Shown: in pieces, positions 1 to 64,000 of the stretch
Layout: each line of letters begins with the position of its first letter
How positions within the stretch are numbered: position 1 is the stretch's first letter
NCBI RefSeq assembly: GCF_037976825.1
Contig: NZ_CP150269.1
Location: forward strand, 4,663,501-4,727,500
Length of the DNA: 64,000 nt
Reading direction: 5' to 3'
From: Paenibacillus sp. FSL K6-1330
GTDB taxonomy: Bacteria; Bacillota; Bacilli; Paenibacillales; Paenibacillaceae
Made by a program: the position numbers and the translations under genes
Notes under the pieces: generated by a model
What the model saw: only the letters and a program-made list of their open reading frames with translations
Told to the model about the DNA's origin: nothing
Databases searched by the model: none

Positions 1-667
1 CGCTGGCAATAGGACGCTCCTTGATAAAGGTTTCACTCATTCCAATCACTTCCTGCATATCGCCGACCAGATAATGGGCGAGATCGATCAGGTGAGCACC
101 AAGATCCCCGTGCGATCCGGATCCAGCCACTTCCTTCTGCAGCCTCCATACCAGCGGAAACTGCGGGTCCATGATCCAATCCTGCAAAAACCAGGCGCGA
201 AAATGATAGATCTGACCCAATCTTCCACCTTCAATCAGCTTCTTGGCCAGTCTTACGGCTGGTGAAAATCTATAGTTAAATCCGACCATATGGGTGACTC
301 CCGCTTCTTCCGCTGCCTGCAGCATCTCTCTGGCGTCCGCCAGGGTCAAAGCAAGCGGCTTCTCGCAAAATATATGCTTGCCCGCCTTGGCCGCGGCAAT
401 GGCAATCTCCTTATGGGCATCGCTTGGAGCATTGATATCGATCAGATCGATATCTTCCCGATGGACAAGCTCCTTCCAATCGGTAACGCTTTCACTCCAG
501 CCCAGCTGAACCGCCGCTGCTTGAACGGCCGACACATTACGGCCGCAGATTGCTACCATTTCTGGCTTCAGCGCCTCTGGAAAAAACATCGGGAGGCTCC
601 GGTACGCATTGCTGTGGGCTTTACCCATAAATTTATAACCAATCATGCCGATACGTAATTGTTTCAT
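1..667 (-). CDS. Gfo/Idh/MocA-family oxidoreductase (C-terminus outside window)
   Basis: Reading in from the window edge on the minus strand gives an uninterrupted frame that starts MKQLRIGMIGY, an N-terminal Rossmann fold for NAD(P). It contains the family's EKP motif (FCEKPLAL), in which the lysine is catalytic, and a following GFNYRFSP stretch. About 222 residues are present; the C-terminal part of the substrate domain is cut off. The ATG at 667 has an AAGGAGG box 8 bases upstream. The gene lies 25 bp behind a LacI-type regulator on the same strand, so the two are probably one operon for oxidation of a sugar or polyol. The substrate cannot be told from the sequence. Confidence 0.9.
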   Translation of the reverse strand, partial: MKQLRIGMIGYKFMGKAHSNAYRSLPMFFPEALKPEMVAICGRNVSAVQAAAVQLGWSESVTDWKELVHREDIDLIDINAPSDAHKEIAIAAAKAGKHIFCEKPLALTLADAREMLQAAEEAGVTHMVGFNYRFSPAVRLAKKLIEGGRLGQIYHFRAWFLQDWIMDPQFPLVWRLQKEVAGSGSHGDLGAHLIDLAHYLVGDMQEVIGMSETFIKERPIAS

Positions 668-692
668 CCTTCATTCCTCCTTAAATAAGGGT

Positions 693-1745
693 TCATTGAT
701 TTCGATGAAGCGAAGATGCACGGATTACCAGGCGAGTTGGAAGTTGGCGATGGAGAACTGCGTTCGTTACGTTACCTGCTGGCAAATCGGAGGCTTCCAG
801 CATCCGAAGCACATGCTCCGCTGCAAGGCATCCCAGCTCATAAAACGGAACTCTCACGCTGGTAAGCGGCGGAGTACACAGCTCGGCGGCATCCGAATCG
901 TCATACCCGACAAAGGCAGGCATTCGTTCTTCTGAAATGCCTAATGCCCGCAGTCCCTGCTGAAGTCCAATCGCCATGCGGTCATTGGCGGCAAATACGG
1001 CTTCAATCCGGTCCAACTTCCCGGCGATTAACTCGGCTGCGGCATAACCGCTTTTACGGCTGAAGTTGCCTTCGAACAGCAAGGATTCATCCAGCACGAT
1101 TCCCGCTTCATTCAGTGCCCGGGCGTACCCCTTCAACCGGTCGCGACTGTTGGAATACTGAGGCGGCCCATTCAGAAAAGCAATCTTCCGGAATCCCTGC
1201 TGCGTCAAGTGATGAACCGCTTGATAGCTTCCATCCACATGATCGGCATCCATAACGTGAAACGCCTCACCGTCAAAGTATTGATTAATCAGGCAATAGG
1301 GTTGATTCGCTTCACTCAGCTGTTTGATGGCCGCACGTTCGCCTTCATCATCCCGGGCGCCCAGAATAATGCAGGCATCAACTTTCTGGGTTCGGAACAG
1401 GTTCAAGTAGTCCATCGAACCGCCGGGCTCGCGGAACAGCATCAACAGGTCATATTGACTCTCCAACGCCTTACTGCCAATACCGCTCAATATTTCGGAA
1501 AAATAGTAAGCGGAGAATATACGAGCCTTCGGCAGATAGGGCATGACGACGCCCAGGTTACCGCTTCTTCGACGGGCAAAACTTCGGGCAAGCGCACTCG
1601 GGGTATACCCGAGCTGATCCGCCGCTTCCAGCACCCGCTGCTTGGTCTCCTCCTTGATTGGTCCGACCCCGTTCAGTACACGGGATACCGTTGCTTCCGA
1701 AACGCCGGCAAGCTGTGCAACTTCTTTACGACTAGCGATATTCAT
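693..1745 (-). CDS. LacI-family transcriptional regulator
   Basis: About 350 residues. The N-terminal LacI helix-turn-helix (SRKEVAQLAGVSEATVSRVL) is followed by the hinge helix and a periplasmic-binding-protein-like effector domain containing FAANDRMAIGL and FVGYDDSD. I place the start at the ATG at 1745, just behind GGAGG; a TTG at 1748 is in frame but too close to that box. The gene precedes the oxidoreductase on the same strand, and a perfect 16-bp palindrome overlaps its own -10 region. Autoregulation plus control of the oxidoreductase is therefore likely (inference). The effector is unknown, probably a sugar. Confidence 0.93.
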   Translation of the reverse strand: MNIASRKEVAQLAGVSEATVSRVLNGVGPIKEETKQRVLEAADQLGYTPSALARSFARRRSGNLGVVMPYLPKARIFSAYYFSEILSGIGSKALESQYDLLMLFREPGGSMDYLNLFRTQKVDACIILGARDDEGERAAIKQLSEANQPYCLINQYFDGEAFHVMDADHVDGSYQAVHHLTQQGFRKIAFLNGPPQYSNSRDRLKGYARALNEAGIVLDESLLFEGNFSRKSGYAAAELIAGKLDRIEAVFAANDRMAIGLQQGLRALGISEERMPAFVGYDDSDAAELCTPPLTSVRVPFYELGCLAAEHVLRMLEASDLPAGNVTNAVLHRQLPTRLVIRASSLHRNQ

Positions 1746-1762
1746 CAAGCCTCCTGCAATTT

Positions 1763-1805
1763 ATGTACGCGCGTACATTTTCTCATGGAGCCTTTCTGTT
1801 GTCAA
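1763..1805 (-). promoter_or_regulatory. LacI-type operator overlapping a SigA promoter
   Basis: ATGTACGCGCGTACAT at 1763-1778 is a perfect palindrome with a central CG, the usual design of LacI-family operators. On the minus strand TTGACA (1800-1805) and GAAAAT (1777-1782) are separated by 17 bp, so the palindrome abuts the -10 box and lies about 17 bp ahead of the regulator gene start. Binding there would block transcription of the regulator-oxidoreductase operon. Confidence 0.75.
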
Positions 1806-2067
1806 CCGCCTTGATCTAATTTCATGTATAATAGGGCGCCAAGAAACGCTGCTGCGGTTCTCCATGATCCTGATGCCGATCAATCCTCGGCGGGACCATC
1901 ATGCTTCTGCGATAGTCTCATACTGCTTCTAGTATTAGAGCGTCCGCATCGATTATCCTTGGTTGCGAACGTTCTTTTTCTGTCCTCCTGATATCCTCCG
2001 ATTTCATGCAGCAAAATTGTTCTTGCACCATCATTTGAGATATGCAATAATCATCTCCAGACACTTA
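1806..2067. other. Intergenic region between divergent regulators
   Basis: I see no convincing gene here. The stretch separates the LacI-type gene (minus) from the ROK-type gene (plus) and should hold the promoter of the latter. I could not assign clean -35 and -10 boxes. Confidence 0.5.
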
Positions 2068-2081
2068 TTAAACTCGTTTAA
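2068..2081 (+). promoter_or_regulatory. Inverted repeat, candidate ROK operator
   Basis: TTAAAC-TC-GTTTAA is a perfect 6+6 inverted repeat ending about 11 bp before the ROK-type start. AT-rich repeats of this kind are typical of XylR/NagC-type ROK repressor operators. Autoregulation is an inference. Confidence 0.5.
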
Positions 2082-2092
2082 AAAGGTAGAAA

Positions 2093-3142
2093 GTGGTGAT
2101 GACAACGCGCAAAGAAGCTTTACCCACACCGCAATCCATGAAATACGCCGTGCGGCGCGCGCTCCGCTCTTCCCTGCTGGAGCTCGGCAGTGGAACCAAA
2201 GCGGAGCTAAGTGATCGGCTCGGCATCAGCTTTCCTACAGTGAGCAAAGTTCTGGAACAGATGGCGCAGGAAGGCGAGGTCATCCTGCTCGGACTGGATG
2301 AGTCCAGTGGCGGCAGGCGTGCAAACCGCTACGCTTTTAACCCGGACTATATGCTGGGTCTCGCCGTTTATTATGAGAAGGAGCAGAGCGTATATACCAT
2401 TTTTAATTGGAACGGCGATCTGATCGAACGGAAAGCTGAAGACGGCATACTCCAGCTTGGACCGGAAGTGCTGGCTTCCCAGCTAGGAAGCTGGATCCAT
2501 CGTTATCCGAAGATCCGCTCGATTGCGGTCGGCATGCCGGCTGCGGTGCGAGATGGCGTCATTTTTCACGTCCCGTTGTACGGGACATTTCAGGATTACG
2601 ACCTCAAATCTTACCTGGAGAACCTGTTTTCCATTCCTGTCATCGTGGAGAATGACATGAATGCGGCCGTGCTTGGCTATCAGAATTTGAGCCGCTCGGA
2701 GGAAGCTTCCCTGGTATACGTGTATCTGGGACATAATGGTCCGGGGGCGGGACTGCTGATCAACGGAAACGTCGTTCGGGGCAGGTCGTTCTTCACGGGC
2801 GAGATCGGCTATGTACCGATGAGCAAGGACAACAATTTTCATGATGTATTGGACCGTAAAAGTTCCGTCATGAGCAGTCTCATCGAGCCGGATGAGGAGC
2901 AAATCGATGCGTTAAGCCGATTAAGCGCCGCCTTCACCGCGATTCTCAATCCGGATGCCATTCTGTGGTGTGAGCATAACCTTCTGCCCTCCACCCTGCT
3001 CTCCGTTAGAGACCGGGCTTCCGCCTACGTACCGGAGCGGCATCTGCCCGAAATGCTGCTTCGCGAGTGGGAACATGACTATATAGCCGGCCTGCAACGG
3101 CTTGCTCTGGATATGATGATATCCGATACAAGTGCAATGTAA
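2093..3142 (+). CDS. ROK-family transcriptional regulator
   Basis: 349 residues. A winged helix (about 20-70, GTKAELSDRLGISFPTVSKV) is followed by an ASKHA/ROK domain with the ENDMNAAVLGY motif (about 180-190) and GPGAGLLINGNVVRG (about 210-225). The zinc motif CxCGxxGC usual in ROK proteins is absent, so this is a shortened or divergent regulator; I see no sugar-kinase role. Starts GTG 2093, GTG 2096 and ATG 2099 are all possible; AAGG at 2083-2086 fits the first two best. The gene is followed after 29 bp by an MFS transporter, which it probably controls. Confidence 0.85.
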   Translation: MVMTTRKEALPTPQSMKYAVRRALRSSLLELGSGTKAELSDRLGISFPTVSKVLEQMAQEGEVILLGLDESSGGRRANRYAFNPDYMLGLAVYYEKEQSVYTIFNWNGDLIERKAEDGILQLGPEVLASQLGSWIHRYPKIRSIAVGMPAAVRDGVIFHVPLYGTFQDYDLKSYLENLFSIPVIVENDMNAAVLGYQNLSRSEEASLVYVYLGHNGPGAGLLINGNVVRGRSFFTGEIGYVPMSKDNNFHDVLDRKSSVMSSLIEPDEEQIDALSRLSAAFTAILNPDAILWCEHNLLPSTLLSVRDRASAYVPERHLPEMLLREWEHDYIAGLQRLALDMMISDTSAM

Positions 3143-3171
3143 AATTCAACGATGACGATTGGGGAATAACC

Positions 3172-4425
3172 GTGAATACAGACCTTCAAACGAAAGCAAA
3201 ACCTAAATTCAGCAAAGACTACACCCTTCATTTGGCAACCATCTTTCTCGGCTTTATCATTTTCGGAATATCGGAAAATATAAAGGGACCCGCCATTCCA
3301 AGAATTCAATTCGACTTCAACCTGGATGAAATGCAGATCGGTACCTTGCTATCGCTGAACGCGCTCGGGTACTTGATTGCCTGCTCTTTCACCGCGCTGT
3401 TAACCCGGAAGATCGGGATCAAGTGGGTCAGCATGGCTGCCTTCGGTTCGATGGCTCTCTCGGGTGTGTTCATCTTCCTATCGCACAGCTACCCAATGTT
3501 TACCGCGTCCTACTTCTTCATGTACATTGGAAACGGTATGCTGGAGATCGGCCTCGCCATATTGGCGGCCCGGATCTTTGTGCGAAACACAGGCACCATG
3601 ATGAACCTGTCCCATTTCTTCTACGGAATTAGCTCAACCGTGGCACCAATGATTGCATCCGGCCTCATGACCGTAAGCGTGTTTAATTACACGCTGGACT
3701 GGCGGGGTATGTATCTGGCCATGCTGATGTTATCCGTACTGCCGATGATCCCGGCACTCATGAGTAAGTTTCCCGGGGACGATCTATCCGAAACGGAACG
3801 AACTCCTCTCAAGTTATTAGTTAAAGATCCTGCGCTGTGGCTGGTCGTCATGATTCTTTCCTTCGGTGTTGTATCGGAGATGGCCGTTGGCGGTTGGCTC
3901 GTAAACTTTCTTGAAAAATCGTACAAATGGGAACCTACGGCTGCAGCCGGGATGCTGTCCGCCTTCTTCCTCTGCTTCTCGGCAGCACGCCTGCTGCTTG
4001 GCCCGATAACGGATCGGATCGGCTTCACGCTGTCCATCATCATCCTGTCCGCGCTGACCGGAGTATGTACATTTGTCGCAATCTTTGGCGGGGAATCCTA
4101 TGCCTTCCTGTTTGCGGCTGCCGGCATTGGAATTGCTCCGATTTATCCGACGGTCATGGCTCTAATTGCCAAAAGATATCCGAACGAGAGCGACACTGCG
4201 ATTACGTTCATCGTCACCATGATGGGAATCGGCAGCGTTATCGGCAATTACGCGATCGGAGCGATCACGAACGGATTCAAGCAAATGTACGGCAGCGGAA
4301 CAGAGCTCGGTTTGCTGCGCGGGCTGCAGGCCGGCTATGGCTTCATCGGATTGTGTGCCATCCTATGCTCACTCTTCGGCATCATTCTGTACCGTTATTT
4401 AAAAGTTCGTAAGCAATTGGTTTAA
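3172..4425 (+). CDS. MFS transporter (FucP/GlcP-like)
   Basis: 417 residues, strongly hydrophobic, consistent with 12 membrane helices split by a loop near residues 200-215. It resembles sugar:proton symporters of the FucP/GlcP group in overall pattern, but the substrate is not visible. The start is GTG with a GGGGA box 7 bases ahead. The gene follows the ROK regulator at 29 bp and ends at a strong bidirectional terminator, so it is the last gene of a two-gene operon for carbohydrate uptake (inference from context). Confidence 0.85.
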   Translation: MNTDLQTKAKPKFSKDYTLHLATIFLGFIIFGISENIKGPAIPRIQFDFNLDEMQIGTLLSLNALGYLIACSFTALLTRKIGIKWVSMAAFGSMALSGVFIFLSHSYPMFTASYFFMYIGNGMLEIGLAILAARIFVRNTGTMMNLSHFFYGISSTVAPMIASGLMTVSVFNYTLDWRGMYLAMLMLSVLPMIPALMSKFPGDDLSETERTPLKLLVKDPALWLVVMILSFGVVSEMAVGGWLVNFLEKSYKWEPTAAAGMLSAFFLCFSAARLLLGPITDRIGFTLSIIILSALTGVCTFVAIFGGESYAFLFAAAGIGIAPIYPTVMALIAKRYPNESDTAITFIVTMMGIGSVIGNYAIGAITNGFKQMYGSGTELGLLRGLQAGYGFIGLCAILCSLFGIILYRYLKVRKQLV

Positions 4426-4448
4426 TCCTTTAATTCTCTTTGAACATT

Positions 4449-4487
4449 AAAGGGAGCCCTCTCATGAGTACGAGAGGGCTCCCTTTT
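4449..4487. terminator. Bidirectional terminator
   Basis: A perfect 15-bp stem (4449-4463 with 4472-4486) with an 8-base loop and A/T runs on both sides. It serves the convergent MFS and GH35 genes. Confidence 0.9.
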
Positions 4488-4521
4488 ATTCATTAATAAC
4501 GTTTGTCTGCCCACACCCTCA

Positions 4522-6285
4522 TTAACCCAAGTCGGGTTGATCAACAAGTTCGATGCTTGCTGTTTCAGCATGATGCAGCTCAAACACCAAGATCTCATTG
4601 CGCCCCTGCTTCAGCAGCGGTCCAGGCAGATAAAGTGCTGCTTGCGGTCCTTGTTCCCAGTAACGCCCCAGGTTAAATCCATTAACCCAGACGACCCCTT
4701 TTCCCCATCCGTCCAAGCGGATAAACGTATCGCCAATGTCATCCACCGAGAATTCACCCCGATAGAAGGTAGGGCGATCCCGCTGTTCAAACGGACCCGC
4801 AAGCGGTTGAAACGGTGCCGCATTCGGATTCTCAAGCGGCAAAGGATAGATGCTCCAGTCATACAGGAACTGGTTGTTCATCCGGACTCCCTCAGTGATT
4901 CCTTTATAGTCCTTCAGCTTCGGGCCGTAATTGATACGCCCCATATTCTCGACAACGATCTCAAGTCGAGCCCCGGCTGCCGGAACATCGATCTGCAGGG
5001 CTTGGGGATTCCAGCGTTCAACCGTTCCCTGATACTTACCGTCCAGGAATACCTGTGCCCGGTCATGCACCTCTTGCAGATACAGCGATTCTCCTTGACG
5101 AGGTCCGGAGATATCCGTTGCGTAAACGATGAAGCCATAACTTTGACCCAGCAGTTCCATCGGAACAGGTGTCGTACGTTTCACCGGATCAGATAGAACT
5201 GACAGATGCTCTAGCAAGTCGGCATAATGCGTCATGCGAACCGATCCATAGCTATTTTTCTTGACGGACTGAGGCAGACTTGGGAAATCCGAGAGCTCTT
5301 TCCCCTGATGCTTCGCAATCGCGCTGCGAATGGCCTCGTATTTAGCTGTTACATCCCCACACTCCGAAATAGGGGCATCATAATCGTAGCTAGTTATCGT
5401 GGGCTCATACTTCTCGTGAAAATTCGCCCCATTATAAAATCCGAAATTCGTTCCGCCATGAAACATGTAGAAGTTCACGGATGCATTCAAGTCCAGCATC
5501 TCCTTGAACACGGAGGCGGCATCTTCCGCGTCCCGGGTATGATGCGGTTTCAGCCAATGATCAAACCATCCATTCCAGTATTCCATGCACATCAGAGGGT
5601 CTTCCGCACGATATTCCCGCAGTTTAGCAAAAGCCTCCTCGGTTCTTGAACCGAAATTGACGGTGGCAAGCACGCCCGGAACGGTTCCGCCTTGCAGCAT
5701 GCCGTCCGTGGGACCATCCGAAGTGAACAGCAATACGTCTACGCCCCGCTTGATCAAGCCATCCTTCAGATACTCCAGATAAGCCGTATCATTTCCGTAG
5801 CTCCCGTACTCGTTCTCGATTTGCATGGCAATTACCGGACCTCCATTGGAGGTTAATAACGGAACCAGACGCGGAATCAGTTCATCATAATAACGGTCAA
5901 CCTTCTCCAGATACACCGGGTCCATGCACCGCAGGTGGATATCCGGATACTGCAGCAGCCAGGACGGAAGCCCGCCAAATTCCCATTCTGCGCATATGTA
6001 AGGGCTTGGCCGAAGGATCACATGCAGCCCGAGATCACCGGCGATTTGGACGAATCTCTCCAAGTCGGCGATGCCATCAAACGTAAAATGTCCTTCCTTG
6101 GGTTCATGCAAATTCCACGGAATATAGCTTTCCACGGTGTTCAATCCACAGCTTTTCAGCTTCATCAGCCTGTCTTCCCAATATTCCGGTACGATCCGAA
6201 AATAATGTACGGCACCCGACAGAATCTGGATCGGCTCATCCCCGAGCACGAACTGTTGATTAACCGCTTTCAATTGAGCTTTCAT
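4522..6285 (-). CDS. GH35 beta-galactosidase
   Basis: About 587 residues from the ATG at 6285, which has GGAGG 9 bases ahead; an upstream in-frame ATG at 6333 lacks a ribosome site. The N-terminal TIM barrel carries LSGAVHYFRI, the acid/base glutamate in QIENEYGSYG (about E159) and the nucleophile in CMEYWNGWF (about E235), all GH35 signatures. C-terminal beta-sandwich domains end with the NGFNLGRYWEQGPQ motif. There is no signal peptide, so it acts in the cytoplasm on imported beta-galactosides. It is divergent from an AraC-type regulator, the likely activator. Confidence 0.95.
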   Translation of the reverse strand: MKAQLKAVNQQFVLGDEPIQILSGAVHYFRIVPEYWEDRLMKLKSCGLNTVESYIPWNLHEPKEGHFTFDGIADLERFVQIAGDLGLHVILRPSPYICAEWEFGGLPSWLLQYPDIHLRCMDPVYLEKVDRYYDELIPRLVPLLTSNGGPVIAMQIENEYGSYGNDTAYLEYLKDGLIKRGVDVLLFTSDGPTDGMLQGGTVPGVLATVNFGSRTEEAFAKLREYRAEDPLMCMEYWNGWFDHWLKPHHTRDAEDAASVFKEMLDLNASVNFYMFHGGTNFGFYNGANFHEKYEPTITSYDYDAPISECGDVTAKYEAIRSAIAKHQGKELSDFPSLPQSVKKNSYGSVRMTHYADLLEHLSVLSDPVKRTTPVPMELLGQSYGFIVYATDISGPRQGESLYLQEVHDRAQVFLDGKYQGTVERWNPQALQIDVPAAGARLEIVVENMGRINYGPKLKDYKGITEGVRMNNQFLYDWSIYPLPLENPNAAPFQPLAGPFEQRDRPTFYRGEFSVDDIGDTFIRLDGWGKGVVWVNGFNLGRYWEQGPQAALYLPGPLLKQGRNEILVFELHHAETASIELVDQPDLG

Positions 6286-6476
6286 ATCCTGTTTCCTCCC
6301 TGCTCGTATCATTTCGCTTTCTATTATCATCATCTATCAAAAGCTCGTGCTGCTCAATCTCCAAATGGATCATCCTTTATACCTTTTGTGCCGAATATTC
6401 AGAATCGCAAGCTCCTATTATGATAATATATATGGCATAATCACTGGAATTTTCGATGCCAAAGGAGCCGACCCAT
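6286..6476. promoter_or_regulatory. Divergent control region between GH35 and AraC genes
   Basis: A 190-bp AT-rich region between two divergent genes. TATTATGATAATATATATGG near 6417-6434 could hold the plus-strand -10 box. I see no clear operator repeat. Confidence 0.4.
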
Positions 6477-7391
6477 ATGGATATCGCTTTTCGCTTTCCT
6501 AATATGATTCACACCCTTCAAGTAACAGGATGCCTTTTTGATTCCCATCCACCCGGATGGAGTTATCCGAGGCATCATCATCATCTGTTCGAGCTGCTGT
6601 ACTGTCTGGAAGGCGAGGTCCTGCAGGAAATTCATCGGGAGTCCTTTACGCTGCGGCAAGGGGAATGGCTTTTGATCAAATCCGGAGTGCCCCATCAAAC
6701 CTCCAATCTGGCGAGCGGGCCGTATGGATACTTCAACGTTCATTTTGATCTCGATGATCAGGAAATTAGGAGTTTATTGTCCGCCGCCCCTTACCGTCAC
6801 ATTCGCCAGCAGGAAAGCGAGCACAGCAATCTGAATGCATACGTTCAAGAGCTGGAGGGAATCGTTCGGCGCAGTCAGCCGGCAGCCCATTCGCTTCACC
6901 CGGAGAACCCGAGAGCTGAATACAATCTTACCTTTGAAGACAGGCTGCTGCTCCAGTCCTATACATTGCTCATCATCCACGATGTACTCTCACTTCTGAA
7001 GATACAGGATGAAGTCAAGCTGCCTTCGTCGACACAGGCTGCAGCAGGCTCGCATAAACCGTCTTCCTTGCATGCTGCCGATGCGGCGCATGCCATTGAA
7101 GAAAAATTATCATCAGGACTCACAGAGGAGATCTCTGTCGCAGCGGTATCCAAAGAGCTTAATTTAAGCCGCAGCCAATGCAGCAAGCTGTTTCGCCAGG
7201 TTTACGGAATATCGCCAAGACAATATATCAGCCGTCAAAAGCTCACCCTAGCCAAGGAACTGCTGGTCACGACCCATCTGCCAATGACGGCGATCGCAGA
7301 CAAACTCGGTTTTCGCTCAGCAAGCCATTTTTCAAGACAATTCCGCCGCTGGACTGGGCAGTCGCCAACCGAATACCGTCCCAGACACTAA
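6477..7391 (+). CDS. AraC-family transcriptional regulator
   Basis: 304 residues. An N-terminal cupin sensing domain (HHHHLFELLYCLEGEV, then RQGEWLLIKSGVPHQT) is joined to a C-terminal double helix-turn-helix (about 205-304) ending in the typical SASHFSRQFRRWTGQSPTEYR. The ATG at 6477 follows AAAGGAG by 9 bases and is preferred over the ATG at 6456, which sits ahead of that box. Gene order and divergence suggest it activates the GH35 gene in response to a galactoside or oligosaccharide (inference). Confidence 0.92.
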   Translation: MDIAFRFPNMIHTLQVTGCLFDSHPPGWSYPRHHHHLFELLYCLEGEVLQEIHRESFTLRQGEWLLIKSGVPHQTSNLASGPYGYFNVHFDLDDQEIRSLLSAAPYRHIRQQESEHSNLNAYVQELEGIVRRSQPAAHSLHPENPRAEYNLTFEDRLLLQSYTLLIIHDVLSLLKIQDEVKLPSSTQAAAGSHKPSSLHAADAAHAIEEKLSSGLTEEISVAAVSKELNLSRSQCSKLFRQVYGISPRQYISRQKLTLAKELLVTTHLPMTAIADKLGFRSASHFSRQFRRWTGQSPTEYRPRH

Positions 7392-7423
7392 ATAGTGGAA
7401 TTTGATTAATTTTAGTAAGTTAC

Positions 7424-7475
7424 TTGACAATTAACAGCATTATTGAGTATGATACAATCTATAGTTTAAGCTATA
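7424..7475 (+). promoter_or_regulatory. SigA promoter with downstream inverted repeat (DoxX gene)
   Basis: TTGACA (7424-7429) and TATGAT (7448-7453) are 18 bp apart. Just downstream, TATAG-TTTAAG-CTATA (7460-7475) is a perfect inverted repeat in the transcription start zone. It looks like a repressor operator of the MarR/DUF24 kind that often controls doxX genes; the regulator is not in view. Confidence 0.65.
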
Positions 7476-7521
7476 CAAAAGTTAGTTGATAACAATTAAA
7501 AACAAGGAGCTGTTACCATTC

Positions 7522-7914
7522 ATGCGTAGTTATTCTTCTACGGGTACATTTATTATTCGGGTTATCCTGGGGGTCATCTTTTTGGCTCACGGTTTGGATA
7601 AATTCCAGAGCGGCATCGGAAATATCGAGGGCTTTTTCGCAAGTTTGGGTATCCCCGCATTCATGGCAACCGTTGTGGCCATTATCGAAATTGTGGGTGG
7701 TATTGCACTGATTATCGGTTTGGGAACAAGGATTGCCTCCCTTGTTCTTGGCGTCGTGCTTGTCGTTGCTATTTTTCAGGCCAAGCTGGGCATGGGCTTC
7801 CTAAATGGCTATGAATTGGATATAGCGCTGCTCGCAATGGCTGTCCACCTTGCCCTTAGCGGCAGCAGCCTGCTGTCAGTTGATTCATTGTTTAGCAAGA
7901 AGAACAAAGCCTAA
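7522..7914 (+). CDS. DoxX-family membrane protein
   Basis: About 130 residues with four predicted membrane helices and the DoxX signature (LGVIFLAHGLDKF near the N-terminus, GTRIASLVLGVVL later). Family members are linked to quinone and thiol stress or are oxidoreductase partners; the exact role is not known. The ATG at 7522 is preceded by AAGGAG at a long spacing of 12; an in-frame TTG at 7486 lacks a box. It is monocistronic, with its own promoter and terminator. Confidence 0.85.
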   Translation: MRSYSSTGTFIIRVILGVIFLAHGLDKFQSGIGNIEGFFASLGIPAFMATVVAIIEIVGGIALIIGLGTRIASLVLGVVLVVAIFQAKLGMGFLNGYELDIALLAMAVHLALSGSSLLSVDSLFSKKNKA

Positions 7915-7977
7915 AGCAAACGCAAAGGCTCGCCGTTAATCCCAGGCGCGACGACCTCATTTAAGAAAAACGTCTAT

Positions 7978-8021
7978 CGACGTACTCTCAAAGAGGACAG
8001 ACCGCGTTTAGCGGTAGTTTT
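7978..8021. repeat. Dispersed short repeat, copy 1, acting as DoxX terminator
   Basis: Begins CGACGTACTCTCA, followed by GGACAGACCGCG. Related copies lie at 33178 and 44062. Here the end of the element forms ACCGC-GTTTA-GCGGT followed by AGTTTTTC (8001-8021), a plausible terminator for the DoxX gene. Confidence 0.55.
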
Positions 8022-8071
8022 TCTTGCGATATCAGGCAGCAGATCCTTCGAAGTTTCTATATCTTAAAAAA

Positions 8072-8126
8072 AGCCGTACCTGACGATCAGTCTCCCATGA
8101 TCCTGATCCAGGTACGGCTCTTTTTA
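8072..8126. terminator. Bidirectional hairpin terminator
   Basis: AGCCGTACCTG (8072-8082) pairs with CAGGTACGGCT (8109-8119), with T-runs on both strands. It lies between the convergent DoxX and GH51/DUF6171 units. Confidence 0.75.
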
Positions 8127-8267
8127 TAACATGTTATGAAAAGTTGCTGCCGCCCGTTTCTGCCTCTAAAGCCGAATTCCTTTGCAATCTCAGGAGCGTA
8201 AACGACAACCCTGCGGATATCGCAATACAGATTGAACCTGCAATGTACACGTGGAAGTTACCCCATA

Positions 8268-8308
8268 CTAAAAAAGCCTGCTCCCACGATCCATCCATGA
8301 GAGCAGGC
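8268..8308 (-). terminator. Terminator of the GH51-DUF6171 operon
   Basis: GCCTGCTC (8276-8283) pairs with GAGCAGGC (8301-8308). On the minus strand the stem is followed by a run of T, just beyond the end of the small Cys-rich gene. Confidence 0.8.
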
Positions 8309-8335
8309 CTGACTATAATTTGCTATGAAGCGCTA

Positions 8336-8602
8336 CTAGCCAACTGGCCAACGGTCTTGCCCCGGATAAGGGCATCGCTTGTCTTTCAGCTTTGCAGTGA
8401 TCTGTACGATGCAGCCGCACAGCGTGCACGTCGTGTTCCCCTGCAGCTTTGGACAAGAGAAGCACGCACGCAGTCGGGCGTCATACTCACCATCCGACAC
8501 GCACCGGTCAGACGCAAACATGGGAGATGATAGGACGCGTGTAATTTGTTCATCGTTAACCTGGTAATCGTCATGACAACCTTTACACCGATTATCCGCC
8601 AT
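8336..8602 (-). CDS. Small cysteine-rich protein, DUF6171-like
   Basis: About 88 residues. An N-terminal CKGC is followed by the core C..C.....C..CGC, and it ends with CPYPGQDRW. The spacing of cysteines suggests a small zinc-binding fold, and the pattern matches what I recall of DUF6171. It starts 9 bp behind the GH51 stop and is read in the same direction up to a shared terminator. The link with arabinan metabolism may be only positional. Function unknown. Confidence 0.7.
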   Translation of the reverse strand: MADNRCKGCHDDYQVNDEQITRVLSSPMFASDRCVSDGEYDARLRACFSCPKLQGNTTCTLCGCIVQITAKLKDKRCPYPGQDRWPVG

Positions 8603-8611
8603 CACCTTCGT

Positions 8612-10105
8612 TTATCCTGCCGTGATCTCGAGAACGGTAACGGACATCGGTGCAAGCTTCGCACGCAGAACGTCGCGTTCCTGTTCAAATGCATGGAATG
8701 TTGTTGGCCTCAGGGTCTCCGGCGATTCAAAGGTGTTATGAGCGTCCAGCGAATCGGAGGCAAGCTGCTGGCCTACGATCTTAGACACCTCACCGTTTAA
8801 TCCCCGAAGCTGAATCGTCACGTCACTTTGCTCCGTGTGGCTCACATTACACAGGCTCACATGGATTTTGCCAGCTTGATCCTTCGAGGCCGTTACGGAT
8901 ACTTGCGGAATCTTCTCGCCGTCCATCTCGTAATCGACGCCGCTGTAATTGGTTGCCAAACGTTCTGCATCCTGATGCACTTTATACATATCAAACACAT
9001 GATAGGTCGGAGTCAGGATCATCTTCTCGCCTTCGGTCAAAACGACGGACTGAAGGACATTGACAACCTGAGCAATGTTCGCCATGACCACCCGATCATT
9101 ATGCTCGTGGAAGATATTCAGCGTTAACCCCGCCACCAAGGCATCACGGATCGTATTCTGCTGATACAGGAAGCCCGGGTTGGTGCCAGGCTCTACATCA
9201 AACCAGGTCCCCCACTCGTCTACAATGAGGCCGATCCGCTTGTTAGGATCATACTGGTCCATGATCGCCGAGTGTCTGGTAATCAATTCATCCATATGAA
9301 GCGCCTTCTTCATCGTGGTGAACCATTCCTGTTCGCTGAAACCGGTAGCAGGTCCTTTACCGGTCCAGAATTCGCCCGGAATCGTGTAATAGTGAAGACT
9401 GATGGCATCCATAAACGGATGAGCTTCTCTCATCACGGTTTCCATCCAGCGGTAATCATCGACGTTCGGGCCGCAGGCAATCTTGTAGATCTTGTTATCG
9501 CCATAGTTGCGAACATAAGTCTGATAGCGTCTGTACAGGTCCGCATAATATTCTGGCCGCATATTGCCTCCGCAGCCCCAGTTCTCGTTCCCAACGCCAA
9601 AATATTTCACGTTCCAAGGCTTCACGCGGCCATTCTCCTGACGCCACGCAGCCATCGGCGACACGCCATCGAAGGTCATATATTCAACCCATTCCGACAT
9701 CTCCTGCACGGTACCGCTGCCGACATTGCCGGATATGTAAGGTTCGCAACCCAAGAGCTCGCAAAGACGCAGGAATTCGTGCGTGCCAAAATGGTTGTTC
9801 TCTACAACGCCGCCCCAGTGCGTATTGACCATTTGCTTCCGATTCTCACGCGGACCGACGCCGTCCTTCCAGTGGTACTCGTCAGCAAAACAACCGCCGG
9901 GCCAGCGCAGCACCGGTATGTTAAGCTGTTTCAGCGCCTCCAGCACATCATTGCGGATCCCCTCCGTATTCGGAATCGGTGAATCCTCACCCACCCATAT
10001 GCCCTCATAAATGCAGCGGCCCAGATGCTCGGAGAAATGACCATAAATATTGCGATTGATTTTACCTTTGGATACATCCGAATGAATGGTAATAACATGA
10101 CTCAT
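8612..10105 (-). CDS. abfA: GH51 alpha-L-arabinofuranosidase
   Basis: 497 residues, the usual length of intracellular GH51 enzymes. The TIM barrel begins near [26 protein letters not shown] supplies the acid/base (E174) and LIVDEWGTW the nucleophile (E297); a C-terminal beta domain follows. With no signal peptide, it releases arabinose from imported arabino-oligosaccharides in the cytosol. A GAGGAG box lies 11 bases before the ATG. A near-consensus cre box about 105 bp upstream suggests CcpA repression by good carbon sources. Confidence 0.96.
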
Positions 10106-10208
10106 GACTTATTCCGCTCCTCGCTCTTTTTTGTAGATGTTTATATGAAATGGTTTAACATTCTTTAAAACAATGATATCGGCCAAACTGGATTCCGTCA
10201 ACCCGCAA

Positions 10209-10222
10209 TTTAAACGCTTTCA
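10209..10222 (-). promoter_or_regulatory. cre-like catabolite control site
   Basis: On the minus strand TGAAAGCGTTTAAA matches the CcpA consensus TGWAANCGNTNWCA at 13 of 14 positions. It lies about 105 bp ahead of the arabinofuranosidase start. Inference: carbon catabolite repression of abfA. Confidence 0.6.
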
Positions 10223-10245
10223 CGAAATAGCCCTATTTTTCGCCA

Positions 10246-10294
10246 AAAAAAAGACCGGCTCAAAGTCGATCTTGCGATCGGGCTCTGAGCCAGT
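10246..10294 (-). terminator. Terminator of the amino-acid ABC operon
   Basis: On the minus strand a long hairpin (GACTGGCTC against GAGCCGGTC, with an inner GATCG stem) is followed by a run of 8 T, just after the ATPase gene. Confidence 0.85.
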
Positions 10295-10300
10295 CACTGT

Positions 10301-11047
10301 TCAACGCGTCGCCCGAATTAAAAATTCCCGGGTCCGCTCTGCCTTCGGTTGGTTAAATATTTGATCCGGCGTGCCGGATTCGACGACCTGTCCGTTATCC
10401 ATAAAGATAATTCGGTCTGCCACTTCTTTGGCAAAACTCATCTCATGCGTTACGATCACCATCGTCATATGCTCCTCGGCCAGCTGCTTGATGACCGCCA
10501 GCACCTCGCCTGTCAGCTCGGGATCCAGCGCCGATGTCGGTTCATCAAACAGCATGATGTCCGGATTCATCATCAGCGCTCTCGCAATGGCCACGCGCTG
10601 CTTCTGCCCGCCCGACAAATTTCCAGGATATACATCCGCTTTATCAGATAAACCGACCTTCTGCAGAAGCGCTGCGCTGTTTAACCTAACTTCTTCCTTC
10701 GATTGTTTCTTCACATGTTTAGGTGCCAGCCCCAGATTCTCCTGTACCGTGAGATGAGGAAACAGGTTGAAATGCTGGAAAACCATACCCATCCGGGCTG
10801 TGATCGCTTTGATCTGCGGCGGGCTGACATACACGCCATCCTTTACGAGATATTGATCCTGCAGCTTGATCGATCCGCCATTGATCTCCTCCAGATGCAC
10901 CAGGCTCCGGAGCATGGTGCTTTTACCCGAGCCGGAAGGTCCGATGACGGCAATCAGTTCATTCTTCTGTATCTCAAAGCTGACGTCCTTCAGCACGTCC
11001 AGCTGGCCGAAGGATTTTTTTACATGGGTTACTTCGATAATTGCCAT
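10301..11047 (-). CDS. Polar amino-acid ABC transporter, ATP-binding protein
   Basis: 248 residues. Walker [10 protein letters not shown] (about 36-44), Q-loop [12 protein letters not shown], signature LSGGQKQR, Walker [15 protein letters not shown] and the H-loop VTHE are all intact. The NLFPHLTV form is typical of GlnQ/HisP-type ATPases. It is the last gene of a three-gene operon (binding lipoprotein, permease, ATPase) and powers uptake of a polar amino acid. Which one (glutamine, arginine, cystine) cannot be decided here. Confidence 0.95.
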
Positions 11048-11062
11048 TATACGACAGTCCTT

Positions 11063-11722
11063 CTATTCATATTTAAATCGGCGTTCCAGAAACTTAAATA
11101 ACATGGTTAACACTAGCGTCATCAGTAGATAAATAACACCCGCGATGAAAAACGGCATAATCGTGACATCACGATTGACCGCCGTATAGGCGAAGTGCAG
11201 CAGCTCCGGAACCGCCACGGCATACAGCAGCGCCGTATCTTTCACTAGCGTAATGGATTCGTTGGATACCGCCGGCAGGGCTACGCGAAACATTTGGGGC
11301 AGAATCACTTTCGTGGTCGTTTGCCAGCGGTTTAGGCCCAGCACCTTGGACGCTTCATATTGACCCTTATCAATCGCCAAAAGGCCTCCCCGGAAGATTT
11401 CCGCAAAATAAGCAGCATAGTTTAGCACAAAAGCCAAGCTTGCGGCTACAAAACGGTCTAAAACGAGATACTCGCCGATTACGGGCAGCACCGGCAGCCC
11501 GAAGCAAAAGAACAGCAGCTGCAGCAGCAGCGGCGTACCCCGAAAAACATAAATATAGGCATTGGCCAACCAAGCCAGCGGCTTGATTGCGCTTCGAACC
11601 ATTAACGTGAACACAAACCCGAGCGGGATGGAGACCAGGATGGCAATTAAAAACAACAGGATCGTTGTCTGTGCGCCCTCCAGCATCGGTTTGCCGATTT
11701 GAACGATGTAATCCATACTCAT
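11063..11722 (-). CDS. Polar amino-acid ABC transporter, permease
   Basis: 219 residues of the HisM/GlnP type. Several membrane helices and the RGTPLLLQLLF segment are present, followed by the EAA loop EASKVLGLNRWQTTTKVILPQ that docks on the ATPase. It lies 15 bp ahead of the ATPase gene and about 160 bp behind the binding-protein gene, with a hairpin in that gap. It probably works as a homodimer. Confidence 0.94.
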   Translation of the reverse strand: MSMDYIVQIGKPMLEGAQTTILLFLIAILVSIPLGFVFTLMVRSAIKPLAWLANAYIYVFRGTPLLLQLLFFCFGLPVLPVIGEYLVLDRFVAASLAFVLNYAAYFAEIFRGGLLAIDKGQYEASKVLGLNRWQTTTKVILPQMFRVALPAVSNESITLVKDTALLYAVAVPELLHFAYTAVNRDVTIMPFFIAGVIYLLMTLVLTMLFKFLERRFKYE

Positions 11723-11803
11723 ATACTCTTAACTCCTAATGGAAAAACTTCTTGAGATGCTTGAAGTTCTTCAAAGATATCGTAGACCCATAGCAGGGAA
11801 CAC

Positions 11804-11835
11804 AAAACCGGAGCCTTTGGTCAAAGTCCGGTTTC
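11804..11835 (-). other. Intra-operon hairpin
   Basis: AAACCGGA (11805-11812) pairs with TCCGGTTT (11827-11834) between the binding-protein and permease genes. Such stems commonly stabilise the upstream message or reduce read-through, giving an excess of binding protein. Inference. Confidence 0.55.
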
Positions 11836-11880
11836 TTGGAATACCTATGGAAGGATGAATAACCATCCTTGTGGAACATC

Positions 11881-12645
11881 CTACTTCAACACTTTGTTTT
11901 CGCCAAACCATTTCTCGGAAATCTTGGCTGCCGTACCATCGGCATTCATATCGTCCAGTGCTTTTTGCAGACTTTGAAGCAGCTCCTCGTTGCCTTTCTT
12001 AACTCCAATGCCGTACTGCTCCGGTGCCAGGGATTCCTCGAGAATCTTGTACGTTCCCTCTTCCTTGGACATGAAGTATTTCATCACGACTTCGTCTATG
12101 ATCACAGCCTCTACGCGTCCATTCTTCAGATCGCTCAGAGCCAGCATATTGTCAGGAAATTCGTTGATCTTCACCTGCGTGTGAATCTCGTGGGCACTTA
12201 ACGCATCAGCAGCTGAGGATAGCGACTGCAAACCGACCTGTTTGCCTGCCAAATCGCTGATCGAAGTTATATCCGAATCTGCCAGCACGGCGACGACCTG
12301 GCTATTCTCCAGATAAGGCTTAGTGAACAACACCTTCTCCTTGCGCTCATCAGTAATGGTATAGCCGTTCCATATCAAATCAATACGGCCGCTGCTAAGC
12401 TCGGACTCCTTCGATTTCCAGTCGATGGGTTGAAACTTGATTTCCTTGCCCATCTTCTCGGCGGCTGCACGAGCATAATCGATATCAAAGCCGACAATTT
12501 CATTGCTCTCGTCACGAAAACCCATGGGCGCGAACTTGTCGTCAATCCCGACAACCAGCTCATTGCCATCGCTTGCTGAGCTTGAACAGCCGACTACGGT
12601 TAATAAAAGCATGAAGCCTGCTAATACGGATGCTATCTTTTTCAC
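11881..12645 (-). CDS. Polar amino-acid ABC transporter, substrate-binding lipoprotein
   Basis: About 254 residues from a GTG at 12645 that follows a GAGGGGGA box by about 8 bases. A lipoprotein signal with lipobox VVGC (lipid Cys about residue 20) leads into a PBP type 2 domain: LVVGIDDKFAPMGF, GFDIDYARAAAEKMG, ELSSGRIDLIWNGYTITDERK. It is anchored outside the membrane and delivers a polar amino acid to the permease. First gene of the operon. Confidence 0.94.
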   Translation of the reverse strand: MKKIASVLAGFMLLLTVVGCSSSASDGNELVVGIDDKFAPMGFRDESNEIVGFDIDYARAAAEKMGKEIKFQPIDWKSKESELSSGRIDLIWNGYTITDERKEKVLFTKPYLENSQVVAVLADSDITSISDLAGKQVGLQSLSSAADALSAHEIHTQVKINEFPDNMLALSDLKNGRVEAVIIDEVVMKYFMSKEEGTYKILEESLAPEQYGIGVKKGNEELLQSLQKALDDMNADGTAAKISEKWFGENKVLK

Positions 12646-12924
12646 CAAAAAATCCCCCTCGTAGACATTAAACGCAGCCATATTCAGGATGTATAGGAAT
12701 CCGTTTCATATGCGAACTGCTTTTTCACTTTAATACGTTATCAAGACTCCATGATACCATATTAGCAGAGAAGAGTCGATAGTTTCATAGAATGGCCAAT
12801 TTTCCATTCGACAAGAAATTTATGTATTTTCATCCTATTTTAAGGTTACTTTAAGGATGATTTCAGTTTAGCGGGAAAGAATGATGGACTGTAAGACCAA
12901 CATCAAGAAAGGCGGTAAACAACA
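12646..12924. other. Divergent intergenic region
   Basis: AT-rich region between the ABC operon (minus) and the secreted repeat protein (plus), so it must contain both promoters. A short direct repeat TTAAGG...TTTAAGGATG lies near 12840-12858. No small gene was found. Confidence 0.4.
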
Positions 12925-13650
12925 ATGACAACCCACTTGAAGTCAGTGAAGCGGCTGGTGCTTGTCGCCATCGCTGTAGTCATGGGCCTCGCTTATCTTC
13001 CCGTCTCGGTCTCAGCTGAACCGATTGGACAGCTAACAGAATCACCGGCTGTTCCTTCGACCAAAGACGAACGCGGGCAACATAAACCCGGTCATATGTT
13101 CAAGGCAATCTCCCAATTTCTGAAGCTGGAACCGCAAGTTCTTCAGGATAAACTCAAAACCTCGACACTCGCGGAAATAGCCAAGGAACAAGGTGTATCT
13201 AGAGATGCCATGAAAGCCAAGATCGTTGAGCTGTTGAAGGATAAAATCGCCTCGCATCCGAAGCAGCTGGGTAAATCCATCGATTACTCCGCTGCCGCAG
13301 ACAAGCTGCTTGACGCCAAAGGCGGATGGCATAAGCAGCGAATGCATCATCGTCATGGCCGATTAATCTCGGATAGCGCCGAGCTGGCCAAGCTTCTGAA
13401 GACGACGCCGGAAGCACTCAAGCAGTCGCTCCAATCCGGAAAATCATTGGCTCAGATCGCGAAGGAGCAAGGCGTGCCCGTCCAGTCCGTCATTGATCAA
13501 CAAGTCCAAGCACTTACCAAGCGCCTGGATCAGAAGTTGACCGAAGGCAAACTGACGAAGGAAGAATACGAGGAGCGCAAATCCAAAATTGCTCCGTTCG
13601 TCAGCGATGTGGTGAATGGTAAACTCAAGCCGATGAAACACAGTCAGTAA
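12925..13650 (+). CDS. Secreted protein with two helix-turn-helix-like repeats
   Basis: 241 residues. The signal peptide is about residues 1-32 (cleavage near VSA/EP). Two units of about 45 residues share the pattern L-K-x-x-P-x-x-L-x-x-x-L-x-x-x-x-S-L-A-x-I-A-K-E-Q-G-V, one around residues 62-105 and one around 155-200, separated by a His/Lys-rich linker. The C-terminus is charged and helical. The IAKEQGV units look like DNA-binding folds, but the protein is exported, so wall or matrix attachment is as likely. It is divergent from the ABC operon. Function not recognised. Confidence 0.75.
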   Translation: MTTHLKSVKRLVLVAIAVVMGLAYLPVSVSAEPIGQLTESPAVPSTKDERGQHKPGHMFKAISQFLKLEPQVLQDKLKTSTLAEIAKEQGVSRDAMKAKIVELLKDKIASHPKQLGKSIDYSAAADKLLDAKGGWHKQRMHHRHGRLISDSAELAKLLKTTPEALKQSLQSGKSLAQIAKEQGVPVQSVIDQQVQALTKRLDQKLTEGKLTKEEYEERKSKIAPFVSDVVNGKLKPMKHSQ

Positions 13651-13691
13651 AGTGCCCGCTTGCGCTTGACCCTGTTGTCATTGGACAGCAC

Positions 13692-13737
13692 AAAAGCCGC
13701 TCCAGCGGTTAGGAATAACCAATGGAGCGGCTCTTTA
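13692..13737 (+). terminator. Rho-independent terminator
   Basis: AGCCGCTCCA pairs with TGGAGCGGCT, flanked by A/T runs. It serves the upstream secreted-protein gene and may also serve the convergent gene at 13769. Confidence 0.8.
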
Positions 13738-13768
13738 TTTTCATCCGTTTATTCTATTTATCATCCAT

Positions 13769-14284
13769 TTAAGGCACGTATTGTTGGATCATCTTCACAA
13801 CGACGCCATCTTCGACGGTGATATGAAATGGAAACCATTTCATATCTACGATATCATCCTTTCTGTAGATGTCCGTGAATTTGTCCAGACTTACCAACTG
13901 GTTCCAGGAAATCTGGGCATCCTCATACCGTCCGGTATGATCGTACAACTGAAGCAGCACTTCTGCATCTTCTGCCACAGGAAGTTCAATCTGTTCTTCC
14001 GTATCATTTACGATATAATAGCCGTCCAGAGCTTCCGTCATCTCAGGGTCCTGTTCCCGTTCGCGGAATACCTGATTCGCTTCCTCTCCCTCATACCATT
14101 CAATCGGATCTACTTGTAGATAGACCTTGCCGTCTCTAATCTCAAGCCCGTTGATGTAGACAGCTTCCTGATTCGAAGCTTTCGGAACCGGCTCATAATT
14201 GTTGCCTGAGGCTACGCCAACGGTTGTCATCATGATCAGTACAAGCAGCATCATTGCTCCCAATTTCCAAGCCGACTTCTTCAT
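13769..14284 (-). CDS. Hypothetical secreted protein
   Basis: 171 residues with an N-terminal signal sequence (hydrophobic residues 8-25, cleavage probably near VASG). The mature part is acidic and rich in aromatic residues, with VYINGLEIRDGKVYLQVDPIEWYEGEEANQVF in two pieces. I do not recognise a family. GGGAG lies about 10 bases before the ATG. Convergent with the secreted repeat protein. Confidence 0.7.
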   Translation of the reverse strand: MKKSAWKLGAMMLLVLIMMTTVGVASGNNYEPVPKASNQEAVYINGLEIRDGKVYLQVDPIEWYEGEEANQVFREREQDPEMTEALDGYYIVNDTEEQIELPVAEDAEVLLQLYDHTGRYEDAQISWNQLVSLDKFTDIYRKDDIVDMKWFPFHITVEDGVVVKMIQQYVP

Positions 14285-14551
14285 CTTCTCATCGCTCCCT
14301 CTTCATCCTTCTATTAAATAGATTCAGCTCGTGAACCCGACATAGCGTATATTAAACATCATTAACCCAATTCCTGGATATTTGAAACGTATATGTATTT
14401 TATCATTCATATCTTTATTATACGGACCCATTTGGTAAAATGGATGTCAATTCGATGTAAATTCATTACAATATTTCAATCTTCGTAAGCGCTTAAAGAC
14501 GGCGATATTGAATTATATTGTAATTATGGATGAATAAGGGAAAATCAACAA
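14285..14551. other. Intergenic region upstream of the secreted hypothetical
   Basis: Contains a TATAAT (minus strand, near 14417) likely used for the gene at 13769, and a cre-like GTAAGCGCTTAAA near 14485-14498 that matches 12 of 14 consensus positions. No gene seen. Confidence 0.35.
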
Positions 14552-14602
14552 TAAAAAAACAAGCCCTCCCCACTGATTCCTCAGTGGATGGTCAGGCTTG
14601 TT
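14552..14602 (-). terminator. Terminator of ppaC
   Basis: AACAAGCC pairs with GGCTTGTT, with an inner CCACTGA/TCAGTGG stem. On the minus strand the stem is followed by a run of T. Confidence 0.85.
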
Positions 14603-14618
14603 GATACTCATCCAGATA

Positions 14619-15548
14619 TTATTGATTGAATGCTTCAGTCAGAACAGGAACGATCTGCGATTTGCGGGAAACCACGCCTTTAAGCAGAGCCTTGTTCTCC
14701 GACAGAGACACATTGTATGCTTTCTCAACGGCTTTGGACTCTTTACCGAGTGCAAGAGCGATTGAATCGTTGTTCAGAATATCTGTCACGACGAAGACGA
14801 ACAGATCAAGGTTTTTGTCAGCGATAATCCCTTGAATCGCATCTTCGAGTTCGGCTTGACGGGACAATACATCATTGGTATCAACCGCGTTAACCTGTGC
14901 GATTTCCACTTTAGCTCCGCCCATTTGGAATTCCTTGGCATCCAGGGAGATCAATTGCGCGATGGTTTTGTCGCTCAGATCGGCGCCTGCCTTGAGCATC
15001 TCGAGCCCATAGCTGTCTGCATCCACGCCAGCGATCTCAGCCAGCTCGCGAGCTGCTGCGATATCTTCGTCCGTGCAGGTTGGGGATTTGAACAACAAGG
15101 AGTCCGAGATGATGGCGGACAGCATCAGGCCAGCAATTTCTTTACGAACGGCTACGCCTTTTTCCTTGTAAATCTTGTTCAGAATGGTGGCTGTGCAGCC
15201 AACAGGCTCAGCACGGTAGTATAACGGGTGACTTGTCTCAAAATTCGCGATACGGTGATGATCGATAACCTCAATTACGCGAACCTGATCAATGTCGCTT
15301 GCACTTTGCTGACGCTCGTTATGATCCACGAGAATAACGTCTTGGGCTTCATTCGCAACCGTCTCAACGAACCGCGGCGCTTCTACCTTAAAGTAATCGA
15401 GCGCATATTGCGTTTCACCGTTAACGTCACCAAGACGTACGGGCTCGGCGGAAAGGCCAAGCTGGTTCTTCAAATCAGCATAAGCAATAGCAGAGCAGAT
15501 CGTGTCCGTATCCGGATTTTTGTGTCCAAAAATTAATGTTTTTGCCAT
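14619..15548 (-). CDS. ppaC: Manganese-dependent inorganic pyrophosphatase (family II)
   Basis: 309 residues, the normal length of family II PPases. The DHH-type metal ligands are all visible: [10 protein letters not shown] (His9, Asp13, Asp15), ILVDHNE (Asp75) and VIDHHRI (His97, His98). The C-terminal DHHA2 domain ends with the conserved VSRKSQIVP. It hydrolyses pyrophosphate to phosphate in the cytosol using Mn2+. AGAGGGG lies about 8 bases before the ATG. It is monocistronic with its own terminator. Confidence 0.97.
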
Positions 15549-15674
15549 ATATAATGCCCCTCTCGCAACATAAATTTCATCGTTTATATCGATAAACAGA
15601 TGATCACCTATCTGATTATATCGTTAAATTCTACTTATTCCAATTCCTTTACAGAGATTATTTTTAGGTCGTAT

Positions 15675-16706
15675 TTATACCAATACAATTTCCGGTTCCG
15701 GAACGAATCCAAAATGGTTGTTAATCGACTCCGAGATCAGATTCATCAAGTACAGAATGTCGGTTGCCTTGGCATGCTTCTGGTTCAGAATCATGTTACC
15801 GTGATGCGGAGAAATGATCGCGCCGCCATATTCGGTTCCTTTCATATTCAGCTGATCCACGAGCGAGCCGACGGCTACCCCATAATCATAATTATTTTTG
15901 AATACGGAACCGCAGGACGGGTAATCGAAATGGCGTTTACTCGTCCGGTACTTGATGATGTCAAGCATTGACTGCGGCGTCTCGATTCCTCTTCCTGCCA
16001 ATGCGTGCACCTCGCCCAGGAAGAATGAGAAAAAGGACGGCAAGGATGATGGATGGCTGCCGCGGGTCTTCCATTCTGTAAGCAGTTCGGACGTCATGCT
16101 GATCTGCTCCTCCGAGCTGACCGGAATATTGAGATCGGCGCCTACTATGATCCAAGGGTGCTGCTGGAAGATGGATTGCTTGTATGCAAATAAACAGTCC
16201 GCCACGGAAATGGACTGTACCTTTAAGCTCGAATCCATTGTATCGATATAATAAACCGTGTCCAGAATATCGCAGATTTGGCGCGCATTATATTTGGCGT
16301 TCATATAGATGCCGGCCCCTACGCAGCCTGGCAGCAAAAAAGTAAAGTCGAGCAAATCCGTCCCCCCCATTAAACCCATCAAGGACAGTAGCGACATGGG
16401 CGCGCCGGATGAAACGTACCATTTATCTCCTGACACCCGAAGATCCACCAGGTTTTTGAGCGATATAAACACCAGATCATGGTTCGGTTCATCCGGGAAC
16501 AGGATATTGGAGCCCATCCCGAAGATGTACCATGGCATCCCGCGTTTCCTGCAGTCCTGCAGCAGATCCGCCAGGTCATTTGCCGTTTCAGGCATGGCCA
16601 GATAATTGGCTGAACCGCCGATCCCATACGTAGAAAAAGCAGACAGCTCCACATTGCGCTTGCACAATCGGTCGATAGCAGATGTATGTAAAGTCATCGT
16701 AGACAT
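15675..16706 (-). CDS. murB: UDP-N-acetylenolpyruvoylglucosamine reductase-like (MurB)
   Basis: 343 residues. FAD-binding motifs STYGIGGSA and GMGSNIL, then LPGCVGAGIYMNAK, and the C-terminal catalytic segment YPSCGSVFKNN, whose serine donates the proton, followed by GGAIISPHHGNMILN and a final EPE. MurB reduces enolpyruvyl-UDP-GlcNAc to UDP-MurNAc for peptidoglycan. The protein is longer than the roughly 300 residues of Bacillus MurB and stands alone rather than in a mur/div cluster, so it may be a second, divergent copy; that is inference. The start at 16706 has a close GGGAG. Confidence 0.85.
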   Translation of the reverse strand: MSTMTLHTSAIDRLCKRNVELSAFSTYGIGGSANYLAMPETANDLADLLQDCRKRGMPWYIFGMGSNILFPDEPNHDLVFISLKNLVDLRVSGDKWYVSSGAPMSLLSLMGLMGGTDLLDFTFLLPGCVGAGIYMNAKYNARQICDILDTVYYIDTMDSSLKVQSISVADCLFAYKQSIFQQHPWIIVGADLNIPVSSEEQISMTSELLTEWKTRGSHPSSLPSFFSFFLGEVHALAGRGIETPQSMLDIIKYRTSKRHFDYPSCGSVFKNNYDYGVAVGSLVDQLNMKGTEYGGAIISPHHGNMILNQKHAKATDILYLMNLISESINNHFGFVPEPEIVLV

Positions 16707-16823
16707 GTCACTCCCTATTCTTCACATTAGGCACAACATTCCTTACTAAATGTGGGGATGTTACATCATTATGATCCAACTACTTGGGTGGTGTCAAACT
16801 GGAGTGGAATCCTGGCTAAATAG

Positions 16824-16868
16824 CAAAAAATCCCTGGATTACAGCCATTAGACCGTAACCAAGGGATT
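16824..16868 (-). terminator. Terminator of the sigma-factor gene
   Basis: On the minus strand AATCCCT pairs with AGGGATT, with further pairing inside, followed by TTTTTT. Confidence 0.8.
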
Positions 16869-16899
16869 CATTCATGATCTCTTTATTCGTGCCCAGGGT

Positions 16900-17850
16900 T
16901 TATTCAAGGAAATCCTTGAGACGTTTGCTGCGGCTCGGATGACGCAATTTACGAAGCGCCTTCGCCTCAATCTGCCTGATGCGTTCACGGGTAACGCCGA
17001 ACACCTGCCCTACTTCCTCCAGAGTGCGGGTCCGACCATCCTCAAGTCCAAAGCGCAGCCGGAGCACATTCTCTTCACGCTCGGTGAGCGTATCCAGCAC
17101 TTCCTCCAGCTGTTCCTTCAGCAGCTCAAACGCCGCGGCATCTGCCGGAGCCAATGCGTCCTGATCCTCAATGAAATCACCTAGGTTGGAGTCGCTCTCC
17201 TCGCCGACCGGCGTTTCCAGGGACACAGGTTCTTGGGATACCTTCTGGATCTCACGTACTTTTTCCGGCGTGATATCCATCTCTTTACCGATTTCTTCTG
17301 GTGTCGGTTCGCGCCCCAGCTCCTGAAGGAGCTGCCTGGAGACACGGACGAGCTTATTAATCGTCTCTACCATATGCACCGGAATCCGGATCGTTCTTGC
17401 TTGGTCAGCGATCGAGCGGGTTATCGCCTGGCGTATCCACCAGGTGGCATACGTACTAAACTTAAAGCCCTTGGAGTAATCGAACTTCTCCACCGCTTTG
17501 ATCAGGCCCATATTGCCTTCTTGTATCAGATCAAGGAACTGCATTCCCCGACCAGCATAGCGTCTTGCTATACTTACAACGAGACGAAGATTCGCTTCGG
17601 CCAAACGGCGTTTCGCTTCTTCGTCTCCCTCCTCTATTCGTTTGGACAGTTCCACTTCTTCATCGGCTGTAAGGAGGGGAACCCGACCGATTTCTTTCAG
17701 GTACATGCGAACCGGATCGCTAATCTTGATGCCTGGTGGAAGTGAGAGATCGTCATGAACCGAAAAATCCTCTGTCGGAGAATTAGCCGCTTTCTCTGTA
17801 TCCGTAACCTCTCGTTCCAATGCAAAATCCGCACTTTGACGGTTCTCCAT
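16900..17850 (-). CDS. SigA/RpoD-like RNA polymerase sigma factor, short N-terminus
   Basis: About 316 residues. Regions 1.2 ([17 protein letters not shown]), 2.1-2.4 ([20 protein letters not shown], then [14 protein letters not shown]), 3 ([11 protein letters not shown]) and 4 ([29 protein letters not shown]) are intact and close to SigA consensus. Only about 45 residues precede region 1.2, so the long region 1.1 of typical SigA is missing. No dnaG lies upstream, unlike the usual dnaG-rpoD operon, so this looks like a second primary-like sigma factor. The ATG at 17850 follows GGGGGG by 6 bases; an earlier in-frame ATG at 17877 lacks a ribosome site. Confidence 0.92.
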
Positions 17851-17938
17851 TCTATGCCCCCCTGTTGACAATCCCATATTTTCATGCTAATCTAGCATTA
17901 GGTTATTATGACATTAAGCCAATAGTTATTTATCCTTC

Positions 17939-17967
17939 ATTCTAGCATATTTTTTACACTATATCAA
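17939..17967 (-). promoter_or_regulatory. SigA promoter of the sigma-factor gene
   Basis: TTGATA (17962-17967) and TAGAAT (17939-17944) on the minus strand are 17 bp apart. The predicted leader of about 80 nt contains the inverted repeat ATGCTA-ATC-TAGCAT at 17884-17898, which could be an operator or a small stem. Confidence 0.7.
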
Positions 17968-17993
17968 CTTCTAATATATTCTAGTTCATCTCA

Positions 17994-18022
17994 CCCGATC
18001 TCACCCTGAGATCGGGTTTTTT
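17994..18022 (+). terminator. Plus-strand terminator without an upstream plus-strand gene
   Basis: CCCGATCTCA-CCC-TGAGATCGGG followed by TTTTTT on the plus strand. Both neighbouring genes are on the minus strand, so it does not end any gene seen here. It may end a short antisense or non-coding transcript, or act as a minus-strand roadblock behind the NagZ gene. Confidence 0.65.
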
Positions 18023-18105
18023 ATGCTCCAAATCTGCCTTATGGAACTAGTCATTGCCTCTTCGAACAAGTACAAGTTCATCGTCTTACACTACATATGC
18101 TACGT

Positions 18106-19446
18106 TTATTTAAGCTGATCTAGTACAGCTTTCGTTTGCTGATTCAACGATTTCACATCGGGAGACTTCGCGGGCTCATCGCTCAGCTGATATTTGTGCT
18201 TTAGTTCAAGCGTTGCCCTCACCCGGTCGTTCAGCATCTCCTCCGGGATTACGCCGCTATCAACAGCCTTGGTCAATGCTTGAATGACCGCTTCTTCTAA
18301 TGCATATTCATGTCCAATCAGAATCATGTTGCTCCCTGCGACGACGGACTTCACGGAAGCCTCCCCTACGTCCGTGCTGCCGGAAATAGCCCCCATTGTC
18401 ATATCATCCGTTATAACGACACCTTTAAACCCCATTTCTTCCCTTAACAAATCGTTAATGACGGGTTTCGAATAGGAAGATGGCGTATCCGGATCAATGC
18501 CCTTCATCAGCAGATGCGCAACCATGACCACATCGGCCCCTTCATCAATCGCTTGTTGAAAAGGTACCAGCTCCACTTCATGCAGACGCTTTAGATCATG
18601 GTCAACAACAGGCAGACCGAGATGGGAATCGACCGAAGTATCGCCATGCCCAGGAAAATGCTTCACTACAGGAACGACACCATTCTTCTGTATCCCCTTC
18701 ATGGAGGCGACCCCCTGCGCACTTACGGTTTCTGCTGTGGTGCCAAAGGCTCGATCGCCGATAACCGGATTGTTCGGGTTGCTATGAATATCCAGCACCG
18801 GGGCAAAAACCATATTGAGTCCGACTCCCGACACCTTTTGCGCGATAAGACCACCAACACGATTGGTCAGTGCAAGATCCCCGTTGCTTCCGATTTTGCC
18901 GCTTGACGGCAGCTTCACATATTCATCGGGAAAACGGGTAACCCGTCCACCCTCCTCATCAATACTCAGCCATAGCGGCACAGGATTCACGGCATTTGCC
19001 TTCTTCAGCTCATTCAATAGGTCTACTGACTGCTGTACGCTATCGATATTATCCTTAAAAAGGATAAATCCGCCTACATGGTAATCCTCCAGCAATCTGC
19101 GCGAGGTATCATCCAAGGCAGTCCCTTCAATTCCAACCAGCACCAGCTGGCCGATCTTCTCCTTGACGGTCATGCTATTCAGAAGCTCAGCTACCGCATC
19201 TTCAGGCTCGTTCTCAGGCAATTTCCCGTCCTCGCCTTCGTTGTCCGTGCTGCCTGATGAAGACGTTGACCCGTCTTCATTATCTGGAGAAGGAGTCTGC
19301 GGCTCCTGCACTTGCTCCGAAGGCGAAGCTCCTGGTCCGTTGTCCCCAGGGTTGCTTGGTTCGGCTTCGCCCCGACAACCTGCCACAGCCAATAGCAAGA
19401 TGACAACCAGCATCGTTAAGCACATCCATTTTGTCCTACGCTTCAA
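18106..19446 (-). CDS. nagZ: GH3 beta-N-acetylhexosaminidase lipoprotein (NagZ-like)
   Basis: About 446 residues from a TTG at 19446 that follows AAGGTG closely. A lipoprotein signal with lipobox AVAGC (Cys24) precedes an acidic Ser/Pro-rich linker to about residue 80. The GH3 barrel then shows LWLSIDEEGGRVTRF, the catalytic His-Asp motif KHFPGHGDTSVDSH, and the nucleophile aspartate in GVVITDDMTMGAI. It cleaves N-acetylglucosamine from muropeptides or wall fragments outside the membrane, in wall recycling. Monocistronic. Confidence 0.93.
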   Translation of the reverse strand: MKRRTKWMCLTMLVVILLLAVAGCRGEAEPSNPGDNGPGASPSEQVQEPQTPSPDNEDGSTSSSGSTDNEGEDGKLPENEPEDAVAELLNSMTVKEKIGQLVLVGIEGTALDDTSRRLLEDYHVGGFILFKDNIDSVQQSVDLLNELKKANAVNPVPLWLSIDEEGGRVTRFPDEYVKLPSSGKIGSNGDLALTNRVGGLIAQKVSGVGLNMVFAPVLDIHSNPNNPVIGDRAFGTTAETVSAQGVASMKGIQKNGVVPVVKHFPGHGDTSVDSHLGLPVVDHDLKRLHEVELVPFQQAIDEGADVVMVAHLLMKGIDPDTPSSYSKPVINDLLREEMGFKGVVITDDMTMGAISGSTDVGEASVKSVVAGSNMILIGHEYALEEAVIQALTKAVDSGVIPEEMLNDRVRATLELKHKYQLSDEPAKSPDVKSLNQQTKAVLDQLK

Positions 19447-19560
19447 CTTGTCACCTTCCTTCAAATTCACACTATTATATTCGTCCTCTGTTCCACAGAG
19501 TCCTTCCATCATAACATGATTTCCTTACAGCCCAAACCAAGCCTAAGCTGCCCGCCTAAG

Positions 19561-19590
19561 AAAGAAAAAAGAGCCGCATCGACAACGGCC
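19561..19590 (-). terminator. Terminator of the 51-residue gene
   Basis: GCCG (19573-19576) pairs with CGGC (19586-19589). On the minus strand the stem is followed by TCTTTTTTCTTT. The stem is short. Confidence 0.55.
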
Positions 19591-19599
19591 CTTCTTCGC

Positions 19600-19755
19600 C
19601 TATTTAAGCAGTCCAAGCTTACGGGCTTGCTCCTCGGTTAATATAAACTGCTCCGTGTCCCATACTTCATCCTCATCCGTTCTTCCGAACATCAGCATGA
19701 TATCTTCCCATATATTCTTTTGCATCGCCTCAGCTTGCGTGATAATCACTTTCAT
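19600..19755 (-). CDS. Small hypothetical protein (51 residues)
   Basis: Starts MKVIITQAEAMQKNIWEDIM and continues with an acidic segment ending EEQARKLGLLK. The start at 19755 is chosen because AAGGAAAGGA lies upstream; a longer frame to 19833 has no such box. Charged, soluble, no known family. It lies between DegV and NagZ genes with its own terminator. Confidence 0.65.
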   Translation of the reverse strand: MKVIITQAEAMQKNIWEDIMLMFGRTDEDEVWDTEQFILTEEQARKLGLLK

Positions 19756-19829
19756 GTGAACGTCATTCCTTTCCTTGGAATCATCTCCTACTACATATAC
19801 AACCATCACAGGTCGTATAGAATCGAAAA

Positions 19830-19862
19830 ACAAACAAAAGCCTGCAGATAGTATCTGCAGGC
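19830..19862 (-). terminator. Terminator of degV
   Basis: Near-perfect 11-bp stem GCCTGCAGATA/TATCTGCAGGC (19840-19862), followed on the minus strand by TTTTGTTTG. Confidence 0.8.
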
Positions 19863-19878
19863 AGGAACTGTACTATAA

Positions 19879-20739
19879 CTAGGAATAAGCAGGATGATAT
19901 TTAATCCACGACATCGCAATGGTGCCCTCGCCGGCATGGATGCCCGCAACGGGAATAAAGGTCATAATTTCGGTTTTCAACGCCGGATGGGCCCCGCTAA
20001 TTTCCTTCTGGATTTCTTCGGCCTCTTCTACGTTGTTTGCGTGCATGATGCAGACCTTTTTAATTTTCTGTAAATCCAGTTTCATAAGTTCCAGCATTCT
20101 CTGCTTGGCCTTCTTGAACGTTCGGATCTTCTCTTCCACAATGACTTTGCCTTCATCAAAACGCAGCAGCAGATGAATGCGGAGCAGATTGCTGAGAAGA
20201 AGCTGGGTGCCGGATACCCGACCGCTGCTGTGAAGCCGGTGCAGGCTTGCCGGAATAAGGTAGAACGACATGTTTTGCACCATGGACTGGATTTTATCTT
20301 TTATCATCTGCACGGTATCCCCTTGGCTATGCCAGTGAATCCCGGACATGATCATTTCGCGTACCGGAAACGCTCCCGCTTGAGAATCGATGCCAACCAC
20401 GGGTACCTCGGCAATCTCTGCTGCCTGCATAGATGAATTCAATGTTCCGCTGAGCTCGGATGAACAGTGAATGGCGATAATATCATCATACTTCACTTTC
20501 AGGGATTCATATAATTCGATGAATTCACCGATTGGAGGTTGTGAACTGCTGACTTTCGGTTCATCTTTCATTCTTTCATAAAAGGTCTCTGCCGAGATGT
20601 CAATTCCTTCCCTGTACGCCTCCTGTCCAAGTATCAACCTCAAAGGTACAATATAAATATGATTTTCCTTGGCGAATTCAGGATCGATTGTACTCGTGCT
20701 GTCGGTTACCCAAGCTATGGATCTCATTATCGTGTTCAC
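19879..20739 (-). CDS. DegV family fatty-acid-binding protein
   Basis: About 286 residues. The N-terminal AWVTDSTSTI, then VSSSQPPIGEF and the SSELSGTLNSS segment, are the DegV/FakB lipid-head-group contacts; the C-terminal half contains HRLHSSGRVSG. FakB-type proteins carry an acyl group for a FakA kinase; no fakA lies nearby. The start is either GTG 20739 or the ATG four codons later, with no strong box to decide. It ends at its own terminator. Confidence 0.9.
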   Translation of the reverse strand: MNTIMRSIAWVTDSTSTIDPEFAKENHIYIVPLRLILGQEAYREGIDISAETFYERMKDEPKVSSSQPPIGEFIELYESLKVKYDDIIAIHCSSELSGTLNSSMQAAEIAEVPVVGIDSQAGAFPVREMIMSGIHWHSQGDTVQMIKDKIQSMVQNMSFYLIPASLHRLHSSGRVSGTQLLLSNLLRIHLLLRFDEGKVIVEEKIRTFKKAKQRMLELMKLDLQKIKKVCIMHANNVEEAEEIQKEISGAHPALKTEIMTFIPVAGIHAGEGTIAMSWIKYHPAYS

Positions 20740-20877
20740 GTCTCGCTTTCGTGTAGTAAGAAGTAGGAAAGGAAGCGATTTAAGCCTCTAAATTCATCAT
20801 ATCTTACCCTTACAGCGCATTGCAAACGAAAGGAATGTGATTTCATATCCTACACATAGGTTCGCCACACAAAAGCC

Positions 20878-21231
20878 TTATTTTCGCTCTGCGTTATACC
20901 CCTTTTCTCCAAAAGGTTCCAGCTGTTCAATCCAATATGCCTCCCGTTTGCTGACCGCGTCCTTCAGATCATAGAACGGATCTTGCTTCGGCTCAATCGT
21001 CTCCAGAATCTCGAAGACAAAAGCATCCTCACCATACTCATTCCATTCCCGCTGAAGCGTCTTATTGTAGCTTGTTCCCATCTGCAGCTCGAATCGTTTG
21101 CCGTTCATGGTCTTCAAGTTATTCGTTCCGGCAACAAATACCTTGCCGTTCTTTGTGTTTCGAATTTGATACACGCCTGCTTCAATCTTGATTTCCTTAT
21201 ACATTTGATTTAGTTCCTGTCTGCGGTTCAT
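20878..21231 (-). CDS. GIY-YIG-fold small protein
   Basis: 117 residues. AGVYQIRNTKNGKVFVAG replaces the canonical GIY...YIG pair; later come YNKTLQREWNEYG, a glutamate in FVFEILE, and a C-terminal GYNAE. This fits a divergent GIY-YIG nuclease-like domain, but catalysis is uncertain because the motif residues are altered. AGGAGG lies 10 bases before the ATG. It is 27 bp behind the DUF2087 regulator gene in the same direction, a pairing I recall from other Bacilli, and they probably work together. Confidence 0.75.
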   Translation of the reverse strand: MNRRQELNQMYKEIKIEAGVYQIRNTKNGKVFVAGTNNLKTMNGKRFELQMGTSYNKTLQREWNEYGEDAFVFEILETIEPKQDPFYDLKDAVSKREAYWIEQLEPFGEKGYNAERK

Positions 21232-21258
21232 GGCGTTAAAACCTCCTAATCTTAGCGT

Positions 21259-22026
21259 TTATGTCGTTAACCAGTACTGGCTTCCATCATCCGTGCGATT
21301 CAAAAAACCATATTCGATCAAATATCGGCGAATGGTCACATAATCGGGATTGTCTCTTCCGATCGTATCGTTGATTTCCTGTTCGGAATACAAGACATCC
21401 GGTTTAAAACGGGCAGCGATTTCTCGTAAAACGACGTACTTTTGTTTCTCTTTGAGCTTAAATGTCTTCAGCGGGCCATCGGTCCCTTCGGGAAACACCT
21501 TGGCCAGGATCGCTTGCCTCTCTTCTTCCGTAACATTGTAGCGCTCATCCACCATTTTGGCCTGCTTTGGAATTTCCACGAATGCCGGTGCATGGTCATC
21601 CTTCTCCTTCAGCAGCTCCATTAAAGTCAGCAGCACCTTGGACTGTCTTTCCTTCTCCTTCAGGGCAAACCGGTGATTGCGAATCGTCGATGCACTGCCT
21701 ATGCCGAGCTCCTGTTGTACCTCTTTATCGTTCTTGCCTTGGTAGAAGAGCTGCAGCAATCGATTCTGATGCTCGGTCAGTCCAGTCAGCTTCTTATCGA
21801 GGCCAGAAAAATACTGAAATACGGAGCCATGCTCCCGGCGGATATGAACCGTCATGTATCGTTCTGACTCATATAACACATCTTGGTCCGGGTAGATGAT
21901 CCCTTTCTCAATCGTCTTGCCACACAGGAGGCATACCCATACGGGCCCTTCGTCGATATAGCCTTGTTTAAGTTCATCTATAGAAGCATTCCAGAAACGC
22001 TCGTTCGGATCCATTGCAAACACCAC
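21259..22026 (-). CDS. LuxR-type HTH regulator with DUF2087 domain
   Basis: About 255 residues. The N-terminal part has a CLLCG zinc-like motif and a later HIRREHG. A LuxR-like HTH follows at about 82-128 (LTEHQNRLLQLFYQGKNDKE, ASTIRNHRFALKEK). The C-terminal DUF2087 domain is about residues 170-255, with VLREIAARFKPDVLYSEQEI. The start is GTG 22026 or ATG 22014, with no strong ribosome box. A good promoter overlapped by an inverted repeat lies just upstream, suggesting self-regulation. Cotranscribed with the GIY-YIG gene. Confidence 0.82.
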   Translation of the reverse strand: MVFAMDPNERFWNASIDELKQGYIDEGPVWVCLLCGKTIEKGIIYPDQDVLYESERYMTVHIRREHGSVFQYFSGLDKKLTGLTEHQNRLLQLFYQGKNDKEVQQELGIGSASTIRNHRFALKEKERQSKVLLTLMELLKEKDDHAPAFVEIPKQAKMVDERYNVTEEERQAILAKVFPEGTDGPLKTFKLKEKQKYVVLREIAARFKPDVLYSEQEINDTIGRDNPDYVTIRRYLIEYGFLNRTDDGSQYWLTT

Positions 22027-22045
22027 TTTTCAATTAGTTATTTAT

Positions 22046-22080
22046 ATAGACATTTTATATTTTTGTCTATGATATGTCAA
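22046..22080 (-). promoter_or_regulatory. SigA promoter overlapped by an inverted repeat
   Basis: On the minus strand TTGACA (22075-22080) and TAAAAT (22052-22057) are 17 bp apart. ATAGACA (22046-22052) and TGTCTAT (22064-22070) form a perfect 7-bp inverted repeat across the spacer and -10 box, a likely operator for the adjacent DUF2087 regulator. Confidence 0.75.
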
Positions 22081-22171
22081 TCACCCTCCACCTCGATATA
22101 ATATTTCTTCCTCCCTTATGTGGAACCTGCTAGAATAGAGGTTGCTGCTGTAAAATTTAGGGGGTATCATC

Positions 22172-23470
22172 ATGGGTTTCATTCAACAGTCGGCAAAAGA
22201 AATGCATTCTTGGCCGCGTAACATCAAGCTGTTTTTTCTAGCTAACGTGTTGTATCAGATCGGTACCGGCATGTTTAGCGTGCTCTACAATTTGTACATA
22301 CAAGGCCTTGGATATAATGACTCCATGAATGGAACAGTGGTCAGTATTCAATCCCTGGCCACGGCACTGATGTTCATTCCGATTGGCCTGATCGGAGACC
22401 GTGGCAGCCGCAAACGAATCCTCGTCCTTGGGGCGTTGTTAAGCGGTGCAGGACTGATCGCGCGCTCTTTTCTTGAAAGCGAGTTCAGCTTGCTTGGTCT
22501 TGCAATATATACCGGTTTATTCGCATCCTTTTTTCAGGTGCTGGCTATCCCCTTTCTAGCGGAAAACACGGCGAAAGCGGCTCGCATGCGGATCTTTAGC
22601 ATCCACGCCTCGCTTGTTCTTGCTTCTCAAGTGCTCGGAAGCATGGGAGGCGGATTCTTGGCGGATGCCCTGCAGGCCGTTGGTATGAACAAGGTCGGCA
22701 GCTTGAAAACCGCGCTTTTCATAGGCGGCCTGGCAACCTTTGCGGCGTTTATCCCGCTTTTGTTCACAACCGATCAGAAGGCCGAGGAGATACAGGCACT
22801 GGATGCACCGCTTACTGATCATCAACCAGCTCAGGCAGGAGGAGCTGTTAACACCTCCGGTTTGGGGGATTACAAAGTCATCGGTCAGTTCGCGCTTGCC
22901 CAATTGTTAATCGGCCTGGGATCAGGGCTTGTCGTGCCTTATTTGAATTTATATTTTACCAACCGCTTCTCGGTATCGTTATCGGCAGTCGGAATTCTGA
23001 TATCACTCGGACAAGTCATGACAATCGTATCGATGCTGATCGGACCTACACTGGTGAATCGGGTGGGAGCCGTCAGGGCCGTGGTGCTCTTTCAAGTCCT
23101 ATCCTTGCCCTTCCTGCTGTTAACCGGGTTTACGAACGTACTCCTCATCGCATCGGTCGGCTTCCTGTTCCGCCAAGCCCTGATGAATGCCGCCAATCCG
23201 ATACAGTCCTCTATTCTGATCGACCGCGTACCGGATCACCGAAGAGGAATCGCCAATTCGGTCACGCAAACAGCCTTCATGCTGGGCTGGGCTACCATGG
23301 GACCCGTACAATCTAAACTCGTCACCACTTACGGCAGCTATTGGGGATATGCGATCACATTTTGTATTACCGGAACGCTATATGTTGTATCTTCGTTTCT
23401 ATACTACCGAATGTTCCGTGAGCGAAAGAGCAGCAGCCTCTCCTCCTCTGATACTACCGCTACTCTCTAA
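22172..23470 (+). CDS. MFS transporter
   Basis: 432 residues, about 12 membrane helices with a cytoplasmic loop near residues 205-230. The motif-A-like segment GLIGDRGSRKRILVLG lies after helix 2. GGGGG is 7 bases ahead of the ATG at 22172. It is divergent from the DUF2087 regulator and could be its target. Substrate unknown. It ends over the 3' end of a degraded gene on the other strand. Confidence 0.85.
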   Translation: MGFIQQSAKEMHSWPRNIKLFFLANVLYQIGTGMFSVLYNLYIQGLGYNDSMNGTVVSIQSLATALMFIPIGLIGDRGSRKRILVLGALLSGAGLIARSFLESEFSLLGLAIYTGLFASFFQVLAIPFLAENTAKAARMRIFSIHASLVLASQVLGSMGGGFLADALQAVGMNKVGSLKTALFIGGLATFAAFIPLLFTTDQKAEEIQALDAPLTDHQPAQAGGAVNTSGLGDYKVIGQFALAQLLIGLGSGLVVPYLNLYFTNRFSVSLSAVGILISLGQVMTIVSMLIGPTLVNRVGAVRAVVLFQVLSLPFLLLTGFTNVLLIASVGFLFRQALMNAANPIQSSILIDRVPDHRRGIANSVTQTAFMLGWATMGPVQSKLVTTYGSYWGYAITFCITGTLYVVSSFLYYRMFRERKSSSLSSSDTTATL

Positions 23471-24060
23471 CCTCAACCCGCAGAGGTTTCACATGTAGCG
23501 GAACAGCCCCATTGGCTACAGCCATGATCCGGGCCTGAAAGCTTCCCTTATTCCGGAAGACAGGCCCCATATCGGATTGTCCACCTCAACGGAGATCCGG
23601 TATTGTTGATTCCCGTCATCATACCATTCGTTTACATCGGCTGTTCCGGTGAACCACCGGGGAAATCGAAACTGCAAAAGCCCCTCATAAAACCTCCGCT
23701 CCCCCATTGAATGCGAATTTCGCTGTTAGTCCCCGCGGATATCCGGAAATCGACCGCCAAGTGCTGTTTATTCCCTAAATAATCCACGACACGGCTGCGC
23801 TGTGTATTATAGATCATCGTGGCATCAAACCACCTCTAAATACCCGGAAAATCAAAGCGGCGACACCACGTCATCCGTTTCTCTTCCCCATTCATCCGAG
23901 TAAGCATAATTCTCAATCACAAACGGGATCCTTTTCCCTAATTCGGAAACACAGCTTATCCATATCCGTCTTGATAGCAAGTTCAACATAGATCGGATTT
24001 CTCTTTATGTGCTTTAGCTCCCCTTGGAAAGTCCTTTAAGTCTTCAGCCGGACACCTCTG
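23460..24060 (-). pseudogene. DUF4166-like gene with several frameshifts
   Basis: Reading the minus strand, homologous-looking protein runs through changing frames: NPIYVELAIKTDMDKLCFRI, then PFVIENYAYSDEWGRET, then TWCRRFDFPGI (in-frame stop), FDATMIYNTQRSRVVDYLG, GLLQFRFPRWFTGTADVNEW, and a C-terminus PVFRNKGSFQARIMAVANG ending at a stop at 23460-23462. I count at least four frame changes and one stop. The pieces in order match what I remember of DUF4166 proteins. No intact start is left. The 3' end overlaps the convergent MFS gene by about 10 bp. Confidence 0.75.
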
Positions 24061-24184
24061 CTCTCTATGCGACAACATTCAGTTTACATTCAGCCGCGTT
24101 TAAGAAAGATATCAGGAACGATTGATAGGATAGATTTCGTAAGCAAACAAGCAAACGAATGATCGAGAGAAACGAGGTGGAATC

Positions 24185-24898
24185 ATGACGACCCCATTGA
24201 AATACCGGAACGAGCTGAAATTTTTTGTGAATATTCACCAGTACCAAATCATCCGTCAACGATTGAGAAATCTGGTGACCTACGATCAGCATGCAGGACT
24301 CGGCGGGGAATATCACATTCGAAGTTTGTACTTTGATGATATCAACAACAAAGCGTTATACGAGAAGCTGGCTGGGGTTCGGGACCGGGTGAAATACCGC
24401 ATCCGCATCTACAACGTAACCGACGACACCATTCATTTTGAGAAAAAAATCAAATTCCGGGATTACATCGCCAAGCTGAAGGAGCCGCTTACAAGGGAGC
24501 TGGTTGATCAGATCATGGCCGGTCAATACGAATGCCTCTATCAACCAGACAAGCCATTGATGATGGAGCTGTATCACGAGATGAAGCATAAGCTGATGCG
24601 GCCCAAGGTCATTGTCGATTATGTCCGGGAGCCGTATGTCTGTCCTAACGGAAATGTCCGGATTACGTTTGATAAGGAGCTTCGAACCGGCCTGCACTCC
24701 ACGGATCTGTTCAATCGGAATCTGCTGCCCATCCGGGCGATCGATGAGAATCTGATCATACTGGAAGTCAAATATGACGAGTATATCCCGGATTACATCA
24801 AAATCGCGCTGCAGCTGGAAGGACTGGGCCGTCAATCGGCCTCCAAGTACGTGATGTGCCGCAAATTTCTGAAATATAACACATGGGAGGATCAATAA
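24185..24898 (+). CDS. VTC-domain protein (polyphosphate polymerase fold)
   Basis: 237 residues covering one VTC domain: KYRNELKFFVN at the start, YHIRSLYFDD, RVKYRIRIYN, HFEKKIKF, then VIVDYVREPYV, VRITFDKELRTG and ILEVKYDEYIP. The basic and acidic tunnel residues of VTC/CYTH enzymes appear kept, so polyphosphate or a related nucleotide reaction is possible. GAGGTGG lies close to the ATG. It is the first gene of a tight operon with DUF4956 and CotH genes. Confidence 0.9.
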   Translation: MTTPLKYRNELKFFVNIHQYQIIRQRLRNLVTYDQHAGLGGEYHIRSLYFDDINNKALYEKLAGVRDRVKYRIRIYNVTDDTIHFEKKIKFRDYIAKLKEPLTRELVDQIMAGQYECLYQPDKPLMMELYHEMKHKLMRPKVIVDYVREPYVCPNGNVRITFDKELRTGLHSTDLFNRNLLPIRAIDENLIILEVKYDEYIPDYIKIALQLEGLGRQSASKYVMCRKFLKYNTWEDQ

Positions 24899-24901
24899 TT
24901 C

Positions 24902-25612
24902 ATGAACACCACATCTACATCAAGCAGTACGAGCACCACCAATTTTTCGGATATCATCAAAAACTCCGTCATGGAAAACTTCGTATCCGATATCAGCATC
25001 GCCAAAATCCTGATTACGCTGTCCGTTTCTTTCGTTATCGGGCTATTTATTTATCTGCTCTATAAAAGAGTCTTCAGCGGCGTGCTGTATTCCAAAAGCT
25101 TTAATGTGTCTCTGATCGGGATGACCATGATCACGGCCGTTGTCATCATTGCCATTAACTCAAATCTCGTGCTCTCGCTCGGTATGGTCGGCGCACTCTC
25201 CATCGTCCGTTTCCGTACGCCCATCAAGGATCCAACCGATCTGATCTTCCTGTTCTGGGCCGCGGTTGCCGGGATCGTAACCGGAGCCGGGTTCTACACG
25301 CTGGCAGCCATCGGCTCCATCGCAGTCGGTCTTATCCTGTTCTTCTTCATTAAAAAAGCAACAGTGAATACGCCTTATCTGCTCGTGATTCATTGCGATA
25401 ATGAGCAGAGCGAGCAATCCGTAAAAGAACAAATCGGTCAAGCCGTGAAGCGTTATAATCTGAAGCAAAAAACCGTGACGCCAGGCAGCATTGAACTGAC
25501 ACTGGAAGTAAGGCTGCGTGACGCCGAAGGCCAGTTCGTAAACAAGCTGTCCCAGCTCCCGGGTGTCCATAACGCGGTACTGATCAGTTACAGTGGCGAC
25601 TATGTATCCTAA
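24902..25612 (+). CDS. DUF4956 membrane protein
   Basis: 236 residues. A Ser/Thr-rich start, then four membrane helices (about residues 32-165) including the conserved LGMVGALSIVRFRTPIKDP segment, and a soluble C-terminal domain of about 80 residues ending LPGVHNAVLISYSGD, with a ferredoxin-like look. It starts 3 bp after the VTC gene. The arginine-rich loop and the constant VTC partnership suggest a membrane partner of the polymerase; the biochemical role is unknown. Confidence 0.88.
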   Translation: MNTTSTSSSTSTTNFSDIIKNSVMENFVSDISIAKILITLSVSFVIGLFIYLLYKRVFSGVLYSKSFNVSLIGMTMITAVVIIAINSNLVLSLGMVGALSIVRFRTPIKDPTDLIFLFWAAVAGIVTGAGFYTLAAIGSIAVGLILFFFIKKATVNTPYLLVIHCDNEQSEQSVKEQIGQAVKRYNLKQKTVTPGSIELTLEVRLRDAEGQFVNKLSQLPGVHNAVLISYSGDYVS

Positions 25613-25630
25613 GTCAGGCGGTGGGCAGAG

Positions 25631-27586
25631 ATGAAAAAGATAAGAATGACGGTCCTGCTGGCCCTTGTGCTGACCATATTCCTCCTGATCTCAGGCTGCC
25701 AATGGACACGCACAGCTGCCGAAACGGTAAGCAGCACGGAGAGTGATGCCCAGCAGGAGCAAATCGATTCAACGGTTTTTCCGAAGGATAAAGTCATAGA
25801 TGTTAAAATCACGATGGACGAAGCGGATTTTCAGAATATGCTGGACAATGCCAGCGCCGAAGAATATAAAGAAGCATCCGTCAATTACAACGGCATACAA
25901 TTTGATCATGTCGGCATTCGCACCAAAGGCAATTTAAGCCTGCGCAGCGTGGTCAATTCCGACTCCGACCGTTACAGCTTCAAAATATCCTTTGACGAAT
26001 ACCTCAATCAAACCTTGAATGGAATCAGTAAAATCAATCTGAACAACAACTACAGCGACGCCTCGTATATGCGGGAATTCCTCACCTACGAGCTGGCGGA
26101 TTCCGTCGGACTGCCAACACCCGGCTTCTCTTACGTCAATGTATACGTTAACGATGAATTATGGGGGTTCTATCTCGCAATTGAACAGATTGGCGACTCC
26201 TATCTGGAGCGTCATTTCGATCATTCGTACGGCGCGTTGTACAAGGCTGAGATGACCGGCGCTGGCAGCGATCTGACTTGGCTTGGCAATGACCCTGATT
26301 CCTATACCGGACTTGTCATGAAATCCAAATCATCCAACGATGATGTATTGATCGATATGCTGGATGAGCTCAATAACGGCTCCGATTATGAGAAGGTGCT
26401 GGATGTGGATAATGTACTTAAGTACGTTGCCTTAAATGTCGTTGCTTCCAATATGGACAGCTACCTGGGGATGAACAAACAGAACTACTACCTGTATGAG
26501 AACAATGGCATCTTCTCTGTCCTGCCTTGGGATTATAATATGGCATTCGGAGGATTTGGGGGCTCCAGCATCCTCATTGACGAGCCAACCCAGGGAGCCT
26601 TGGCGGAACGGCCCCTGATTGCCAAACTGCTCGAGGTTGACAAATATAAGGAGCGCTATCACGCCATCCTCTCGGAGATGCTGGAAGGCTACATGCAGCA
26701 GGAAACATTCAATGAGCGGGTGGCGCAATTACAAGACTTAATTTCCGAACACGTAAAGAAAGACCCAAGACCCTTCTATTCCTATGAGGATTACGAGCAA
26801 TCCATCCCGACATTGACCTCATTCGTGGAAGAGTCAACGGATAATATCCAGCAGCAGTTGGATGGAACGATCCCTTCCGCAGGCGATGGAAGCGGCAGCG
26901 GCGGCATGAGCCCCGGGGGTGGTGGCGGCATGCGACCTGGTGGTGGCGGCGGACTGGTACCTGGCGGAAATAACAGTACGCCGCAGCCTAATTCGAATGG
27001 AGGCACCCAGGGAAACACTACTGATACTGATAATGGCACGAGCACGACACCGGGTGGAGATGGCGGCAGCGGGACGAATGGAAATGGGATGCTTCCCCCT
27101 AACGACACCCCGGCCGGAGGCACCTCTGCCGGGAAAACGCCCGCCAACAGCAACGGTGCTGCGCCTGAACCTTCTGGCGACGCGTCGGGAAGTAGCGCAG
27201 ATGCTACCTCAGGCAAAGCTGAAGGAGGCCCTGATCCTGACACCGTACCTACAGGGGATGAACCCTCCTTGTCAGTCGTATCAGCTGTCGGATCGAGCGC
27301 AAGCCCCCCTTCTGCTGGAAATCAATCAACCATGCCTCAGGACCCCGGCCAGAATGGTCAAGGCCAGATGCCGGATTTCCCTCAGGGGCAAATGGGGAAC
27401 GGATTCGGCGGCGAGTTTGGCGGTCAAATGCAGGGAGGCCGGGGAATGGGCCGGCCGGGCGATTGGTCAAACGGGGCTGCCGAGGAACAAGGCAGTGCCA
27501 AGGAGGCCCTGTACGCCGGAGTATCCATCGTGCTGCTTCTTCTCTCTTGTCTCTTGGTAACGCTGTATAAACGTAAAAGACTGTAA
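25631..27586 (+). CDS. CotH-kinase-like lipoprotein with Gly-rich linker and C-terminal anchor
   Basis: 651 residues. A lipoprotein signal (lipobox LISGC, Cys23) precedes a CotH domain at about 55-410, with GIRTKGNLSLRS, then YVNVYVNDELWGFYLAIEQI and VLPWDYNMAFGG, the last carrying the metal-binding Asp-Asn set. From about 420 to 615 comes a low-complexity Gly/Ser/Pro/Asn-rich region, and a final membrane helix (about 628-648) ends KRKRL. It thus has both a lipid and a C-terminal anchor. CotH proteins phosphorylate coat proteins; here a surface role is more likely. Last gene of the VTC-DUF4956-CotH operon. Confidence 0.88.
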   Translation: MKKIRMTVLLALVLTIFLLISGCQWTRTAAETVSSTESDAQQEQIDSTVFPKDKVIDVKITMDEADFQNMLDNASAEEYKEASVNYNGIQFDHVGIRTKGNLSLRSVVNSDSDRYSFKISFDEYLNQTLNGISKINLNNNYSDASYMREFLTYELADSVGLPTPGFSYVNVYVNDELWGFYLAIEQIGDSYLERHFDHSYGALYKAEMTGAGSDLTWLGNDPDSYTGLVMKSKSSNDDVLIDMLDELNNGSDYEKVLDVDNVLKYVALNVVASNMDSYLGMNKQNYYLYENNGIFSVLPWDYNMAFGGFGGSSILIDEPTQGALAERPLIAKLLEVDKYKERYHAILSEMLEGYMQQETFNERVAQLQDLISEHVKKDPRPFYSYEDYEQSIPTLTSFVEESTDNIQQQLDGTIPSAGDGSGSGGMSPGGGGGMRPGGGGGLVPGGNNSTPQPNSNGGTQGNTTDTDNGTSTTPGGDGGSGTNGNGMLPPNDTPAGGTSAGKTPANSNGAAPEPSGDASGSSADATSGKAEGGPDPDTVPTGDEPSLSVVSAVGSSASPPSAGNQSTMPQDPGQNGQGQMPDFPQGQMGNGFGGEFGGQMQGGRGMGRPGDWSNGAAEEQGSAKEALYAGVSIVLLLLSCLLVTLYKRKRL

Positions 27587-27597
27587 TCATCCAACAA

Positions 27598-27638
27598 GGG
27601 GCAGTTCCAAAGGTCGATACCTTTGGAACTGCCCCTTT
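27598..27638 (+). terminator. Terminator of the VTC-DUF4956-CotH operon
   Basis: Perfect 16-bp stem (27598-27613 with 27620-27635), 6-base loop, then TTT. Confidence 0.88.
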
Positions 27639-27679
27639 AAATCCCATCGTTCGAGCTTATGATCGATGAATTACACCAA

Positions 27680-27997
27680 TTATACTATGAACCACGTGAT
27701 CATGATTGGCGCTCCGATAAGGATCATGCCCAGCGCCATGACAATCCTCGTCGTATTTCTAGACAGCTTGTGCTGGGTCGCGGTTGAACGATACCAACCG
27801 CTGAACTGCAGGCGATTCCGGTAAAGCACAAGAAACAACAGTACATTCCCCACGAACAGGAACAGGAAATATAGTCCGTTCAAAGGTATCCAGGCATTCA
27901 GTATTTCATGTTCAATGTTGCCCAGAACCGTTACAAAGATCATCATTATGATCATCATACGTATCATTTCGAGAATGGATGAGGCCAATTTGGTCAT
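27680..27997 (-). CDS. Small membrane protein
   Basis: About 105 residues from an ATG at 27997 with GGGAG 8 bases ahead. Three hydrophobic segments: a Met/Ile-rich helix (about 12-32), WIPLNGLYFLFLFVGNVLLF, and a C-terminal IVMALGMILIGAPIMITWFI. No family recognised. Convergent with the CotH operon. Confidence 0.65.
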   Translation of the reverse strand: MTKLASSILEMIRMMIIMMIFVTVLGNIEHEILNAWIPLNGLYFLFLFVGNVLLFLVLYRNRLQFSGWYRSTATQHKLSRNTTRIVMALGMILIGAPIMITWFIV

Positions 27998-28083
27998 AAC
28001 ACTTACTCCCTTTTCAATCATGCTGGTTTTGACATTACTATTTTTCCATTATACAGCAAAAGGTGAGATCGAGATATGCCAAA

Positions 28084-28123
28084 GGACGATATGGTCATGA
28101 AGAACCATACCGTCCGTTTTTTT
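28084..28123 (+). terminator. Hairpin with plus-strand T-run
   Basis: GGACGATATGGT pairs with ACCATACCGTCC, followed by TTTTTTT on the plus strand and only TTT on the minus strand. It lies just past the end of the minus-strand VTT operon, so it may act as that operon's terminator despite the stronger run on the other strand. Confidence 0.6.
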
Positions 28124-28141
28124 CCTCAGCCATGATGCTAT

Positions 28142-28786
28142 TCAATGGGACTCGAGCTCTGCTTGTTGATCGTGTACGGATTGTTTTCTGATAAAGTATG
28201 AATCCAGCTTCCGACTGACCAACAAGGACAGCACGATAAAGGCAAGGACACCGAACAATTTAAAAGGTTCCGCAATAAAATCGGACAGGTTGGCACCGAT
28301 GTAAGAGACACAGAACACCATAATGCCCTTGCCCAAGGTTACAGCCATCAGATAGGACATCAGGTTCATTCTAGCTAGCCCGGCGGCTACGTTGACCGCT
28401 ACAAACGGCCCTACGGGGAGTATGCCAAGCAGGAAAACGTAACTGAAACCGTTGCGCTGAATCCAGCGCATACCACGCTGAACTTTAGGTTTATTCGCCC
28501 AGCGTTCGATCAGTGCTGTACCGGATATTTTGCGCACGATGAGAAAGGTCGTTAAGCATCCTGCCACCATGCCGATCCAAGAGTAAAGAAACCCGGCCCA
28601 CAGCCCATACACCGCCGCATTCACACCTACAATCACGATCGTGGGCATCGGTGGAATGAAGGATTTCAGAAAAGTCAGAAGGATGCCCGGCAGAGGGCCT
28701 AATGCTCTAAATTGTTCTAATAACCATTCCAGATTGCTCTCTGTAAAGTAAGACATGATGTCCAAGTAGCCAATCAATGACTTCAC
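28142..28786 (-). CDS. TVP38/TMEM64 (VTT/DedA-like) membrane protein
   Basis: 214 residues with five to six hydrophobic segments. The VTT core is visible: GVNAAVYGLWAGFLYSWIGM, and FSYVFLLGILPVGPFVAVN with the conserved proline-glycine turn. Related proteins move lipids across membranes. The start is a GTG at 28786 with a weak box. Last gene of the GNAT-DUF4269-DinB-VTT operon, 23 bp after DinB. Confidence 0.85.
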   Translation of the reverse strand: MKSLIGYLDIMSYFTESNLEWLLEQFRALGPLPGILLTFLKSFIPPMPTIVIVGVNAAVYGLWAGFLYSWIGMVAGCLTTFLIVRKISGTALIERWANKPKVQRGMRWIQRNGFSYVFLLGILPVGPFVAVNVAAGLARMNLMSYLMAVTLGKGIMVFCVSYIGANLSDFIAEPFKLFGVLAFIVLSLLVSRKLDSYFIRKQSVHDQQAELESH

Positions 28787-28809
28787 CCATTTCTGCTAAG
28801 TATTGCCGA

Positions 28810-29280
28810 CTAGCTGACCTGAAGCACCTGATTCAGCTGAGCCAGATGGTGGTTGTCGTGCCAGATGAAATCCCGCATAAATTGCGCTACCTCAAAGGGA
28901 TGCCCGTCCCCGTCCGTGTACCGCAGCTCATATGACGTTTCAGGCAGGGCTTCGATCGCCCGAATCAGCTTCTCCCTTGCGATTATCGTCTGATCCACCA
29001 GCGCTTCTGTTGATAACGTCTTGGCATATTGCCTCGACTGTTCATTGAAAGTATCATAATCCATATGCCGTACGGTCAATGCATCCCCTGTAGAAATTTT
29101 GGCAATGGCTTCATTGTAAAAATACTCATCCCAGCGCATGATATGGCACACCACATCACGTACGGCCCATTTCCCCTCTGCAATCGGGGTGCTCCAGAAT
29201 CCCTCTTCCTGTTCCGCGAATTCTTTCACTTTGCCGATCCATGCGGAATACTCATTCAGCAGCTGCTGTTTGTCACTCAT
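28810..29280 (-). CDS. DinB-family (four-helix bundle) protein
   Basis: About 156 residues from the ATG at 29280, which has AAGGAG 7 bases ahead. The metal triad of DinB/YfiT proteins is present: VCHIMRWDEYF (first His) and FIWHDNHHLAQL (two later His). These proteins include thiol transferases and metal-binding enzymes; the substrate is unknown. The start overlaps the stop of the DUF4269 gene by 8 bp, so translation is coupled. Confidence 0.85.
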   Translation of the reverse strand: MSDKQQLLNEYSAWIGKVKEFAEQEEGFWSTPIAEGKWAVRDVVCHIMRWDEYFYNEAIAKISTGDALTVRHMDYDTFNEQSRQYAKTLSTEALVDQTIIAREKLIRAIEALPETSYELRYTDGDGHPFEVAQFMRDFIWHDNHHLAQLNQVLQVS

Positions 29281-29890
29281 ACTCATTCTCCTTGTCCATA
29301 TAAGATTTAATATAGGCGTCCAGTCGATCCTCCGGCCAGTGATACATCTTGAGCAGCTCCTCATAAGGATCGCCTGTGATATGTAACAGCTTCGCAAAGG
29401 CAGGCTCCGTCTTGTAACCCGACCTCTTCAGCTCGATGATGCCTTGTCTTGCAGTTTCACCGAGTCGCTTCAAAAGCTTGTATTCCACAATCATATGACG
29501 GTAACCATTCTGCTTCGTCGAAGGTATTGGCTGTGCAAAAATCTCAAATTCCCACCCCTTATACTCAAAACGAGCCACCGTTCGATCCACGTTGTTGACC
29601 ATACGGGATGAGCATGTGAAATTCGAAACAAGTTCACTATAATGCGTCGTGAGCTTTCGCTCAAAACGGGCAAAATCCGTCACATGGCATATGATATCGA
29701 GATCGCTTGAAGCGATGTCAATCCCAATAGGGATCGTACCCACCAATATCGGGTTGCAGGGTTTCAAATGATTCCATAGTCTAAGCTCGTCTATAACCAT
29801 GGCTGCTTGCTTCTGTTTAGCAGAGCCTAGTTGTAAGTACTCCAAATTAAGAAAATCCATATGTTCTTGCATGTCTGCCACCACCTGCAT
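29273..29890 (-). CDS. DUF4269 nucleotidyltransferase-fold protein
   Basis: 205 residues. The segment GTIPIGIDIASSDLDIIC carries the Ser-x-x-Asp-x-Asp metal motif of the nucleotidyltransferase fold, and a third acidic residue lies in WEFEIFAQP. Domain length and the VEYKLLKRLG segment fit DUF4269. Substrate unknown. It begins 20 bp after the GNAT gene and overlaps DinB. Confidence 0.82.
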   Translation of the reverse strand: MQVVADMQEHMDFLNLEYLQLGSAKQKQAAMVIDELRLWNHLKPCNPILVGTIPIGIDIASSDLDIICHVTDFARFERKLTTHYSELVSNFTCSSRMVNNVDRTVARFEYKGWEFEIFAQPIPSTKQNGYRHMIVEYKLLKRLGETARQGIIELKRSGYKTEPAFAKLLHITGDPYEELLKMYHWPEDRLDAYIKSYMDKENEYE

Positions 29891-29910
29891 TACTGCTCTG
29901 AACTTTCAGG

Positions 29911-30717
29911 CTAGCGCTCGGTCCACGTCGTCCGAACATAACCCAGCTTCATGCCAATCGATTCCATATTACGATGGCTCTGCGATAAGAAGGCACATTG
30001 GGAGGCAATCAGATCGCATCCTGCAAGCTTCGCATCCTGTATTCTCCTGCGAAGCAGCTCCTGCTGCAAGCCCTGTCTACGATGCTCCGGGAGTGTTGCA
30101 GCAAATGTTAGTGACGCTGTCGATTGATTTACATACATGACGCCAGCTGCAGCCGGTTCATCTTCGACATAAGCGATATAGAAGCTCCATCCCGGGCGTG
30201 AATACAATACACGATTATTCGCGGCTACAGATGGAATTCCTTGATCAGGCAATCCTGTTCCACGACAATGAACTTTAGCATAATCCTCAAATTCATCTTT
30301 GTCTATTGTTCTGATCACAATTCCATTACCTTGCACCCCCTTCATCTCTTGCGGGTTCATATACATGGAATTATGAAAAGCAGATTGATAGAATCCGCGA
30401 TCGGCAAGCGCAGTCAGGACTTCCTGATTCACCAGGCCGGGTACGATCTCAAACTGGAATTTGCGGTCCCTCGATCGATAAAAGTCGATGATATCGTCCA
30501 AGTTATTCAGATCCTCTGAACGCAGTCCTTTCACCGTGTTAAAAGAAAGCCAAGGCATCGTCTTACTGTACAAGCACAGTACATGGCCGAAGCGCTTCAT
30601 TTCGACCCCTTCGGGATTTCCGGTCCGACCTTCGATTGCTTTCATTCGATCCAACATATAATCCGTTTCCGAATCCTGAATTCGATGGATAAGTTCCTCA
30701 GATGGAAGATGCCGCAT
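29911..30717 (-). CDS. GNAT-family acetyltransferase
   Basis: 268 residues, longer than a single GNAT domain. The C-terminal half has the fold's acetyl-CoA loop LPEHRRQGLQQELL and a following helix-strand pair (DAKLAGCDLIASQCAF); the N-terminal half is a degenerate second GNAT-like domain (inference from length). AGGAGG is close to the ATG. First gene of a four-gene operon. Acceptor unknown. Confidence 0.85.
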   Translation of the reverse strand: MRHLPSEELIHRIQDSETDYMLDRMKAIEGRTGNPEGVEMKRFGHVLCLYSKTMPWLSFNTVKGLRSEDLNNLDDIIDFYRSRDRKFQFEIVPGLVNQEVLTALADRGFYQSAFHNSMYMNPQEMKGVQGNGIVIRTIDKDEFEDYAKVHCRGTGLPDQGIPSVAANNRVLYSRPGWSFYIAYVEDEPAAAGVMYVNQSTASLTFAATLPEHRRQGLQQELLRRRIQDAKLAGCDLIASQCAFLSQSHRNMESIGMKLGYVRTTWTER

Positions 30718-30749
30718 ATGGCCTCCTATGTATTATGATTAGTAATTGG

Positions 30750-30791
30750 AAAAATAGAGCCCGAAGATCGTTTACTGATGCTTCAGGCTCT
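30750..30791 (-). terminator. Terminator of the DsbA-family gene
   Basis: AGAGCC (30756-30761) pairs with GGCTCT (30786-30791), with inner GAAG/CTTC. On the minus strand it is followed by ATTTTTCC. Confidence 0.75.
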
Positions 30792-30808
30792 TACTTGCTG
30801 TGTATGTT

Positions 30809-31528
30809 TTATTTCGCGTTGCCTGGCAAATCGCAAGATCCGTCGGCACACATGCCGTCGCTGCTGTCGGAGTCATTCACCATCACTAGCGGATTCGCTT
30901 CACGATAAGCCTTATCCAGGGCGTCCGTGAACACTTCCAGCGGCTGCGCACCGGACACGGCGTATTTGCCTCCCAGTACGAAGAATGGCACTCCCCGAAT
31001 CCCCAAATTTGTTGCAGCGGATTCATCTGCCCTTACTTCCGATTGGAAATCGTCACTCTCGAGCGCAGCCACTGCCTGATCCCGCTCCAGGCCGACTTCA
31101 GCCGCCAGATCAGCCAACCGATTCTTATCACCAAGATTCTCGCCGTCTGTAAAGTGTGCACGGAACAACCGCTCCGTCATTTCTTTCATTTTACCATGCC
31201 CGGATGCAAAATGAACCAGGCGGTGAGCATCAAATGAATTGGCCGGGATGACGCGATCCATATGATAAGTAAGCCCGACGCTTGCCGCTTGCTGGGTCAC
31301 GTTGCCGTTCGCAGCCTTAGCCTGTTCGATACTCATGCCGTATTTGGATGCCAATATCTCATCCATGGAAACCCCGGTCTTATACGATGCACTGGGATCC
31401 AGCTCAAAGCTGCGGTATACCACCTCAACCTGATCTTTATTAGGGAATTGCTCCAAAGCCGATTCGAAACGGCGTTTACCAATATAACAGAACGGACACA
31501 TAAAATCCGACCATATTTCAACTTTCAT
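30809..31528 (-). CDS. DsbA-family (FrnE-like) oxidoreductase
   Basis: 239 residues. CPFC (Cys11, Cys14) follows the first strand of a thioredoxin fold, a long helical insertion covers about 50-170, and the cis-proline loop IRGVPFFVLGGKYAVSG is typical of FrnE/2-hydroxychromene isomerase-like DsbA proteins. There is no signal peptide, so it is cytoplasmic. A C-terminal CADGSC tail adds a second Cys pair. It is monocistronic with a terminator downstream. Confidence 0.92.
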   Translation of the reverse strand: MKVEIWSDFMCPFCYIGKRRFESALEQFPNKDQVEVVYRSFELDPSASYKTGVSMDEILASKYGMSIEQAKAANGNVTQQAASVGLTYHMDRVIPANSFDAHRLVHFASGHGKMKEMTERLFRAHFTDGENLGDKNRLADLAAEVGLERDQAVAALESDDFQSEVRADESAATNLGIRGVPFFVLGGKYAVSGAQPLEVFTDALDKAYREANPLVMVNDSDSSDGMCADGSCDLPGNAK

Positions 31529-31671
31529 TCTTTACGCCTCCTAGCGAGTATGAATACTGACTTACTTATTGTAACCCGCTTTCAGCATGACATCAACACC
31601 TCACATGAATACGGAGAGGTCTTACATGGATGTTCCAAGATACCGAGTACAAGCACGCCTGTTATCTAAGC
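31529..31671. other. Intergenic region upstream of the DsbA-family gene
   Basis: Contains the DsbA-family gene's upstream region. No further feature seen. Confidence 0.4.
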
Positions 31672-31959
31672 GGGTTCCTGTTCTCCAGTAATCTGGTTAG
31701 AATCCAATCACTCACAACCTCAAAGCCTTGATTTCCCTTCAGGGAACTATTCATTACCAGATCCGCATGCCAGCGGGTAGGCTCAACATTCCATGACGAT
31801 TACATCGTATTTGCCATTATGGACGGCGTGATCATAATCCTCGGTCAGACGCTCGATATCGACGGCATCCGGATGGTTAAAATCCTCAAAAATTTGATTC
31901 GTGAAGGGTGCCTTGGACAGTACCCAATTTTGGACAGACTTATCCCGTTGGTGATTCAT
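31672..31959 (-). pseudogene. Frameshifted gene remnant, family not recognised
   Basis: On the minus strand MNHQRDKSVQNWVLSKAP runs to VHNGKYDVIVMEC and a stop. One base later a different frame carries on smoothly as WNVEPTRWHADLVMNSSLKG to a stop at 31672-31674. A single-base indel near 31790 explains the break. I cannot name the family. Confidence 0.5.
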
Positions 31960-32003
31960 TTCTTTTTTAGGCTCTGTTATCCTTGATTGTTGATTTCTGG
32001 CCA

Positions 32004-32036
32004 AAAGAAAAACCGCCCTATCAATCATACGGCGGT
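32004..32036 (-). terminator. Terminator of the VOC-family gene
   Basis: ACCGCC (32012-32017) pairs with GGCGGT (32031-32036). On the minus strand it is followed by TTTTTCTTTT. Confidence 0.7.
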
Positions 32037-32113
32037 AAATTCTGAACTAACGTTTTCCGTTATCAATGACTCGCGGTACGGTCTTCCCCCAGTCTGTAAC
32101 GGCAAAGTGCACT

Positions 32114-32608
32114 TTATCCCTCATACGCTTGCATCAAAGTTTTTATGTCAATTTTACTCTTCGTTTGGAGCAATGCTTTCATAACTCTTTCTGATTTTTC
32201 TGGATCTGGGTCGCTTACCATCTCGGTTAGATTGGAAGGAATAATTTGCCACGACACGCCATACTTATCTTTTAGCCAACCGCAGTTTTGAGCCTTTTCA
32301 TCTCCGCCTTCGGAGAGTTTTTCCCAAAAATAGTCCAATTCATCTTGATCTTCACAGTTCACGATAAATGATATTGCCTCTGTGAATTTGAAATACGGAC
32401 CGCCATTTAAGGCTACGAATTCTTGCCCGTCCAGCTGAAATTCCACAGTCATTACGGTTCCTTCTGGTATCCCGTGATTATCTTTGCCATGGTGAGTGAT
32501 TCTTCCTATCTTCGAATTTTTAAAAATAGAAGTGTACAACTCTGCCGCCTGTTCGGCTTGTGTATCGAACCACAAGTTTGGCGTGATTTTTTGGATTTTG
32601 TTATTCAT
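32114..32608 (-). CDS. VOC-family protein (PhnB/3-demethylubiquinone-9 methyltransferase-like)
   Basis: About 164 residues from the ATG at 32608 with AAGGAGG ahead. NKIQKITPNLWFDTQAEQAAELYTSIF in two pieces and FVALNGGPYFKFTEAISF, then CGWLKDKYGVSWQIIP, are the PhnB-type glyoxalase fold signatures. Substrate unknown; some relatives bind metals or small drugs. Its codon use looks AT-richer than the neighbours. Confidence 0.88.
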   Translation of the reverse strand: MNNKIQKITPNLWFDTQAEQAAELYTSIFKNSKIGRITHHGKDNHGIPEGTVMTVEFQLDGQEFVALNGGPYFKFTEAISFIVNCEDQDELDYFWEKLSEGGDEKAQNCGWLKDKYGVSWQIIPSNLTEMVSDPDPEKSERVMKALLQTKSKIDIKTLMQAYEG

Positions 32609-32656
32609 AATTTTTACCTCCTTAATATTCAAGCGTTTTAGTAGGTTTATATACAA

Positions 32657-33177
32657 TACAAATTAGCATAAAAAATGAGCCATGGTTTCTTTCAAATTGC
32701 TATGTTTAAAAAGTTACAGATGTAAAAATTAAGCATATCACAAATAAACTAATCTGCCCGTTAACGGAACGAGGCCACCGATCGTATTCCTGCGGCAGTT
32801 GAGAGCTATTTGATGCTAACTCCGCACATTCGCAAAATATACACCAGGCTCATAGGGATGATCGTCATATTTTTTATAAAAAAAAGGATTGCATTGTAAG
32901 CAGATTCATTATCATACGATTCGATACCGAGAAGCGACATGATCCAGGGAACCGTCCCTTGGTTTAAACCAAAATTCCATCCACAAGGGAGTCTTTTTTT
33001 GGAAGCCTTCGGCTTCGGATATACATCGTTTAGAAAAGACACTCCAGATAGTCGACTTTTAGCCCTTCGATTTTCTTCATCATTTCAATGAGCGGCAACA
33101 TTACTTTAACGTCCGCGGTGTCGTTAGGCAGAATAATGGAGAACAAGACAATCGGCCCTTTGGGATTTGGACGAACC
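32657..33177 (-). other. Decayed region, possibly with transposase fragments
   Basis: No intact gene. On the minus strand a piece reading GPIVLFSIILPNDTADVKVM then LPLIEMMKKIEGLKVDYLE resembles the DDE region of a transposase, but it stops at 33030 and what follows (32806-33042) is in another frame. CCAGGGAACCGTCCCTTGG near 32949-32967 is a small imperfect inverted repeat of a kind often seen beside mobile elements. The identification is weak. Confidence 0.3.
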
Positions 33178-33206
33178 CGGCGTACTCTCACACAAGGCAG
33201 ACCGCG
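33178..33206. repeat. Dispersed short repeat, copy 2
   Basis: CGGCGTACTCTCA followed by GGCAGACCGCG. Compared with copy 1 at 7978, about 23 of 28 positions agree. No hairpin is completed here. Confidence 0.5.
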
Positions 33207-33210
33207 ATAA

Positions 33211-33242
33211 CAAAAAAAACAGACAGCAAACCGCCGCCTGTC
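33211..33242 (-). terminator. Terminator of the YqkE-like gene
   Basis: GACAG (33222-33226) pairs with CTGTC (33238-33242). On the minus strand the stem begins at the stop codon and is followed by TGTTTTTTTT. Confidence 0.65.
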
Positions 33243-33501
33243 ACTTATATTTTTTCCAATCCATCTCGCTGTGTTCCAGTAGATACTCAAAATCATTATC
33301 ACGCCGCTTCTGTTCAGCCTTGCGCACAGCTTCCCGTTCCTGCCTTTCCTGCTCAAGCCGCTCGGCTTCATTGGCTTTCAAGGATTCGGTCGTTGCCTTC
33401 AACTTCGCCAGAACTTGAGGGTCCAGCATATCCTTTAACGTTGCGGGTTTATCGGCAGCTTCAGTTCGCGGCAATGGGGATGTTTTTTTCTTTTTTGCCA
33501 T
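33241..33501 (-). CDS. YqkE-like protein (DUF3886)
   Basis: About 86 residues. An N-terminal MAKKKK, then ATLKDMLDPQVLAKLKAT, a highly charged coiled coil (about 40-70), and the closing FEYLLEHSEMDWKKYK. This layout is that of Bacillus YqkE. Its function is unknown. The ATG at 33501 follows GAGGTG by 6 bases. Confidence 0.82.
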   Translation of the reverse strand: MAKKKKTSPLPRTEAADKPATLKDMLDPQVLAKLKATTESLKANEAERLEQERQEREAVRKAEQKRRDNDFEYLLEHSEMDWKKYK

Positions 33502-33577
33502 GATGTTCACCTCGATTTCCACATCATTATATCATCTTATGTACGGTCTGGCATCTATATATGTTGGGAATAACCAC

Positions 33578-33605
33578 GAAAAAAAAGAGAGCCTATCGGC
33601 TCTCC
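33578..33605 (-). terminator. Terminator of tRNA-His
   Basis: GGAGAGCC-GATA-GGCTCTC stem on the minus strand followed by 8 T, about 27 bp past the tRNA 3' end. Confidence 0.88.
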
Positions 33606-33632
33606 TTCCCATTATGCATACTTTACTTTGAG

Positions 33633-33706
33633 GGCGATCGATGGGACTTGAACCCACGAATGCCGGAGCCACAATCCGGTGCGTTAACCCCTTCGCCACG
33701 ACCGCC
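33633..33706 (-). tRNA. tRNA-His (GTG)
   Basis: The minus strand folds as a cloverleaf: acceptor GCGGTCG/CGATCGC, D-loop GGGGTTAAC, anticodon loop TTGTGGC (anticodon GTG), and a T-arm with GGTTCAAGTCC. The extra 5' G at 33706 and a C at position 73 supply the G-1:C73 identity pair of tRNA-His. CCA is not encoded. It is a single-gene unit with its own promoter and terminator. Confidence 0.97.
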
Positions 33707-33739
33707 AAGATAATGAGTGTTTCATATTCTCGAGAATAC

Positions 33740-33768
33740 ATTTTAGCAGACATCAATCCATTTAGCAA
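33740..33768 (-). promoter_or_regulatory. Promoter of tRNA-His
   Basis: TTGCTA (33763-33768) and TAAAAT (33740-33745) on the minus strand, 17 bp spacer, about 34 bp before the tRNA. Confidence 0.65.
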
Positions 33769-33897
33769 ATTGTAATTTTTTACAGTTCATTCTTGATTTC
33801 AACGGAAAGAACGTACTATACTTACTTGAACTCCAACATCTGAGAATAGGGCCCTTTTTCGATACAATATGATTTAAGCATAGGAGGTAAGACATCG

Positions 33898-34746
33898 ATG
33901 ATCTATCATATTGATTATGTCTCAGAGGGATTACATGTCAAGGGGTATCTGGGTCTGCCGCCGCAATTGCCCCGTTCAAGCACCCATGAGATGTCCGAAG
34001 CGGTCGATGCCATACCCGGCGTAACGGTAGTCGGCACGCTTGCATGCTCATTGAATAAGGACACTGTCCCGGAAGGATCCTTCAGGTCAACTGAACCTAA
34101 GCTGCCACTGGTCCTGTATTGCCGCGGCGGCATTGGACGGGTTGGGGCGGTAAGGTTAAAATGGGTCGAAGAATTCGCAGCGCAAGGATATGCGGTGTTT
34201 GCTCCAGCCTATCGTGGGAATGAAAGCAGCGAGGGCAGGGATGAATTCGGCGGTGCCGATACGATGGACGTGATCTCCGCAATCGAATGGCTATCGCGCA
34301 TTTCATGGATAGATAACAAACGTATTCATCTGTTAGGCTTTTCCCGCGGGGCGATCAATGCTGCCGTGGCAGCCGCCCTGTCGTCGCATGTATCCAAAAT
34401 GATTCTCTGGAGCGGCGTCTCCGACCTGGCCCAAACCTACGAGGAACGAATCGATCTGCGCAGAATGATGAAACGCATCATTGGCGGTACGCCAACCAAG
34501 TTTCCGGAACGATACCTTCTCCGGTCTCCGATCCATTATGCGGACCGAATCCGATGTCCGGTCCTGATTGTCCATGGGACGCGGGACGAGCAGGTCCTGG
34601 TGGAACATAGTTACCGGATGCTGGACAAGCTTCAAGAGCAGGGACATCAGCCGGAAGCCCATCTGTACGAAGGTCTTGGGCATCATTTCCCGCCGCCGCA
34701 GCATGCAGCGGCGATCAACCGGATGTTCGACTGGTTGAAGAAATAA
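33898..34746 (+). CDS. Alpha/beta hydrolase (S9/dienelactone-hydrolase-like)
   Basis: 282 residues, no signal peptide. The nucleophile elbow GFSRG (Ser149), the acid in HGTRDEQ (Asp230) and a His in EGLGHHF (about 262-263) make the triad. The YCRGGIGRVGAV oxyanion region precedes them. Most like the S9 prolyl-oligopeptidase-type C-terminal hydrolases and carboxylesterases; substrate unknown. Monocistronic. Confidence 0.9.
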   Translation: MIYHIDYVSEGLHVKGYLGLPPQLPRSSTHEMSEAVDAIPGVTVVGTLACSLNKDTVPEGSFRSTEPKLPLVLYCRGGIGRVGAVRLKWVEEFAAQGYAVFAPAYRGNESSEGRDEFGGADTMDVISAIEWLSRISWIDNKRIHLLGFSRGAINAAVAAALSSHVSKMILWSGVSDLAQTYEERIDLRRMMKRIIGGTPTKFPERYLLRSPIHYADRIRCPVLIVHGTRDEQVLVEHSYRMLDKLQEQGHQPEAHLYEGLGHHFPPPQHAAAINRMFDWLKK

Positions 34747-34777
34747 GTAGAAGTTGAGGAGCGCTCCTCACTTCTAC
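34747..34777 (+). terminator. Hairpin terminator after the hydrolase
   Basis: GTAGAAG and TGAGGAGC pair with GCTCCTCA and CTTCTAC, with one bulge. Only a weak T-rich tract follows. Confidence 0.55.
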
Positions 34778-34818
34778 TTATCTCTCTCCAAGCGCGTGTT
34801 GATTGGCATTGCTTCCAA

Positions 34819-35334
34819 CTAGTCGTGCCCAGCAACCGTCTCAATCCAGTATTTACACGTTCCGTTCGCAATGGAACTTAATTCACCGTGATTCCATTCA
34901 ATGATGCAACGGGAAGCCAGGTTGGATTCATCACAGGTCAGAAGGACCCGGCTTATGTTTTTGTCATAGGCTTCCTTGACCAACTCCGCCAGCAGCCGCT
35001 TGCCATATCCTTTTCCACGCTCCGACGGCCTGATGACATACCCGATATGTCCCCCTAGCTCTAGCAGATTCTCATTCAGTCGGTGTCTCAGCTTACCGTA
35101 TCCTACAGGCTTGTCGTTATCGTATAACCAATATATCGTCTGGGGAACATACTCATCCGGAAGATCGATGCCTCTCGCCATTTCGTAATTGCGCTGCACC
35201 TTAGAGGCGAACTCTTCCATGCCTCCGCTATTTAGACCATTAACGAAGCCATTCCCGCCCTGGCCGATTTCCTGGACCATAAGCAGCAGGCTTTCATCCT
35301 CCTTCACCTGCAGCTCCCTTATCACTAATGCCAT
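34819..35334 (-). CDS. GNAT-family acetyltransferase
   Basis: 171 residues with one GNAT domain: GYGKLRHRLN, GGHIGYVIRPSERGKGYGKRLLAELV (acetyl-CoA loop) and VLLTCDESNLASRCIIEWN. It begins 2 bp after the RidA gene in the same direction. Acceptor unknown. Confidence 0.9.
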   Translation of the reverse strand: MALVIRELQVKEDESLLLMVQEIGQGGNGFVNGLNSGGMEEFASKVQRNYEMARGIDLPDEYVPQTIYWLYDNDKPVGYGKLRHRLNENLLELGGHIGYVIRPSERGKGYGKRLLAELVKEAYDKNISRVLLTCDESNLASRCIIEWNHGELSSIANGTCKYWIETVAGHD

Positions 35335-35336
35335 GC

Positions 35337-35792
35337 CTATTCCTCCACTTGAAAGATTGAATCTACAATGACAGGCAGCTGATCCCGTAAGGATACGGCT
35401 CCGAATACGGATCTGGCGTGAATCCCTTGATCCCCGAATACATCAAGCATCAAGTCCGAGAATCCATTCAATACCTTATGATGCTCCTCATAGTCGGTTG
35501 TCGCGTTAACGAAGCCTTGAACCTTGACCACGCGCTTTACTTTATCAAGTGATCCCAGGCCTTCTCTCAATACGGCCAGGACTTCAATTCCGGTCAGGCG
35601 AGCATATTCATAGCCCTGTTCTGTTGTGTAATGTTCGCCCAATTTGCCCCTTGGCTGTCCTGAGGGTCCTTTCCCTGAAACATACATCAATCCGTTAACA
35701 ACGACATAGTTGGCATACTTCGCTGCTGGCGAGCCTGCTTTAGGTAGGCTGATGCCCAGCTGCTTCAGACGTTCCTCCGCACGATCGGTCAT
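35337..35792 (-). CDS. RidA/YjgF-family protein
   Basis: About 151 residues from the ATG at 35792 behind AGGAGGG. VNGLMYVSGKGP, GYEYARLTGIEVLAVL, VKVQGFVN and ARSVFGAVSLRDQLPVIVDS are family signatures; an arginine in HARS lies where RidA binds the carboxylate. It is a variant of about 150 residues rather than the usual 125. RidA removes reactive imines/enamines; whether this variant does so is not certain. Cotranscribed with the GNAT gene. Confidence 0.88.
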   Translation of the reverse strand: MTDRAEERLKQLGISLPKAGSPAAKYANYVVVNGLMYVSGKGPSGQPRGKLGEHYTTEQGYEYARLTGIEVLAVLREGLGSLDKVKRVVKVQGFVNATTDYEEHHKVLNGFSDLMLDVFGDQGIHARSVFGAVSLRDQLPVIVDSIFQVEE

Positions 35793-35863
35793 ATGATCCC
35801 TCCTACAGGAAAAATATTCTATGTAAATTCCAACTATTGTATCACGGAATGACCTTTTTACAA

Positions 35864-35901
35864 GTAAAAAAAGACCAACCTCACTCATCGAGGCTGGTCT
35901 T
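35864..35901 (-). terminator. Terminator of the SLH-GH18 gene
   Basis: AAGACCA and CCTC pair with GAGG and TGGTCTT; a run of T follows on the minus strand. Confidence 0.8.
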
Positions 35902-35922
35902 GAATTCAACATATCTGATGTT

Positions 35923-37527
35923 TTAGATCCGGAACGAATAATAAGCATAACGTTCCGCATTATGAATGGCCTGCCATACGTCCGTCGTCTCGGCGCCCGG
36001 ATACCAGTAGGCATAACCGGCAATATGGTATTTGGCCGCCATGAGATGTTTCATGGATAAAGAACGGGACTCCTCGGTCCATATGCGATGCGGAATGCCA
36101 CTGCTGCTATAAGTTGCTTCATACTGCGCCACGCTGGCATTCCATGTTAATGAAGCCTTGTTCAGGCGAATACGATGTCCTTGCTCGGCCAAACTAATGT
36201 CCTCCGAGGATACCGACGAAGCGGTCTTCCAATCCCTCGTGTACAGCGGATACGCGATGATGCTCTTCTTAGCCGGAACTTGAGTCAGCAGCTTGCGCAG
36301 CGCGGATTCACTCCAAGGGACCGAGGAAACCGAGCCTGCTATTGGCGAACCACCCCAGTGCTGGTCATAACTCATGAGCACCATATAGTCCACCTGAGTG
36401 CCAAGCGCTGCGTAATCGAATGCAGCCGTCCAATCCGTATTCAGATCAGGTGAAACATCGATGGATAATTTAGCTCCTAGCTGCCTCATCTCTATGGATA
36501 ATTGCGTAATAAAGGCCGTCAGATTCTGACGATCCTGTGGCATGACGTTCTCAAAATCAATATTGATCCCATCCAATCGATACCGGGAGACATTCGCTGT
36601 AATACTGTCAACGACAGACTTCCGGGACTGTGCGCTGCTTAAAACTTGATGAGTTCCTTCCGCATTCCCGCGGTTCCCCACCATTGCCCACACCTGCCGG
36701 CTGTTGTTATGAACCCAATTCAACAGCTCCTTGTCGGTATGGTCCGTCAGCTTGCCGTTAGCTTCCATGTAGTACCAGCGCGGTACCAGAACATTCAATC
36801 CGGCCCGTTTGGCATAGGAGATGTATTGATTCGTTGTACCGTTATATAACCAGCCCATATGAATATTTGCAGGCGTCTGGAGGTTCATCTGGGACAGCAC
36901 ATTTCCCGACTGCAGGACCCGATCTAGCAGCATAGCCGTTTCCTCACGGGTGATCGCGTCCTGCGGCCTGAACTGTCCCTTACTCCCCTGCAGCCAGCCT
37001 GTATCGGTCGCTTTGCCAACCGCATGCCAAGCCCATTCCGCGATGGAAGCAGAATCCGTGTATTGGCCAGCTGTATTTCCGTTCATATATCCATTTTCTT
37101 TCATGGCACGAATCACCATCACAGCAGCCTCTTGCCTTGTTATGGAAGCATTCGGGTAGAACCGGTAACCGTTCCCCTCAACAATGGACAAATTAAGTCC
37201 CGCGTGAACCCAGCCATAATACCATGCTGATTGGGAAACATCCCGAAACGCGGACAAATCATTCTGAACGGGCTCCATCTTGAGCATTCTGGCAACCATG
37301 GCAATGAATTCGGCCCGGGTAACCGGATTTCGCGGCAAAAAAGCTCCTGTGCCATCCCCGCTTACGATACCTTTCTTGGCCAGACGCTGGATCGCGTCTT
37401 TTGCAAAGCTTGCCGAGATATCGTGAAAATCGGTCGGGCTAGGAGCTTGAGCCGCTGATGCCTGAAGAAGGCCAAAAAGCGATGTAAAGGACAACAGCAA
37501 ACAAAGTGACAGGAAATATTTCTTCAA
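35923..37527 (-). CDS. SLH-domain GH18-type glycosidase (spore/wall hydrolase-like)
   Basis: 534 residues from a TTG start with GAGG about 8 bases ahead. Signal peptide about 1-26. Three SLH repeats (about 30-80, 90-140, 155-205) anchor it to the wall polymer. The GH18 barrel begins near 222; LDGINIDFENV holds the DxxDxDxE motif with Glu326 as acid, followed by MVLMSYDQHWGGS and GYAYWYPGAETTDVW. The barrel most resembles spore cortex hydrolases of the YaaH/YdhD group. It cleaves peptidoglycan or chitin-like polymers at the surface. Monocistronic. Confidence 0.93.
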   Translation of the reverse strand: MKKYFLSLCLLLSFTSLFGLLQASAAQAPSPTDFHDISASFAKDAIQRLAKKGIVSGDGTGAFLPRNPVTRAEFIAMVARMLKMEPVQNDLSAFRDVSQSAWYYGWVHAGLNLSIVEGNGYRFYPNASITRQEAAVMVIRAMKENGYMNGNTAGQYTDSASIAEWAWHAVGKATDTGWLQGSKGQFRPQDAITREETAMLLDRVLQSGNVLSQMNLQTPANIHMGWLYNGTTNQYISYAKRAGLNVLVPRWYYMEANGKLTDHTDKELLNWVHNNSRQVWAMVGNRGNAEGTHQVLSSAQSRKSVVDSITANVSRYRLDGINIDFENVMPQDRQNLTAFITQLSIEMRQLGAKLSIDVSPDLNTDWTAAFDYAALGTQVDYMVLMSYDQHWGGSPIAGSVSSVPWSESALRKLLTQVPAKKSIIAYPLYTRDWKTASSVSSEDISLAEQGHRIRLNKASLTWNASVAQYEATYSSSGIPHRIWTEESRSLSMKHLMAAKYHIAGYAYWYPGAETTDVWQAIHNAERYAYYSFRI

Positions 37528-37633
37528 AGGGACGCCTCGATTCTATTCTATCAATCTGATACCATCAGCATATCAGATGATCATAGAATCAGGCATTATT
37601 CATTTCTTGGTAATATTCGCTTCCGGTATCGTA

Positions 37634-39586
37634 TTAACAGGATAAAATGACCGCACCGATCCCTTCTACGACAAGGGAATCCCGGGTTAGACGCCTAATA
37701 TGCTCTTCGCCTAGCAGAATCTTCCATTTGCCCAGCTCAGGTAAAGCCAGAGAGGACTCTTTCCGTGCTGCATAATAGAGCACATAAATATGTTTCTCTG
37801 GATCACCGCCCGCATGATCACGAAGCGTGAAAGCAACAGTATGCTCGGGACATGGTTCAAACTGAAGATGCTTACGGATCGAAGCGACATCCTTCAATCT
37901 GAATGCCGGATGTTTCTTGCGGAGCTGAACGAGCCGTTGAATGTATTTCACTCCATCCTGGTGCTCCGATGCCATACCCCAATCCAGCCGATTTACTTCA
38001 TCACTAGCATTATAGCTGTTCTCCACTCCATTCTTGGAGCGATAATACTCTTGACCAGCATGCAGAAAAGGGATGCCTTGACTGGTCAGAATCATCGCCG
38101 ATGACAGCCGGTGCATATCGCGACGTATGGCATCATTTTCCCCTTCCGTGGACAGCATTATTTTGTCCCATAAGGTATGGTTATCATGACACTCTACATA
38201 ATTTACGCACTGATCCGGCTCGGAAGCGAATGACTTGATATCTTTGGAATACGGAATACCACCGACGATGCCTTGCTTCACCTTGTCTTCATATCCATCT
38301 CCGCCGCTCACAAAGCCTCTATAATCAAACTGGAAGATGTCCCCTTTGACCGCATCGCGGAATCCGTCGTTAAAATGAGCGATGCGCGGCATCACGGGTG
38401 CCTGCTGCTGATTCGCTCGCTTCTTCTCATCCAGCTCGGTATTCATAACCCAACCTTCACCGATCGTGATGATACTCAGATCAATTTCGTCCAGGCGCGC
38501 CCGGATTTCATTCATCGTCTCCACATCCAGCAAACCCATGAGATCAAAGCGAAAACCGTCGATCCGGTACTCCTTCACCCAATGCAGGACGGATTCCACA
38601 ATGAATTTCCGCATCATCGGACGCTCGGATGCCGTGTCGTTTCCACACCCGGATCCGTTGGAGAATTTGCCGTCCTTCGTATAACGCAGATAATATCCGG
38701 GGACCAGCTTCGTGAAATTGATCAGATACCCGTCATATACATGGTTATACACCACATCCATGATGACCCGAAGGCCATGATCGTGGAATGTCTGAATCAA
38801 CTGCTTCAATTCACGAATCCGAACCTCAGGCACATACGGATCCGTAGCATACGAGCCTTCGGGAGCATTGTAGTTCTTCGGGTCGTATCCCCAATTGTAC
38901 TGCGGCTCATGAAGCCTGGTTTCGTCCACGCTTTCCGTTGCAAAATCATAGATCGGGAGCAGCTCCACATGCGTGGCTCCAAGCTCGACAATATGATCAA
39001 GCCCTGTGCGAATCCCTCCCGGACCTCGGGTACCTGTCTCCGCCAGGCCTGCAAACTTGCCTTTATGCTTCACTCCGCTGCCTTGATGAATGGTGTAATC
39101 ACGAACATGCAGTTCATAGATTACGGCATCCAGAGGACTATGAAATGGCGGTTTGTCTTCTGTCCAGTGTTCTGGATCAGTCGAGGCCATGTCCAAGATA
39201 TAAGCACGATCCCCATTGACGCCTACGGCAGCAGCGTAGGGGTCGACAGCTTCGTTCCATTGATCCCCGATAAGGACCTGGTAGGTGTAGAACATCCCTT
39301 GAAGATTTTCTCCTACTTTCAGCAGCCAAGTTCCCTTCACATCACGCGTCATCGCGATTCGCCGGGCTTCTACTGCATGCCAATCCGGATAGAGCATAAC
39401 GTATGCCTCACTAGCCGTCGGTGCCCACAGGCGAAAGATGGACTCTTGAGCTTGGTAAGTTAGCCCCAGGTCCGTTCCATCATAATAAAAAAGCTTGTCA
39501 AATTCCTTATCAAAGACGGAGACTCCCCCGGTGACCGCGGGATCTCCGTAGTGAATAACAGCATTGCTTTCTTTTTGTACCGACAA
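37634..39586 (-). CDS. pulA: Type I pullulanase (GH13)
   Basis: About 650 residues. An N-terminal CBM48 domain (IFRLWAPTASEAYVMLYP) precedes the barrel. The type-I hallmark YNWGYDP is present, with DVVYNH, GFRFDLMG (nucleophile Asp), TIGEGW (acid Glu) and ECHDNHTLWDK. There is no signal peptide, so it debranches alpha-1,6 links of maltodextrin or glycogen in the cytosol. I favour the TTG at 39586, 8 bases after GAGGAG; a GTG at 39595 is in frame but touches the box. The ribosome site overlaps the stop of the upstream DUF4129 gene. Confidence 0.94.
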   Translation of the reverse strand: MSVQKESNAVIHYGDPAVTGGVSVFDKEFDKLFYYDGTDLGLTYQAQESIFRLWAPTASEAYVMLYPDWHAVEARRIAMTRDVKGTWLLKVGENLQGMFYTYQVLIGDQWNEAVDPYAAAVGVNGDRAYILDMASTDPEHWTEDKPPFHSPLDAVIYELHVRDYTIHQGSGVKHKGKFAGLAETGTRGPGGIRTGLDHIVELGATHVELLPIYDFATESVDETRLHEPQYNWGYDPKNYNAPEGSYATDPYVPEVRIRELKQLIQTFHDHGLRVIMDVVYNHVYDGYLINFTKLVPGYYLRYTKDGKFSNGSGCGNDTASERPMMRKFIVESVLHWVKEYRIDGFRFDLMGLLDVETMNEIRARLDEIDLSIITIGEGWVMNTELDEKKRANQQQAPVMPRIAHFNDGFRDAVKGDIFQFDYRGFVSGGDGYEDKVKQGIVGGIPYSKDIKSFASEPDQCVNYVECHDNHTLWDKIMLSTEGENDAIRRDMHRLSSAMILTSQGIPFLHAGQEYYRSKNGVENSYNASDEVNRLDWGMASEHQDGVKYIQRLVQLRKKHPAFRLKDVASIRKHLQFEPCPEHTVAFTLRDHAGGDPEKHIYVLYYAARKESSLALPELGKWKILLGEEHIRRLTRDSLVVEGIGAVILSC

Positions 39587-39598
39587 GATGTTCACTCC

Positions 39599-40903
39599 TC
39601 ATGTATGCTTCCTATCCAATTGCAGCCGTTCAACTTCTTCTTCCGTAATGGTACGGGTACCATATCGGGCTTCCTCGTAAAGCTCGATCAAGGATTGTGG
39701 AATACGATCCTTCCTTCCGTCCCATTCCTTAAGATCGCTTTCGGTTTCCCGCGGTGTTAGCGATGCTTTCCAATGATAGCCTTCCCTGATACTTCGGGAA
39801 AGTATCATCCGATACATTTGGCGAATTTTCTCATTCAGGTGCTCTGATCCTTCTCCTGCTCGAAACTTTCCGCCGATACGCATACCGGACAACAGCCGTT
39901 TTAGTCGTTTGGATGCCGGGTCATGTTCAATATTCTCCACTTCATCCTCATAACCTAGTGAGGGCTGAATGTTCTGTCTGTTCATCATCCTGTTCATCCA
40001 TGCAGAGAATCTTCGGTACAGCTTAGGCAGTACTTTGCCAAACCTGAACAGAACATACAAAATCCCGATCCCGATAGCGGTGAACACGCCATAGATCAGC
40101 ACTTGCTCCAATACCTTCATCCATGGGCTCGGCGGCTTGGTTTCCTCATCGAGGAATGGGATTTCAGGCGGTGGCTCCGACATCGAAGGCGGCTCCGGGG
40201 CCTGCTGCGCTCCGGAGCCGAACCATCCGGAGATCCATGCAGCGATCCCTCGCGCCATATCAGAGACCCATTGCTGCAGCTGCGGAAGAAAAGCGACCAC
40301 CGCGACCAGAAGCAGCAATACGATGATAAACCAGCGATTGTAGCGCAGAACTCGCCGTTCCAATACGGGTTGATCATTGCCTGGCAGTGTTTCATCCAAC
40401 ACCAACTGCCGATTGACAATCAACAGGGTTAATCCTAACGCCGCTGCCCCCATCCAGGTCAGAGATGAAATGCCACCCTGAAATGAATCCATGAAACTTA
40501 ACATAAAACTGCTGACCCCGTACAAAATCAAACCTATTAAGAAATATGTCCCCGGAAACATCAAATTCCAGCTTACCTGCTCCATTCGGCTTCCGCGATA
40601 ACTGGCAATAAATATCAGAGGGATGAAATAAGCAAGGGTCAAATCAACGCCTATAAATGCGATGGATACCGTAATGGAAATCAGGCTAGCCCATAAGGTT
40701 GCCTTAAACTGACGATCCAGCTTGAACCATCGCGCACCTGTATAGCCAAGTAAGTACCCGCCAAATACTAGGGCAGGCCATACCCAGCGGTACGATTCAG
40801 GCAGCAGATAGAAAGCCGGAATAAAGAGTACCGGAAAATAGAGTACGCATTCCACGAATCCCTGCAAAAAAGCCTTTATAAATCCAGTACCTCGTGAAGT
40901 CAC
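39599..40903 (-). CDS. Membrane protein with C-terminal DUF4129
   Basis: 434 residues. About six membrane helices (to about 170), another near 195-215, a Pro/Glu-rich loop with EPPSMSEPPPEIPF, one more helix near 275-295, then a soluble DUF4129 tail (IRQMYRMILSRSIREGYHWK, LIELYEEARYGTRTITEEE). In related operons this protein usually also carries a transglutaminase core between the helices and DUF4129; I do not see one here. The start overlaps the DUF58 stop by 4 bp. Confidence 0.8.
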   Translation of the reverse strand: MTSRGTGFIKAFLQGFVECVLYFPVLFIPAFYLLPESYRWVWPALVFGGYLLGYTGARWFKLDRQFKATLWASLISITVSIAFIGVDLTLAYFIPLIFIASYRGSRMEQVSWNLMFPGTYFLIGLILYGVSSFMLSFMDSFQGGISSLTWMGAAALGLTLLIVNRQLVLDETLPGNDQPVLERRVLRYNRWFIIVLLLLVAVVAFLPQLQQWVSDMARGIAAWISGWFGSGAQQAPEPPSMSEPPPEIPFLDEETKPPSPWMKVLEQVLIYGVFTAIGIGILYVLFRFGKVLPKLYRRFSAWMNRMMNRQNIQPSLGYEDEVENIEHDPASKRLKRLLSGMRIGGKFRAGEGSEHLNEKIRQMYRMILSRSIREGYHWKASLTPRETESDLKEWDGRKDRIPQSLIELYEEARYGTRTITEEEVERLQLDRKHT

Positions 40904-42006
40904 GCAGACACCTCCTTTGCAGGAGACGGCACATCACCGAGGGGAAATACCTGAATCGTGTGCCCCTGGTCCCGAAATCGCTGAAACATCTCTTCAAGCC
41001 TGGGGCTGACATAAGTGCTCAAAATGAGGATATCCCTTACCTCTTCATGTCGGGATAGTTCATGGGCCAGATAATCATGAAAAGAAGCCTTGCGCGTCAG
41101 CTCCAGTCTCGCCAGCATTTCGAAGATCAGCTGCTGCTGCGTCATGCCGCCTGCAACGGGGACGAATGCTTCATCGGTTGAATCCTCGCCAAGCGTTCCG
41201 TTCGTCCCCATTCCGATCTCCATTCCCTGTGACAATAGATGAGCTGTAATGCCAGCCGCCAGGCGGATGCCATACTCGATCGGCTCCGGCCGCGTCGCTT
41301 TGCTCCACATCTGCTCATGATCCTCTATATTCAGATAAATCAAGAGTCGGCTGTCAGCTGTGGTATCCCGCCTGTGGACCTGTAGGGTGCCCGTCCGAGC
41401 GGTCGCTTTCCATTGAATATCCTTCAGCGGATCGCCGTCGCGATATTCACGCACGCCCGATATCAGGAAAGGATCCTCCAAGATCCATCTTCGGACCAGC
41501 ATTTCGCCCATCCAAGTCTGGACCGGGAGGGCCATGTCCGACACATCCATCGGCATCGGATACACGATAATGCCACCGGACAACGTCTTACTCTCCACAA
41601 TCGACTCCATTCCGACCAGATCCCCCGTCGTCATTGATACGGTGCCCAGCTTATACAGGCCTCTACGCTTAGCGGTAATCCGATGTCTGCGAAGGATCTT
41701 GGTCCAAGGCAGAAGACTGAAGAAGCTCTTATGGTTCTGATTGAATTGCCCCTCACTGATATCCAGGTTCAATTGGTTATCAAATGCCAGGCCCGAACGA
41801 AATTGGGATTCTACCCTTAACCAGGGTACAGGCAATGCTTTGCGGTTCTCAATGATTTCGATCAATTCCACGGAATCTCCCTCATAGCAGGTAGACACCT
41901 TGAAGGAACGGCTGTAGTTCAGCCTTTTCAATGCCATCCGTTTGAAAAGCTTGCCCTGCACGACTACGACCAAAGCGGCGATTAACAATATCCAGTAGGC
42001 TCCCAT
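40900..42006 (-). CDS. DUF58 protein
   Basis: 368 residues. One or two N-terminal hydrophobic segments, then the DUF58 core with DGDPLKDIQWKATARTGTLQV and a VWA-like C-terminal half (LILSTYVSPRLEEM). These proteins work with MoxR ATPases, perhaps as metal-ion or chaperone adaptors at the membrane. It sits between the MoxR and DUF4129 genes with 4-bp overlap downstream. Confidence 0.9.
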   Translation of the reverse strand: MGAYWILLIAALVVVVQGKLFKRMALKRLNYSRSFKVSTCYEGDSVELIEIIENRKALPVPWLRVESQFRSGLAFDNQLNLDISEGQFNQNHKSFFSLLPWTKILRRHRITAKRRGLYKLGTVSMTTGDLVGMESIVESKTLSGGIIVYPMPMDVSDMALPVQTWMGEMLVRRWILEDPFLISGVREYRDGDPLKDIQWKATARTGTLQVHRRDTTADSRLLIYLNIEDHEQMWSKATRPEPIEYGIRLAAGITAHLLSQGMEIGMGTNGTLGEDSTDEAFVPVAGGMTQQQLIFEMLARLELTRKASFHDYLAHELSRHEEVRDILILSTYVSPRLEEMFQRFRDQGHTIQVFPLGDVPSPAKEVSA

Positions 42007-42018
42007 AGCAATCCGCCC

Positions 42019-42999
42019 CTACGACGAAATGCCTTCTTCTGTCGGTACGGAAACCTGCTGCAGCAACCGTTCGATCACTTCTTCCGCCGCGGCAGCACCG
42101 CCGCGGCTGTGGAGCGTCCCGCGAAGCTTCAACCGATGCGCCCATGTCGGGACAGCCAAATCCTTCACATCATCAGGGGTAACAAACTCCCTGCCCTTCA
42201 GGATAGCTTGTACCTGCACAGCCTTCAATAAGGCTTGGCAGCCCCTTGGGCTTACCCCGGAGGCAACCACTTCATCCCGTCTCGATTGCTCCGAAAGCGC
42301 AACGATATAGGATAACATCTCATCGCTGACATGTACTTTGCTGACGATATGTCTGGCTTGTACAATCCGCTCAGATGTTGCAATTGCCATTAGTGACTCC
42401 AAGGGTTGATCATCTTTAAATCGCTTCAGAATATTCACGCTCTCCTCCGAAGTAGGGTATCCCATATTCAGTTTGAACAGAAAGCGGTCCAACTGTGCCT
42501 CCGGCAGCGGAAATGTTCCTTGCTGTTCCAACGGATTCTGCGTCGCGATGACCAGAAACGGTTCTTCCAACTGATGGGTTACCCCGTCAATGCTGATCTG
42601 GCGTTCCTCCATGCACTCCAATAGACTGGACTGCGTACGGGGTGTCGCCCGGTTAATTTCATCGGCTAGAAGGATATTCGTGAACAAAGGACCCGGACGG
42701 AATTCAAACGTCGTGGATTGTTGATTATAGAAGTAAATGCCGCTCAGATCCGTCGGCAGCAAATCCGGCGTAAACTGCACCCTCTTAAACGTGCAATCAA
42801 TCGACTTCGAGATGGATTTGGCCAGCAATGTCTTGCCTGTACCCGGCACGTCCTCCAACAGAACATGACCTGAAGTAACCATGGCAATAAACAGTCTGTC
42901 AATCAGCTTCTCTTTACCTACCATAACTTTGGAAACGTTTGCTCGAATGTCATCGGCAAGACGGCGAACGCCATGATAATCTATAGTAATTGTAACCAC
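42019..42999 (-). CDS. MoxR-family AAA+ ATPase
   Basis: About 326 residues. Walker A DVPGTGKTLLAKS, Walker B ILLADEINRATPRTQSSLL, sensor 1 VIATQNP, the arginine finger region FPLPEAQLDRFLF and a C-terminal lid with SPRGCQALLKAVQV. It is a chaperone-like ATPase acting with the DUF58 partner encoded next. The start is unclear: a GTG at 42999 touches the AAGGAG box, while an ATT two codons later (42990-42992) has an 8-base spacing. Confidence 0.93.
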   Translation of the reverse strand: MVTITIDYHGVRRLADDIRANVSKVMVGKEKLIDRLFIAMVTSGHVLLEDVPGTGKTLLAKSISKSIDCTFKRVQFTPDLLPTDLSGIYFYNQQSTTFEFRPGPLFTNILLADEINRATPRTQSSLLECMEERQISIDGVTHQLEEPFLVIATQNPLEQQGTFPLPEAQLDRFLFKLNMGYPTSEESVNILKRFKDDQPLESLMAIATSERIVQARHIVSKVHVSDEMLSYIVALSEQSRRDEVVASGVSPRGCQALLKAVQVQAILKGREFVTPDDVKDLAVPTWAHRLKLRGTLHSRGGAAAAEEVIERLLQQVSVPTEEGISS

Positions 43000-43216
43000 T
43001 CCTTATGTAGTTTAACTTTACAACAAAGTTCGTCATGACATCCCATAATTCCTGTTATTCGGGACAAAATAAGACCGATTGCATAATATACCGCCTTCTC
43101 CTTCTGTTACCATGAAGGTATATCCCGATCCCCTGTGCTTCCGATACGCCAAGAAGCTGTCCAAGGACAGCTTCCGAGAATGCACCCTTATTGCGACACG
43201 CCCGATATTTGAAGAT
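43000..43216. other. Intergenic region with a small stem-loop
   Basis: AAGCTGTCC (43154-43162) pairs with GGACAGCTT (43165-43173), a perfect stem with a very short loop just past the end of the ABM gene. It may be a weak terminator for that gene. No gene seen. Confidence 0.4.
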
Positions 43217-43603
43217 CTATTCTGTCGTCCGTTCTTCCCGGGAAGCCGGATCCGTCCTGCTTTCAGGAATCAATAGTTTAGTCAGCTCCGCCTCAGCCTG
43301 CTCGCGACTATCGATCCGGATATCGATATAATGCCTAACTTCAGGCGGTCGGGTATAAAACGGCTCCAGAGATGCATTCCATAGCTTATAGTCCGGATGC
43401 CCACGGAAGCCGATCAGGTGATCCTTAATGCCGCTCCAGCGGACGAGGAATATATATTCATCCCGGTTCTCTACACACTTGTTAAGCTCATGGCTTACAT
43501 ATCCCTTTTTCGATAACAGAACGCCGGAAGCTTCCCGAAAAGCACTTTCAAACTCGCTTGCCAGCCCTGGCTTGATATAAAGTATCGCTGATTCCAGTAT
43601 CAT
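43217..43603 (-). CDS. Antibiotic biosynthesis monooxygenase-domain protein (ABM)
   Basis: 128 residues. The ferredoxin-like ABM fold is visible: ILESAILYIKPGLASEFESA, SHELNKCVENRDEYIFLVRW and the helical SLEPFYTRPPEVRHY. The C-terminal 25 residues are charged and extra. Such proteins are haem-degrading or quinol-oxidising enzymes in some cases; role unknown here. GAGGGGG lies before the ATG. Confidence 0.85.
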   Translation of the reverse strand: MILESAILYIKPGLASEFESAFREASGVLLSKKGYVSHELNKCVENRDEYIFLVRWSGIKDHLIGFRGHPDYKLWNASLEPFYTRPPEVRHYIDIRIDSREQAEAELTKLLIPESRTDPASREERTTE

Positions 43604-43753
43604 ATCGCATCCCCCTCTTCGATATCCATCCGATCAACGGTAAGAAGTAACGCTTGTTATTTGGCAGCGCCATACTAGGAAAACAAGTAGGTGCAGTCAA
43701 GTATATGCTGATATAATGAGAAGCATGAATATACTTATAAGGATGAGACAAAC

Positions 43754-44053
43754 ATGGCATTCGGCATCTCGAGACAGGAACTGCAGCAATGGAAGCAGAA
43801 GGTCGCACAAGGAGACATCGCTTTTTTGACCCATTATTGGTATGACAAGCGGTTTCCGGAGTTCCATACCGTAACCAAAGTAGGCTGCTCGAACATCCAG
43901 CGCCTTGAGGACTGGTGTGTATCCAACGGACTTAATCCGGAATATATCCATTATCGCCTGCCTTACCCGCACTTTGATCTGATCGGTCCCAAGCAAACCG
44001 AATTACTGCAAAAGTACAGGCTCGAAGAGCATATCACCCGATTCGGTCTGTAA
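43754..44053 (+). CDS. Small conserved protein, YneQ-like
   Basis: 99 residues, MAFGISRQELQQWKQKVAQG then FLTHYWYDKRFPEFHTVTKV and PHFDLIG. The sequence pattern matches what I recall of Bacillus YneQ, for which no function is known. The frame is complete and ends near a strong terminator. Divergent from the ABM gene. Confidence 0.75.
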   Translation: MAFGISRQELQQWKQKVAQGDIAFLTHYWYDKRFPEFHTVTKVGCSNIQRLEDWCVSNGLNPEYIHYRLPYPHFDLIGPKQTELLQKYRLEEHITRFGL

Positions 44054-44061
44054 ATGCCTAT

Positions 44062-44099
44062 CGGCGTACTTTTTTAGGACAGACCACATATAGCGGAAC
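44062..44099. repeat. Dispersed short repeat, copy 3 (diverged)
   Basis: CGGCGTACT, then a different 6-base stretch, then GGACAGACCACATATAGCGG. It matches both ends of copy 1 (7978) with a shorter middle, and like copy 1 it sits just behind a gene. Confidence 0.45.
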
Positions 44100-44100
44100 T

Positions 44101-44159
44101 AACCCGCCTTGATCCACGGCCGTTCTCGCTCATGCCGTGCCTGATCAGGCGGGTTTTTT
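44101..44159 (+). terminator. Terminator of the YneQ-like gene
   Basis: AACCCGCCTTGATC (44101-44114) pairs with GATCAGGCGGGTT (44143-44155), with an inner ACGGC/GCCGT stem and a T-run after it. Confidence 0.88.
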
Positions 44160-44222
44160 AGAATACTTTATCAACTGAATCGTTCCGAGGTTTTCTAATG
44201 GTTCTGTTCTATTTCTATACCA

Positions 44223-45155
44223 TCATGTAACAGCTTCGCTAGTCATCTTCTTTAATGTCTTGTTAATCCAGATCGCAGCCGTCGCGCCTTCCCCCATCGC
44301 CACGGTGGTTAATTCGGAATGGACGCCCAGGTCACCGGCCGCCCAGAGTAATTCGACACTCGTCATTTTGGACCTTGGATCGGTCTTGACATGACGATTG
44401 TGCTCCAGCTCTGCCCCCAGTTGCTCGGCCAATTCGGAATAGATCATATTCCCGCCAAAAGATATGAACCCCCGCTCCGCGGGCACGATGCTCCCATCCT
44501 CAAGCATGACGGCTGATAGGATGCCGCCCTCCTCACGAATTTCTGACACCTTTTTCTCTATATACGGAATCCCGAGCTCCGCCAATTGGGACATATGCTC
44601 GGAAGAAGCTGGCTCCCCCTCATGATTGATGTAGATGATATCCTTGGTCCGCTCCGATAGCAGCACGGCCATACTGGCACCGGGATCACCCGATCCCATC
44701 ACGACGGTCTTTCGATCCTGAATTTCATAACCATCGCAATCGGGGCATACAAAAACGGATGTGCCCAGCGTGGGCATCAGGCCTGGCAGCTTGGGAAAGC
44801 GGTCCATCACGCCTGTTGCGAGCAGCAAGGTTTTGGCCCTGTACTGAACTCCATCTTTACCGGTTAACACAAAATATTGAGCTTCATCACGCCCCGCCTT
44901 CCGGATATCATCAGCAGCAAACTTTACATCGACAGATTCCGCCTGCTGACGTCCGCGTCGCCTGAGCTCTTCACCAGGGACCCCATCCGGCCATCCGAGG
45001 ATGTTGCGGTAGCTCTTGCATATGGTGGACCGCCCCATTCCCCGGTCGATCACCAGGACATTGTAGGCAGAATACCGCCCCAGCTGTATAGCCGCCTGCA
45101 GACCTGCAATTCCGCCGCCGATGATAATGCAATCTTTCACTTCGGTATCCGACAT
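44223..45155 (-). CDS. Thioredoxin-reductase-like FAD/NAD(P) oxidoreductase
   Basis: 310 residues. FAD-binding IIGGGIAGLQAA (about 11-22), the redox pair CPDC (Cys137, Cys140), a second nucleotide site VVMGSGDPGASM, and the terminal AAGDLG. Same layout as thioredoxin reductase, but the GSGDPG and CPDC forms differ from housekeeping TrxB (GxGxxA and CATC), so it is a paralogue with another partner. No thioredoxin gene is close. Monocistronic. Confidence 0.88.
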   Translation of the reverse strand: MSDTEVKDCIIIGGGIAGLQAAIQLGRYSAYNVLVIDRGMGRSTICKSYRNILGWPDGVPGEELRRRGRQQAESVDVKFAADDIRKAGRDEAQYFVLTGKDGVQYRAKTLLLATGVMDRFPKLPGLMPTLGTSVFVCPDCDGYEIQDRKTVVMGSGDPGASMAVLLSERTKDIIYINHEGEPASSEHMSQLAELGIPYIEKKVSEIREEGGILSAVMLEDGSIVPAERGFISFGGNMIYSELAEQLGAELEHNRHVKTDPRSKMTSVELLWAAGDLGVHSELTTVAMGEGATAAIWINKTLKKMTSEAVT

Positions 45156-45285
45156 GTAGCTTTATCCACTCATTTCTATATCGAATTAAGAACTGGAACT
45201 CCTTGAATCAAAATATCCTTCAAGAAAAGAGGTACACCCTAAATATTTAACCAATCTGCCGTGATTTACTCCTGAAAAGTCAAAT

Positions 45286-45311
45286 AGACCCCGGTACAAA
45301 GGCCGAGGTCT
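45286..45311 (-). terminator. Terminator of chrA
   Basis: AGACCCCGG pairs with CCGAGGTCT with one mismatch; a short T-rich tract follows on the minus strand. Confidence 0.6.
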
Positions 45312-45322
45312 AAATCAATGAA

Positions 45323-46552
45323 TCACAGGAGTAGCTGTCCGGCTAATGCACCGGTGATTACAACCAGCCACGGAGGGCTCTTCCAGAACATCAGCATTCC
45401 GAACAGACCCGCTCCGATCACAAATTCAAGCGGACTATGAATGGAGGATGTCCATATCGGATGATACAAAGCGGCCAGCAGAATCCCGACCACTGCCGCA
45501 TTCATGCCTGTCAGCATGCCTTGCAGTTTAGGGTTTCTACGGATGCTGTTCCAGAACGGCATTGCCCCTACGATGAGCAGAAATCCAGGCAAAAAGATAG
45601 CGAGTGTAGCAACAATACCTCCAGGAATCCCCTGGATCAAGACCCCGAGGTAAGCGGCAAAAGTAAACAACGGACCGGGTACAGCCTGTGTCGCTCCGTA
45701 ACCCGTTAGGAAATCCTCTTTAGACATCCATCCGTTCAGCACCGTCTCACTCTCCAGCAGCGGGAGAACGACGTGCCCTCCGCCGAATACAAGCGATCCA
45801 GCTCGGTAGAAGCTGTCCACAATGGCTACCCAACCATTATCGGTCAGCCCTTTAAGGATCGGCAGACCCACTAATAATACTACAAACATGCCCAAACAAA
45901 AGAGTCCGGCTCTCCGTCCGATCGGCATCTTGATCTCGGGTGCAGCCTCCTCGTTTGCTTGACGCTTGAACAACCACAGTCCCGATATGCCGGCCAGCGC
46001 GATGACCGTCACTTGAGAAACGGGACTCTGCCACAGCAGAACGACTGCCATGGCTATTAACGCTATGGCCGACCGTATGGGACCTGAGGCCAGCTTTCCT
46101 GCCATCCCAAGTACCGCTTGCGCTACGATGGCCACTGCGACAATTTTCAGTCCTTGAATCCAACCTGCCGAGCCGGGATCGAAAGTTTGCATCAAATAGG
46201 CGAAGATCATGAGCATGAGCACGGATGGTAACGTGAAGCCGAGCCAGGCGACGATACCGCCCCATAATCCCGCTCGCATCATCCCAACACCAATACCTAC
46301 TTGGCTGCTAGCCGGTCCGGGAAGAAATTGGGCGAGGGCCACCAGATCCGCATAGCTTTTTTCGTCAAGCCATTGTTTGCGCCGCACATAAGTCTGGTGG
46401 AAGTATCCAAGATGTGCGATCGGTCCGCCAAATGAAGTGAGTCCCAACTGTAGAGCGGTCCACCAGGTTTCGCCGAGGGCACGCCACCTGCCAGAGGGCT
46501 GCCTATTGCCGACTTGAGCTTGTACTTGTTCTTTCTCTGTCTCCGGATTCAA
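45323..46552 (-). CDS. chrA: Chromate transporter family protein (ChrA)
   Basis: 409 residues made of two homologous halves with about ten membrane helices. Half 1 starts LGLTSFGGPIAHLGYFH and contains LAQFLPGPASSQVGI; half 2 has FGGGHVVLPLLE and YGATQAVPGPLF. These FGGP/FGGGH and PGP motifs define the CHR family, which exports chromate in some bacteria. The true substrate is not shown by sequence. The N-terminus is a short soluble tail. Confidence 0.92.
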   Translation of the reverse strand: MNPETEKEQVQAQVGNRQPSGRWRALGETWWTALQLGLTSFGGPIAHLGYFHQTYVRRKQWLDEKSYADLVALAQFLPGPASSQVGIGVGMMRAGLWGGIVAWLGFTLPSVLMLMIFAYLMQTFDPGSAGWIQGLKIVAVAIVAQAVLGMAGKLASGPIRSAIALIAMAVVLLWQSPVSQVTVIALAGISGLWLFKRQANEEAAPEIKMPIGRRAGLFCLGMFVVLLVGLPILKGLTDNGWVAIVDSFYRAGSLVFGGGHVVLPLLESETVLNGWMSKEDFLTGYGATQAVPGPLFTFAAYLGVLIQGIPGGIVATLAIFLPGFLLIVGAMPFWNSIRRNPKLQGMLTGMNAAVVGILLAALYHPIWTSSIHSPLEFVIGAGLFGMLMFWKSPPWLVVITGALAGQLLL

Positions 46553-46961
46553 AATCCATCGCTCCCCATATGCTTGATTAATGAAATGAAACGGTTAATT
46601 CGTGCATCCCAAGGTATAAAGAACATCATCAAATTTCAGATTATAACAAATACTCATTATCAATCTACCCATTTATGTAAACGCTATGTAAAATCTATAT
46701 AGGATCTTGAATGCTACGATCTGAAGATCGGCACATAACCATGTAAAAAGAGCGCCCCACTTGACCACATTGTCCAAGGATCGCTCTTTTCTATTTACTT
46801 ATTTCCCTTGCTGTTTGATCCATTATTGAGAGCACCATGTTGTGACCTCTGATATCACTCATTATGATTTTTGTTAGCTATTGGAGACCAGTCTATACAG
46901 CAGGGATGTTTGATGAATATGCTCTTTATACCTGGGATTCAACAAGAGGGGGGGGATTTCA
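46553..46961. other. Divergent intergenic region with an orphan hairpin
   Basis: Lies between chrA (minus) and the YheC/D gene (plus). AAAAGAGCG (46746-46754) pairs with CGCTCTTTT (46782-46790), a terminator-like stem that follows no gene on either strand. The rest is AT-rich promoter DNA. A very short transcript could end there; no ORF supports it. Confidence 0.45.
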
Positions 46962-47699
46962 ATGACAATTGGAAAAATGAAGGATCAGTGGGGAATGTTA
47001 CAGAATCATATCTTGCGTCCCCATTTGCCTGAAACTCGATGGATGACAGGTTCAAGGATCTTACGGATGCTGAAAACATATTCATCCGTCTTCATAAAAC
47101 CCAATCTCGGAAGTGGCGGCAACGGAATCATCCGTGTCAATGAATTGAGTAGGGGATATGAAGTTCGCTGCGGCCCACGTCGGAAGATTGTTGGAGTTCA
47201 CTCTGTCTTAAAAGCAATTGATTCATTTCGGAATTCAAAGCGTCGGTATTTGGTGCAGAAAGGCCTGCGAATGGCGGAGTACCATGGGGAAATCTTTGAT
47301 ATCCGTGTATACCTGCAGAAGCCAGAGGACAAATGGATCATTTCGGGTATGGTCGCCCGTGTAGCTGCACCTCATAAATTTGTGACCAACTATCATCAAG
47401 GAGGGCATGCAGAACCATTGCAAGAGGTTCTCTTAAAGCTCTTTCAGAATAACCAAACCAAAGTGGACGCCTGTTCTCGTAAAATAAAACAACTATCCAT
47501 TACCATTGCCGAGACGGTTAATAAATGGAAATCGACTCGTGAATTTGGGGTTGATCTTGCCATAGACAAGAATGGCTACATTTGGATCCTTGAAGCTAAT
47601 CCATATCCCGGCCATAGGTTGTTTACTCAACTCTCCGATAACACAATGTACAGAACCATTATAGAAAACAAACGGCGCATGGCAAAAAAAATACCATGA
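46962..47699 (+). CDS. YheC/YheD-type ATP-grasp spore-coat-associated protein
   Basis: 245 residues. The ATP-grasp core runs from KPNLGSGGNGIIRVN through YLVQKGLRMAEYHGEIFDIR to FGVDLAIDKNGYIWILEANPYPG, whose Glu-Ala-Asn is the usual metal site. Shorter than YheC/YheD of Bacillus (about 360 to 450 residues) because the N-terminal domain is missing. Ligand unknown. GAGGGGGG lies before the ATG. A small ORF overlaps its stop. Confidence 0.85.
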   Translation: MTIGKMKDQWGMLQNHILRPHLPETRWMTGSRILRMLKTYSSVFIKPNLGSGGNGIIRVNELSRGYEVRCGPRRKIVGVHSVLKAIDSFRNSKRRYLVQKGLRMAEYHGEIFDIRVYLQKPEDKWIISGMVARVAAPHKFVTNYHQGGHAEPLQEVLLKLFQNNQTKVDACSRKIKQLSITIAETVNKWKSTREFGVDLAIDKNGYIWILEANPYPGHRLFTQLSDNTMYRTIIENKRRMAKKIP

Positions 47700-47869
47700 T
47701 TGCAGAAGCTTTTATTACAGATGGGGAATGTTGGAAGGAATCCCCAACCTCCCAGGAGTTGAAGAGCTTCCTGAACGACAGCAGTGGTGGATTCCGCGCT
47801 TCCGCTTTCAGCAAGCCCTATTTACTCACAGGTATTCATCGTTGTCATGATGACCTCTATCGGTATTAA
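47696..47869 (+). CDS. Possible small CDS (57 residues), coupled to the ATP-grasp gene
   Basis: ATGA overlap with the stop of the ATP-grasp gene starts MIAEAFITDGECWKESPTSQ and runs to TGIHRCHDDLYRY, ending in TAA at 47867-47869, which overlaps the last codons of the convergent MFS gene by 4 bp. The 4-bp stop/start overlap argues for coupled translation. No family seen, and the ribosome box is not strong. Confidence 0.4.
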   Translation: MIAEAFITDGECWKESPTSQELKSFLNDSSGGFRASAFSKPYLLTGIHRCHDDLYRY

Positions 47870-49095
47870 GCCTCAGGCTTCGCCTCTTTCGGTACGGAGA
47901 GATAACCTGGTTTCGCTGCACCAAAGCCGAAGATGAACAACACCACAACAATGGCAGACAAAACCGCCAGGGGCACCTTCCACCCTCCTGTCGCATCATG
48001 CAGGAACCCGATCAGCATCGGACCGACGGCAGCCAATAAATAACCCAGTGACTGAGCCATTCCAGATAACGCGGCAGCTTCTTGAGCCGTTTTGGTACGC
48101 AGGGTGAAGAACATCAGGGATAAACTGAAATTGGCCCCGCCTGAAATACCTACCAGCATCACCCATAGCAGATTCAAGGAAGACATGCCGGAAAATAAGC
48201 CTGCATATCCGGTCAGCATGGATAATGCAGAGATCGTCACCAGCAAACGCTGATTGGGATTCCGGCCAGCCAGAACAGGAATAATGAAAGAAAACGGCAA
48301 GCTGACAAATTGGAGAATCGAGAGCATCCATCCCGCCGCACTATAATCCATGCCTTGGCTTCTCAGAATCTCGGGCAGCCATGAGACGTTCACGTAGAAC
48401 GTAAACGATTGAAGTCCCATAAATAAAGTAATGTACCAAGCAAGCGGTGACCTCAACACACTCTGTTGTTTGGTAGAAGTCGAACTGACCTCAGCTGTTT
48501 TTCCGGAACTGCGGCGCTGGATGATCCACACGATCAGAGCTAAGACGGACAATGAACCCCAAATGAGCAGGGACCCTTGCCAACCAAGCCCTGCTTGGGT
48601 AGCCAGCGGAATGCTAATCCCGGATGCGATCGCGGCGAGCAGATTCATCGAGGCAGAGTACGTGCCCGTCATCAATCCGATATGCCGCGGGAAATCCCGC
48701 TTGACCAGACTTGGAAGCAGCACGTTCCCTACGGCTATGGCCATTCCAAGAAATGCGGTACCTATTAACAGTGTATACGGTGATGATATCGAGCGTATGC
48801 CGATTCCGAATGTCAGCACCACCATACTCAGCAAAAGGGTATTCTCCAGTCCCCATTTTTTGGCCATGGCTGGTGCCATCGGCGATAATAGAGCAAAAGC
48901 CAACAGCGGCAGCGTCGTCAGCATGCCCGCCAATGTACTCGAAATTCCTATATCCTCTCGAATGATCCCGATCAGCGGACCTACCGAAGTAATCGCCGCT
49001 CTCAAGTTGATAGCAATAAGGATGATACCTGCAAAAATCATCCATGTGCGCCCTGCGGAATTTGTGTTTTGATCTATTGATGTTCTTGATGTCAT
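47866..49095 (-). CDS. MFS transporter, CynX/NimT family
   Basis: 409 residues, about 12 helices. IAINLRAAITSVGPLIGIIR and the later GLMTGTYSASMNLLAA are typical of the CynX/NimT (cyanate/nitroimidazole) group, whose substrates are mixed. AAGGAG lies 8 bases before the ATG at 49095. A perfect 7-bp inverted repeat lies 36-55 bp upstream. Confidence 0.88.
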   Translation of the reverse strand: MTSRTSIDQNTNSAGRTWMIFAGIILIAINLRAAITSVGPLIGIIREDIGISSTLAGMLTTLPLLAFALLSPMAPAMAKKWGLENTLLLSMVVLTFGIGIRSISSPYTLLIGTAFLGMAIAVGNVLLPSLVKRDFPRHIGLMTGTYSASMNLLAAIASGISIPLATQAGLGWQGSLLIWGSLSVLALIVWIIQRRSSGKTAEVSSTSTKQQSVLRSPLAWYITLFMGLQSFTFYVNVSWLPEILRSQGMDYSAAGWMLSILQFVSLPFSFIIPVLAGRNPNQRLLVTISALSMLTGYAGLFSGMSSLNLLWVMLVGISGGANFSLSLMFFTLRTKTAQEAAALSGMAQSLGYLLAAVGPMLIGFLHDATGGWKVPLAVLSAIVVVLFIFGFGAAKPGYLSVPKEAKPEA

Positions 49096-49130
49096 GACAT
49101 GGACTCCTTACTTTCATGCGATATGTAAAA

Positions 49131-49150
49131 ATAAACTTATCCGAGTTTAT
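49131..49150 (-). promoter_or_regulatory. Inverted repeat upstream of the CynX-like gene
   Basis: ATAAACT-TATCCG-AGTTTAT is a perfect 7-bp inverted repeat with a 6-bp spacer, 36 bp before the MFS start. A repressor site is likely; no regulator gene is adjacent. A second stem, ATAGCCTC/GAGGCTAT, lies at 49172-49189. Confidence 0.5.
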
Positions 49151-49262
49151 CACAAACCCGGGCATTAGGCCATAGCCTCGGGAGGCTATCATGGCAGCTT
49201 TAAGGTCTAGTGTGTCGCCTATTCAGCGTTGTACATTAGCCTGTAGACGCACAGATAGAGCC

Positions 49263-50621
49263 CTACACAAGCGGGCTCCAAGCATACACGGATAATTTTT
49301 GGACTTCGCGAATCAATTCATTATACCGTTTTTGTATTTCCTCGGATGCGTACTGACGGAACTGCTCGAAGATTCCCATGCACCGCAGCATCCCGTTATC
49401 GCTTTTGATTCTTATCGAGTACGCGAGGCTGTCCAGGATGTGGGATAACCCGCGATCATACTGTTTAGCATTCAAATAGTATATCCCTAACTCGGCGAGG
49501 AGTCGGGTGTATTGGTTTAATGTGACGTGCACATTAATGTTGCTGATTTGGTTTTTCTGAGGTTTGTAATCGAGATACTTTTTAAAACGTTCAAGTATAT
49601 AATCTACATTGAGCCGGTGTCGATTTGCTGCGAGTATAATATGACATAGTGCCACAAAGATTTCATCTTCTCTTGATTCAATGTATTTTACGTAATCAGA
49701 CAAAACATTATAGTCTCCGGCCAATATAGAGTGCAAGTATCGGTTGGCTACAGCCCATTCATTAAACTGCTTTATGACTCTACATTCATCTTCGGTAGGG
49801 TCAATAATCCAATCAGGACTTTCGTAAATGCCCGTATAGGACAAAGCTTGTTCATAATCTCCACGTTCACTATAACTATTTTCTCGAGCTAAGTATGAAT
49901 ACAAGATATAAAAAACTAATGGATGATTACCTGAGTACTCAATTTTTTGATTCTGATATCTAGTCATGGCTTTAGATCCCATTTTTACAGCTAAATCATC
50001 CACTTTATCCCACTGACCCAATGAACCGCTGACATTTATTAACTCTACATATGCTGCAAGTTGATACTCTTCATCCAACCGTTCAATGTACGGCTCAAAT
50101 AACACAACGGCCTGCCAATTAGATTCTTGATTGTCACTTAATCTTTGTAAAAAAAGACGGTAGTGACAAAGGGCGAGCCTTTCAGAGTGTTGGAACTTTT
50201 CACTTTCAGCAACACATTCATACAAAGCTGCCGCTGCGTTGTATTTTTTTTCGTTATAAAATGATTCTGCCAATTCAAATAACATCGGTGCGTAAGTAAT
50301 GTTTTCCATTGCCATTCGTGCAGCTAAATGTAAACAATCCAACTCTGCACAGCGTTCAAGAAAAGCACCTAGTCGCCTCCAGTCAGGGGTAGCATGAAAT
50401 ATACATTCAAAAATATATTTATCGTAAAAGTGACCTTCCTTAAATCCAATACAGGAGGTGATCTGATCCAGTTGATTCATTGACATTGGACGGTTTCCAT
50501 TAAGTATGCCGCTTAAAGTTCCACTGTTTATTTTTGATATTTTCGCAAACTGATTTATTGTCAAACCATGTTCTTGCAAATATCTAGCTATTTCTCCGCG
50601 AATCGTGGCTGTCGTCTCCAA
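49263..50621 (-). CDS. RRNPP-type peptide receptor/regulator, copy 1 (orphan)
   Basis: 452 residues. An N-terminal XRE-type helix-turn-helix (about 5-58: LTINQFAKISKINSGTLSGI then LNGNRP) is followed by a long all-helical region to the C-terminus, with TPR-like pairs such as AAALYECVAESEKFQHSERL and ELGIYYLNAKQYDRGLSHIL. The layout is that of peptide-sensing regulators (PlcR, NprR, Rap/AimR). The start is TTG 50621 after GGGGGG. It is 41 bp behind copy 2 without its own promoter, so the two form one transcript. No peptide gene was found after it. Confidence 0.85.
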   Translation of the reverse strand: METTATIRGEIARYLQEHGLTINQFAKISKINSGTLSGILNGNRPMSMNQLDQITSCIGFKEGHFYDKYIFECIFHATPDWRRLGAFLERCAELDCLHLAARMAMENITYAPMLFELAESFYNEKKYNAAAALYECVAESEKFQHSERLALCHYRLFLQRLSDNQESNWQAVVLFEPYIERLDEEYQLAAYVELINVSGSLGQWDKVDDLAVKMGSKAMTRYQNQKIEYSGNHPLVFYILYSYLARENSYSERGDYEQALSYTGIYESPDWIIDPTEDECRVIKQFNEWAVANRYLHSILAGDYNVLSDYVKYIESREDEIFVALCHIILAANRHRLNVDYILERFKKYLDYKPQKNQISNINVHVTLNQYTRLLAELGIYYLNAKQYDRGLSHILDSLAYSIRIKSDNGMLRCMGIFEQFRQYASEEIQKRYNELIREVQKLSVYAWSPLV

Positions 50622-50662
50622 GTAACAACCCCCCAGAAAAATCTATTAAATAGCATTTTCCT

Positions 50663-52042
50663 TTACACTTGAGGGCTCCAAGCGTACACGGATAATTTTT
50701 GAACATCGTTAATCAAATCATTGTATCGTTTCTGTATTTCTTTGGAAGAATACTGACGAAACTGCTCAAAGATCCCCATGCACCGCAGCATCCCTCTGTC
50801 GCTTTTGATTCTTATCGAATACTCCAAACTATCTATAATAAATGTTAAACCACGATCAAATTTTTTGGAGTTCAAATAGTATATCCCTAGCTCGGTAAGG
50901 AGACGAGCATATCGGTTCATCGTAACTTGTTCACTTATCTTGCCGAGACGGCTTCGTTGTGGTTTATATGCCTGATACTCTTTAAACTTCTCCAGAATAT
51001 GATCTATGTTAAAGCGATGTCGATTTGCTGCTACGACAATATTGCATAAGGCAGTAAAAATCTCATCTGTTCTGGCTTCAACATAGTTTACATATTCAGA
51101 TATAACGTCAAAGTCTCCAGACATTAACCTGTATAAGTATCGATTCGCTTTTGCCCATTCTTTAAACTGATTGATTATTATTTTTTCCTGATCGGAAGGT
51201 GCCTTTATCCAATCCGGGTCTTCATACATAGACAGATAACTTAATGCTTCCTCAAAATTTCCTGCTTCACGACGGACATTCGCTTGTATTAGAAATGAAT
51301 AGAGTATGTAAAAGATTATGGGCTTTTCCTGTCCATCACTCATAATCGCGATTTTACAATTGTTCTTATATTGTAATCTAGCTTTATGACCCATTTTTCT
51401 AGCCAGCACTTCAATTGTGTCCCACCGCTGAAAAGAAATATTCACATTAATAAGCTTTCTATAAGCGTCTAATTGATATTCATCATCTAATCTATCAATA
51501 TAATGCTCAAAAGATACTGCCAGCTTTAGATTAGCTTCCACATTGTCACTTAACTCCATTACAAAAAGCCGATATTGGCATAATGCAAGCCTTTCAGAAT
51601 GCTGGAACTTTTCACTTTCAGCCACGCATTCATACAATAATGCGGCCGCTTTATACTTCTCCCTGTTGAAGAATTCCTCCGCCATTTCAAAAAGCATTGG
51701 CGCGTAATTGATGTTCTCCATCGTCATTCGTGCTGCTTTATGCAAACAATCCAGTTTATCCAGCTCCGCACATCGCCCCAGAAAAGGTCCAAGCCTCCGC
51801 CAGTCGGGAGTAGTATGGAAAATACTCTCCGTTATATAAAGTCCATAGAATTGTCCCTCTTCCAGCCCCATGCCTTCGGTAATCCGGTCTAACTGGTGCA
51901 TAGACATGGGACGATTACCATTTATGATATTACTAAGTGTTCCGCTATTGATACCCGATATCTTTGCAAACTGGTTAATCGTCATACGATGATTCTGCAA
52001 ATATTTAACTATCTCTCCGCGAATCGTGGCTGTCGTCTCCAA
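50663..52042 (-). CDS. RRNPP-type peptide receptor/regulator, copy 2 (orphan)
   Basis: 459 residues, same HTH + TPR-like architecture as copies 1 and 3. It shares almost identical first 12 residues and the C-terminus KLSVYAWSP with copy 1, and start-region DNA is nearly identical, so copies 1 and 2 look recently duplicated. The start is TTG 52042 after GGGGGTG. Its own SigA promoter lies at 52098-52126. No peptide precursor follows it; copy 1 does instead. The orphan state suggests it may answer the peptide of the third unit or one encoded elsewhere. Confidence 0.85.
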   Translation of the reverse strand: METTATIRGEIVKYLQNHRMTINQFAKISGINSGTLSNIINGNRPMSMHQLDRITEGMGLEEGQFYGLYITESIFHTTPDWRRLGPFLGRCAELDKLDCLHKAARMTMENINYAPMLFEMAEEFFNREKYKAAALLYECVAESEKFQHSERLALCQYRLFVMELSDNVEANLKLAVSFEHYIDRLDDEYQLDAYRKLINVNISFQRWDTIEVLARKMGHKARLQYKNNCKIAIMSDGQEKPIIFYILYSFLIQANVRREAGNFEEALSYLSMYEDPDWIKAPSDQEKIIINQFKEWAKANRYLYRLMSGDFDVISEYVNYVEARTDEIFTALCNIVVAANRHRFNIDHILEKFKEYQAYKPQRSRLGKISEQVTMNRYARLLTELGIYYLNSKKFDRGLTFIIDSLEYSIRIKSDRGMLRCMGIFEQFRQYSSKEIQKRYNDLINDVQKLSVYAWSPQV

Positions 52043-52066
52043 GTAACAACACCCCCAGATGGAAAA

Positions 52067-52126
52067 CCAAATATTAGTATTATAAATATTTAATTACATG
52101 CTATTATTTTACATTCAGAAGGTCAA
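52067..52126 (-). promoter_or_regulatory. Promoter and conserved leader element of receptor copies 2+1
   Basis: Minus strand: TTGACC (52121-52126), 17-bp spacer, TAGCAT (52098-52103). ATACTAATATTTGG (52067-52080) in the leader is identical to the element ahead of copy 3, at nearly the same distance from the -10 box. Confidence 0.65.
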
Positions 52127-52142
52127 TAATTTAATTAATTAT

Positions 52143-52182
52143 TCAAATAAAGATGGCTCCACTATGTCTGGAACCATCTTTT
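52143..52182 (-). terminator. Terminator of the peptide-precursor gene
   Basis: AAGATGGCTCC pairs with GGAACCATCTT (one mismatch), T-rich on both sides, 25 bp past the stop of the peptide gene. Confidence 0.7.
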
Positions 52183-52206
52183 GATTAAATCTATGAAGAA
52201 AATAAA

Positions 52207-52377
52207 TTAGGTCGTTCCCGCACCATGAGACGAAGACGTCATATTTGTTCCTGCCCCATGACTATAAACAGCTGCTTTGGGAGTAGTAATAGGATCAGCA
52301 CTTATAATCCCTGACGGAACTTCGAACAGCAAAACAAGACTACAGATTGTAAATAGATACGCAAGTTTTTTCTTCAT
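52207..52377 (-). CDS. Secreted signalling-peptide precursor with SHGAGT repeats
   Basis: 56 codons, too short for most gene finders. MKKKLAYLFTICSLVLLFEV is a signal peptide (cleavage likely near IISA/DP, residue 27). The exported part carries SHGAGT twice: residues 39-44 (after VY) and 50-55 (after SS), with one final Thr. GAGAGGTG lies 11 bases before the ATG. It sits directly downstream of receptor copy 3 on the same strand and has its own promoter and terminator. Peptide-receptor pairs of this form (Aip/Alo, P. polymyxa) are recalled, not checked. Probable mature signal: SHGAGT(T) or close to it. Confidence 0.8.
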   Translation of the reverse strand: MKKKLAYLFTICSLVLLFEVPSGIISADPITTPKAAVYSHGAGTNMTSSSHGAGTT

Positions 52378-52466
52378 ATTATTTTTTGCACCTCTCTAAC
52401 CAATATTTTCTTGAAAGTTGTTCTTCATTGATGAAACATAGTGAAATTTCCCATATTCCCCCTTAC

Positions 52467-52532
52467 AGTATCATAAATCGATCTACTTGACATTACCAAA
52501 AAAAGAAAACTTTCCATGAACAAAGTATCATA
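52467..52532 (-). promoter_or_regulatory. Peptide-gene promoter with direct repeats
   Basis: Minus strand: TTGGTA (52494-52499), 18-bp spacer, TATGAT (52470-52475). AGTATCATA occurs at 52467-52475 (covering the -10 box) and at 52524-52532; the second copy belongs to the palindrome GTATC-ATAGC-GATAC (52525-52539). These are candidate receptor-binding sites. Confidence 0.5.
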
Positions 52533-52543
52533 GCGATACAATA

Positions 52544-53932
52544 TCATCGGTAACCAATAGATGTTCCTATTTTTTTATTATTTAAAATCTGTACATCTTT
52601 CACTAAATATTTATACTTTAGTTGAAGATCGTTTGTGGAATAAGGACGAAATTGTTCGAAAACCCCCATACATCTAAGCATCCCCTTATCACTATTTATC
52701 TTAATCGAGTTTTCTAAACTATCTAAAATAAACTCAAGTCCACTCTCATAGCGATTAGTGTTCAGATAATAAATACCAAGTTCAGCGAGTAATCTTGTAT
52801 ATCGATCTGCTGTAACCTGCTGAATTATCTTTCCAATATGATTTCGTTGTTCCTTATGAACAATATATTTTTTAAACTTATCCAGAATATAGTCCACATC
52901 TAACTGATATCGATTAGCTGCAATCATGATGCTACAAAGCCCTAAAAATATCTCATCTTCTCTATCAGTAATAAAATCTACATAATCAACTAGTAAATCA
53001 TCATCTCCTGCCATTAACTTGTATAGATATTTGTTTGCCTCAGCCCACTCTTTAAACTGCTCAATGACTCTGATTTCCTCATAATCAGGATCATCAATCC
53101 AGGTAGGATCTTCATATAAGGTTACAAATTCTAATGCCTTTTCATAATCACCACACTCATAACAAACAGTTGCTCGAATTAAATGCGAATATAGAATATA
53201 AAATATAAGTGGTTTATTTCGTCCTTCTTTCTTTTTGAAAATTTTACCAATATGTTGGTATTGAATTGTCGCTTTAGTACCCATTTTTAAAGCTATTGCA
53301 TCAACCTTATCCCAACGATGCAAAGATAGATTTAAATTTACTAATTCTTTAAGCGCATCCAACTGGTACATCTCATCCAACCGATCCACGTATGGCTCAA
53401 AATAAACAGCTGCCTGCAAATTTGCATCCTGATCATCACCCAATTCCAACGTAAACAACCGATACTGACAAAGGGCTAATCTTTCCGAATGCTGAAATCG
53501 TTCACTCTCAGCCACGCTTTTATAGATCAAAACAGCCGCCTCATGTTTTCCCTCTTTGAAAAAAAGCTCAGCCGTTTCAAAGAGTAAGGGTGAATAAGAG
53601 ATATTATCCATCGTCATCCGGACAGCCTTGTCCAGACAATTCAGCTTCCCAAGTTCCGCGCATCGGTGAAGAAACGGACCTAGCCGACGCCAATCCGGCG
53701 TAGCATGAAATATGCATTCATCGATATACAGCTCGTAAAAACAACCCTCTTCCAGACCCATACCTAACGTAATCCGGTCCAATTGCTGCATGGAAATCGG
53801 GCGGTTGCCATTCAGGATGTTGCTGAGTGTGCCGCTATTGACCCCCGATATCTCAGCAAACCGATTAATCGTCATTTCGTTCTTATGTAGAAACTCTTCC
53901 ATTTGTTCGCGAATCGTGGCTGTCATTTCCAA
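52544..53932 (-). CDS. RRNPP-type peptide receptor/regulator, copy 3 (paired with peptide)
   Basis: 462 residues. An XRE-type HTH (MTINRFAEISGVNSGTLSNI then LNGNRP) precedes a TPR-like all-helical domain with the same landmarks as copies 1 and 2 (YKSVAESERFQHSERLALCQ, ELGIYYLNTNRYESGLEFIL). It is the most divergent copy at its C-terminus and the most AT-rich. The start is TTG 53932 after GGGTGGTG. The 56-codon precursor follows it, so it is the likely cognate receptor, binding re-imported peptide in the cytosol and changing DNA binding. Confidence 0.88.
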   Translation of the reverse strand: MEMTATIREQMEEFLHKNEMTINRFAEISGVNSGTLSNILNGNRPISMQQLDRITLGMGLEEGCFYELYIDECIFHATPDWRRLGPFLHRCAELGKLNCLDKAVRMTMDNISYSPLLFETAELFFKEGKHEAAVLIYKSVAESERFQHSERLALCQYRLFTLELGDDQDANLQAAVYFEPYVDRLDEMYQLDALKELVNLNLSLHRWDKVDAIALKMGTKATIQYQHIGKIFKKKEGRNKPLIFYILYSHLIRATVCYECGDYEKALEFVTLYEDPTWIDDPDYEEIRVIEQFKEWAEANKYLYKLMAGDDDLLVDYVDFITDREDEIFLGLCSIMIAANRYQLDVDYILDKFKKYIVHKEQRNHIGKIIQQVTADRYTRLLAELGIYYLNTNRYESGLEFILDSLENSIKINSDKGMLRCMGVFEQFRPYSTNDLQLKYKYLVKDVQILNNKKIGTSIGYR

Positions 53933-53959
53933 GCTAACACCACCCTTTAGGATCAGAAC

Positions 53960-54018
53960 CCAAATATTAGTATATTTCTCTATACAGTAATCATATTGAT
54001 TAATATTCCAGCGGTCAA
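53960..54018 (-). promoter_or_regulatory. Promoter and conserved leader element of receptor copy 3
   Basis: Minus strand: TTGACC (54013-54018), 17-bp spacer, TATGAT (53990-53995). ATACTAATATTTGG (53960-53973) repeats the leader element of copy 2. Confidence 0.7.
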
Positions 54019-54130
54019 TACTTATTTACGTCATTTTTTTACAAAAAATAACCAATACAATTTAAAAATGCCAAATTCAACACTTTTCTTTATGATTTAT
54101 ATATCGTCAGTTTGATCACTACGATGAGAA

Positions 54131-54160
54131 AAAGCGCTCCGAAATTTTCGGAAGCGCTTT
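54131..54160. terminator. Palindromic terminator
   Basis: AAAGCGCTCCGAAA pairs with the second half of the same palindrome, TTTCGGAAGCGCTTT. First of two stems between the VanZ/ABC operon and the receptor cluster. Confidence 0.75.
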
Positions 54161-54172
54161 GTTGGACAACAA

Positions 54173-54207
54173 TAAGGGCCCTGACTTCAACCAAGTCAGG
54201 GCCCTTA
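54173..54207. terminator. Palindromic terminator of the VanZ/ABC operon
   Basis: TAAGGGCCCTGACTT (54173-54187) pairs perfectly with AAGTCAGGGCCCTTA (54193-54207). It lies 16 bp after the end of the last VanZ gene. Confidence 0.8.
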
Positions 54208-54223
54208 CTTACTATATCCTCTC

Positions 54224-55657
54224 CTAGCTCCTTCTTGCCTGAATTAATGTGAACCAATTCGAATCCCCATTAAATACACCGTATACTGTGTATACAGGCT
54301 GATAGAAGTTTTTCGTGTCATATATGAACGATAGCTCAATTCCTGTTATATCCAGTTGGTCACCCTTTTTAATAACGAGTTGATCATCCGTTAATATTGC
54401 ATTTCTTTTGATTTGTGGAAATTCACCATTTTTGATACGATCATACACCTCTGCAGGAGACAATATATCTACTTCCTTAATAAATTGATTCTCTTGGAGC
54501 CCATTATTTATCGAATAGATACTGCCATCTTGTTTAAGACCGAGTAACAGCTCGCCAGTCCAATAACTCTCGTGTAGACCCGCTTTATCCGGGAGGGACC
54601 ATTGAAATTCCCCGTCCTCCAATGCTGTAAAATCAGCGTCTTGAGGGAGTAGGCCAAGATCGGCCATTATGGTTTTGGCCTTCTGTGATAGCAGTTCTTG
54701 GTCATTGAATGAAGTTCGCTCCGGTGTATCATTGTTCTCGGTTAACGACCAGTTTCCCTCTTCGGATTGATAGAATGTATATGGTGTTCCTGATTTATCT
54801 TCCAATAGAACCTCTCGATCGCCATCCCAATCCTTAACCTTCAACTCAGATAATCCTAACTTCTGCTGCAGCAGGGCTTCTACTCCATCCGGCTGAGTGA
54901 TTTTCTTGTAGACGGGGGCCACTGCAGGTGCCGAGCTTAACTGAAGGGATGTTGTTACATGAACATCTTTCATATTCCATTTGGTAAACGAGTTTATGGC
55001 CAGGTTTCCGAACTCCTGCTGGATGTAGACGATATTCATGCCGACAAAAAGCAAACCCATTAGTAGGGGTATCACCAGGTTTCCCAGAAGACTTTTCATT
55101 CTGACTTTTTTGTTATGAACAATGGAAGCGGCAAGTCTGTATAACTGATATCCAAAAATACCACCGAGCGTGTTGTTCAAGATATCAGCAAGCTCAAACA
55201 GTCCTGCTCCTGAAAGCGTCTGATAGGTTTCAATAAAGAGCGTAGAACTTACAACGACAAGAAGAAGCCACTTGAATGCTTTAAATTTTCGGCTGATGAA
55301 AGGCAGCAATATTCCCATCGGGATAAACATGATGATATTAAATATACCGTTCTGAAGATCACGTAAGGAATATTTGTTCCATGCTTCAACATAATCGCTG
55401 AATGGATGGAGATTCATCTGCAAGAAATGAGAATTGCCGCGGCCCAACATCGTTAGCTCAAGTACAAATACAACATATCCGATGAACAAGGCGCCAAGAA
55501 AAAGCTTGTTCATTTGAATCCGTGGCTTTCCCTCTGATTTTTGTTTTCTATAATAAAGATAATAATATAACATGATTAGAACGAATTCGATCCCGATAAT
55601 TACGATGACCGGCAGCATTAAAAAACGTAGATTCGTATAGATTGCATCGATCCCCAA
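54224..55657 (-). CDS. VanZ-family protein with a long C-terminal domain
   Basis: 477 residues. The VanZ domain (about 1-175) has membrane helices with the landmarks MNLHPFSDYVEAWN, FNIIMFIPMGILLPF and FELADILNNTLGGIFGYQLY. A single helix (about 190-215) follows, then about 250 residues of extracytoplasmic domain with two repeated-looking halves that resemble PepSY/YycI-like folds (inference). The start is TTG 55657 after a G-run. VanZ proteins give low-level teicoplanin or peptide resistance. Last gene of the operon. Confidence 0.85.
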   Translation of the reverse strand: MGIDAIYTNLRFLMLPVIVIIGIEFVLIMLYYYLYYRKQKSEGKPRIQMNKLFLGALFIGYVVFVLELTMLGRGNSHFLQMNLHPFSDYVEAWNKYSLRDLQNGIFNIIMFIPMGILLPFISRKFKAFKWLLLVVVSSTLFIETYQTLSGAGLFELADILNNTLGGIFGYQLYRLAASIVHNKKVRMKSLLGNLVIPLLMGLLFVGMNIVYIQQEFGNLAINSFTKWNMKDVHVTTSLQLSSAPAVAPVYKKITQPDGVEALLQQKLGLSELKVKDWDGDREVLLEDKSGTPYTFYQSEEGNWSLTENNDTPERTSFNDQELLSQKAKTIMADLGLLPQDADFTALEDGEFQWSLPDKAGLHESYWTGELLLGLKQDGSIYSINNGLQENQFIKEVDILSPAEVYDRIKNGEFPQIKRNAILTDDQLVIKKGDQLDITGIELSFIYDTKNFYQPVYTVYGVFNGDSNWFTLIQARRS

Positions 55658-55740
55658 GACGAGGCCCCCCCCTTATGACTTTATTATAATGATGGTTGAC
55701 ACTGTCTTTCCTTGCAGCTTCAAGTCAGAGCCGGTCACTT

Positions 55741-58332
55741 TTATATACTCTCCTGCTTTAACGCGTCGATGATGTCTTCCTTTTTTACTTTCGCGCTGGA
55801 ATATAGCATGGCAGAACCGACAATGACAAATACGGCGGCAATGACAGACAGAATACTCATCCAGGGAAGGACGAATCCGTAGCTAAATTTGTTCGCAAAG
55901 GCCATATAGATCAAATACATCACGACGAAGCTGATAGGAAGTCCGAACAGCAGTGATTTGGCTCCATAAAAAACACTTTCGTAGTTCATCATTTTCGCAA
56001 AGCCTTTTGGCGTCATTCCAACGGATTTCAGCATCGCAAATTCCCGCTTTCGAAGAGCGATGCTCGTTGAGATTGTATTAAAAATATTCGCAATCGAAAT
56101 CACTGAAATTAATACGATAAAGCCATAAGTAAAGACGGACATCAATAGTATCATCTGTTCTTCCTGTTTTCTGGATTGGTACACATTGTACACATACAGA
56201 TTAGGCTCTTTCATTTCTTCGATTTCCTGCTGCGTTTTCAGCGGGTCCGCACTTTTCAGATAGAGAAAGGTTTGAACGAACTCCCCGCTCTTATCGTCTG
56301 CCAGTTGATTTAGGACTCGTTCCGAGACGACGATATTTAACCCGCCTGTTCCGATTGAGTTCATCCCCATCGGAGATCGATCCGTCAACGCCGCAATGTA
56401 CACTTCACTTACATCCGTCACTTTTTCCGTTTCCTCATCGAACGTAGTCAAATCGAGACTTTGCCCAACATTCGCATGAATAGCCTTCGTATGGACATAT
56501 TTTCCCGTATCCATATCTTTATAATCGATGGTATCGATCACGATGGCGGAGAGATGTTCCGGATCCGTCAGTAGCTCGTAATCTGCGCCGACTGCTTTGG
56601 CATAAGCCCGCAGGTTCGAATCGTTTAATGCATTGATTTTAATATCGTAAGGATATTTTCCGTCCTTCAGCATACTCTTATCCTTCTTGACCGCCTCCTG
56701 CAATTCATCGGCGATGGACGCTTCCTCGATCCAAGCGTTCCTGTACAACTCATGAATCACGCTGTATTCCGATACATCCGAAAGGGATGCAATGGACTGA
56801 ACCAACCGATCGTCTATTCTTTTTTCATTGCCGTAAGATAGTTCTATATCATAGTTGACGCCTTCCTGCGACATGGCCAAGGATTGTTTCAGATTACCGG
56901 TAAAAAATGATACCGTTAAAAACAAAGCGATGCTGATCACGAGCGAAAATACGGTAGCATGGTATCTCCGCTTGTTCCTTTTTAAGTTCTTCAATCCGAT
57001 CTCCGCTTCGATTCCGAAGAGCTTTCGAATCCATTTCGGCGTTTCCACGCTTTTGCCCGAAAGCTTCACATCGGTAGTTTGACGAATCGCATCCATGGCT
57101 GAAATCCGGGATGCTTTGACGGCCGGGAGATACGTCGAAATGAAGATCGTCAACATGGAGACAGCGCAGGCAATCAAAATCGATAACGGCGTGACGATCA
57201 CCGTTAGCTTTTCAGTAATTCCTAAAGCCCCTTGAATGATAGCGTTAATGAACTGAAAGGTAATACCGATCCCGGCAAGACCGCATAGGATTCCAACCGG
57301 AATGCTGATCAAGCCAATAATGACACCCTCAAAAAACACCGAATTTCTCTTCTGCCTTTTCGTAGCCCCCACGCTTGCAAGCATCCCTAAATGGCGGGAA
57401 CGTTCCGAGACGGAAATTGCAAAAGCATTATAGATCAGCGAAACTGAGCCGATCATAATGACCGCCATCAGGATCACCGATAAGGAGACCATCGTGCTGT
57501 ACGAGGCTTCGCTTTTGGAAACGCCATAATAATGAAGCAAATCGTGATGATATTGGACCGTTTCGATCTGGTTGTTCTCTGCCAGGTTTTCTGCATGTGC
57601 GAACAAGGACTGATTGACTTTTTGCAAGACTACCGCCGCATTGACTCGATCGTTTGCCCCGATGATGTTTTCATCGACATAGCTAATGGTCGTATACCCC
57701 GGGGCCCACGCCGGTTCCCATACGGGAGGTTTGATGAAGCCTACGATCGTGTAATCCCTTGTCATCGTATTATGCAGCGTTTCGTTCTTTTTGTTATCTA
57801 CGATGCGCAGCGATTCGGTTTGGCCCAGCGGTTGATCATTCCCTTCCTCGAATCGTTCGCCGACGCGCAGAGTGAGACGATCCCCGATTTCATATTTCAC
57901 CTTGGCGTTTGTCGCAGCGGCTTCAGAAATCACAACTTCCTTGTCGGTTTGCGGCAGACGCCCCTTGCTCACTTCAATCGGAAATTGCGCTAAACCTTGT
58001 GCATCATAAGCCTTGATGAACCAATATGGCTTATTTGGATTTTGTCCCCCTTCTAATGGGGCATAACCAAGATCGTTTGTGATCGCAAGGGTCTTGGTTG
58101 CGTCATCGTTTTTTATCGCTGCAAGCTGTTCCTTGTTTACATCTTGATATAGGACATGCCATTCCCCTTCATCTGCGATGGTTTGCCTTTTCATTAAATC
58201 CAAGTAAGAAAAACCAAGCGTTGCAACAGCCGTCACCATGGCAACTGACATGATGACACCTATGATGGTTACAAGCGTTCTTCTCTTGTTTTCCCGCAAA
58301 TGTCTGACGGTGAGTTTATTGACAATATTCAA
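55741..58332 (-). CDS. FtsX-type ABC transporter permease (large)
   Basis: 863 residues with two FtsX domains. An N-terminal helix (RRTLVTIIGVIMSVAMVTAV) leads to a large outer domain; helices near 285-405 include SVSERSRHLGMLASVGATKR; a second helix starts near 455; the second outer domain runs to about 735; and the last three helices (about 745-855) include LRKREFAMLKSVGMTPKGF. Permeases of this type export or remove lipoproteins, lantibiotics and antimicrobial peptides. The TTG start overlaps the ATPase stop by 4 bp, so the pair is translationally coupled. Confidence 0.9.
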   Translation of the reverse strand: MNIVNKLTVRHLRENKRRTLVTIIGVIMSVAMVTAVATLGFSYLDLMKRQTIADEGEWHVLYQDVNKEQLAAIKNDDATKTLAITNDLGYAPLEGGQNPNKPYWFIKAYDAQGLAQFPIEVSKGRLPQTDKEVVISEAAATNAKVKYEIGDRLTLRVGERFEEGNDQPLGQTESLRIVDNKKNETLHNTMTRDYTIVGFIKPPVWEPAWAPGYTTISYVDENIIGANDRVNAAVVLQKVNQSLFAHAENLAENNQIETVQYHHDLLHYYGVSKSEASYSTMVSLSVILMAVIMIGSVSLIYNAFAISVSERSRHLGMLASVGATKRQKRNSVFFEGVIIGLISIPVGILCGLAGIGITFQFINAIIQGALGITEKLTVIVTPLSILIACAVSMLTIFISTYLPAVKASRISAMDAIRQTTDVKLSGKSVETPKWIRKLFGIEAEIGLKNLKRNKRRYHATVFSLVISIALFLTVSFFTGNLKQSLAMSQEGVNYDIELSYGNEKRIDDRLVQSIASLSDVSEYSVIHELYRNAWIEEASIADELQEAVKKDKSMLKDGKYPYDIKINALNDSNLRAYAKAVGADYELLTDPEHLSAIVIDTIDYKDMDTGKYVHTKAIHANVGQSLDLTTFDEETEKVTDVSEVYIAALTDRSPMGMNSIGTGGLNIVVSERVLNQLADDKSGEFVQTFLYLKSADPLKTQQEIEEMKEPNLYVYNVYQSRKQEEQMILLMSVFTYGFIVLISVISIANIFNTISTSIALRKREFAMLKSVGMTPKGFAKMMNYESVFYGAKSLLFGLPISFVVMYLIYMAFANKFSYGFVLPWMSILSVIAAVFVIVGSAMLYSSAKVKKEDIIDALKQESI

Positions 58333-59018
58333 GGGCGAATCACCTCGTCTTTGGCAATCCTTCCGTCTTCAATCGAAATGACTCTGTCAGCTTGCAAAGC
58401 GATTCGTTCGTCATGCGTGATCACGATCAATGTCTGGTGATAGGTTTTATTCAACATTTGCAATAAGTCGATGATCTCGCTGCTATTCTTGCTGTCCAGA
58501 TTCCCGGTCGGCTCGTCCGCCAGCATAATGGCAGGATTACTAATGAGTGCTCTGCCGATCGATACCCTTTGCTGCTGTCCGCCTGATAATTGATTAGGCA
58601 GATGGTTTAAGCGATGTTGCAGATTCAAAGTCTTCACGAGACCATCCAACTGCTGCTTATCTACCTTTTGGTTATCAAGCAAGAGCGGGAGCGTAATATT
58701 CTCTTCCACCGTCAAGACGGGAATCAGATTGAAAAACTGGTAGATCAGGCCGATTTGTCTGCGCCTGAAGATGGCCAGCTGTGTTTCGTCCAAGTTATAC
58801 ATGTCCGTATCCTCTACGAGGACTTTGCCGCTCGTCGGCAAATCCACACCGCCCAGCATATGCAGCAGCGTGGATTTCCCCGATCCTGACGGGCCAATGA
58901 TGGCGACAAATTCACCTTTTCGGACCGAAAAGGAAACATCGTCAAGCGCCTTTACCGCCGATTCGCCCTTTCCGTATATTTTAGACAGATGATCTATTTT
59001 TAAAATTTCCATTGTCAT
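58329..59018 (-). CDS. ABC transporter ATP-binding protein (LolD/MacB/BceA type)
   Basis: 229 residues. Walker [19 protein letters not shown]-loop YQFFNLIPVLTVEEN, signature LSGGQQQRVSIGRAL, Walker B IMLADEPTGNLDSKNS and H-loop VITHDE. The GPSGSGKST and ADEPTGNLD forms are those of MacB/BceA-type ATPases. It energises the overlapping permease. Confidence 0.95.
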   Translation of the reverse strand: MTMEILKIDHLSKIYGKGESAVKALDDVSFSVRKGEFVAIIGPSGSGKSTLLHMLGGVDLPTSGKVLVEDTDMYNLDETQLAIFRRRQIGLIYQFFNLIPVLTVEENITLPLLLDNQKVDKQQLDGLVKTLNLQHRLNHLPNQLSGGQQQRVSIGRALISNPAIMLADEPTGNLDSKNSSEIIDLLQMLNKTYHQTLIVITHDERIALQADRVISIEDGRIAKDEVIRP

Positions 59019-59036
59019 ATCTCCCTCCCTTCATGC

Positions 59037-59975
59037 TCAATTCCAGCTATATACCATCTCTTTATATCCAACATCCCACAGGGTTACATTTCCCTCAATG
59101 GTTATCGTAAGCTCATTGGCCTGAGGGAGATAAATGGAGCTCATATCCGGCTCATGGCGTCCGGCTTCTACAGATACAGTCAGTAACTCATGTCCATCGG
59201 CGGTAACCCTAATGCTGCCTCGAGAATCCTCCTGATCGGGAATTCCATAATTCAAAAAGAGGTACACCTCCTTCTTATTGCCTAACGTGTACCTGTACGT
59301 TTCCTTGTTTTTGCCTTCAATGCTGTACATATTATATTGGGGTTCCACGTCTTGACCGCCTATCTTAAGACGGTTCGGTTTCGTTCCCGTTGATGGATTG
59401 CCGTTACTGTCCTTCCATTCGTTTATCGCCACAAAGGGGCCCATCTCTTTGGTGAACACTTGATCAACCACCCCGAAGATGCCCCACACCCCGAGCATCA
59501 AAACAACGCTGGAAATACCCGCAGCAGCAATATTTCTCCAGATGTTTTTCGAGCGAAAGCCAAGTTTGTACGCCCCGAATCCGATGGCTGCGCCCGTTGA
59601 GTTCTGTATGACATCGTTCACGTCGAAGCTGCCGAGGAAAGTTAGCGCCTGAATCGTCTCCAGCAGAAGGATGGATAGGATGAACAATGTCATGAAGCGA
59701 ACAAAGCTAGTCCGATATAACAACGGAATCAATATGCCAAAAGGGATAAAGGCTGCGATGTTTCCGAAACCCACAAAATCCATCAATGTAGGATGTAGAA
59801 GATCTGATAGACTTGGCACCCTGAAAAAACTGTCAGGTAAAAACATAAAGGTGTACTCGGAGATTTGATCTACCTTACCTACTCTGCCGAAAGCGAAAAA
59901 CAAAAAATAAAGAATAAACAGGGTGTAGAATATCGTGATAGCAAAAATAATTTTACGTTGTTGTTTCAAATGCAT
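59037..59975 (-). CDS. VanZ-family protein, second copy
   Basis: About 312 residues from the ATG at 59975 with GGAGG 7 bases ahead. The VanZ helices carry DFVGFGNIAAFIPFGILIPL and FDVNDVIQNSTGAAIGFGAY. The C-terminal half after a further helix is a beta-rich extracytoplasmic part that differs from that of the other VanZ protein. First gene behind the induced promoter; it precedes the ABC ATPase by 18 bp. Two VanZ proteins flanking one ABC pair is unusual. Confidence 0.85.
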   Translation of the reverse strand: MHLKQQRKIIFAITIFYTLFILYFLFFAFGRVGKVDQISEYTFMFLPDSFFRVPSLSDLLHPTLMDFVGFGNIAAFIPFGILIPLLYRTSFVRFMTLFILSILLLETIQALTFLGSFDVNDVIQNSTGAAIGFGAYKLGFRSKNIWRNIAAAGISSVVLMLGVWGIFGVVDQVFTKEMGPFVAINEWKDSNGNPSTGTKPNRLKIGGQDVEPQYNMYSIEGKNKETYRYTLGNKKEVYLFLNYGIPDQEDSRGSIRVTADGHELLTVSVEAGRHEPDMSSIYLPQANELTITIEGNVTLWDVGYKEMVYSWN

Positions 59976-60008
59976 GGTCGTACCTCCATCGTTCATCTGT
60001 TGAATATC

Positions 60009-60063
60009 ATTGTATCTCTCTAAAATGACTTTTCAGTGACGATGGAGGTGACAATTCAGTCAC
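60009..60063 (-). promoter_or_regulatory. Regulated promoter with GTCAC direct repeats
   Basis: On the minus strand GTCAC occurs at 60048-60052 and 60036-60040, and GTCA again at 60026-60029, i.e. 12 and 11 bp apart, with an inverted GTGAC at 60059-60063. TACAAT (60009-60014) is the -10 box, and no good -35 is present. This is the usual design of an OmpR-type activated promoter and probably binds the adjacent response regulator. Confidence 0.6.
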
Positions 60064-60076
60064 TTACGGAGTGCCG

Positions 60077-61078
60077 CTAAATCACGTGCTTATAAAATTT
60101 AATCCGAAACTGCGTACCCTTGTCGCTGCTGCTCGTCACATCGATCACTCCGTTCTGACTTGCAATAATGCTGTAAGCCATCGCAAGACCAATGCCGATG
60201 CTCCCCTCGCTCGCATTTTTCCCTTTATAAAAACGTTTGAAAATATAAGGCAAATCTTCTTTTGGAATTCCTTTTCCGTTATCAGCGATGATAATTTCCG
60301 TAAATAGCGCATTTTCGGAAAAAGAAATGGCTATGAGTCCGCCTTCATGCGTGTGCTCAACGCCATTTTTCAAAATATTGATAATCGCTTCGGCCGTCCA
60401 TTTGAAATCACCGACAAACGAAACGCTGTCATCGCCCTTGATGGAAACCGTTTGGTCCTTGATTTCCATCGGAATCAACACCGGTTCTAATGCCTTTTGT
60501 ATAAGCTTATGAACGAATACTTGATCTCTTTTGAACTGGATTGTCTTTTCCTCGATTCTCGATAGCTTTAACAAAGAAGAAACAAGCCAATCGATTCGTT
60601 CAAGCTGAATACGGATATTGCGGGTGAACTCCGTTCTTTTCGTTGGAGGCAGGTCGGGTTTGCTTAGCAAATCTGCCATCACCGTCATGGAGGTAAGCGG
60701 CGTTTTAAGCTGATGCGAGATATCGGAAATGGCATCCGTCAGCCCCGTTTTGTCTCGCTGAAGAAGCGATCGCTGCTCCGATAGCATGAGTGTCACTTTA
60801 TAAATATCATTTTTTAAAATGCTAAGCTCGCCTTCTTGATTATCACGAGCGTCAAGTGAATAATTGCCTCTGCTTATTTCACGCAAATAGACGGACAGCT
60901 GTTCAAGTTCGCGGTATCTCCATTTCGTGAATAACAGACTGCTTCCAATAAGTAATAAAGACATGATGAAAACGAGCGTCGCAGCTACAGACGAAATGAA
61001 AGCAGCGGCAACGCCCCCCACTAAACTGATGGAACCCATGATCAACAATAATATCTGAATCTCTCGATTTCGCAGCAT
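60077..61078 (-). CDS. Sensor histidine kinase (short-loop, BceS-like)
   Basis: 333 residues. Two helices at about 8-28 and 31-50 joined by only a few residues, so there is no outer sensor domain, as in intramembrane-sensing kinases. Then a HAMP-like linker, H-box DISHQLKTPLTSM (His122), N-box NILKNGVEHT, G1 ADNGKGIP and G2 GSIGIGLAMA. It probably senses the state of the ABC transporter or the membrane. It follows the response regulator directly and precedes the VanZ operon. Confidence 0.93.
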   Translation of the reverse strand: MLRNREIQILLLIMGSISLVGGVAAAFISSVAATLVFIMSLLLIGSSLLFTKWRYRELEQLSVYLREISRGNYSLDARDNQEGELSILKNDIYKVTLMLSEQRSLLQRDKTGLTDAISDISHQLKTPLTSMTVMADLLSKPDLPPTKRTEFTRNIRIQLERIDWLVSSLLKLSRIEEKTIQFKRDQVFVHKLIQKALEPVLIPMEIKDQTVSIKGDDSVSFVGDFKWTAEAIINILKNGVEHTHEGGLIAISFSENALFTEIIIADNGKGIPKEDLPYIFKRFYKGKNASEGSIGIGLAMAYSIIASQNGVIDVTSSSDKGTQFRIKFYKHVI

Positions 61079-61789
61079 CTAATCACCGACCTTATATCCT
61101 AAACCGCGTACCGTTTTGATCATCGTGGGGTGCTGCGGATCATCCTCCAGCTTTTCCCTTAGTCTTTTGATGTATACCGTTAGCGTATTGTCGTTCACGA
61201 AGTCGCCTGCCACGTCCCAAATCTGCTCCAAAAGCTGATTTCTTGACAGAACTTGTCCAATATGGTTACCAAAAATCAACAATAAGCGATACTCCAGAGC
61301 GGTCAATGAAATTTCAGCGCCGTTTTTATACACTTTTCCTTCCAGCGTATTCAAACGAACCTGGTCAATGTTAATGATCCCTTGGGTCTGAGACGACTTA
61401 TGGTATCTCCGCAAGACGGACTTGATCCGCGAGAGAAGCTCGCGAATACGAAATGGTTTTGTAATATAATCATCCGCTCCCATGTCAAGCCCCATCACGA
61501 CATTGACCTCATCGTCGATCGCCGTTAAGAAAATGACCGGAATATCTCGTTGCTCTTTCACCATTTTGCATAATTCATAACCGCTTCCATCCGGGAGCGA
61601 TAAATCAAATAAGCATAAAGCGAATTGATCTATATCTTCAGCGAGCTCTTTTTTTGCAGAAACGACATCATGGCATAGAACGGTAGAAAAGCGATCTTGC
61701 TGCAGCGAATACTCCAGCCCGGACGCAATCGTTTTATCATCTTCCACTAACAATATTTTCATCTGTAGATCTTCTTTACGAACGACCAT
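61079..61789 (-). CDS. OmpR-family response regulator
   Basis: 236 residues. Receiver: acidic pair LLVEDDK (about Asp17-18), phosphoacceptor CLFDLSLPDGSG (Asp62), and VIFLTAIDDE for the Thr switch. Winged helix: GNHIGQVLSRNQLLEQIWD, then VNDNTLTVYIKRLREKLEDD. The start is either ATG 61789, with a GGAGG 11 bases ahead, or the in-frame ATG at 61762 next to MKILLV. Immediately ahead of the kinase gene; probably activates the VanZ/ABC genes. Confidence 0.95.
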   Translation of the reverse strand: MVVRKEDLQMKILLVEDDKTIASGLEYSLQQDRFSTVLCHDVVSAKKELAEDIDQFALCLFDLSLPDGSGYELCKMVKEQRDIPVIFLTAIDDEVNVVMGLDMGADDYITKPFRIRELLSRIKSVLRRYHKSSQTQGIINIDQVRLNTLEGKVYKNGAEISLTALEYRLLLIFGNHIGQVLSRNQLLEQIWDVAGDFVNDNTLTVYIKRLREKLEDDPQHPTMIKTVRGLGYKVGD

Positions 61790-62005
61790 GGAAGAATAAG
61801 CCTCCTACATTCAAATGTCCGCTAGTTTAAGACTAGCGGTCGTCAGGCATTTTTAAAGCACACTCTTGATCTTTTTCCGGATTAAAGATGTGGCTCACCC
61901 AACATTAACACGTTATCAGGAATCCATGCAAAAAGCGATGGAATTGAAAACAGTCCTATCATTAAGCGACCTCAGTAGTTAACTGGCAGGAAGAAATTAG
62001 CGTAT
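61790..62005. other. Intergenic region with an inverted repeat
   Basis: CCGCTAGT-TTAAG-ACTAGCGG (61819-61839) is a perfect 8-bp inverted repeat 30 bp ahead of the response-regulator start, a possible operator or 5' leader stem. No gene supported in the rest. Confidence 0.5.
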
Positions 62006-62045
62006 AGAAAAACGCTAAGCCTGTCAAGATTGAAGGCTTAGCGTT
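62006..62045 (-). terminator. Terminator of the COG2984-type ABC operon
   Basis: AACGCTAAGCC (62011-62021) pairs with GGCTTAGCGTT (62035-62045), followed on the minus strand by TTTTTC. Confidence 0.85.
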
Positions 62046-62083
62046 ATATTCATTATCATGTTTCCCGTCTCAACGCAAGATGC

Positions 62084-62878
62084 TTACCCAAGAACCAAAC
62101 GATCGTCCGACAACTTATGGCCGCTAATCTGCTCAAATTCCCCGAGCAGCTGCGCCACCGTCAGGGATTTCTTGCGCTCTTGGTCTACATCCAGAATGAT
62201 GCGTCCCTTATCCATCATAATGAGGCGATTGCCAAGACGGATGGCTTGCTCCATGTTATGCGTGACCATGAGCGTGGTAAGCTTCATGTCGCGCACGATG
62301 TCATCGGTTATTCGGGTGATCAGCTCCGCACGCGCCGGATCGAGCGCTGCCGTATGCTCATCCAGCAGCAGGATTTGCGGCTGCGTAAAGGTTGCCATCA
62401 GCAAGCTTAGTGCTTGACGCTCCCCTCCCGACAGCATCCCGACTTTGGCTCGGAGCCGATCCTCGAGTCCAATGCCAAGCCGCTCTAAGTGCTTGCGGAA
62501 GCCCGCCCGCTTGGAGGCTGTAACGCCTATGCTGAGCCTGCGGGACTGGCCCCTACGATATGCCATCGCGAGATTCTCTTCAATGGTCATATGCGGCGCA
62601 GTGCCCGCCATCGGATCCTGGAATACCCGGCCGATCCAGCGACTGCGACGAAATTCCGGCAGATGGCCGATCGAAGTGCCGTCAATGCACACTTCGCCTG
62701 CATCCGGTCTCATTACCCCGGAAATGATATTCATCAGCGTGGATTTGCCTGCACCATTACTTCCGATAACCGTTACGAAATCCCCCGGATTCAAGTGAAG
62801 ATTGACATCCATCAAGGCAATCTTCTCATCCACCGTTCCCGGATTAAACAGCTTGGACACATGGTTCATCTCCAGCAT
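62084..62878 (-). CDS. ABC transporter ATP-binding protein (COG1101 type)
   Basis: 264 residues. Walker A IGSNGAGKSTLMNIISG, Q-loop VFQDPMAGTAP, signature LSGGERQALSLL, Walker B ILLLDEHTAALDP (with His in place of the usual Pro) and VTHN. DEHTAALDP is typical of the ATPases that partner the permease and binding protein of COG4120/COG2984. The substrate is not given by sequence; relatives include tryptophan and other aromatic-type importers. Confidence 0.93.
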   Translation of the reverse strand: MLEMNHVSKLFNPGTVDEKIALMDVNLHLNPGDFVTVIGSNGAGKSTLMNIISGVMRPDAGEVCIDGTSIGHLPEFRRSRWIGRVFQDPMAGTAPHMTIEENLAMAYRRGQSRRLSIGVTASKRAGFRKHLERLGIGLEDRLRAKVGMLSGGERQALSLLMATFTQPQILLLDEHTAALDPARAELITRITDDIVRDMKLTTLMVTHNMEQAIRLGNRLIMMDKGRIILDVDQERKKSLTVAQLLGEFEQISGHKLSDDRLVLG

Positions 62879-63798
62879 CAGAGCGCACCTCCTTTGGTCT
62901 TCCCTTGCGTAGCTAACAGTTCGGTTGAGCGCCTCCGTGCCTGTGAACGCTGCTTCATCGCCCGGTTGATGGTCGGAACCACGAGAGCGATAATGACGAT
63001 GATCGCGGTGATCAGTTTTAAATCTGAAGCTTCAAGCCATGGAATCTCATAGGCAGCGGCAACAACAATCCGATAAATAATCGAACCGCAGACTACAGCC
63101 AGCGTCGTCCGGAATACCGAACCGGCCCCAAGCACGGCCTCGCCAATGATAACGGACGCCAAACCGATCACAATCATACCGATACCGGAGCTAATGTCGG
63201 CAAAACTGGATTGCTGGGCAACCACTGCGCCGGATAAGGCCACCAGACCGTTTGAAATGCTGAGCCCCAGAATGGTTGTGGTGTCCGTGTTCGCACCAAA
63301 GCTGCGGATCATCCGCTTGTTGTCCCCTGTCGCGCGCAGCGCTAGACCAAGATCCGTACGGAAGAATGCATCGAGCAGCAGCTTGCCGATGATCACAATC
63401 ACTAACATAATATAAATCGGATCAATCGATCCGAAGATATTCGCTTCCTGGCTCAACGAAATATTAGGCTTACCCATAATCCTCATATTGATCGAATACA
63501 GGGCAATCATCATAATAATGCCTGAAAGCAAACCGTTGATCTTACCCTTGGTATGCAGCAGGCCTGTACAGATACCGGCTAACATACCTCCGGCAAACGC
63601 AGCCAGCGTAGCAAGCCATGGATTCACACCGTTGGTAATCAGAATCGCTGCAATCGCTGCGCCTGTCGTAAAACTTCCATCCACTGTTAAATCCGGAAAA
63701 TCCAAAATTCGGAACGTGATATATACCCCGAGTGCCATCAGCGCATACAGCAGCCCCAATTCAATCGGACCATCCAGCCTCATCACGAAATCCAGCAT
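62878..63798 (-). CDS. ABC transporter permease (COG4120 type)
   Basis: 306 residues with about eight to ten hydrophobic helices. ALMALGVYITFRILDFPDLT and DGSFTTGAAIAA, then ALRATGDNKRMIRSFG (cytoplasmic loop that meets the ATPase), mark the BPD_transp_2-like family. Its stop overlaps the ATPase start. Works with the binding protein at the end of the window. Confidence 0.92.
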   Translation of the reverse strand: MLDFVMRLDGPIELGLLYALMALGVYITFRILDFPDLTVDGSFTTGAAIAAILITNGVNPWLATLAAFAGGMLAGICTGLLHTKGKINGLLSGIIMMIALYSINMRIMGKPNISLSQEANIFGSIDPIYIMLVIVIIGKLLLDAFFRTDLGLALRATGDNKRMIRSFGANTDTTTILGLSISNGLVALSGAVVAQQSSFADISSGIGMIVIGLASVIIGEAVLGAGSVFRTTLAVVCGSIIYRIVVAAAYEIPWLEASDLKLITAIIVIIALVVPTINRAMKQRSQARRRSTELLATQGKTKGGAL

Positions 63799-63827
63799 GT
63801 CATTGACCTCCTTAAGGATTAAGAAGT

Positions 63828-63855
63828 AAGGCGCGGGCTGTTATCTCCGCGCCTT
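63828..63855 (-). other. Hairpin between binding-protein and permease genes
   Basis: AGGCGCGG (63829-63836) pairs with CCGCGCCT (63847-63854), directly after the binding-protein stop. It may limit read-through or protect the upstream message. Confidence 0.6.
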
Positions 63856-63859
63856 ACAG

Positions 63860-64000
63860 TTACTCGATGATGTTGTTATCCGGGTCTTTGACTTCCTGTT
63901 TCATGGCGTCGGTCACTTCAATACCATAGTCAGCCGCAACCTTCGTGTTCAAGATCAGATCCAGCTTATCCGGCTTCGTCACTTCCATGTCCGCCGGATT
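63860..64000 (-). CDS. ABC transporter substrate-binding protein (COG2984 type), C-terminal fragment
   Basis: The last 46 codons are visible, ending KPDKLDLILNTKVAADYG...PDNNIIE and TAA at 63860-63862. The DLILNTKVA tail is the usual end of COG2984 (TrpX-like) lipoproteins. The rest of the gene lies beyond the window. It is first in the operon with the COG4120 permease and ATPase. Confidence 0.75.
   Translation of the reverse strand, partial: NPADMEVTKPDKLDLILNTKVAADYGIEVTDAMKQEVKDPDNNIIE

Follow-up and report, generated by a model that had tools for sequence, protein, structure and literature searches.

Introduction

It is an open question how quorum-sensing families gain new signals that are insulated from one another. 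The subject here is a locus of Paenibacillus sp. FSL K6-1330 in which a short ORF with a doubled hexapeptide motif lies next to a gene for a putative peptide receptor. The window analysed here is a stretch of 64,000 nucleotides (contig NZ_CP150269.1, positions 4,663,501 to 4,727,500 of the forward strand), of which positions 44000-60000 were examined. From the DNA letters alone, the original prediction had seen in this arrangement a secreted, re-imported signalling peptide with its RRNPP receptor.

Alo is a quorum-sensing family of the Paenibacillaceae described by Voichek et al. in 2020, in which the signals are released from the C-terminus of the precursor. The mature peptide of AloP13 is SHGRGG, and the Alo13 system was demonstrated by means of a synthetic peptide and a reporter (PMC7425212). 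RRNPP/RRNPPA systems are defined by a TPR receptor of 250-500 aa that is adjacent to a secreted propeptide of 10-100 aa (PMC10075063). As detailed below, it is highly probable that the locus is an Alo-type RRNPP quorum-sensing pair, and that the sensing part of its receptor (aloR) and the precursor gene (aloP) are swapped as a pherotype cassette.

Results

The receptor array and its surroundings

The features of the locus are listed in Table 1. On the minus strand, the order of transcription is receptor copy 3, a gap of 166 nt, aloP, a hairpin, receptor copy 2, receptor copy 1, and the gene of an MFS transporter.

Table 1. Features of the alo locus, given in window coordinates.
Feature	Position	Strand	Basis
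aloR, receptor copy 3 (HTH and TPR, 462 aa)	52544..53932	-	ORF, domain matches, AlphaFold2
Constant receptor part, residues 1-180 (HTH, first helices)	53393..53932	-	Identity and dS
Promoter-like site of aloR copy 3, TTGACC-17-TATGAT	53990..54018	-	10/12 consensus
Box ATACTAATATTTGG of aloR copy 3 (upstream), candidate operator for AloR or leader element	53960..53973	-	
Putative variable pherotype cassette: C-terminal receptor part (from near residue 155-190), gap, aloP, terminator	52140..53470	-	Edges approximate
Promoter-like site of aloP, TTGGTA-18-TATGAT	52470..52499	-	9/12 consensus; weak
aloP, 56-aa pheromone precursor	52207..52377	-	ORF and homologues
Signal-peptide-like region of AloP, residues 1-28	52294..52377	-	K-rich start, hydrophobic core
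Pheromone copy 1, SHGAGT, residues 39-44	52246..52263	-	SHGSGT in P0001, P0002
Pheromone copy 2, SHGAGT, residues 50-55, then Thr and stop	52213..52230	-	Invariant in P0001, P0002
Likely aloP terminator, hairpin then T-rich stretch	52152..52178	-	Folding
Second perfect box, upstream of orphan copy 2	52067..52080	-	
Receptor copy 2, AloR paralogue without aloP	50663..52042	-	ORF
Receptor copy 1, AloR paralogue without aloP	49263..50621	-	ORF
CynX/NimT-type MFS transporter, candidate output gene, next past the receptor array	47866..49095	-	

The predicted HTH and TPR receptor does adjoin the small ORF. The Pfam matches of copy 3 are just under the cut-offs (HTH_26, 21.6 versus 22 bits; TPR_2, 20.9 versus 27 bits), and the AlphaFold2 model is all-helical and confident (pLDDT 90.1, pTM 0.85). 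These sub-threshold matches and the model are consistent with the N-terminal HTH and C-terminal TPR parts of an AloR, and the lengths of receptor (462 aa) and propeptide (56 aa) lie within the RRNPP/RRNPPA ranges. A structure search with copy 3 retrieved TPR proteins generally, including NprR, Rap and AimR, and unrelated TPR proteins scored alike; as the scores of proteins such as LGN equalled those of NprR and Rap, a fold assignment on this basis was dropped. Searching the PDB by profile yielded 13 matches at E <= 1; most were short HTH proteins, and the best E was 0.012. None was clearly RRNPP, and the route through solved relatives was set aside.

The promoter-like site of copy 3 was found in all five copy-3 upstream regions that were aligned. 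Further upstream of the array, two genes for VanZ-like membrane proteins (54224-55657 and 59037-59996) flank an ABC transporter gene pair; the former was named by a Pfam VanZ match, the latter only by its sequence resemblance to the former.

The precursor AloP contains two copies of its signal motif

The sequence of AloP is MKKKLAYLFTICSLVLLFEVPSGIISADPITTPKAAVYSHGAGTNMTSSSHGAGTT. Its N-terminus is rich in lysine and is followed by a hydrophobic stretch with a hydropathy maximum of 2.77, which bears out the signal-peptide look ascribed to this 56-codon ORF. Both predicted SHGAGT copies are present; the second, said to form the very C-terminus, is in fact followed by one Thr. An exact repeat of a 6-mer occurred in only one of 100,000 shuffles of residues 28-56. 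At the DNA level, the copies differ in 5 of 18 bases, and all differences are synonymous, with no amino-acid change; this protein-silent outcome is expected in 0.03% of random 5-base changes.

The 56-aa AloP was used as query against about 5.8 billion proteins (E <= 1). Two proteins were found, P0001 (86% identical) and P0002 (80%), which are known as proteins only, without genomic context or receptors. Both consist of 56 aa and are doubled too, with SHGSGT followed by SHGAGT at the 11-residue period of the window AloP. Variable columns in residues 29-56 of the three sequences, the whole basis of this test, amount to 1 of 12 within the motifs and to 10 of 16 elsewhere (Fisher p = 0.005; pairwise 0.42 for the window and P0001, which is not significant, 0.024 and 0.0006). 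The doubling therefore looks to be under constraint.

SHGAGT thus occurs twice in one precursor, in a layout kept in two relatives, as in tandem-pheromone precursors. Among 75 distinct AloP-like precursors from loci among the matches listed, the window AloP is the only doubled one. A profile search with 12 AloPs gave 22 proteins; besides P0001 and P0002, all 20 have a single copy. The single motif of relatives aligns with pheromone copy 1; a greater age of copy 2 by virtue of its C-terminal position was therefore not adopted. The original prediction saw in the repeat a doubled peptide yield. This is one possible use; since two relatives carry SHGSGT plus SHGAGT, it is an equally good reading that the precursor yields two signals of slightly different sequence.

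aloP is set apart from its receptor gene

The gap of 166 nt between receptor and aloP is unusual. Among the matches listed there are 71 distinct first AloP-like ORFs, 57 of which begin within the end of the receptor gene, with an overlap of exactly 37 nt in 47 cases; only seven, including the window aloP, start more than 100 nt past the receptor. The private promoter proposed for aloP is plausible but weaker than claimed: the gap is real, whereas the 9/12 site is not significant alone, because the region contains 26 promoter-like sites compared to 18.2 +/- 4.2 in shuffles. By eye, promoter-like sequence was seen at the aligned position in the three relatives aligned (G104, G077 and G078). Downstream of aloP, folding of positions 52140-52190 gives -20.5 kcal/mol (z -5.8), and similar sequence is present in the aligned G104 and G077. 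The hairpin is absent from the output of the sequence-signal scan that gave the aloP promoter site.

A 13-bp box is common to receptor copies 3 and 2

Across the 7.43-Mb genome, TACTAATATTTGG occurs without mismatch at exactly two sites, both at this receptor array and both located between the -10-like element and the start of the gene (copies 3 and 2). The box is perfect in nine of ten aligned upstream regions of copy 3 and of receptors at position 2. At loci among the matches listed, 18 of 69 AloR upstream regions contain it with 12 or 13 of 13 positions, among them the distant L035, L032 and L034 (receptor identity 35-40%), and 51 are without it. It is not present in the aloP gap. The box may be an operator of AloR or a leader element; in either role it would tie copy 2 to copy 3. 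With one mismatch allowed, it is rarer genome-wide than its reversed control (6 versus 14 sites), that is, not enriched, and the reading of a regulon from the box was dropped for this reason.

Receptor and precursor form an Alo-type pair

The comparison set consisted of 130 homologous Paenibacillus ORFs with AloP-like partners, which took the place of the named P. polymyxa AloR. It was drawn from the matches listed plus 60 further and 12 wider regions, a choice that shapes the counts; six of the 130 ORFs are partial, some represent one gene cut differently at the locus edges, and one was skipped because of its short downstream sequence. AloP-like ORFs had to start with ATG, to comprise 28-75 aa with a hydrophobic stretch and K/R near the start, and to contain HG, GGxG, GTG or GWG within the last 22 residues; the counts depend on this filter.

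At the loci among the matches listed, an AloP-like ORF lies downstream of 82 of the 130 distinct AloR ORFs, and single-copy homologues of the small ORF thus follow related receptors, as a genuine signalling gene had been expected to do. Furthermore, the genome comparison that had been proposed for covarying gene pairs was positive. In a partial Mantel test of 60 pairs from across the genus (62 passed the filters, and two were dropped for repeated AloP), the distance between receptor C-parts correlated with pheromone distance given the N-part (r 0.385; none of 2000 permutations as high), a significance that may be overstated for related sequences. The N-part distance given the C-part adds nothing (-0.03, p 0.685). 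An HG core is common to all 60 AloPs used, but the set was selected for HG. As judged from the sequences, the receptor C-terminus co-diverges with the signal, and the predicted AloP-AloR pairing is well supported.

The kind of system is already known, as the locus fits the Alo family. As in Alo13 of P. polymyxa, a short secreted-type precursor with an HGxG-type signal at the C-terminus (SHGRGG there, SHGAGT(T) here) comes after an HTH and TPR receptor, and orphan receptors are likewise present in this other member of the genus Paenibacillus (PMC7425212). The downstream ORF is short and has the hydrophobic N-terminus of an AloP. The printed cloning primer for AloR13 (PMC7425212) encodes MENATTI, which METTATI and MEMTATI of the receptors studied here resemble. 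The SHG peptide to which the original prediction pointed was apt, given the mature SHGRGG of AloP13 (PMC7425212); the name of the system was not, as it is Alo and not Aip. Compared to Alo13 (PMC7425212), the window locus differs by its doubled signal, by the distance of 166 nt to aloP, by the mosaic cassette and by the MFS transporter. In the Alo13-like subtype a spo0E-like gene lies directly downstream (PMC7425212), whereas the next genes in the window are two AloR paralogues and the MFS transporter. A spo0E-like output was rejected, as no such gene adjoins the array.

Receptor copy 3 is a mosaic

Relative to G104, which is labelled as the same species as the window genome, and to G077 and G100, the flanking genes have amino-acid identities of 88-98% and dS values of 0.12-0.46. 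The whole-protein identity of copy 3 is 77% to G104, 76% to G077 and 74% to G100. Per 60-aa window, identity to the three is 90-100% in residues 1-180 and 53-78% in residues 181-462. The corresponding dS values are 0.11-0.27 for residues 1-120, 0.46-1.72 for residues 121-180, and from 1.1 to saturated beyond; since dS is already raised in residues 121-180, the left edge of the cassette is not sharp. DNA identity in 60-nt windows falls at a point between about 53590 and about 53350 and recovers at a point between about 52210 and about 52030, varying by genome. BLAST homology returns at 52137/52110, just beyond aloP. The size of the putative cassette is about 1.3 kb.

The DNA-level test for mosaicism comprised six genomes. 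In the tree of the C-part, G104, G077 and G078 are separated from G000, G100 and G075; in the tree of the flanks, G077 groups with G100. AU tests exclude the flank tree for the C-part data (2e-50) and likewise the C-part tree for the flank data (2e-7). The conflict between the N-part and the flank tree is mild (0.048; reverse 0.010), and the cassette is therefore not the sole exchange. Among 18 receptor proteins, 15 N-parts are mutually 91-100% identical, and their C-part groups are 54-65% apart; for example, P0013 and P0021 have N-parts that are 100% and C-parts that are 55% identical. The other three have diverged N-parts (P0005, 83-87%; P0016 and P0018, 73-78% to the rest). Variability among the 18 proteins is highest near residues 221-240.

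The signals encoded at the same locus differ accordingly: SHGAGT twice in the window, NHGVGT in G104, NHGIGTG in G077, NHGIGTT in G078, DHGVGS in G100, and HGFGSGGT in G075. As in a pherotype locus, signal and sensor are hypervariable as a block and the flanks are conserved. The mosaic structure of copy 3 and the conflict between C-part and flank trees are both plain from the sequences. Because of this mosaic structure, the mutual rejection of the trees, and the return of homology past aloP, the signal sensor and aloP look like one exchangeable pherotype cassette.

Two loci, L011 and L087, contain a second aloP with a repeat of the last 24-29 receptor codons upstream of it (396 columns at 77% and 408 columns at 90%, respectively). 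These repeats are apparent footprints of a duplication of receptor tail plus aloP, and thus intermediates. In L070 and L075, two AloP-like genes per receptor were seen without a duplicated receptor tail.

The orphan receptors are conserved and turn over

The best matches of copy 2 are 94.8% (G104, dN/dS 0.14), 92.4% (G077) and 80.4% (G078) identical at the amino-acid level; relative to G104, its windows range from 85-98%, without a jump of the kind seen in copy 3. Copy 1 is 93.0% identical to its match in G077 (dN/dS 0.15) and has no close counterpart in G104 or G100, where the best matches reach 66% and 67%. It also gave a weak, sub-threshold match to an AimR model. Given dN/dS values of 0.12-0.15 across the close orphan pairs and the patchy occurrence of counterparts, the orphans are constrained yet turning over between strains. 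Broken or truncated receptors occur in the arrays of relatives (L128 about 6191-7568, L007 380-1195, G006:C1:5714456-5715799), which suggests decay and turnover of orphan receptors. An orphan of G104 that adjoins aloP (L117 8738-10117) is similar to copy 2 at first and diverged over the rest; as the match is confined to the first part, orphans may exchange sensing parts too.

Genes downstream of the array

The MFS gene has an MFS_1 match and scores 392.8 bits with the CynX model (cut-off 406). In all ten genomes compared, 91-167 nt separate it from the last receptor, which is upstream of it, and the chromosomal gene order is common to the window and the nine genomes with the MFS gene beside the array. 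In G006, the last receptor of the array contains an in-frame TAG. A palindrome-like stretch, ATAAACTCGGATAAGTTTAT, is located upstream of the MFS gene (49096-49262) and is nearly unchanged in six aligned genomes; it is a possible operator of the transporter. Further downstream, a chromate-efflux-type transporter gene in single fused form (45323-46552) shows conserved synteny.

Discussion

A working model of the locus is as follows. AloP would be exported and its signal peptide then removed. Proteases outside the cell would free one or two hexapeptide-like signals, namely SHGAGT and perhaps SHGAGTT from the C-terminal copy. After re-import, the peptides would attach to the TPR part of the receptor next to aloP, and binding would alter the action of the HTH at DNA, plausibly at the 13-bp box of copies 3 and 2. 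The output may lie in the receptor array, reached via the box, in the MFS transporter downstream of it, or in both. With recombination within the receptor gene on one side and shortly beyond aloP on the other, sensor and signal would be replaced jointly; promoter, DNA-binding part and neighbouring genes would stay during the exchange. Export, maturation, uptake and binding are modelled on Alo13; that both copies are used, that the box serves as operator, and what the output consists of are likewise inferences.

Could the same pair have evolved at the same locus without any exchange, solely because the C-terminal half and aloP diversify very fast under selection? Diversification is expected of pheromone receptors, and the peak of variability near residues 221-240 would suit it. 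However, synonymous divergence jumps along with amino-acid divergence, and C-part and flank trees reject each other; for these two reasons, fast selection without recombination was set aside. N and C identities are moreover decoupled in the 18 receptor proteins, copy 2 lacks such a jump to G104, and one cassette type occurs on the differing flank backgrounds of G104, G077 and G078, which leaves this explanation very improbable. It is scarcely credible that the small ORF is untranslated and its repeat due to chance. The ORF is known from sequence alone, but its homologues P0001 and P0002 keep the layout, single-copy homologues follow related receptors, and the copies differ silently only. Chance was set aside on account of the conserved homologues, the shuffles and the silent differences.

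A cassette exchange leaves two further questions, which of the copies acts as signal and which receptor reads it. That only the C-terminal copy is a signal, pheromone copy 1 being a spacer or a decaying duplicate, is a real possibility, if short of an even chance: the signals of Voichek et al. come from the C-terminus (PMC7425212), and copy 2 is invariant in the three alleles where copy 1 has one change. Yet in copy 1 five of six residues and the exact spacing are unchanged, against 10 variable columns among the 16 others, and tandem Phr propeptides are reported to give several active pheromones (PMC11343458). It is unlikely that the orphan copies 1 and 2, as eavesdroppers or signal sharers, are the main readers instead of copy 3. 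Their conservation in G104 and G077 and the box upstream of both copy 2 and copy 3 are compatible with this role, and eavesdropper receptors have been proposed in RRNPPA (PMC9765709). However, the orphans are 92-95% identical to those of relatives with a quite different AloP, and they therefore cannot closely track a changing signal. We thus favour an adjacent pair of copy 3 and AloP that is exchanged as a cassette.

Tandem propeptides are known in Rap-Phr, NprR, AimR and PlcR (PMC9765709, PMC11343458), where, as here, one precursor holds several identical or nearly identical pheromones. AloR is not among the seven subfamilies in Table 3 of PMC9765709; the doubled host system is here an Alo system. 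Intralocus duplication in Rap-Phr (PMC5199041) resembles the present case in that a duplicated signal is a possible promiscuous intermediate and orphan receptors occur. There, the reported route combines a duplicated signal gene with horizontal transfer of entire loci, and a search for recombination between Rap homologues had a negative result (PMC5199041). In contrast to this absence of Rap divergence by recombination, what chiefly stands out at the window locus is recombination within the receptor gene.

The doubled AloP and the exchangeable cassette of sensor plus signal appear to be new, and the latter is the more interesting; the Alo pair itself is known. The ComQXPA and agr pherotype loci have membrane receptors and another signal chemistry. 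They too have a hypervariable signal-receptor block within conserved surroundings; the window receptor, unlike theirs, is an HTH-TPR protein of the cytoplasm whose coding sequence contains the break. AloR and AimR belong to one nine-TPR clan (PMC12700828), and compared to the AimR arbitrium receptors the window locus is chromosomal and bacterial, and no phage genes were noticed at positions 44000-60000. In the literature searched, which covered the main text of the Alo paper, neither a doubled AloP nor an exchange of Alo cassettes was described; 'two copies' and 'pherotype' are absent as words from that main text (PMC7425212).

For the P. lautus group, we consider the chances evenly balanced that the Alo locus is a modular pherotype switch. 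Recombination in the TPR region would swap sensor and signal gene, and the HTH would stay constant, as would an operator common to this receptor and the resident orphans, such that strains change dialect and keep their regulon; the two-copy precursor is possibly a promiscuous intermediate from which a new dialect could arise. The two-copy precursor offers a defined case for the question of dose versus bilingual signalling. If the cassette reading is true, an HTH-type RRNPP receptor shifts its specificity by a swap of the block of sensor and signal and keeps its DNA-binding part and promoter, and neighbouring strains would have different chemical dialects.
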